This document shows, piece by piece, positions 1 through 22,197 of a DNA stretch of 22,197 nt; positions within the stretch are counted from its first letter, which is position 1, and every line of letters starts with the position of its first letter. Below the pieces are notes generated by a model. That model did no database searches, was not told the DNA's origin, and was given only the letters and a program-made list of their open reading frames with translations. Made by a program: the position numbers and the translations under genes. The DNA comes from Archangium sp. (GTDB lineage: Bacteria > Myxococcota > Myxococcia > Myxococcales > Myxococcaceae), in contig JAEUJR010000725.1 in assembly GCA_016793585.1 (NCBI GenBank), forward strand, positions 1 through 22,197. The letters run 5' to 3'.

Positions 1-1694
<1,694 letters not shown>

Positions 1695-1698
<4 letters not shown>

Positions 1699-2606
1699 CC
1701 GCAGTCGTCACCCGCAAACCAGACATCACTCCCGGTGGCCCGCTCGGACGCGTCGTCGTCGGGGCCTTCATGCGCTGGCTGCGCTGGCTGTCGCCGTCGA
1801 CGCGGCGTTCGCTGGCCTTCTTCGTGGCGCAGCTGGCCTTCGCCCTCGGCATTCGCCGTTCGGTTGCGCTCGACAACCTGAAGCACGCGTTCCCCGAGAA
1901 GACCGACGCCGATCGGCTGGAGATCGCGCGTGGCGTGTATCGAAGCCTCGCGCTCGCGGCGATCGAAGCAGTGACGTCTGATCTGCTACCCGACGACGAA
2001 CTCAACCGCGCCGTCGAGGTGGCGGATTGGAAGGGGCTCGACGCGCTGCTCGACGCCCGCCAGCCCGTGCTGGTCGCCTCGGCTCACCTCGGCAGCTGGG
2101 AGCTCTTCGCCGAGGTGATGGCGCGCCGCCGCTACGTCTTCAGCGCCGTCGTGCGGCCGCTCGCTGGCGCGTTCAACGAGTGGGTGGTGAACAACCGCAA
2201 AGCGGCGGGCGTGGAGCTGATTCTGCAACGCGGAGCGCTCCGAAAGATGCTGGCGGCGCTCGAGCGCGGTCGCGCGGTGGTGCAGCTGATCGATCAGGTC
2301 CTGCCCGCGAAAGACGGGGTCTTCGTGCCGTTCTTCGGGCGGCTCGCGAGCACGACGCCGGCGGTGTCGATGGCCGCCCGGGTGTCGAAGGCTCCAGTCT
2401 ACGTCGTCGCCGCGGTGCGCGAGGGTGAGCGGCTGCGCATGTTCGTCGAGGGCCCGGTGCCCTTCGTCGACTCGGGCGATCGTGATCGTGATCTGACGAC
2501 ACACACCGCGGCGCTCACTGCGATCGTCGAGGGCTTGATTCGCAAGTACCCCGATCAGTGGTTGTGGTTGCACCGTCGGTGGAAGGTGGCGCCGCCGCAG
2601 GCCTGA
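1695..2606 (+). CDS. LpxL/HtrB-type lipid A (lysophospholipid) acyltransferase
   Basis: Inner-membrane acyltransferase of the LpxL/LpxM (HtrB/MsbB) family, which transfers a secondary acyl chain to lipid A on the cytoplasmic face. 303 aa from a GTG at 1695 that overlaps the kinase stop as GTGA; the longer upstream frame only shadows the kinase. Visible family features: hydrophobic N-terminus (GRVVVGAFMRWLRWL); ALDNLKHAFPEKT near 55-70, where the family has its 'NL..aFPe' segment; catalytic HX4E motif HLGSWE with H131 and E136; then RPLAGAFNEWVVNNRK, LIDQVLPAKDGVFVPFFGR and STTPAVSMAARVSKAPV, matching the family's DQ..p..G..vpFFGr.A.T...A.lA segment. Length is typical. It could instead acylate another lysolipid (an ornithine-lipid-type relative), which sequence alone does not exclude. 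Coupling with the kinase hints at phospho-control of envelope lipids, an inference only. Confidence 0.9.
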
Positions 2607-2623
2607 GCGGGCATCCTGACGGC

Positions 2624-2813
2624 ATGGGTGTTCACGTCATGCTCGATCTCGAGAACACCACCGACGCCGACAACGCCGAGGTCGGCCTGACTCCTTCGAC
2701 AGCCGTTCGACGCCATTCCGTGCGAGCCACTGGACCTGCTGGTCGATCCCGTTCGGCAGCAGTTGGTCGTTCGACCTGAGTCTCCGATCTACCCGCTCTA
2801 TTCGGTGAAATAG
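2624..2813 (+). pseudogene. Remnant of a clan AA retropepsin-like aspartic protease
   Basis: Two protein-like fragments lie in different frames. From the ATG at 2624 one reads MGVHVMLDLENTTDADNAEV and then a short stretch ending STAVRR; this resembles the N-terminus of clan AA aspartic proteases (MG...d.eL.N..D......G......vRR..V). From about 2703, in the +1 frame, one reads PFDAIPCEPLDLLVDP followed by VRQQLVVRPESPIYPLYSVK and TAG at 2811; this resembles the C-terminus of the same family (LLGAIP.E..DllvDP.rQqLiv.PE.P). The middle, including the catalytic D-[ST]-G, is missing, and the frames do not join. I read it as an internal deletion with a junction near 2700-2711. Family recognition is from memory of the family pattern, so confidence is moderate. 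The alternative is a non-coding spacer with chance similarity. Confidence 0.55.
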
Positions 2814-2839
2814 CGCCGCGCGCGAGGCATGGTGGCCGG

Positions 2840-3385
2840 GTGAGCGGCCCGTTCTCGGCACGAGTGCAGACGTTGACCTTCGCAGAGGGCTCCGCAGCCG
2901 ATGCCGGCTCGGTGCTCGCACGCTTCGACGCCTTCGTCGTGCGCAGTCGGCGCATCAAGGGGCAGATCCGTCTTGGCCTCTCGGTGACGCTCGCGATCGG
3001 CCTCGCCTTCGTCGCCAGCCGCGTGGAGCAACCGCTCGCGGTCGGCCTCTGTGGAATCGCGCTGCTCGGCGTGGTGTGGCTCGCGACCGCCATCATCGTG
3101 CCGATGAGTCTCATGGGCCGCGCTCAGCTCGCGAACGGCGGTGGAGCGACGATGCAGTCGGGTGTGGCCGTGGCTTTCGAGCCGCGTGGGCTCTCGGTGG
3201 GAGACGACGTGTTCGGCTGGGCGTGCGTCTCGTCCGTGAGGGTCGATGGCGGCGGCGTCACCATCGAGGGCGTCGACGAAGCGAAGCGGCGCGTCTTTCG
3301 CATCGAGCTGTCGCCGCGCAACTTCCTCTCGGCGGAGGGCCAGCAGTCGGTGGTGGCCGAGGTCGAGCGGCTGCGGCGGCAGTGA
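2840..3385 (+). CDS. YcxB-like membrane protein of unknown function
   Basis: 181 aa from a GTG at 2840; no good Shine-Dalgarno is visible, so the start is uncertain. About 45 N-terminal residues precede two close membrane spans (about 45-62, LGLSVTLAIGLAFVASRV; about 66-88, LAVGLCGIALLGVVWLATA). A soluble C-terminal domain of ~85 residues alternates beta-strand-like segments (VAVAFEPRGLSVGDDVFGW, VSSVRVDGGGVTIEG, RVFRIELSPRNFLS) and ends in a helix (QQSVVAEVERLRR). Two spans plus a small beta domain that begins with a 'W' strand and closes 'iP..F.s.e....' is the layout of the YcxB family (PH-like C-terminal domain). I do not recognise a specific function. It stands alone: the pseudogene precedes it and a 91-bp gap with a probable operator follows. 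Confidence 0.8.
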   Translation: MSGPFSARVQTLTFAEGSAADAGSVLARFDAFVVRSRRIKGQIRLGLSVTLAIGLAFVASRVEQPLAVGLCGIALLGVVWLATAIIVPMSLMGRAQLANGGGATMQSGVAVAFEPRGLSVGDDVFGWACVSSVRVDGGGVTIEGVDEAKRRVFRIELSPRNFLSAEGQQSVVAEVERLRRQ

Positions 3386-3444
3386 ACCAACGCGGGGCTT
3401 TCGGTTCTTCGGAAATGGGCTGTACCGCCGGGCGTTACGGAGCA

Positions 3445-3464
3445 ACACGTGTGCGTTCACGTGA
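3445..3464. promoter_or_regulatory. Two adjacent 8-bp palindromes, candidate operator of the exporter operon
   Basis: ACACGTGT (3445-3452) and TCACGTGA (3457-3464) are each perfect palindromes built on CACGTG, with centres 12 bp apart. They end 12 bp before the ATG at 3477, and the second touches the Shine-Dalgarno (gaggga, 3463-3468). The layout suits two regulator dimers on nearly the same helix face. The two CACGTG cores could also pair as an RNA hairpin with a 6-nt loop next to the ribosome-binding site. No regulator gene is visible nearby. Confidence 0.45.
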
Positions 3465-3476
3465 GGGAACCTGCGA

Positions 3477-4262
3477 ATGTCGAACTCGATGGGCGAGGGG
3501 AAGGGTAAGGCGCCAGGCATGCGTGCGCTGCGGCCCCTCGCCGTCATCGTCGATCCTGTCGGAGCGGTGCCTCGGGCGGTCGAAGCCCGTAGCTGGGTCG
3601 TTCCACTCCTGCTCGCGATGAGCCTGTCTGCGGGTGCGTCAGCCGCGATCGCGACGCGGCTCGACACCTCGCGCATCGTGATCCCCCGGCTCGAAGCCGC
3701 GGGAGAACTCTCGAAGGTGAGCGAGCGCGAGATCTCGGAGCAGGTCGAGCAGGCGCAGCGTCTGGCCATCGTCGGCGGCGTGGCGAAGGGCGTGTTGCTG
3801 TTGCCGCTCCTCGCGCTCCTCAGTGCGGCGGGCCTCTGGGTGTGCAGCTGGCTCTTCGGTGGGCGCGGAACGTTCGCCGAATTGTTCACCGTGGTGTGCC
3901 TGGCGTTGCTGCCCATGGCGGTGGCGCAGGGCATCACGCTCGCGTCGGCGCTGCGGCAGCAGAGCCTGACACCGAAGCTGGCGACCAGCCTGGTGCCATC
4001 ATCGCTGAGCGCGGTGATCGACGAGCCGGCGCCGGTCGAGCGCCCCGGCTGGAAGGCCACGGCGGCGAAATCGCTGCTCGGGCTCGTCGACTTCTTCCAC
4101 GTCTGGAGCGCGCTGCTGCTCGGGCTCGGGTTCGCCGCCGCGACGAAGCGCTCGCGCTGGCTCGCGACGCCCTTCGGCGCGCTGCTCTACTTTCTCGCCA
4201 TCGCCGCCGTGACCATCGGGCTGCCCGGGCTCGGCGACGGCAGCGGCGGAGGCCCCCGATGA
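3477..4262 (+). CDS. YIP1-family polytopic membrane protein, first gene of exporter operon
   Basis: 261 aa, start ATG at 3477 with a good ribosome-binding site (gaggga, 8 nt upstream). The N-terminal region (ALRPLAVIVDPVGAVPRAVE) has the pattern typical of bacterial YIP1-domain proteins just before the first span. Hydrophobic segments lie at about 41-60, 98-125, 131-155, 200-225 and 229-250, which gives about five spans. Residues 60-97 form a charged, probably extramembrane helix (RLEAAGELSKVSEREISEQVEQAQ). The stop overlaps the start of the TolC-like gene as ATGA, so it is translated with the exporter. YIP1 proteins in bacteria have no settled biochemical role. The location suggests an accessory function in assembly or control of the transporter, which is inference. 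Confidence 0.8.
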   Translation: MSNSMGEGKGKAPGMRALRPLAVIVDPVGAVPRAVEARSWVVPLLLAMSLSAGASAAIATRLDTSRIVIPRLEAAGELSKVSEREISEQVEQAQRLAIVGGVAKGVLLLPLLALLSAAGLWVCSWLFGGRGTFAELFTVVCLALLPMAVAQGITLASALRQQSLTPKLATSLVPSSLSAVIDEPAPVERPGWKATAAKSLLGLVDFFHVWSALLLGLGFAAATKRSRWLATPFGALLYFLAIAAVTIGLPGLGDGSGGGPR

Positions 4263-5587
4263 TCATCGCGCTGTTGCTCACGGCCACGCCGATCACGCTC
4301 GACGAGGTTCGGCAGGCGTCACGGCAGAACCTCGATGCCATTCGCGCCGAGCTGGCGGTCACGCGCGCAGGCCTCGATCGCACTGACGCGCGCTCGGTTC
4401 TGTTCCCGCAGGTCGATCTCACGCTCGGGTTCAGCGAGACGCTGGCCGGCCCGCAGCGCCGCTTCACGACCGCGCCGCAGATTCAGGCCGACGGTTCGCT
4501 GAGCTTCGTGCAGAAGCCCGTCGACATTCCCTCGTTCGCGCAGGGGAACTTCCAGCTCGGCCTGAGCGTGCAGCAGCTGCTCTACGACGGCGGGCGTTGG
4601 TGGAATCAGCTCGCACGCACGGGCGCGCTCGAAGAAGCGGCCAGGGGGCAGCTCGTCGAGCAACAGGCCGCCAGTGAGCTCGAGGCGGTGCGACGGTTCT
4701 ACGAGCTGCTGCGCGCGCAGGTGACGCTCACGGTGTTGGAGGGCTCGGTCAAACGCAGCGCCGATCTGCTCGAGCGCGCCAGGGGCCTGTTCGACGCGGG
4801 CCGCGCCCAGCGCCGCGACGTGCTCGATGCCGAGGTGAACCTGGGGAACGATCGCATCGCGGTGATTCGGCAGCGGCAGGCGATCGTCACGGCGCAGGCC
4901 TCGTTGCTGCAGTGGTTGGGGCAGCCGCCGCGCGACGTCGAGGCCGTGACGCCCGCGGGGTTCCAGAGCGTGCTGGCGCCCGTCGTTGCAGAGGCTCCGA
5001 AGCTGCTCTCGCTCGCCCGGGAGCGTCGGCCGCTCTTTCACGTGCTCGACGCGCAGGGGCGTGGGGCGAAGCTGGCCGTCGAGATCGCGCGCGCCGACTA
5101 CCTGCCGAGGCTCACCGCGAACGCCAACTACAACCGCACGGCGCCTTCGGCCGAGCTCTTCATCGACCCGACGAAGCAGCACGCGGTTTCGCTGGGCGCC
5201 AACCTCTCGTGGGACCTCTTCAGCGGCTTCGCGACGGACTCGCAGGTGGCCCGCGCGCAGACGCAACTGACCGAGCTCGAGAAGCAGCAGCGCCAGGCCA
5301 CCGTCGAGCTCGAGTCCGAGATCGTTCGCGCCACCAGCGCCCTCTCGGCGCAGGGCGAGATCGCCGTGCTCGCGGCGAAGAACCGGCAGCTGGCCGAAGA
5401 GAGCTTCGCGGCCGAGGAGCAGCGCTACACCGCGGGGGCCACGACCAGCCTCTCGGTGCGAGACGCGCAGAACCGCGCGCTCCAGGCCCAGCTCACGCAA
5501 CTGCAGACCCGCGTCGATCTCGAGATCGCCACCGCTGCGCTCGAGCGCCTCGCTGGTGGCCCCATCGCCGTTCAGGAGAAGCCATGA
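4259..5587 (+). CDS. TolC-family outer membrane channel protein
   Basis: 442 aa from the ATG at 4259 (ATGA overlap with the preceding stop). The longer upstream frame is a shadow of the YIP1 gene. The mature part has the duplicated TolC layout: ITLDEVRQASRQNLDAIRAE at the start, LFPQVDLTLGFSET (strand), long coiled-coil helices, FYELLRAQVTLTVLEGSVK and LLERARGLFDAGRAQRRDVL in the first repeat; ARADYLPRLTANANYNRTAP, SLGANLSWDLFSGF and EQRYTAGATTSLSVRDAQNR in the second. These are standard TolC signatures (DAGRAQ..DVLDAEV; Y.aG..s...vl.Aq). It would form the trimeric outer membrane exit duct for the adaptor and permeases encoded downstream. Odd: the N-terminus (MIIALLLTATP) is a very short hydrophobic leader with no basic residue. 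Export substrate is unknown. Confidence 0.93.
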   Translation: MIIALLLTATPITLDEVRQASRQNLDAIRAELAVTRAGLDRTDARSVLFPQVDLTLGFSETLAGPQRRFTTAPQIQADGSLSFVQKPVDIPSFAQGNFQLGLSVQQLLYDGGRWWNQLARTGALEEAARGQLVEQQAASELEAVRRFYELLRAQVTLTVLEGSVKRSADLLERARGLFDAGRAQRRDVLDAEVNLGNDRIAVIRQRQAIVTAQASLLQWLGQPPRDVEAVTPAGFQSVLAPVVAEAPKLLSLARERRPLFHVLDAQGRGAKLAVEIARADYLPRLTANANYNRTAPSAELFIDPTKQHAVSLGANLSWDLFSGFATDSQVARAQTQLTELEKQQRQATVELESEIVRATSALSAQGEIAVLAAKNRQLAEESFAAEEQRYTAGATTSLSVRDAQNRALQAQLTQLQTRVDLEIATAALERLAGGPIAVQEKP

Positions 5588-6852
5588 CCTGGTGGAAAGC
5601 CCTCATCGCGCTCGCGATTCTCGGAGGCCTCGCGGCGATCACCGTCGCCGGCCTCAAGGAGCGCCCGCCGCCCGCGACCGAGGTGCAGCTCGGCACGGCG
5701 AAACGCGCGCCCATCACCCGGACCGTCACCGGCGCCGGCAAGGTGCAGCCCGCGACCACCGTGAAGATCAGCTCGAGCATCTCGGGCGATCTGATCGAGC
5801 TCACGGTCAAAGAAGGCGATCACGTGACCAGGGGCCAGGTGCTCGGGCGCATCGATCGCCGCCGCTTCGAGGCCAACGTTCGCCAGGCGCAGGCGGGCCA
5901 GAACGCCGCGAAGTCCGACGTGGCCACCGCACAGGTCGAGGTCGAGCGCACGCAGCGTGAACTCGAGCGGGTGCAGGGGCTCGCGAGCAGGGGCCTGTCG
6001 TCTCAGGCCGAGGTGGAGTCGGCCCAGTCGGCGCTCGCCGCCGCGAAGGCGCGAGTCGCGGCGCTGAACGATCGCGTCAACCAGCAGCAGGCGGTGCTCG
6101 ACGAGGCGCAGAACAACCTCGCCAAGACGACGCTCGTCTCACCCATCGACGGCACCGTCATCGAGCGCAACCGCGAGATTGGCGAGCGGGTGCGTGGCAG
6201 CGACTTCAACGAAGACGTCGTGATGTCGCTCGCGGCGCTGGCCTCGATGGAGGTGAAGATCGAGGTCGGAGAGCACGAGGTCGTTCATCTCGCGATGGAG
6301 CAGAAGGCCGACGTGAAGGTCGACGCGCTCGAGGGGCAGACCTTCGACGGCAGCGTCGTCGAGATCGCGCAGAAGGCGCTCATTCGCAACGCGGGCTCGG
6401 AGCAGGAGACGACCAGCTTCCCCGTCACCGTCGCGCTCACCTCGCGGCCGCCCGGCGTGATGCCCGGCATGAGCGCCGAGGTGCGCATCACCGCCGAGCA
6501 GCGCGAGTCGGCGATCGTCGTTCCGGTGCAGGCCGTCACGGTGCGCCCCGAGTCGTCGCTCAAGGACGCGACGGTGCCGGTCGAAGGCAAGCCGATCGAA
6601 GCGAAGGGCCGCACGGGCGAGCGGTTCGCCAAGGTCGTCTTCGTGGTGGGCAAGGATCAGAAGGTCACCCTGCGCCGCGTTCGTACCGGCATCGCGTCGG
6701 ACACCGACATCGAGATCCTCGAAGGCCTCGAAGAGGGCGAGCGCATCGTCGAAGGGCCGTACCGCACGCTGGCGAAGGAGCTCAAAGACGGCGACGCGGT
6801 CGAAGAGGTGAAGCCGGGGCAGGGCGGCAAGTTCAAGGGCAAGCGCGGCTGA
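5584..6852 (+). CDS. MacA/HlyD-type periplasmic adaptor (membrane fusion protein)
   Basis: 422 aa, ATG at 5584 overlapping the TolC stop (ATGA). An N-terminal membrane anchor ([19 protein letters not shown], about 6-24) is followed by the split lipoyl/barrel domain ([37 protein letters not shown]), a long helical hairpin (about 96-180, heptad-rich with many A/E/Q/R) containing [16 protein letters not shown], then the second lipoyl half ([17 protein letters not shown]) and beta-barrel and membrane-proximal domains ([27 protein letters not shown]). 'GLSSQAEVE..q' and 'SPIDGTVI' are classic MacA-type signatures. It should bridge the inner membrane ABC permeases and the TolC-like channel. A charged insertion after VVPVQAV (about 320-345) and a Lys/Gly-rich tail ([10 protein letters not shown]) are local peculiarities. 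It overlaps the ATPase gene by one base (TGATG). Confidence 0.94.
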
Positions 6853-7580
6853 TGACACCGGCTCCGGCACAGACGCTCATCGAGCTCGATGACATCGCCC
6901 GCGAGTACGTCGTGGGCGGAGAGACGGTGCGCGCGCTCGCGGGTGTCACCGTGCACATCGCGAAGGGCGAGTGGGTGGCGATCATCGGGCAGTCGGGCTC
7001 GGGCAAGTCGACGCTGATGAACGTGATCGGCTGTCTCGACACGCCGACCGCGGGCTCGTACCGCCTCAACGGGAAAGACGTGTCGCGCATGTCGGACGAC
7101 GCGCTGGCCGACATTCGCAACCGCGAGATCGGCTTCATCTTCCAGAACTTCCAGCTGCTGCCGCGTGAGACGGCGCTGGCGAACGTCGAGCTGCCGTTGG
7201 TCTACCGCGGCGAGCGCGCGAAGGCCCGACGGGAGCGCGCGATCGAGGCGCTGAAGAAGGTGAAGCTCGAGCACCGCATGCTGCACAAGCCGACCGAGCT
7301 CTCGGGCGGCCAGCGGCAACGTGTGGCCATCGCCCGCGCGCTCGCGGCCGAACCGTCGTTGCTGCTCGCCGACGAGCCCACCGGCAACCTCGACAGCGCG
7401 ACGGGAGAAGAGATCGTTCGGCTCTTCGAGGAGCTGCACCAGCAGGGCCACACCATCGTGCTGGTCACCCACGAGCCGAAGCTGGCCGCGCGCTGTCCAC
7501 GGGCGGTGCGCCTGTCGGACGGCAAGGTCGTCGGTGACGGGCCAGGAGCGCAGGTCGCCTACGCCGAGGTGCACACGTGA
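6852..7580 (+). CDS. ABC transporter ATPase, MacB/LolD type
   Basis: 242 aa, ATG at 6852. All catalytic motifs are present: Walker [10 protein letters not shown] (46-54), signature LSGGQ (150-154) followed by [10 protein letters not shown], Walker [13 protein letters not shown] with D174 and catalytic E175, and the switch histidine H207 (VTHE). The Q-loop lies in [20 protein letters not shown], which is typical of the MacB/LolD/FtsE branch. The ATPase is a separate polypeptide, unlike E. coli MacB where it is fused to the permease. It should power the two permeases encoded immediately downstream by mechanotransmission. Its stop overlaps the GTG of permease 1 (GTGA), so the ATPase and permease are likely made in balanced amounts. 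Confidence 0.96.
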
Positions 7581-8803
7581 GCCTTCGCATCGATCTCGTC
7601 GAGGGGGCGTCGATCGCCGTGCGCTCGCTCTTCGCGCATCGGCTGCGAACGGTGCTCACGGTGCTGGGCGTCGGCATCGGCGTGGCCACGCTGCTCGCGA
7701 TTCTCGGCATCACCCAGGGCCTCGACTCGTCGTTCGAGAAGCAGCTCGCGACGCTCGGCTCGAGCTCGGTCTTCGTCTCTCGGCAGCCCTGGGTTCAGCT
7801 CGGCAACTGGTGGGAGTTTCGCAACCGCAAGAACATCACCCTCGCGCAGGTCGAGGCGGTGCGTGCGCAGTGCTCGCTGTGTGACTCCGTCATTCCGATG
7901 GTCGACGACAACGCCGACGTGCAGTTCCTCGGCAACGAGCTGTCGCAGGTCGTCATCTCGGGCGCCTCGGAGGAGTGGCCGAAGGTGAACGGCTTCGAGG
8001 TGAGCCAGGGCCGCTTCTTCAACCAGACCGACGACGACAACCGCCGGCTGGTGGTGGTGCTGGGCGCCGACGTCACCGACACCTTGTTCCCCGGCGTGAG
8101 CCCGATCGGTCAGACGATGCGCATCGGCAAGAAACCGTTCACCGTCGTGGGCACGCTCGGGCGCAAGGGCAAGCTGCTCGACAGCTCGCAAGATCTCCGC
8201 GCCGTCATTCCCTTCAACACCTTCACCAGCTTCTTCGCGGGCCGGCGCAGCTACACCATCGGCGTCTCGGTGAAGAACCCCGATCAGCTCGACGCGGTGG
8301 AGGACGAGCTGGTGGGCGTGCTGCGGCGCGTGCGCAACACGCCCCCCGACAAGCCCGACGACTTCGCGATCAACCGGCCCGAGCAGCTCGCGAGCACGTA
8401 CCAGCAGCTCACCGGTGCGCTCTATGCGGTGGCCCTCGGCATCGGCTTCATCACACTGCTCGTCGGCGGCATCGGCATCATGAACATCATGCTCGTCTCC
8501 GTTCGTGAGCGGACGCGGGAGATCGGCGTTCGGCGGGCGCTCGGAGCCCGCAAACGCACCATCATCATTCAGTTCATGCTCGAGGCGATGGTGGTCTCGG
8601 CCGTCGGCGGCGCGCTCGGCACCCTCGTCGGGCTCGGCGGCGCCAAGATCGTCAGCCTCATCACGCCGCTGGCAGCGACCGTGAAGCCGCTCACCGTCGT
8701 CTTTGGGGTGGTCTTCGCGGCGCTCGTGGGGCTGCTCTTCGGAATCTGGCCCGCAGCCCGCGCCGCCAACCTCGACCCCGTCGAGGCGCTCAGGCAGGAG
8801 TGA
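7577..8803 (+). CDS. MacB/FtsX-type ABC permease 1
   Basis: 408 aa, GTG at 7577 (GTGA overlap). MacB-type topology: one N-terminal span ([20 protein letters not shown]), a large periplasmic domain of ~230 residues with the family segments ([39 protein letters not shown]), then three C-terminal spans ([60 protein letters not shown]). The coupling segment [20 protein letters not shown], which contacts the ATPase, is intact, and the C-terminus [17 protein letters not shown] is canonical. Specific feature: a C99-S-L-C102 pair in the periplasmic domain that the second permease lacks. Together with permease 2 it implies a heteromeric inner-membrane channel. Confidence 0.95.
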
Positions 8804-10053
8804 TCGTGTTCCGCGCCTTCGTCGACAACCTGCGTCTGGCGGCCGGAACGTTCCTCGCGCACCCGCTGCGTACGGCGCTCACGTTGCTCGGCATCATCAT
8901 CGGCGTCGCCACCGTCATGACGATGATGGCGCTGCTCGAGGGCCTGCGGCTCAAGGTGAACAAGGATCTCTCGCAGCTCGGCGCCAACGTCTTTCGCGTC
9001 GACAAGTGGCCGCAGGGCTTCCGCATCGGCGGGGGCGATCGCATCAACTGGAACAAGATCGCCGCGCGGCCGGTGCTCACGCTCGACGACAAACGCGCGA
9101 TCGCCGAGCAGTGCCCGTCGGTGAAGCGCACCAGCGCGTCGTCATGGCAGCCGGCCCAGCGCGTGCGCACCGCGATGACCGAGACGCAGGCGAACGTCTT
9201 CATCCTCGGCACCACCGTCGAGTACCCCGACACCTCGGGCGTCGTCGTCGCCACCGGCCGCTATTTCAACGAGCAGGAAGATCTCGACGGCCGTCAGGTC
9301 GCGGTGCTGGGGCCCGACGTCGCCGACAAGCTCTTCCCCAGCCTCGACCCGCTCGGCCAGGAGGTGCGCCTCAAGGGCCGGCCCTACACCGTCGTCGGTG
9401 TGCTCGAGCGGCGCGGCAAGGTGCTCGGTCTGTTCAACCTCGACAACCAGGTCATGGTGCCGATGACGACGTTCCTCTCGCTCTACGGCAAGCGGCGAAC
9501 GGTCTCGATCAGCGTCGAGGCGAAGAGCCAGGAGATCTTCGAGCCGGCGATGGAGGAGGTCTCTCGCCTCATGCGGCAGCGCCGCAAGCTCGCGCCCGAC
9601 GAAGACGACAACTTCGAGGTGTCGACGAACGAGTCGATGGCGAAGACACTCAACGATCTCTCGAAGGTGATCACCGCCGCGACGTTCGGGGTGTGTCTGC
9701 TGTCGCTGCTCGTCGGCGGCATCGGCATTCTCAACATCATGCTGGTGTCGGTCTCGGAGCGAACGCGGGAGATCGGTGTGCGCAAAGCGCTCGGTGCGCG
9801 GCGCTCCCGCATTCTCTGGCAGTTCGCGACCGAAGCCGTGACGCTCTCGCTCGTCGGCGGCCTCATTGGGCTGGGCTCGGGCCTGGGGCTGGCGGCGCTG
9901 GGTCGGTGGGCGCTCGGGCTTCACACCGCGGTGCCGATCTGGGCGGCGGCGCTCTCACTCGCGATGAGCTCGGGGGTCGGGCTGGTCTTCGGCATCTACC
10001 CCGCGGCCCGCGCCGCCCGGCTCGATCCCGTCGACGCCATGCGCGCTGAATAG
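8800..10053 (+). CDS. MacB/FtsX-type ABC permease 2, paralogue of permease 1
   Basis: 417 aa, GTG at 8800 (GTGA overlap with permease 1). Same fold and segment order as permease 1: first span LRTALTLLGIIIGVATVMTM, periplasmic segments VAVLGPDVADKLFPSLDPLG and [40 protein letters not shown], coupling helix [20 protein letters not shown], and C-terminus PAARAARLDPVDAMRAE. It is clearly homologous to permease 1 but divergent across the periplasmic domain (it has a WPQGFRIGGGDRINWNK segment where permease 1 has [13 protein letters not shown]). One ATPase with two distinct FtsX-like permeases resembles LolC-LolD-LolE rather than a MacB homodimer. Last gene of the operon; a 122-bp gap separates it from the first giant lipoprotein gene on the same strand. 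Confidence 0.94.
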   Translation: MIVFRAFVDNLRLAAGTFLAHPLRTALTLLGIIIGVATVMTMMALLEGLRLKVNKDLSQLGANVFRVDKWPQGFRIGGGDRINWNKIAARPVLTLDDKRAIAEQCPSVKRTSASSWQPAQRVRTAMTETQANVFILGTTVEYPDTSGVVVATGRYFNEQEDLDGRQVAVLGPDVADKLFPSLDPLGQEVRLKGRPYTVVGVLERRGKVLGLFNLDNQVMVPMTTFLSLYGKRRTVSISVEAKSQEIFEPAMEEVSRLMRQRRKLAPDEDDNFEVSTNESMAKTLNDLSKVITAATFGVCLLSLLVGGIGILNIMLVSVSERTREIGVRKALGARRSRILWQFATEAVTLSLVGGLIGLGSGLGLAALGRWALGLHTAVPIWAAALSLAMSSGVGLVFGIYPAARAARLDPVDAMRAE

Positions 10054-10141
10054 CCTCGAAATTCGGCAACCCCTTGAATCAACGGGGCAGGGTGTCGTCT
10101 AAGGGCGCCGCTCTTGCGGTTCTGCGCCATTTCAGGTGTTT

Positions 10142-10151
10142 GTCGTACGAC
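10142..10151. promoter_or_regulatory. 10-bp palindrome upstream of lipoprotein gene 1
   Basis: GTCGTACGAC is a perfect 10-bp palindrome lying 11 bp before the Shine-Dalgarno (gggag, 10163-10167) of the first giant lipoprotein gene. It is the only obvious symmetric element in the 122-bp gap 10054-10175. It could be a regulator site, but a single short palindrome is weak evidence. Confidence 0.25.
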
Positions 10152-10175
10152 GTCCGACTTCTGGGAGCCTCATCC

Positions 10176-13100
10176 GTGAACTCACTCAAACTGTTCCTCT
10201 TCGCCGTCGGGCTGTCGGTCGTCGCCTGTACGCCGCCGGTGCGGCCCTGCAGCTCGGCCACGTGCTCGACGGGCTGCTGTGACGCGAACGGGCAGTGCCA
10301 GAGCGGCAACTCGGTCACGGCCTGTGGTGCGCAGGGCAACGAGTGCCGCACCTGTTCGACGACGCAGACCTGCAACAGCGGCCAGTGCACGATGCCCAAC
10401 AACATGGGCGGTGGCGGCGCGGGCACCGCGGGCGGTGGCTCGGCGGTGGGCGGCGGCCAGGCTGGCTCGATGGGAGGCGGCGCGGCGGGCGGTCAGGCGC
10501 TGACCTGCGCCAACGGCCTCACGCTGTGCGGCACCTCGTGCATCAACACCGCGACCGACTACGGCAACTGCGGCGCCTGCGGCCGCTCGTGTGGCGTGGG
10601 CCAGTATTGCTCCGGCAGCACCTGTCTGAACGTGCCGACGTCGTGCACGCCTGGCCCCAACGCGTGCCCCACCAACTTCTTCTGCGACGCGATCACCAGC
10701 AAGTGCGTCTTCGGCTGCCAGACGAACGCGCACTGCAGCAACGGGCAGATCTGTGACACCCAGCGAAACACGTGCGCCTGCCCGACGGGCTCGAACCTGT
10801 GCGGCGGCTCGTGTGTTCCTGCGAACACGCCGACGGCTTGTGGCTCCCAGTGCCTCTCGTGCAGCGGTGGCCCGAACTCGATTCCGTCGTGCACCAACGG
10901 CACCTGCGACTTCACCTGCATGGCGGGCTACCACCGCTGTGGCAACTCGTGCGTCTCGAACTTCGACGCGATGACGTGTGGCACGCGCTGCACGGCGTGC
11001 CCGGCGCTGCCGAACGCCACGGCGATCTGTGACGGCAACGACTGCGGCTCGCTGTGCTCGCAGGGCTTTCACCAGTGCGGGGCCGACTGCGTCTCGAACT
11101 TCGACGTCGCGACCTGCGGCAACAGCTGCACGCCGTGTCAGGCGCCTGCGAACGCCGTCGCCCAGTGCATGTCGGCCGGGGCCGGTCAGCCGCCCGCCTG
11201 TACCTTCCAGTGCAACCCGGGCTTCGTGCGCTGCGGCAACGCCTGTGTCGCGGAGTCGATCACCGCGTGCGGTGCCTCGTGCCAGACGTGCACGCCGCCG
11301 GTGGGCGCGACGAACCCCCAGTGCGTGAACGGCGCGTGCCAGTACACGTGCGCGGCGAACTTCCACCAGTGCGGCACCCAATGCGTGACGAACACCGCGG
11401 TGGCGACGTGCGGCACCCTCTGCACGCCATGCCCGGCTCCGGTGAACGGCACCGCGACGTGCAACGGTACGGCGTGCGGCATTCAGTGCAACGTCGGGTA
11501 CCACGAGTGCAACGGCCAGTGCGTCTCGAACTTCTCCACCAGCACCTGCGGCAGTCGGTGTGCGCCTTGCCCTGACGGCCCGGTCGGCAGTGGCACCACG
11601 GTCACCTGCGACGGCCTCAACTGCGGCCTGCGATGCGCCTCGGTCTCGACGCCGAACTACTGCGGCAACGTCTGTGTCGCCGACTCCATCACCTCGTGTG
11701 GGCCCAGCTGTCAGACCTGCACGCCGCCGGCGAACGGCACGGCGACCTGCTTCAGCGGAGTCTGCGACTTCACGTGCCAGTCTGGGTACCACCGCTGCGG
11801 CACGCAGTGTGTGGCTGACAGCTCGGTCGACAGCTGCGGTACCTCGTGCTCCGCGTGCCCGGCCGGCCCGCCCAACACCACCACCACCTGCACCCGCGCC
11901 ACCGCGACGGCCCCCTACGCCTGCGGGTGGGACTGCGGCGCCGGTACCAACCGCTGCCCTGCGGGCGGCTCGCAGTGCGTGCCCTCGGACTACACGCTGG
12001 CGTGTGGCCCGACCTGTGCGGTCTGCTCCTCGACCGTCGCGAACGAGCGCGGCATCTGCGGCACCAACGGCATCTGCAGCACCGGCTGCATCACCTCGTG
12101 TGGCGGCGGCTGCGTGAACGCCCAGACGAACACCACCCACTGCGGCACCTGCAACAACACCTGCGCGGTCGCCGATCGCTGCACGCAGGGCGAGTGCCGT
12201 ACCTTCTGCGCCAGCGGCGTGGGGCTCTCGTCGATGGTGCCCTCGGTGACGACCTCGACGTCGACGTTCCCCTTCCTGGTGATCGACGTGAACGGCGACG
12301 GCCGCAACGACCTCGTCACCGGTGAAGGCACCTCCGTTTACGTGCGGCTCGGCCTGGCGAACTCGAGCGGCACCGGCCCCTCGGGCACCTTCGGCGCGCC
12401 GACATCGTACTCTGTGAGCTACACGGTGGCGCAGCTGGTCGCGGGCGATCTGACTGGCGACGGCCGCCCCGAGATCGTCGCGCTCACCAACTCGTACTAC
12501 CTCTCGGTGCTGCGCAACTCGGGCACGGGCACCTTCACCGCGTACCTGACGTCGCTCTCGTACACGCCCACCAGCGCGACCATCGGCGAGTTCAGCGGAG
12601 CCGCGCCGGCCGATCTCTTCGTCAGCTTCAACACCACGGCGGTGACGGCACCCCTGTTCGTCGGCAACGGCGCGGCGTCGGGCAACCCGATCACCACCAC
12701 TGCCACTGGCGGCGTGGGGCTGGGCATCGGCACCGTGTCGAACGTGCGCGCACTGTCGGCCAACGCCGACGCCAACAGCGACGTGCTGGCGACCGCGGCG
12801 ACGAACGCGATGTACCTGTACCTCGGCACCGGCACGGCGACGGCGCCGGTGAACTCGGCGGGCGCGGTGCTGCAGCAACTGCCTGCCGGAGAGACCTTCA
12901 CCTCTTCGGCTGCCGGCACGGCCTTCATGATGGAGGTCGCCGACGTCACGGGAGACTCCATCGCCGACGTGATCGTGCCAGTCGTCTCGGGCGCGACCTC
13001 GGGCGTGCGCGTCTACCCCCTCACGTCGACGCCCGCCTTCGGCACCTCGACGCTGCTCTCGTTGCCTGCGCCGGCGCGCATGATCATCGCCTCGGACGTC

Positions 13101-14711
13101 AACGGAGACGGCCGGCGCGACGTCGTGGTCGCCTCCTCCGACGTGCGCGTGTTCCTCGGCCAGGTCGGCGGCACGTTCTCGGCCGCCCAGGTGCTCGGCA
13201 TTCCCTTCGCTGCCACGTTCTTCAACTCGCTCGCGGTGGCCGACGTGACGGGTGACTCGAGGCCCGAGATCTTCGCGCCCTCGGGCACCACGATCGTCAC
13301 CGCCGTCAACAACGGCAGCGGCGGCTTCACGGGAATCACGGGCACGGGCGTGGGCAACGCCAACCGAATCGCCGCGGGCGATTTGAACGGAGATGGCATC
13401 AGCGACGTCGTGGCGACCGGGCCGGGCATGCTCCAGTACACGGGCCCCGACGCGCGCCTCATCGACCCTGTCTCGCTCACGGCCGGCACCGTTCGTGGCC
13501 GGCTCGAAGTGCTGGTCAACGGCGTCTGGGGCCCGGTGTGCGCGCCTTCGTTCCCGTCGTCGACCACCATGAGCGTGGCGTGCACGTCGGTCGGCCTGAG
13601 CTCGTGGTGGAACTACTTCTACGCCACGCCGTCGGCCCTGCCGCCGGTGATGAAGAGCCCGTCGTGCAGCACGACGACCCAGACCGGCCTCAGCGTGTGC
13701 TCGTTCGTGCCCCCTGACACGGCTTGCACCACCGCCAACCAGCTCGGCATCGAGTGTCAGACCTCGACGACCTTGAACACCGACACCTCGAGCACCGTGC
13801 TGTACGGCGCCTCGAACGGCACCTTCACGACGGGGACCACCTTCCCCACGCGTGGAGATCGCTTCGCCATCGGCAACCTCAACGGAGACGCGCCCCAGGA
13901 TCTCGTCACGGCAGCGCTGGGCACGTTCGACGGCGGCATGGGCAACGTGATCGAGGTGCGGGTGGGCGCCACCAACTCGACCCTCAGCCCGCCGCTCAAC
14001 CTTCCGGCGCGCGCGGTGCCGACCTTCATTCTCATCGCCGAGGTCTCGAACGACGCCAACCAGGACATCGTCGTGGGCTCGAGCCTGGGCGTCGACGTGT
14101 ACAAGAACCTCGGGGCAGCCACCTTCGCGCCGCCGCTCACCGTCTACACGGGCGGCGTCTCGAGCCTCGCGGTCGCCGACTTCAACCTCGACGGCCGCCG
14201 TGATCTCGTGGTCGCTACGACCGCCTTCAACCAGCTCACGCCGCTGATGAACGTGGGTCTGCCTGGCACCGCCGGCTTCCTGGCAGGCACGGCGATCTAC
14301 CCGGCGACGGCGACGAACTTCAGCGTGCTGGCGGCCGATGTCACCTACGACGGCAAGCCCGACCTGCTCTTCGGCCGCTACGTGTACCAGGGCAACGGCT
14401 CGGGTGCGTTCACGCTCTACAGCTCGAGCATGCCGATTCAGCCGCCGCGGCAGGTGCTGCTCGATCTCGACAACGATGGCTCGCTCGATCTCGTTGGAGC
14501 GGGCAGCGCGAGCTCGGTGTTGTCGGTGCTGCCTGGGACGTCGACGACGACGTTCGGCTTTGCCAGCACGCCCAACGGCTACTCGTCGGGCGCGGTCGTC
14601 GAAGACGTCGTCGCGGCGAAGATGAACGCCGACGCGCAGCGCGATCTCATCGTGCTGCAGGGGCCCTCGGGCAGCCGGTCGATCATCGCGACGCCCGGCG
14701 TCTGTCGCTGA
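10176..14711 (+). CDS. Giant Cys-rich/FG-GAP lipoprotein with degenerate SRCR domain (paralogue 1)
   Basis: 1511 aa. I chose the GTG at 10176: Shine-Dalgarno gggag 8 nt upstream, and it gives a clean lipoprotein signal MNSLKLFLFAVGLSVVAC with lipid cysteine C18. The open frame extends upstream to 10074 without a signal. Order: conserved module TPPVRPCSSATCSTGCC; Gly-rich linker (about 75-108); a Stig1-like unit (LTLCGTSC...GNCGACGRSCGVGQYC); nine 8-cysteine repeats (202-634); a second Stig1-like unit; then from about 700 to the end about 14 FG-GAP/VCBS repeats with Ca-loop motifs such as DVNGDGRNDLV. An SRCR-like domain (about 1093-1195) interrupts them after the eighth repeat; it keeps six cysteines but has CAP and KSP where SRCR domains have CDD and DDV. 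Probably outer-membrane or surface anchored, binding an unknown ligand. The next gene is a paralogue of nearly the same length. Confidence 0.93.
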   Translation: MNSLKLFLFAVGLSVVACTPPVRPCSSATCSTGCCDANGQCQSGNSVTACGAQGNECRTCSTTQTCNSGQCTMPNNMGGGGAGTAGGGSAVGGGQAGSMGGGAAGGQALTCANGLTLCGTSCINTATDYGNCGACGRSCGVGQYCSGSTCLNVPTSCTPGPNACPTNFFCDAITSKCVFGCQTNAHCSNGQICDTQRNTCACPTGSNLCGGSCVPANTPTACGSQCLSCSGGPNSIPSCTNGTCDFTCMAGYHRCGNSCVSNFDAMTCGTRCTACPALPNATAICDGNDCGSLCSQGFHQCGADCVSNFDVATCGNSCTPCQAPANAVAQCMSAGAGQPPACTFQCNPGFVRCGNACVAESITACGASCQTCTPPVGATNPQCVNGACQYTCAANFHQCGTQCVTNTAVATCGTLCTPCPAPVNGTATCNGTACGIQCNVGYHECNGQCVSNFSTSTCGSRCAPCPDGPVGSGTTVTCDGLNCGLRCASVSTPNYCGNVCVADSITSCGPSCQTCTPPANGTATCFSGVCDFTCQSGYHRCGTQCVADSSVDSCGTSCSACPAGPPNTTTTCTRATATAPYACGWDCGAGTNRCPAGGSQCVPSDYTLACGPTCAVCSSTVANERGICGTNGICSTGCITSCGGGCVNAQTNTTHCGTCNNTCAVADRCTQGECRTFCASGVGLSSMVPSVTTSTSTFPFLVIDVNGDGRNDLVTGEGTSVYVRLGLANSSGTGPSGTFGAPTSYSVSYTVAQLVAGDLTGDGRPEIVALTNSYYLSVLRNSGTGTFTAYLTSLSYTPTSATIGEFSGAAPADLFVSFNTTAVTAPLFVGNGAASGNPITTTATGGVGLGIGTVSNVRALSANADANSDVLATAATNAMYLYLGTGTATAPVNSAGAVLQQLPAGETFTSSAAGTAFMMEVADVTGDSIADVIVPVVSGATSGVRVYPLTSTPAFGTSTLLSLPAPARMIIASDVNGDGRRDVVVASSDVRVFLGQVGGTFSAAQVLGIPFAATFFNSLAVADVTGDSRPEIFAPSGTTIVTAVNNGSGGFTGITGTGVGNANRIAAGDLNGDGISDVVATGPGMLQYTGPDARLIDPVSLTAGTVRGRLEVLVNGVWGPVCAPSFPSSTTMSVACTSVGLSSWWNYFYATPSALPPVMKSPSCSTTTQTGLSVCSFVPPDTACTTANQLGIECQTSTTLNTDTSSTVLYGASNGTFTTGTTFPTRGDRFAIGNLNGDAPQDLVTAALGTFDGGMGNVIEVRVGATNSTLSPPLNLPARAVPTFILIAEVSNDANQDIVVGSSLGVDVYKNLGAATFAPPLTVYTGGVSSLAVADFNLDGRRDLVVATTAFNQLTPLMNVGLPGTAGFLAGTAIYPATATNFSVLAADVTYDGKPDLLFGRYVYQGNGSGAFTLYSSSMPIQPPRQVLLDLDNDGSLDLVGAGSASSVLSVLPGTSTTTFGFASTPNGYSSGAVVEDVVAAKMNADAQRDLIVLQGPSGSRSIIATPGVCR
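10779..12077 (+). repeat. Nine tandem 8-cysteine repeats in lipoprotein 1
   Basis: Residues 202-634 hold nine units of about 43-52 residues with the pattern C-x3-[GN]-[FYH]-x-C-x3-C-x8-C-x3-C-x2-C-x6-8-C-x3-C. Examples of starts: CMAGYHRCGNSC, CSQGFHQCGADC, CNPGFVRCGNAC, CNVGYHECNGQC. Eight cysteines per unit suggest four disulfides, so the stretch is probably a rigid extracytoplasmic stalk. Unit 7 lacks the G-[FY]-H core (CASVSTPNYCGNVC), and unit 9 is the most divergent. Confidence 0.85.
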
Positions 14712-14807
14712 CGCGGGTACAGGTTCTTCCCCATGGGTCTTGCGGCGGTGTGCCCTTGATGGCACGCACGCCTCTGGCCGCCGTTTCTTGTCGTGGGGAA
14801 ACACCTC

Positions 14808-17800
14808 GTGAACCTCTTTCGCCTCGTCGTGCTCGCCGCCGTGCTTCCGGTGGCGATGCTGTCGTGTACGCCGCCCGTTCGCCGCTGCTCGGCGGCGACC
14901 TGCAGCTCCGGTTGTTGTGACGCGAACGGTGAGTGCCAGTCGGGCAGCGGCATCGCGGCCTGCGGCTCCAACGGCAACGAGTGCCGAACCTGCAGCACCG
15001 GGCAGACGTGCCAGAGCGGGCAGTGCACCACGACGATGATGGGCGGCGGCAGCGCGGGGGGCGGCAGCGCGGTCGGGGGCGGGCAGGTCGGCGACGGCGG
15101 CATGGGCGGAGGCACGGGCGGCGGCGGAGAGATGATCAGCTGCTCGGCAGGCCTCACCCTCTGCAGCGGCTCGTGCGTCAACACCCGCTCCGACTTCGGC
15201 AACTGCGGCATGTGTGGCCGGGGCTGCGCGGCGGGCCAGTACTGCGACAACAGCCAGTGCACGCGGCTGCCGACGATGTGCACGCAGACGCCCGGCTCGT
15301 GCCCGCCCAACTACTACTGCAACGCGAGCAGCACGTGCGCCTTCGGCTGCCAGACGAACACCAACTGCTCGGGCGGCCAGATCTGCGATCAGACGCGGAG
15401 CCAGTGCGTCTGTCCGGCGAACACGAACCTGTGCGGAGGCAGCTGCGTGCCGCCGACGACGGTGACGGCGTGCGGCTCGAGGTGCCTCAACTGCGCTGGC
15501 GTGGCGAACGCGACCCCGACGTGCAGCGCGGCGGGCACCTGCGACTTCACCTGCAACGCGGGCTACCACCGGTGCGGCAGCCAGTGCGTCTCGAACTTCG
15601 CGACCGAGACCTGCGGCACCAGCTGCACCGCGTGCCCGGTGGCGCCCAACTCGATGGCGACGTGTGACGGCAACGTCTGCGGGCTGCAGTGCTCGACGGG
15701 CTTCCACCAGTGCGGCAACGACTGCGTCTCTGACTTCGATGTCGCCACCTGCGGCGCCCGCTGTCAGCCCTGCGCCGTGCCGGCCAACGCAGTCGCGCAG
15801 TGTCTCTCGTCGGGTGCAGGGCAGCCGCCGGCGTGCCAGTTCCAGTGCAACCCGGGGTTCGCGCGCTGTGGCAACTCGTGCGTCCAGGAGTCGGCGACGT
15901 CGTGCGGAGCTTCGTGCCAGACGTGTACGCCGCCCGCCGGCGCCACCAACCCGCAGTGCGTGAACGGCCAGTGCCAGTACACCTGTGCGACGGGCTTCCA
16001 CCTCTGCAACTCGGCCTGCGTGTCTGACACCGCGTTGTCGTCGTGTGGCACCTCGTGCACGCCGTGCCCGGTGCCGGTGAACGGAACCGCGAGCTGCAAC
16101 GGCACCACCTGCGGCATTCAGTGCAACACGGGCTTCCACGAGTGCAACGGCCAGTGCGTCTCGAACTTCTCGGTCGCCACCTGCGGCAATCGCTGCTCGG
16201 TCTGCCCCGATGGCCCGATGGGCAGCGGCACCACGACGACGTGTGACGGGGTGAACTGCGGCCTGCGGTGCGCGTCGACGGCGACTCCGAACTTCTGCAA
16301 CAGCATGTGCGTGGCCGACTCGATCTCGTCGTGCGGCCCCTCGTGTCTGACGTGCACGCCGCCTGCGAACGCGACGGCGGCCTGCGTGACGGGCGTGTGC
16401 GACTTCACCTGCAACTCGGGCTTTCACCGCTGTGGCATGCAGTGCGTCGCCGACAACTCGGTCGACGGCTGCGGCACGGCCTGTACGCCCTGCGCCGATG
16501 GCCCCGCGAACTCCACGCGCACCTGCACGCGGCCCTCGCCGACGTCGCCCTACGCCTGCGGGTGGGACTGCGCGGCCGGCAACAACCGCTGCCCCGTCGG
16601 CGGCATGCAGTGCGTGCCGGCCGACTACGTGCTGGGCTGCGGCCCGACCTGCGCGGTGTGCAGCAGCGCGACGCCCAACGAGCGCGGCATCTGCGGCACC
16701 AATGGCATCTGCTCGACGGGCTGCATCACCTCGTGCGGTGGCACCTGCGTCAACACCCAGACGAGCACCTCGCACTGTGGCGCCTGCAACACGGCGTGCG
16801 CTGGCGCCGATCGGTGCAGCCAGGGCGAGTGCCGCGCGTTCTGCGCGAGCGGCGTCGCCTTCCGCACGATGCTGCCGGTGATCAGCGCCTCGACGTCTTC
16901 GAGCTTCCCGATGCTCGTCGTCGACGTGAACGGTGACTCCCGGCCCGATCTGGTGACGGCCGAGAGCTCGGTCATCTCGGTTCGGTTCGGGCAGGCCTCG
17001 GGTGGGTTCTCGCCGACGGCGTCGACGACGGTGAGCGCCAGCGTGACGCCCACCTTCCTGGTCGCCGGCGATCTCACGCAAGACGGGCGGCCCGAGCTCG
17101 TCGCCATCGGCAGCTCGACGTTCGCGGCCGTGCTGCGTAACAACGGGTCGGGCTCGTTCACGAACTATGCGGTGACGGCAAACCCGCTCGCGACCTCGCT
17201 GGTGCCCACGAGCGTCACCATCGGCGAGTTCAACGGCGCTGCGCCGGCCGACGTGCTCTTCGGCTTCAACACCAGCACCGCCGCCCAGGCCGCCATCTTG
17301 TTCCCCGGCGTGGTCGGCAGCACCACGAACCCGATCTCGATCGGCGCGTCGGCGAACATCGGCATCAGCCTGATCACGAACCTGCGCGCGGTGAACGTGA
17401 ACGGCGACAGCAACACCGACGTGGTGGCGACGGCCGCCACGAACGCGATCTACCTGTTCCCCGGTACAGGCGTGCAGGCGAGCCCGTTCAACACGGTCAG
17501 CGCCGCGCTCGCGCAGTTGCCGGCCGGAGAGACGTTCGTCACCACCCAGGGCACTCCATTTCCCGTCGAGGTGGGCGACGTGACGGCAGACGGCGTGGCC
17601 GACGTCGTGGTGGCGAGCACGGTCGGCGGCGGCTCGTTCTCGGCGCGCGTCTACCCGATGACGGCCGCGGTCGCGTTCGGCACCAGCGCCGCGCTCGCCG
17701 CTCCTGCGGCGGTGAAGGTGATCTCGCTCGCCGACGTGAACCAGGACTCGCGCATCGACGTCGGGGTGGGCTCCTCCGACTTGCGCATCTTCCCTGCGAT

Positions 17801-19346
17801 GACGATGGGCACGTTCGGCTCGGCGCAGGTCGTCGGGGTCAGCGTGACGAGCACCAGCCCGCAGTCGCTCGTGCTCGCCGATCTCACCGCCGACAACCGC
17901 CCCGATCTCACCAGCCAGAGCGGCTCGACCATCGTGACGGTGCCGAACGAGGCGGGCACGTTCCCCGCGCTGCAGGGCGTGAGCGTCGCCAACGGTGATC
18001 GCGTGGTGACCGGAGATCTCAACGGCGACGGGTTCGGAGACGCGGTCGTGACGCCCGCCACCGCGACGGTGATGAACGCCGAGGTCTTCTTCGGCAGCGC
18101 GAGCGGCGGGTTCACGGTTGGCCCGGTCATTCCCGTGCGGGGTGAGCGCGCCGCCATCGCGAAGCTGAACGGCGACACCTTCGGCGATCTCGTGACGATC
18201 GCGCTCGGCCCCGACGCCAGTGTTCCCGACGGAGGCGTGAACCCCAGCTCACCCGACATGCGCATCGTCGAGACCACCACGACCGCGACGACGATCACCG
18301 GCCGCATCGAGGTGTTCCGCGCAGGAGGGTGGGGCACGGTGTGCGACGACGTCTGGCCGGTCGCGAACACGGTCGTGACGTGCCGCGCGCTCGGCTACTC
18401 CGAGGTCGGCGCGTTCATGGTCAGCCCGGCCGGCACGCGGCCTGGCACCTTGCCGATCCTGATGGACGACGTGAGCTGCGTCGGCACCGAGTCGAGCCTG
18501 CTGGGGTGCTCGTACATCACCGCGCACAACTGCTCGCACTCCGAAGACGTCGTGATGACGTGCTCGACGGTGGGCATCGTGCCGACGGTGCCGACCGCGG
18601 TCGAGGTGCGCTTCGGCTCGGCGGCAGGAACGTTCAGCGCTCCCGTGCAGTTGACGACGCCCACCTCGGCCACGCTGGTGGCCACGGGAGATCTCAACTC
18701 CGACACGAACGTCGACGTCATCGTCAGCACCGCCACGACGCTGCACTGGTTCAGAAACCTGGGTTCCGGCTCGTTCGCGGCGGCAGCGCCGATCGGGTCG
18801 CAGGGCGCGAGCTCGGTGGCGGTCGTCGACGTGAACAACGACGGCCGGCTCGACGTGCTGGCGGTGAACCCCGCGTTCGTCACCATGACGCCGTTCATCA
18901 ACGTCGGCGGCGGCTTCGTCGCGGGCACGGCGGTTTCGCTGAGCGGCGCCACGGGCACCAACATCACGGCGGCCGATCTCAACAACGACAGCAAGATCGA
19001 CTTCGTGGTCGGTGGGCGCCTGTACCGCGGCGATGGCAGCGGTGGCTTCGTGTTCCAGGCGACGCTGACGACGCTGCCGGCCCGCACGGTGCTGCTCGAT
19101 CTCGACAACGACTCGGCGCCCGATCTCGCCGCGGGCGGTGGAGGCAGCTCGGTGCTCTCGGTCCTGCGTGGTGACTCTCTGGCGACGAGCGCCTTCACCA
19201 CCGCTCCCATCAACTTCAGCGCCGGAGCGCCGATCGCCGACGTGGCCCCCATCACGCTCAACACCGACGCGCAGCGCGATCTCGTCGTGCTGCAGGGTGC
19301 GCCGGGGGCCCGCTTCCTCGTCGCGTTGCCGGGCGTCTGCCGCTGA
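14808..19346 (+). CDS. Giant Cys-rich/FG-GAP lipoprotein with canonical SRCR domain (paralogue 2)
   Basis: 1512 aa. GTG at 14808, with gggga 8 nt upstream (14795-14799). The signal MNLFRLVVLAAVLPVAMLSC places the lipid cysteine at C20. Same order as paralogue 1: TPPVRRCSAATCSSGCC module, Gly-rich linker, Stig1-like unit, nine 8-Cys repeats (202-635), second Stig1-like unit, then from about 700 about 14 FG-GAP repeats (e.g. DVNGDSRPDLV, DLTQDGRPELV, DLNGDGFGDAV). The SRCR domain at about 1151-1253 is textbook: GRIEVFRAGGWGTVCDDVW, TCRALGYSEVGAF, LPILMDDVSCVGTESSLLGC, HNCSHSEDVVMTC, with six cysteines (group A pattern) and the acidic CDD, DDV and HSED residues. It lies after the ninth FG-GAP repeat, one later than in paralogue 1. 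Both proteins end GVCR. Likely a surface-anchored binding protein; ligand unknown. A 96-bp gap separates the two genes, so co-transcription is possible. Confidence 0.94.
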   Translation: MNLFRLVVLAAVLPVAMLSCTPPVRRCSAATCSSGCCDANGECQSGSGIAACGSNGNECRTCSTGQTCQSGQCTTTMMGGGSAGGGSAVGGGQVGDGGMGGGTGGGGEMISCSAGLTLCSGSCVNTRSDFGNCGMCGRGCAAGQYCDNSQCTRLPTMCTQTPGSCPPNYYCNASSTCAFGCQTNTNCSGGQICDQTRSQCVCPANTNLCGGSCVPPTTVTACGSRCLNCAGVANATPTCSAAGTCDFTCNAGYHRCGSQCVSNFATETCGTSCTACPVAPNSMATCDGNVCGLQCSTGFHQCGNDCVSDFDVATCGARCQPCAVPANAVAQCLSSGAGQPPACQFQCNPGFARCGNSCVQESATSCGASCQTCTPPAGATNPQCVNGQCQYTCATGFHLCNSACVSDTALSSCGTSCTPCPVPVNGTASCNGTTCGIQCNTGFHECNGQCVSNFSVATCGNRCSVCPDGPMGSGTTTTCDGVNCGLRCASTATPNFCNSMCVADSISSCGPSCLTCTPPANATAACVTGVCDFTCNSGFHRCGMQCVADNSVDGCGTACTPCADGPANSTRTCTRPSPTSPYACGWDCAAGNNRCPVGGMQCVPADYVLGCGPTCAVCSSATPNERGICGTNGICSTGCITSCGGTCVNTQTSTSHCGACNTACAGADRCSQGECRAFCASGVAFRTMLPVISASTSSSFPMLVVDVNGDSRPDLVTAESSVISVRFGQASGGFSPTASTTVSASVTPTFLVAGDLTQDGRPELVAIGSSTFAAVLRNNGSGSFTNYAVTANPLATSLVPTSVTIGEFNGAAPADVLFGFNTSTAAQAAILFPGVVGSTTNPISIGASANIGISLITNLRAVNVNGDSNTDVVATAATNAIYLFPGTGVQASPFNTVSAALAQLPAGETFVTTQGTPFPVEVGDVTADGVADVVVASTVGGGSFSARVYPMTAAVAFGTSAALAAPAAVKVISLADVNQDSRIDVGVGSSDLRIFPAMTMGTFGSAQVVGVSVTSTSPQSLVLADLTADNRPDLTSQSGSTIVTVPNEAGTFPALQGVSVANGDRVVTGDLNGDGFGDAVVTPATATVMNAEVFFGSASGGFTVGPVIPVRGERAAIAKLNGDTFGDLVTIALGPDASVPDGGVNPSSPDMRIVETTTTATTITGRIEVFRAGGWGTVCDDVWPVANTVVTCRALGYSEVGAFMVSPAGTRPGTLPILMDDVSCVGTESSLLGCSYITAHNCSHSEDVVMTCSTVGIVPTVPTAVEVRFGSAAGTFSAPVQLTTPTSATLVATGDLNSDTNVDVIVSTATTLHWFRNLGSGSFAAAAPIGSQGASSVAVVDVNNDGRLDVLAVNPAFVTMTPFINVGGGFVAGTAVSLSGATGTNITAADLNNDSKIDFVVGGRLYRGDGSGGFVFQATLTTLPARTVLLDLDNDSAPDLAAGGGGSSVLSVLRGDSLATSAFTTAPINFSAGAPIADVAPITLNTDAQRDLVVLQGAPGARFLVALPGVCR
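15411..16712 (+). repeat. Nine tandem 8-cysteine repeats in lipoprotein 2
   Basis: Residues 202-635 hold nine units matching those of lipoprotein 1 unit by unit. For instance, unit 3 of both carries the insertion AVAQC.S.GAGQPPAC, unit 6 of both reads GIQCN.G.HECNGQCVSNFS, and unit 9 of both ends NERGICGTNGIC. Units resemble their counterpart in the other protein more than their neighbours, so the array existed before the gene was duplicated. Confidence 0.85.
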
Positions 19347-19386
19347 GCGAAGGAACCAGCGGGGCAGGGCAGGCGTTCTCCGCGAC

Positions 19387-19968
19387 GTGCTGACGCTCGT
19401 GCTCCTCACGCTTGGGCAACTCGACGGAGGCTCCGTCGGCTCGGGCGTCGAGGCCTCGCTCGCGCTGCTGGGTACGCCCTACCAATGGGGTGGCCGGCTG
19501 CGGAAGCAGGAGGGCATCGACTGCTACGGGGTGGTGCTGGCTGCCGCCGAGCGCGCGTCAGGGTGCGGGTGGAGGTCGTACCCCGTGAAGCCGACCGAGA
19601 TCGTCGCCCAGCGCCTGTGGGGCACGCCGGTCGAGGGCCTCGCGCCCGTCTCGACGAAGGCGCTGACGCTGCAGTCGCTCGAGGCCGGCGACGTGTTGTT
19701 GTTGGTCGGGCCGACGCAGAACCCTGCCGAGCCTGCCATTGGAGCGCTCGAAGGTGTCGCGGTCTGGGTCTGGCACGTGGGGCTCTACCTGGGCGAGGGG
19801 CAGTACGTCGTGGGTGATCACCACGCTGGGAAGACGGTGATCACGCCACTGCTGCCGTACCTCGAGGCGCACCAGGACGAGTACTCGGGCGTCTTCGTCA
19901 CGCGTGGGCCAGCGACGAAGCCCACGAGGTGCCGCAAGCACGCGCCGCTCGCTCCGGCCCGACGCTAG
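19387..19968 (+). CDS. NlpC/P60-like cell wall hydrolase
   Basis: 193 aa from the GTG at 19387; the frame is open further upstream but overlaps the end of lipoprotein 2. NlpC/P60 enzymes are cysteine peptidases that cut peptidoglycan stem peptides or related bonds. The core is visible: LLGTPYQWGGRLRKQEGIDC with nucleophile C46 followed by YGVV, and the strand-loop WHVGLYLGEGQYVVGDHHAG with the likely catalytic histidine H130 and a possible third residue at H145/H146. SLEAGDVLLLVGP before it matches the family's 'l.pGDlv.f' strand. The N-terminus MLTLVLLTLG is a short hydrophobic leader without basic residues, so export is probable but not certain. It follows lipoprotein 2 by 40 bp and is convergent with the porin gene; both stop codons share CTAG. 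Confidence 0.8.
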   Translation: MLTLVLLTLGQLDGGSVGSGVEASLALLGTPYQWGGRLRKQEGIDCYGVVLAAAERASGCGWRSYPVKPTEIVAQRLWGTPVEGLAPVSTKALTLQSLEAGDVLLLVGPTQNPAEPAIGALEGVAVWVWHVGLYLGEGQYVVGDHHAGKTVITPLLPYLEAHQDEYSGVFVTRGPATKPTRCRKHAPLAPARR

Positions 19969-21188
19969 AAGGCGAGCTGCAGCTGCAGTCGAACCTGCCA
20001 GCTGCCCACGTCGAAGCGCTCACCGACCGGAAGCCAGAACACGTCGCTCTGCAGCTTGAGATCGTGCTTCTTCGGGTACCAGCCGACGCCGAGGCCGAGC
20101 TCGCGTTGGTGCTTGAAGCTCGGGTCGGTGCCCACGAAGGGCCGCAGCTGCGACCACCGCGCGCTCACCTCGAAGGACTTCACTGGCGAGTAGCCCGCCT
20201 GCACGAGGTAGCCCCAGCCCGCGCGCGCCCACTCGGTGGTGGTGGCTCCGACGAGCGAAGGCTGCTCGGCGTAACGGAGCAGCGCCTCGCTCTCGAGGGA
20301 GAAGCCGCGCCACTTGAAGATGAGATCGGCCCCCACGTGATCGTAGGTGAGCGAGCCGTTGTGAAACGTGGTGCCGATGGTGCTGCGTTGGCGAACGGTG
20401 GCGACGTTTCGCGCCGCCGCCAGCCCGATGGCGAGCCGGGGGTTCTCGAGGCGCTCGAGATCGCCGGCGACGAGGTCGTCGAACTTTCCGAACGGGCTCA
20501 CCTGGACTCGAGCCACGTAGAGCAGGCCCACGTTCGTTCCGAGCCGATTTCGACCATCGCCCCCCATCACGCCGAGCGCGTACGAGAGCCGCCCTCCGAG
20601 GCCGAAGAGATCGTCGCTGCGGAGCAGGGCGCCGACGTCACGATCGAGGCTCAGCTCTCCGATGATGATCGAGCGGTCGACCATCTGCTGGCTGCCCGAC
20701 GAGATCACGCGCTGGCGGCCGAACGGCACCTTCATCTGCCCGACGCGTACGTTGAGATCGCGCAGGCCCGACCAGGTCAGGTACGCGTCACGCAGCACGT
20801 TGGGAGCGTCGGACTCCATGTCGAGCGTCGCGAAGGCGAGCTGCACGTTCATCGTCCAGGCGTCGGTGTACTTCGCGACGAGGCTCAGGCGCGCCCGGCG
20901 AACGAGGATCTGGTTGATGCGCGCGACGGTGGAGCCGGGCATCGGCACTGCGGCTTCGGCGCGAACCTGCACGCGGCCACGCAGCTGCAACGAGAAGTCG
21001 CCCGACTTGAAGACGACGCCTTCTCCCCACTTCGCCTCGACGCTGGCAGGCGGCTTCCTGGCGTCGGGCGGGTGAGCGACCCCGGCATCGAACGTCACGC
21101 CCGCGTCGACTTCAGGTGCCGGCAGCGTCTCGACCCCCGCATCGACCTCCTGCGCGAGCACGGTCATCACCGCGAGTGTCACGATCAT
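19965..21188 (-). CDS. OprP/OprO-like outer membrane porin
   Basis: 407 aa if started at the ATG at 21188. The sequence has alternating amphipathic strands over ~350 residues and ends LQLQLAF, with the terminal phenylalanine typical of outer membrane barrels. The segment LRDAYLTWSGLRDLNVRVGQ followed by MKVPFGRQRVISSGSQQMVD is the phosphate-selective porin O/P family hallmark (rDay.....l..rvGq.k.PFg...). An Asp/Ala/Pro-rich linker (EVDAGVETLPAPEVDAG, VAHPPDARKPPASVEAKW) follows the leader. Starting at ATG gives a leader without basic residues (MIVTLAVMTVLA). An in-frame GTG at 21215 would add VTRRALSRD and make a more normal signal peptide, but I see no Shine-Dalgarno for either. Specificity for phosphate cannot be judged. 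Divergent from the UxxC lipoprotein gene. Confidence 0.85.
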   Translation of the reverse strand: MIVTLAVMTVLAQEVDAGVETLPAPEVDAGVTFDAGVAHPPDARKPPASVEAKWGEGVVFKSGDFSLQLRGRVQVRAEAAVPMPGSTVARINQILVRRARLSLVAKYTDAWTMNVQLAFATLDMESDAPNVLRDAYLTWSGLRDLNVRVGQMKVPFGRQRVISSGSQQMVDRSIIIGELSLDRDVGALLRSDDLFGLGGRLSYALGVMGGDGRNRLGTNVGLLYVARVQVSPFGKFDDLVAGDLERLENPRLAIGLAAARNVATVRQRSTIGTTFHNGSLTYDHVGADLIFKWRGFSLESEALLRYAEQPSLVGATTTEWARAGWGYLVQAGYSPVKSFEVSARWSQLRPFVGTDPSFKHQRELGLGVGWYPKKHDLKLQSDVFWLPVGERFDVGSWQVRLQLQLAF

Positions 21189-21293
21189 GTCGCGGCTCAA
21201 TGCCCGTCGCGTCACGAAGGAACCAGCAACATGTCCGTGGCGAGTCGCACGCTCGCGTTGCGGTCGCGTCACGGCGACGTCACACTGCGCGGC

Positions 21294-21698
21294 ATGATCC
21301 GCGTCACGTTGATCGCCGCGCTCGCGCTCGCAGGCTGCGCGAAGACCCACGCCCCGCGGCCTGGAGAGCCCGACGGCGAACAGGTCGTCGTCACGTACTA
21401 CTACTTGAAGTTCTGACGCGTCTGCGACGCGACGCGGGCCGCCGTGCGCGTGCTCGACAGCGAGTTTCAGGGAACGGTGACGTTCCGAACCGTCGAACAC
21501 CTCGAGCCCGAGGCGGTCGAGGCGGTGGCTCGCTACGGCTGGAACAGCCACGGCGCGGTCGGCTACCGAGGCAAGAAGCTCTTCTATCGGGCCGGCGATC
21601 ACCGGGTGAACGCCAACGACCTTCACGAACGGCTGCGGGAAGAGCTCGGGCTTCCGTTCGACTGTCGCGAGCTGGCTACAACAGACCGCGCGCCTTGA
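21294..21698 (+). CDS. Candidate selenoprotein: thioredoxin-like lipoprotein with U-x-x-C motif
   Basis: Reading through one in-frame TGA (21414-21416) gives 134 aa. MIRVTLIAALALAGC is a clean lipoprotein signal (lipobox LAGC, C15); a short linker follows, then VVVTYYYLKF, the UGA (residue 41), RVC (C44) and DATRAAVRVLDSEFQG, TVTFRTVEH, LEPEAVEAVARYGWNSHG, AVGYRGKKLFYRAGDHRVNA, DLHERLREELG. This is the strand-[C/U]xxC-helix-strand-helix-strand-strand-helix order of thioredoxin/glutaredoxin folds, with UGA exactly where the first active-site cysteine belongs. A hairpin fit for a bacterial SECIS follows. Without readthrough there would be a 40-aa lipoprotein plus an orphan 84-aa frame. No cis-Pro is seen before the third strand. 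An upstream in-frame ATG (21231) has a better Shine-Dalgarno (gaagga) but would lengthen the n-region. The 3' end overlaps the DUF58 gene by 23 bp. Selenium-insertion genes are not in the window, so the call needs the genome. Confidence 0.65.
21417..21458 (+). promoter_or_regulatory. Candidate bacterial SECIS hairpin after UGA
   Basis: Directly downstream of the UGA the RNA can fold into an imperfect hairpin from 21420 to 21458: GUC (21420-21422) with GAC (21456-21458), GC with GC, ACGCG (21427-21431) with CGCGU (21447-21451), bulged A21432, CGCGG (21433-21437) with CCGUG (21442-21446, one G-U pair), and tetraloop GCCG (21438-21441). That is about 15 pairs. The loop starts with G, 22 nt after the UGA, which is compatible with the loose bacterial SECIS consensus. 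High GC makes hairpins common, so this supports but does not prove recoding. Confidence 0.45.
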
Positions 21699-22197
21699 TG
21701 TCGAGGTACGCGTTCACGGCTGCGGGCCCGAAGGCCTTCGCGGGCGTTCTCACCACACGGGCGCCTGCGTCGCGCAGCCTCGCGACGGTGGTCTTCGCGT
21801 CGGTCTCGAGCTGGGCCGCGACCCGGCGGCGATGTGCGTCGAGCTCGGTGACCGGCATCATCGTCGCGGCGGCGTGCAGGGCCTCGTCCGACATGGAGGC
21901 GATCAAGGGCAGGTGCCTGGGCACGAGCCGTCGCGCTCGTTTGAGCAGCGCCTGCGCCGCGTCGGGATCGAGCAGGTCGGTCATCATCAGCACGAGCGTG
22001 CGTTTGGCGCCCTTCGAGAACGCGAGATCGATCGCGCCGCCGTAGTCGCTCTCTTCGAGGCTGGCGTCGACGCGGTAGAGCGCCTGGGCGATGGCGCGCA
22101 GCTGATCGGCGCCCTTCCGAGGCGGCAGCCAGGTCTTCACCTCGGTCGCAAATGCGATCACGCCGACGAGATCGCCCTGATCGAGCGACACCTTCGC
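21676..22197 (-). CDS. DUF58-family protein, C-terminal part (5' end outside window)
   Basis: At least 174 codons, open to the window edge at 22197; the stop is at 21676-21678. The visible part reads SLDQGDLVGVIAFATEVKTW, then GADQLRAIAQALYRVDASLE, AIDLAFSKGAKRTLVLMMTD (strand ending in the TDL segment), LLDPDAAQALLKRARRL and RHLPLIASMSDEALHAAA. This matches the von Willebrand A-like C-terminal domain of DUF58 proteins (D.vGlv.f...v; l.v..TDl.d......l..l...H.....l.d). DUF58 genes usually sit with a MoxR-type AAA ATPase and membrane vWA proteins involved in assembly or maturation of envelope complexes; the partners would lie beyond the right edge. The apparent GTG at 22191 is internal (the frame reads AKVSLDQGD from the edge). 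Confidence 0.85.
   Translation of the reverse strand, partial: AKVSLDQGDLVGVIAFATEVKTWLPPRKGADQLRAIAQALYRVDASLEESDYGGAIDLAFSKGAKRTLVLMMTDLLDPDAAQALLKRARRLVPRHLPLIASMSDEALHAAATMMPVTELDAHRRRVAAQLETDAKTTVARLRDAGARVVRTPAKAFGPAAVNAYLDIKARGLL

Follow-up and report, generated by a model that had tools for sequence, protein, structure and literature searches.

Near the end of the window, as we call the whole 22,197-nucleotide stretch of Archangium sp. DNA that was analysed, a reading frame (21294-21698) opens with an ATG at 21294, is interrupted by a single in-frame TGA at 21414-21416 and then stays open to a TGA at 21696-21698 (Table 1). This is the frame with exactly one interruption that the initial annotation had described, and we recovered it as such: read through, it encodes 134 residues with URVC at positions 41-44, arranged as a signal helix, a lipobox LAGC, a strand VVVTYYYLKF, the U-R-V-C motif and then helices and strands. 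As judged by comparison with its relatives, the product is very likely a small myxobacterial thioredoxin-like protein, probably membrane-anchored, with selenocysteine (Sec) at its active site, and the gene is missed by annotation because the Sec codon looks like a stop. Gene callers had been expected to split it in two. The 84-residue product is indeed present in the mechanical list of open reading frames (ORFs), as the 3' piece (21444-21698) that a gene caller would report, but the 40-residue one is not, the part 5' of the TGA being covered there only by the end of an ORF that runs from 19929 to 21416. Because the 5' part lies inside this longer ORF, the start is not fixed by an upstream stop, and the ATG at 21294 is the probable start on the grounds of the lipobox and the relatives.

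Table 1. Features of the putative selenoprotein gene (positions in the window)
Feature	Position	Strand	Remarks
Selenoprotein gene (very likely)	21294..21698	+	134 residues with UGA as Sec; stop TGA 21696-21698
Lipobox L-A-G-C, residues 12-15	21327..21338	+	Cys15 candidate lipidated residue
First core strand, residues 31-37, V-V-V-T-Y-Y-Y	21384..21404	+	From the predicted model
Putative Sec codon UGA, residue 41	21414..21416	+	First position of the UxxC motif
Frozen synonymous sites, codons +1 to +10	21417..21446	+	1053/1110 same-residue comparisons identical
Cys44, probable Sec partner in U-R-V-C	21423..21425	+	Invariant in alignment A2
Candidate hairpin of SECIS type, nt 22-43 with the T of the TGA as nt 1	21435..21456	+	Loop CGUGC 21443-21447; bulged U 21451
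His86-Gly87	21549..21554	+	Invariant in A2; Gly aligns with the thioredoxin cis-Pro position
Asp102-His103-Arg104, after strand 4	21597..21605	+	Invariant in A2

A sequence search found the gene in 16 of 195 genomes of the phylum, and a profile search returned the same 16. Judged from the alignments, the in-frame TGA is more than a chance event, because it occupies the same column, at residue 41, in 15 of these 16 genomes, with coding similarity on both sides; the sole exception, genome G078 (locus L045), has TGT as its residue-41 codon. The six closest related loci, all from MAGs (labelled Archangiaceae, Archangium, Myxococcales, Myxococcus and Myxococcaceae), carry the TGA at the same place in six of six cases. 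The window is collinear with locus L001 over 10.9 kb at 87% identity, and its source is therefore a close relative of genome G001. It is hardly conceivable that a pseudogene or a sequencing error made the stop. Either could leave a lone TGA in a frame that is open elsewhere, and the six named relatives are all MAGs, but the same TGA stands in 15 genomes, the matched segments of the 16 gene-bearing genomes ranging from 88% down to 45% identity, and in the 16 UGA sequences the protein is conserved against synonymous divergence on both sides of the UGA. The latter result also bears out the earlier view that both sides of the TGA are coherent protein.

Three protein searches yielded mostly short proteins, named 'hypothetical protein' wherever the source gives a name. 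We aligned 123 relatives (the best 120 of 240 matches plus earlier matches, P0035 being left out). Among those listed, 107 begin after position 41, the codon that precedes them not being visible in these protein records; such numbers show how genes of this kind vanish from annotation. The 16 others span position 41, with Cys in 15 and Ser in one (P0099). Homologues had been expected to have Cys or Sec here, and TGA or Cys was found except in this one distant relative. Cys stands in place of Sec in these 15 full-length proteins and in L045, and the Cys relatives run at full length through position 41 without a stop and display a CxxC motif. This bears on the possibility of two genes, the split made by gene callers, with a 40-residue lipoprotein followed by a cytoplasmic protein of 84 residues. 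Although the public records found in the first search consist only of the later piece of the subfamily (21 of 21 matches, 78-91 residues) and GTG and ATG codons are present after the UGA, two genes are extremely improbable in view of the full-length Cys relatives, of an N-terminal half that forms the first strand of one predicted fold, of a stop that is UGA in all 15 genomes with a stop there, and of the synonymous freezing directly after it, described below.

A tree of 23 proteins requires at least two changes of the Sec/Cys label. Of the Cys proteins, five (P0023-P0027) cluster together with support, within a weakly supported clade that also contains six UGA sequences. P0031 and P0032 join L048; the placement of L047 and L048 is unsure owing to long branches. 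Closely related enzymes that differ naturally in having Sec or Cys would offer a test of what selenium buys at the cell envelope.

The genes for Sec insertion, proposed as a check at the outset, were sought in genomes of close relatives. Of the six closest genomes, all had SelA, SelD and tRNA-Sec over the cut-off and five had SelB over it (the exception being G002, a UGA genome), and ARAGORN called all six tRNAs tRNA-Sec. SelA was over the cut-off in 14 of the 15 UGA genomes, and the remaining one, G074, has tRNA-Sec, SelB and SelD; these three were sought in the six closest genomes, G074 and G078, and SelA only in the other eight UGA genomes. The presence of SelA is partly expected, because it is over the cut-off in 150 of the 195 genomes of the phylum. 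In the Cys genome G078, a 4.8 Mb assembly whose completeness is not established and the only Cys genome checked (n=1), there was no SelA match and nothing over the cut-off for tRNA-Sec, SelB or SelD.

One may also consider readthrough without Sec, with an ordinary tRNA at the UGA or with the downstream stretch as a signal that has some other purpose. Indeed, UGA is the leakiest stop codon, and RNA structure 3' of a stop can aid readthrough. We nevertheless regard this as very unlikely: at position 41 the full-length listed relatives have Cys (15 of 16) or Ser (one) and never Trp or Arg; Sec genes are present in 15 of 15 UGA genomes, with none over the cut-off in the Cys genome; UGA is also the terminal stop of the gene in all 17 sequences examined; and four of the same genomes (G148, G112, G077 and G075) contain formate-dehydrogenase-like genes with an in-frame UGA (UHxP; L071, L078, L079 and L080, respectively), of which L071 is over the family cut-off and the three others are below. 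As in the myxobacterial gene, the in-frame UGA of these genes is followed by a possible hairpin. Although the protein is unrelated and the loop lies 18 nt from the UGA, as against 26 in the myxobacterial gene, the loop of L078-L080, GGUCU, has G-U at positions 2-3 in common with CGUGC/A. GGUCU is also the loop of Escherichia coli fdhF. In the best explanation of the locus, the gene at 21294-21698 is with high probability a selenoprotein gene, in which the UGA would be read as Sec.

The synonymous sites of codons +1 to +10 are frozen among the 16 UGA sequences (the window and 15 others), as opposed to a synonymous agreement of 1074/1755 upstream, 758/1265 in codons +14 to +30 and 2406/3946 beyond. 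The best ten-codon window outside this stretch reaches 0.77, and in a permutation of near-invariant columns none of 200,000 trials reached the observed value (p ~ 5e-6). Within codons +1 to +10, no more than 33 of 107 comparisons between the Cys form and the UGA forms agree, as against 407 of 688 elsewhere. The eight sequences that make up the window's group show no difference in the 45 nt counted from the TGA.

The proposed SECIS-type hairpin (nt 22-43) was picked after the sequences had been viewed. It can form in all 16 UGA sequences, at -10.5 to -13.4 kcal/mol and with a loop CGUGC or CGUGA, and is broken in the Cys form (+3.2 kcal/mol). In the second group (eight sequences, seven distinct) every cell is paired and two pairs show changes on both sides, which 10 of 500 shuffles also achieved; one bulged U is required for the hairpin in the window's group. 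The published bSECIS model, as given in a 2026 review, has a loop of 3-9 nt, a stem of 4-16 bp, a G in the first two loop positions, a distance of 16-37 nt from the UGA and a minimum free energy of at most -7.5 kcal/mol (PMC13188914). Set against these limits, the hairpin has in 16 of 16 sequences a 5-nt loop, a G at loop position 2, a spacing of 26 nt and an energy of -10.5 kcal/mol or below. A strict unbulged bSECIS test hardly discriminates, because 8 of 16 real sequences pass it as against 16-53% of synonymous-codon controls, whereas the specific hairpin is found in 16 of 16 real sequences as against 10-34% of such controls. In the eight closest sequences, nt 1-45 have a competing fold that is favoured by about 1.4 kcal/mol over the first hairpin together with the proposed one. 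The proposed hairpin is part of the minimum-energy fold of this stretch in 7 of 16 sequences, and partly so in L048. RNAalifold prefers two other hairpins, at nt 4-18 and nt 20-33; these show no both-side changes and are broken in some sequences (90.9% of cells paired), and we prefer nt 22-43 because it is intact in all 16. For the bacterial SECIS prediction that had been proposed as a check, spacing, loop and energy speak in favour of the hairpin, and the bulged U, the more stable rival fold and the choice of RNAalifold speak against it. Separately, Rfam gave an FMN riboswitch match at 21459-21584 in the region 19000-22197, sub-threshold at 22.7 versus 66.2 bits, which we took as chance.

At the N-terminus, a lipoprotein signal had been claimed, and the evidence agrees: all 23 rows of alignment A2, seven of them Cys forms, have the lipobox Cys15, whereas three of the 16 full-length relatives from the databases, each of them distant, have no such Cys. 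The predicted model has an N-terminal helix. Judged from the alignment and the model, a lipoprotein signal with its lipobox Cys is probably present. The predicted model also gives a thioredoxin fold, in keeping with the thioredoxin-like character proposed earlier, and in its first strand region T34, Y35, Y37 and L38 are invariant in A2. At the position before strand 3 where thioredoxin has a Pro, which we take to be the cis-Pro, the sequence profile alone places Gly87, so that no cis-Pro was found.

The protein may be a selenoprotein that acts as a peroxidase, a sulfoxide reductase or a metal(loid)-handling protein rather than as a disulfide reductase, as could fit the invariance of H86, G87, D102, H103 and R104 in A2 and the Gly aligned in place of the cis-Pro; the CxxC of the Cys forms and the plain thioredoxin fold suit disulfide exchange too, and we give such other chemistry a substantial chance, somewhat below even.

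Sequence comparison strongly supports Sec insertion, through the conserved UGA, the exact U/C exchange, the Cys genome without a Sec gene over the cut-off, the hidden codon constraint and a hairpin that can form in all 16 UGA sequences. Together with the lipobox and the predicted thioredoxin fold, the best-supported account is that of a lipid-anchored, periplasm-facing UxxC redox enzyme, whose localisation, chemistry, substrate and electron donor we infer. If Sec insertion, use of the hairpin, lipidation and membrane side are as we suppose, SelB, kept in place by the hairpin at 21435-21456, would deliver Sec-tRNA(Sec) to the ribosome at UGA 21414, and selenocysteine would be inserted as residue 41. 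The product would then be exported and lipidated on Cys15, with its thioredoxin-fold domain anchored on the periplasmic side. There, Sec41 may attack an oxidised substrate (a disulfide, a peroxide or similar); resolution of the adduct by Cys44 would give a selenenylsulfide, from which a thiol donor would regenerate the enzyme.

The window protein had no match to the Thioredoxin family of Pfam (PF00085), and the best of six Cys relatives reached 17.5 bits, below the gathering cut-off of 23.5. The thioredoxin motif is WCGPC. The myxobacterial protein differs in having URVC and a Gly at the cis-Pro place, and it adds the HG and DHR motifs and a lipoprotein signal. In the table of the same review, thioredoxin has a Sec form (Trx UxxC), and UxxC is also given for SaoT (NF040730), HUIPC (NF047660), GOS_C (NF045500) and DsbG-like (NF041057) (PMC13188914, Table 1); this motif is common to them and to the myxobacterial protein. 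No such family was recognised by name or motif in the 119-family table (PMC13188914), no selenoprotein model was among the matches of an NCBIfam scan of five family members (E up to 10), and a literature search on selenium with Myxococcota, myxobacteria or Myxococc gave no relevant paper, as judged by titles and the starts of abstracts. We rate it as a new family inside a known kind of thioredoxin-fold selenoproteins; it would add one family to the 119 of that table.

A bolder proposal is that of a large uncatalogued family of envelope-anchored thioredoxin-fold selenoproteins with a non-thioredoxin active site, often mis-annotated as short hypothetical proteins, in which Sec and Cys would have been exchanged at least twice and which may extend beyond Myxococcota via a second branch. 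As part of this joint reading, a Gly would replace the cis-Pro, and the conserved His86 and Asp-His-Arg would lie near the selenol. We consider the whole an even bet, having lowered it from slightly better than even because distant relatives are without the lipobox and no host is assigned to the second branch.

In this divergent second branch, 16 database members (P0102, P0105, P0106, P0108, P0110, P0112-P0117, P0119, P0120, P0122, P0123 and P0125) start directly before the second Cys (M-[VI]-C), a pattern that would suit an in-frame stop immediately upstream in this branch as well. P0099, which has Ser at 41, is a full-length relative of this branch and is without the lipobox Cys. When the representative P0117 was searched against the 195 genomes, only the 16 known genes matched; a plasmid search with one distant-branch member and a search of viral contigs gave no match.

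In the window's group, the gene has a Porin_O_P gene as its divergent neighbour and a DUF58 gene as its convergent one, with a MoxR ATPase next in L002; none of these neighbours lies on the same strand. In three loci of the second group, a same-strand ORF of 539-548 residues overlaps the end of the selenoprotein gene (L087:8613-10232, L089:8471-10117, L093:6624-8270). These ORFs are 49-60% identical to each other and are possible operon partners; the L087 copy has no Pfam match and they therefore give no clue to the substrate. On the minus strand of the window, the porin ORF (19965-21626) continues without a stop opposite most of the selenoprotein gene, probably as a high-GC shadow, because this antisense stretch is a separate ORF in L001. 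Further upstream, two adjacent, similar and very long ORFs (10074-14711 and 14793-19346; 1545 and 1517 residues) have a Cys-rich first half followed by DVNGDGRxD-type repeats, and a run of ORFs at 4912-10053 resembles, by sequence appearance only, a tripartite efflux set with a membrane fusion protein, an ABC ATPase and two permeases.
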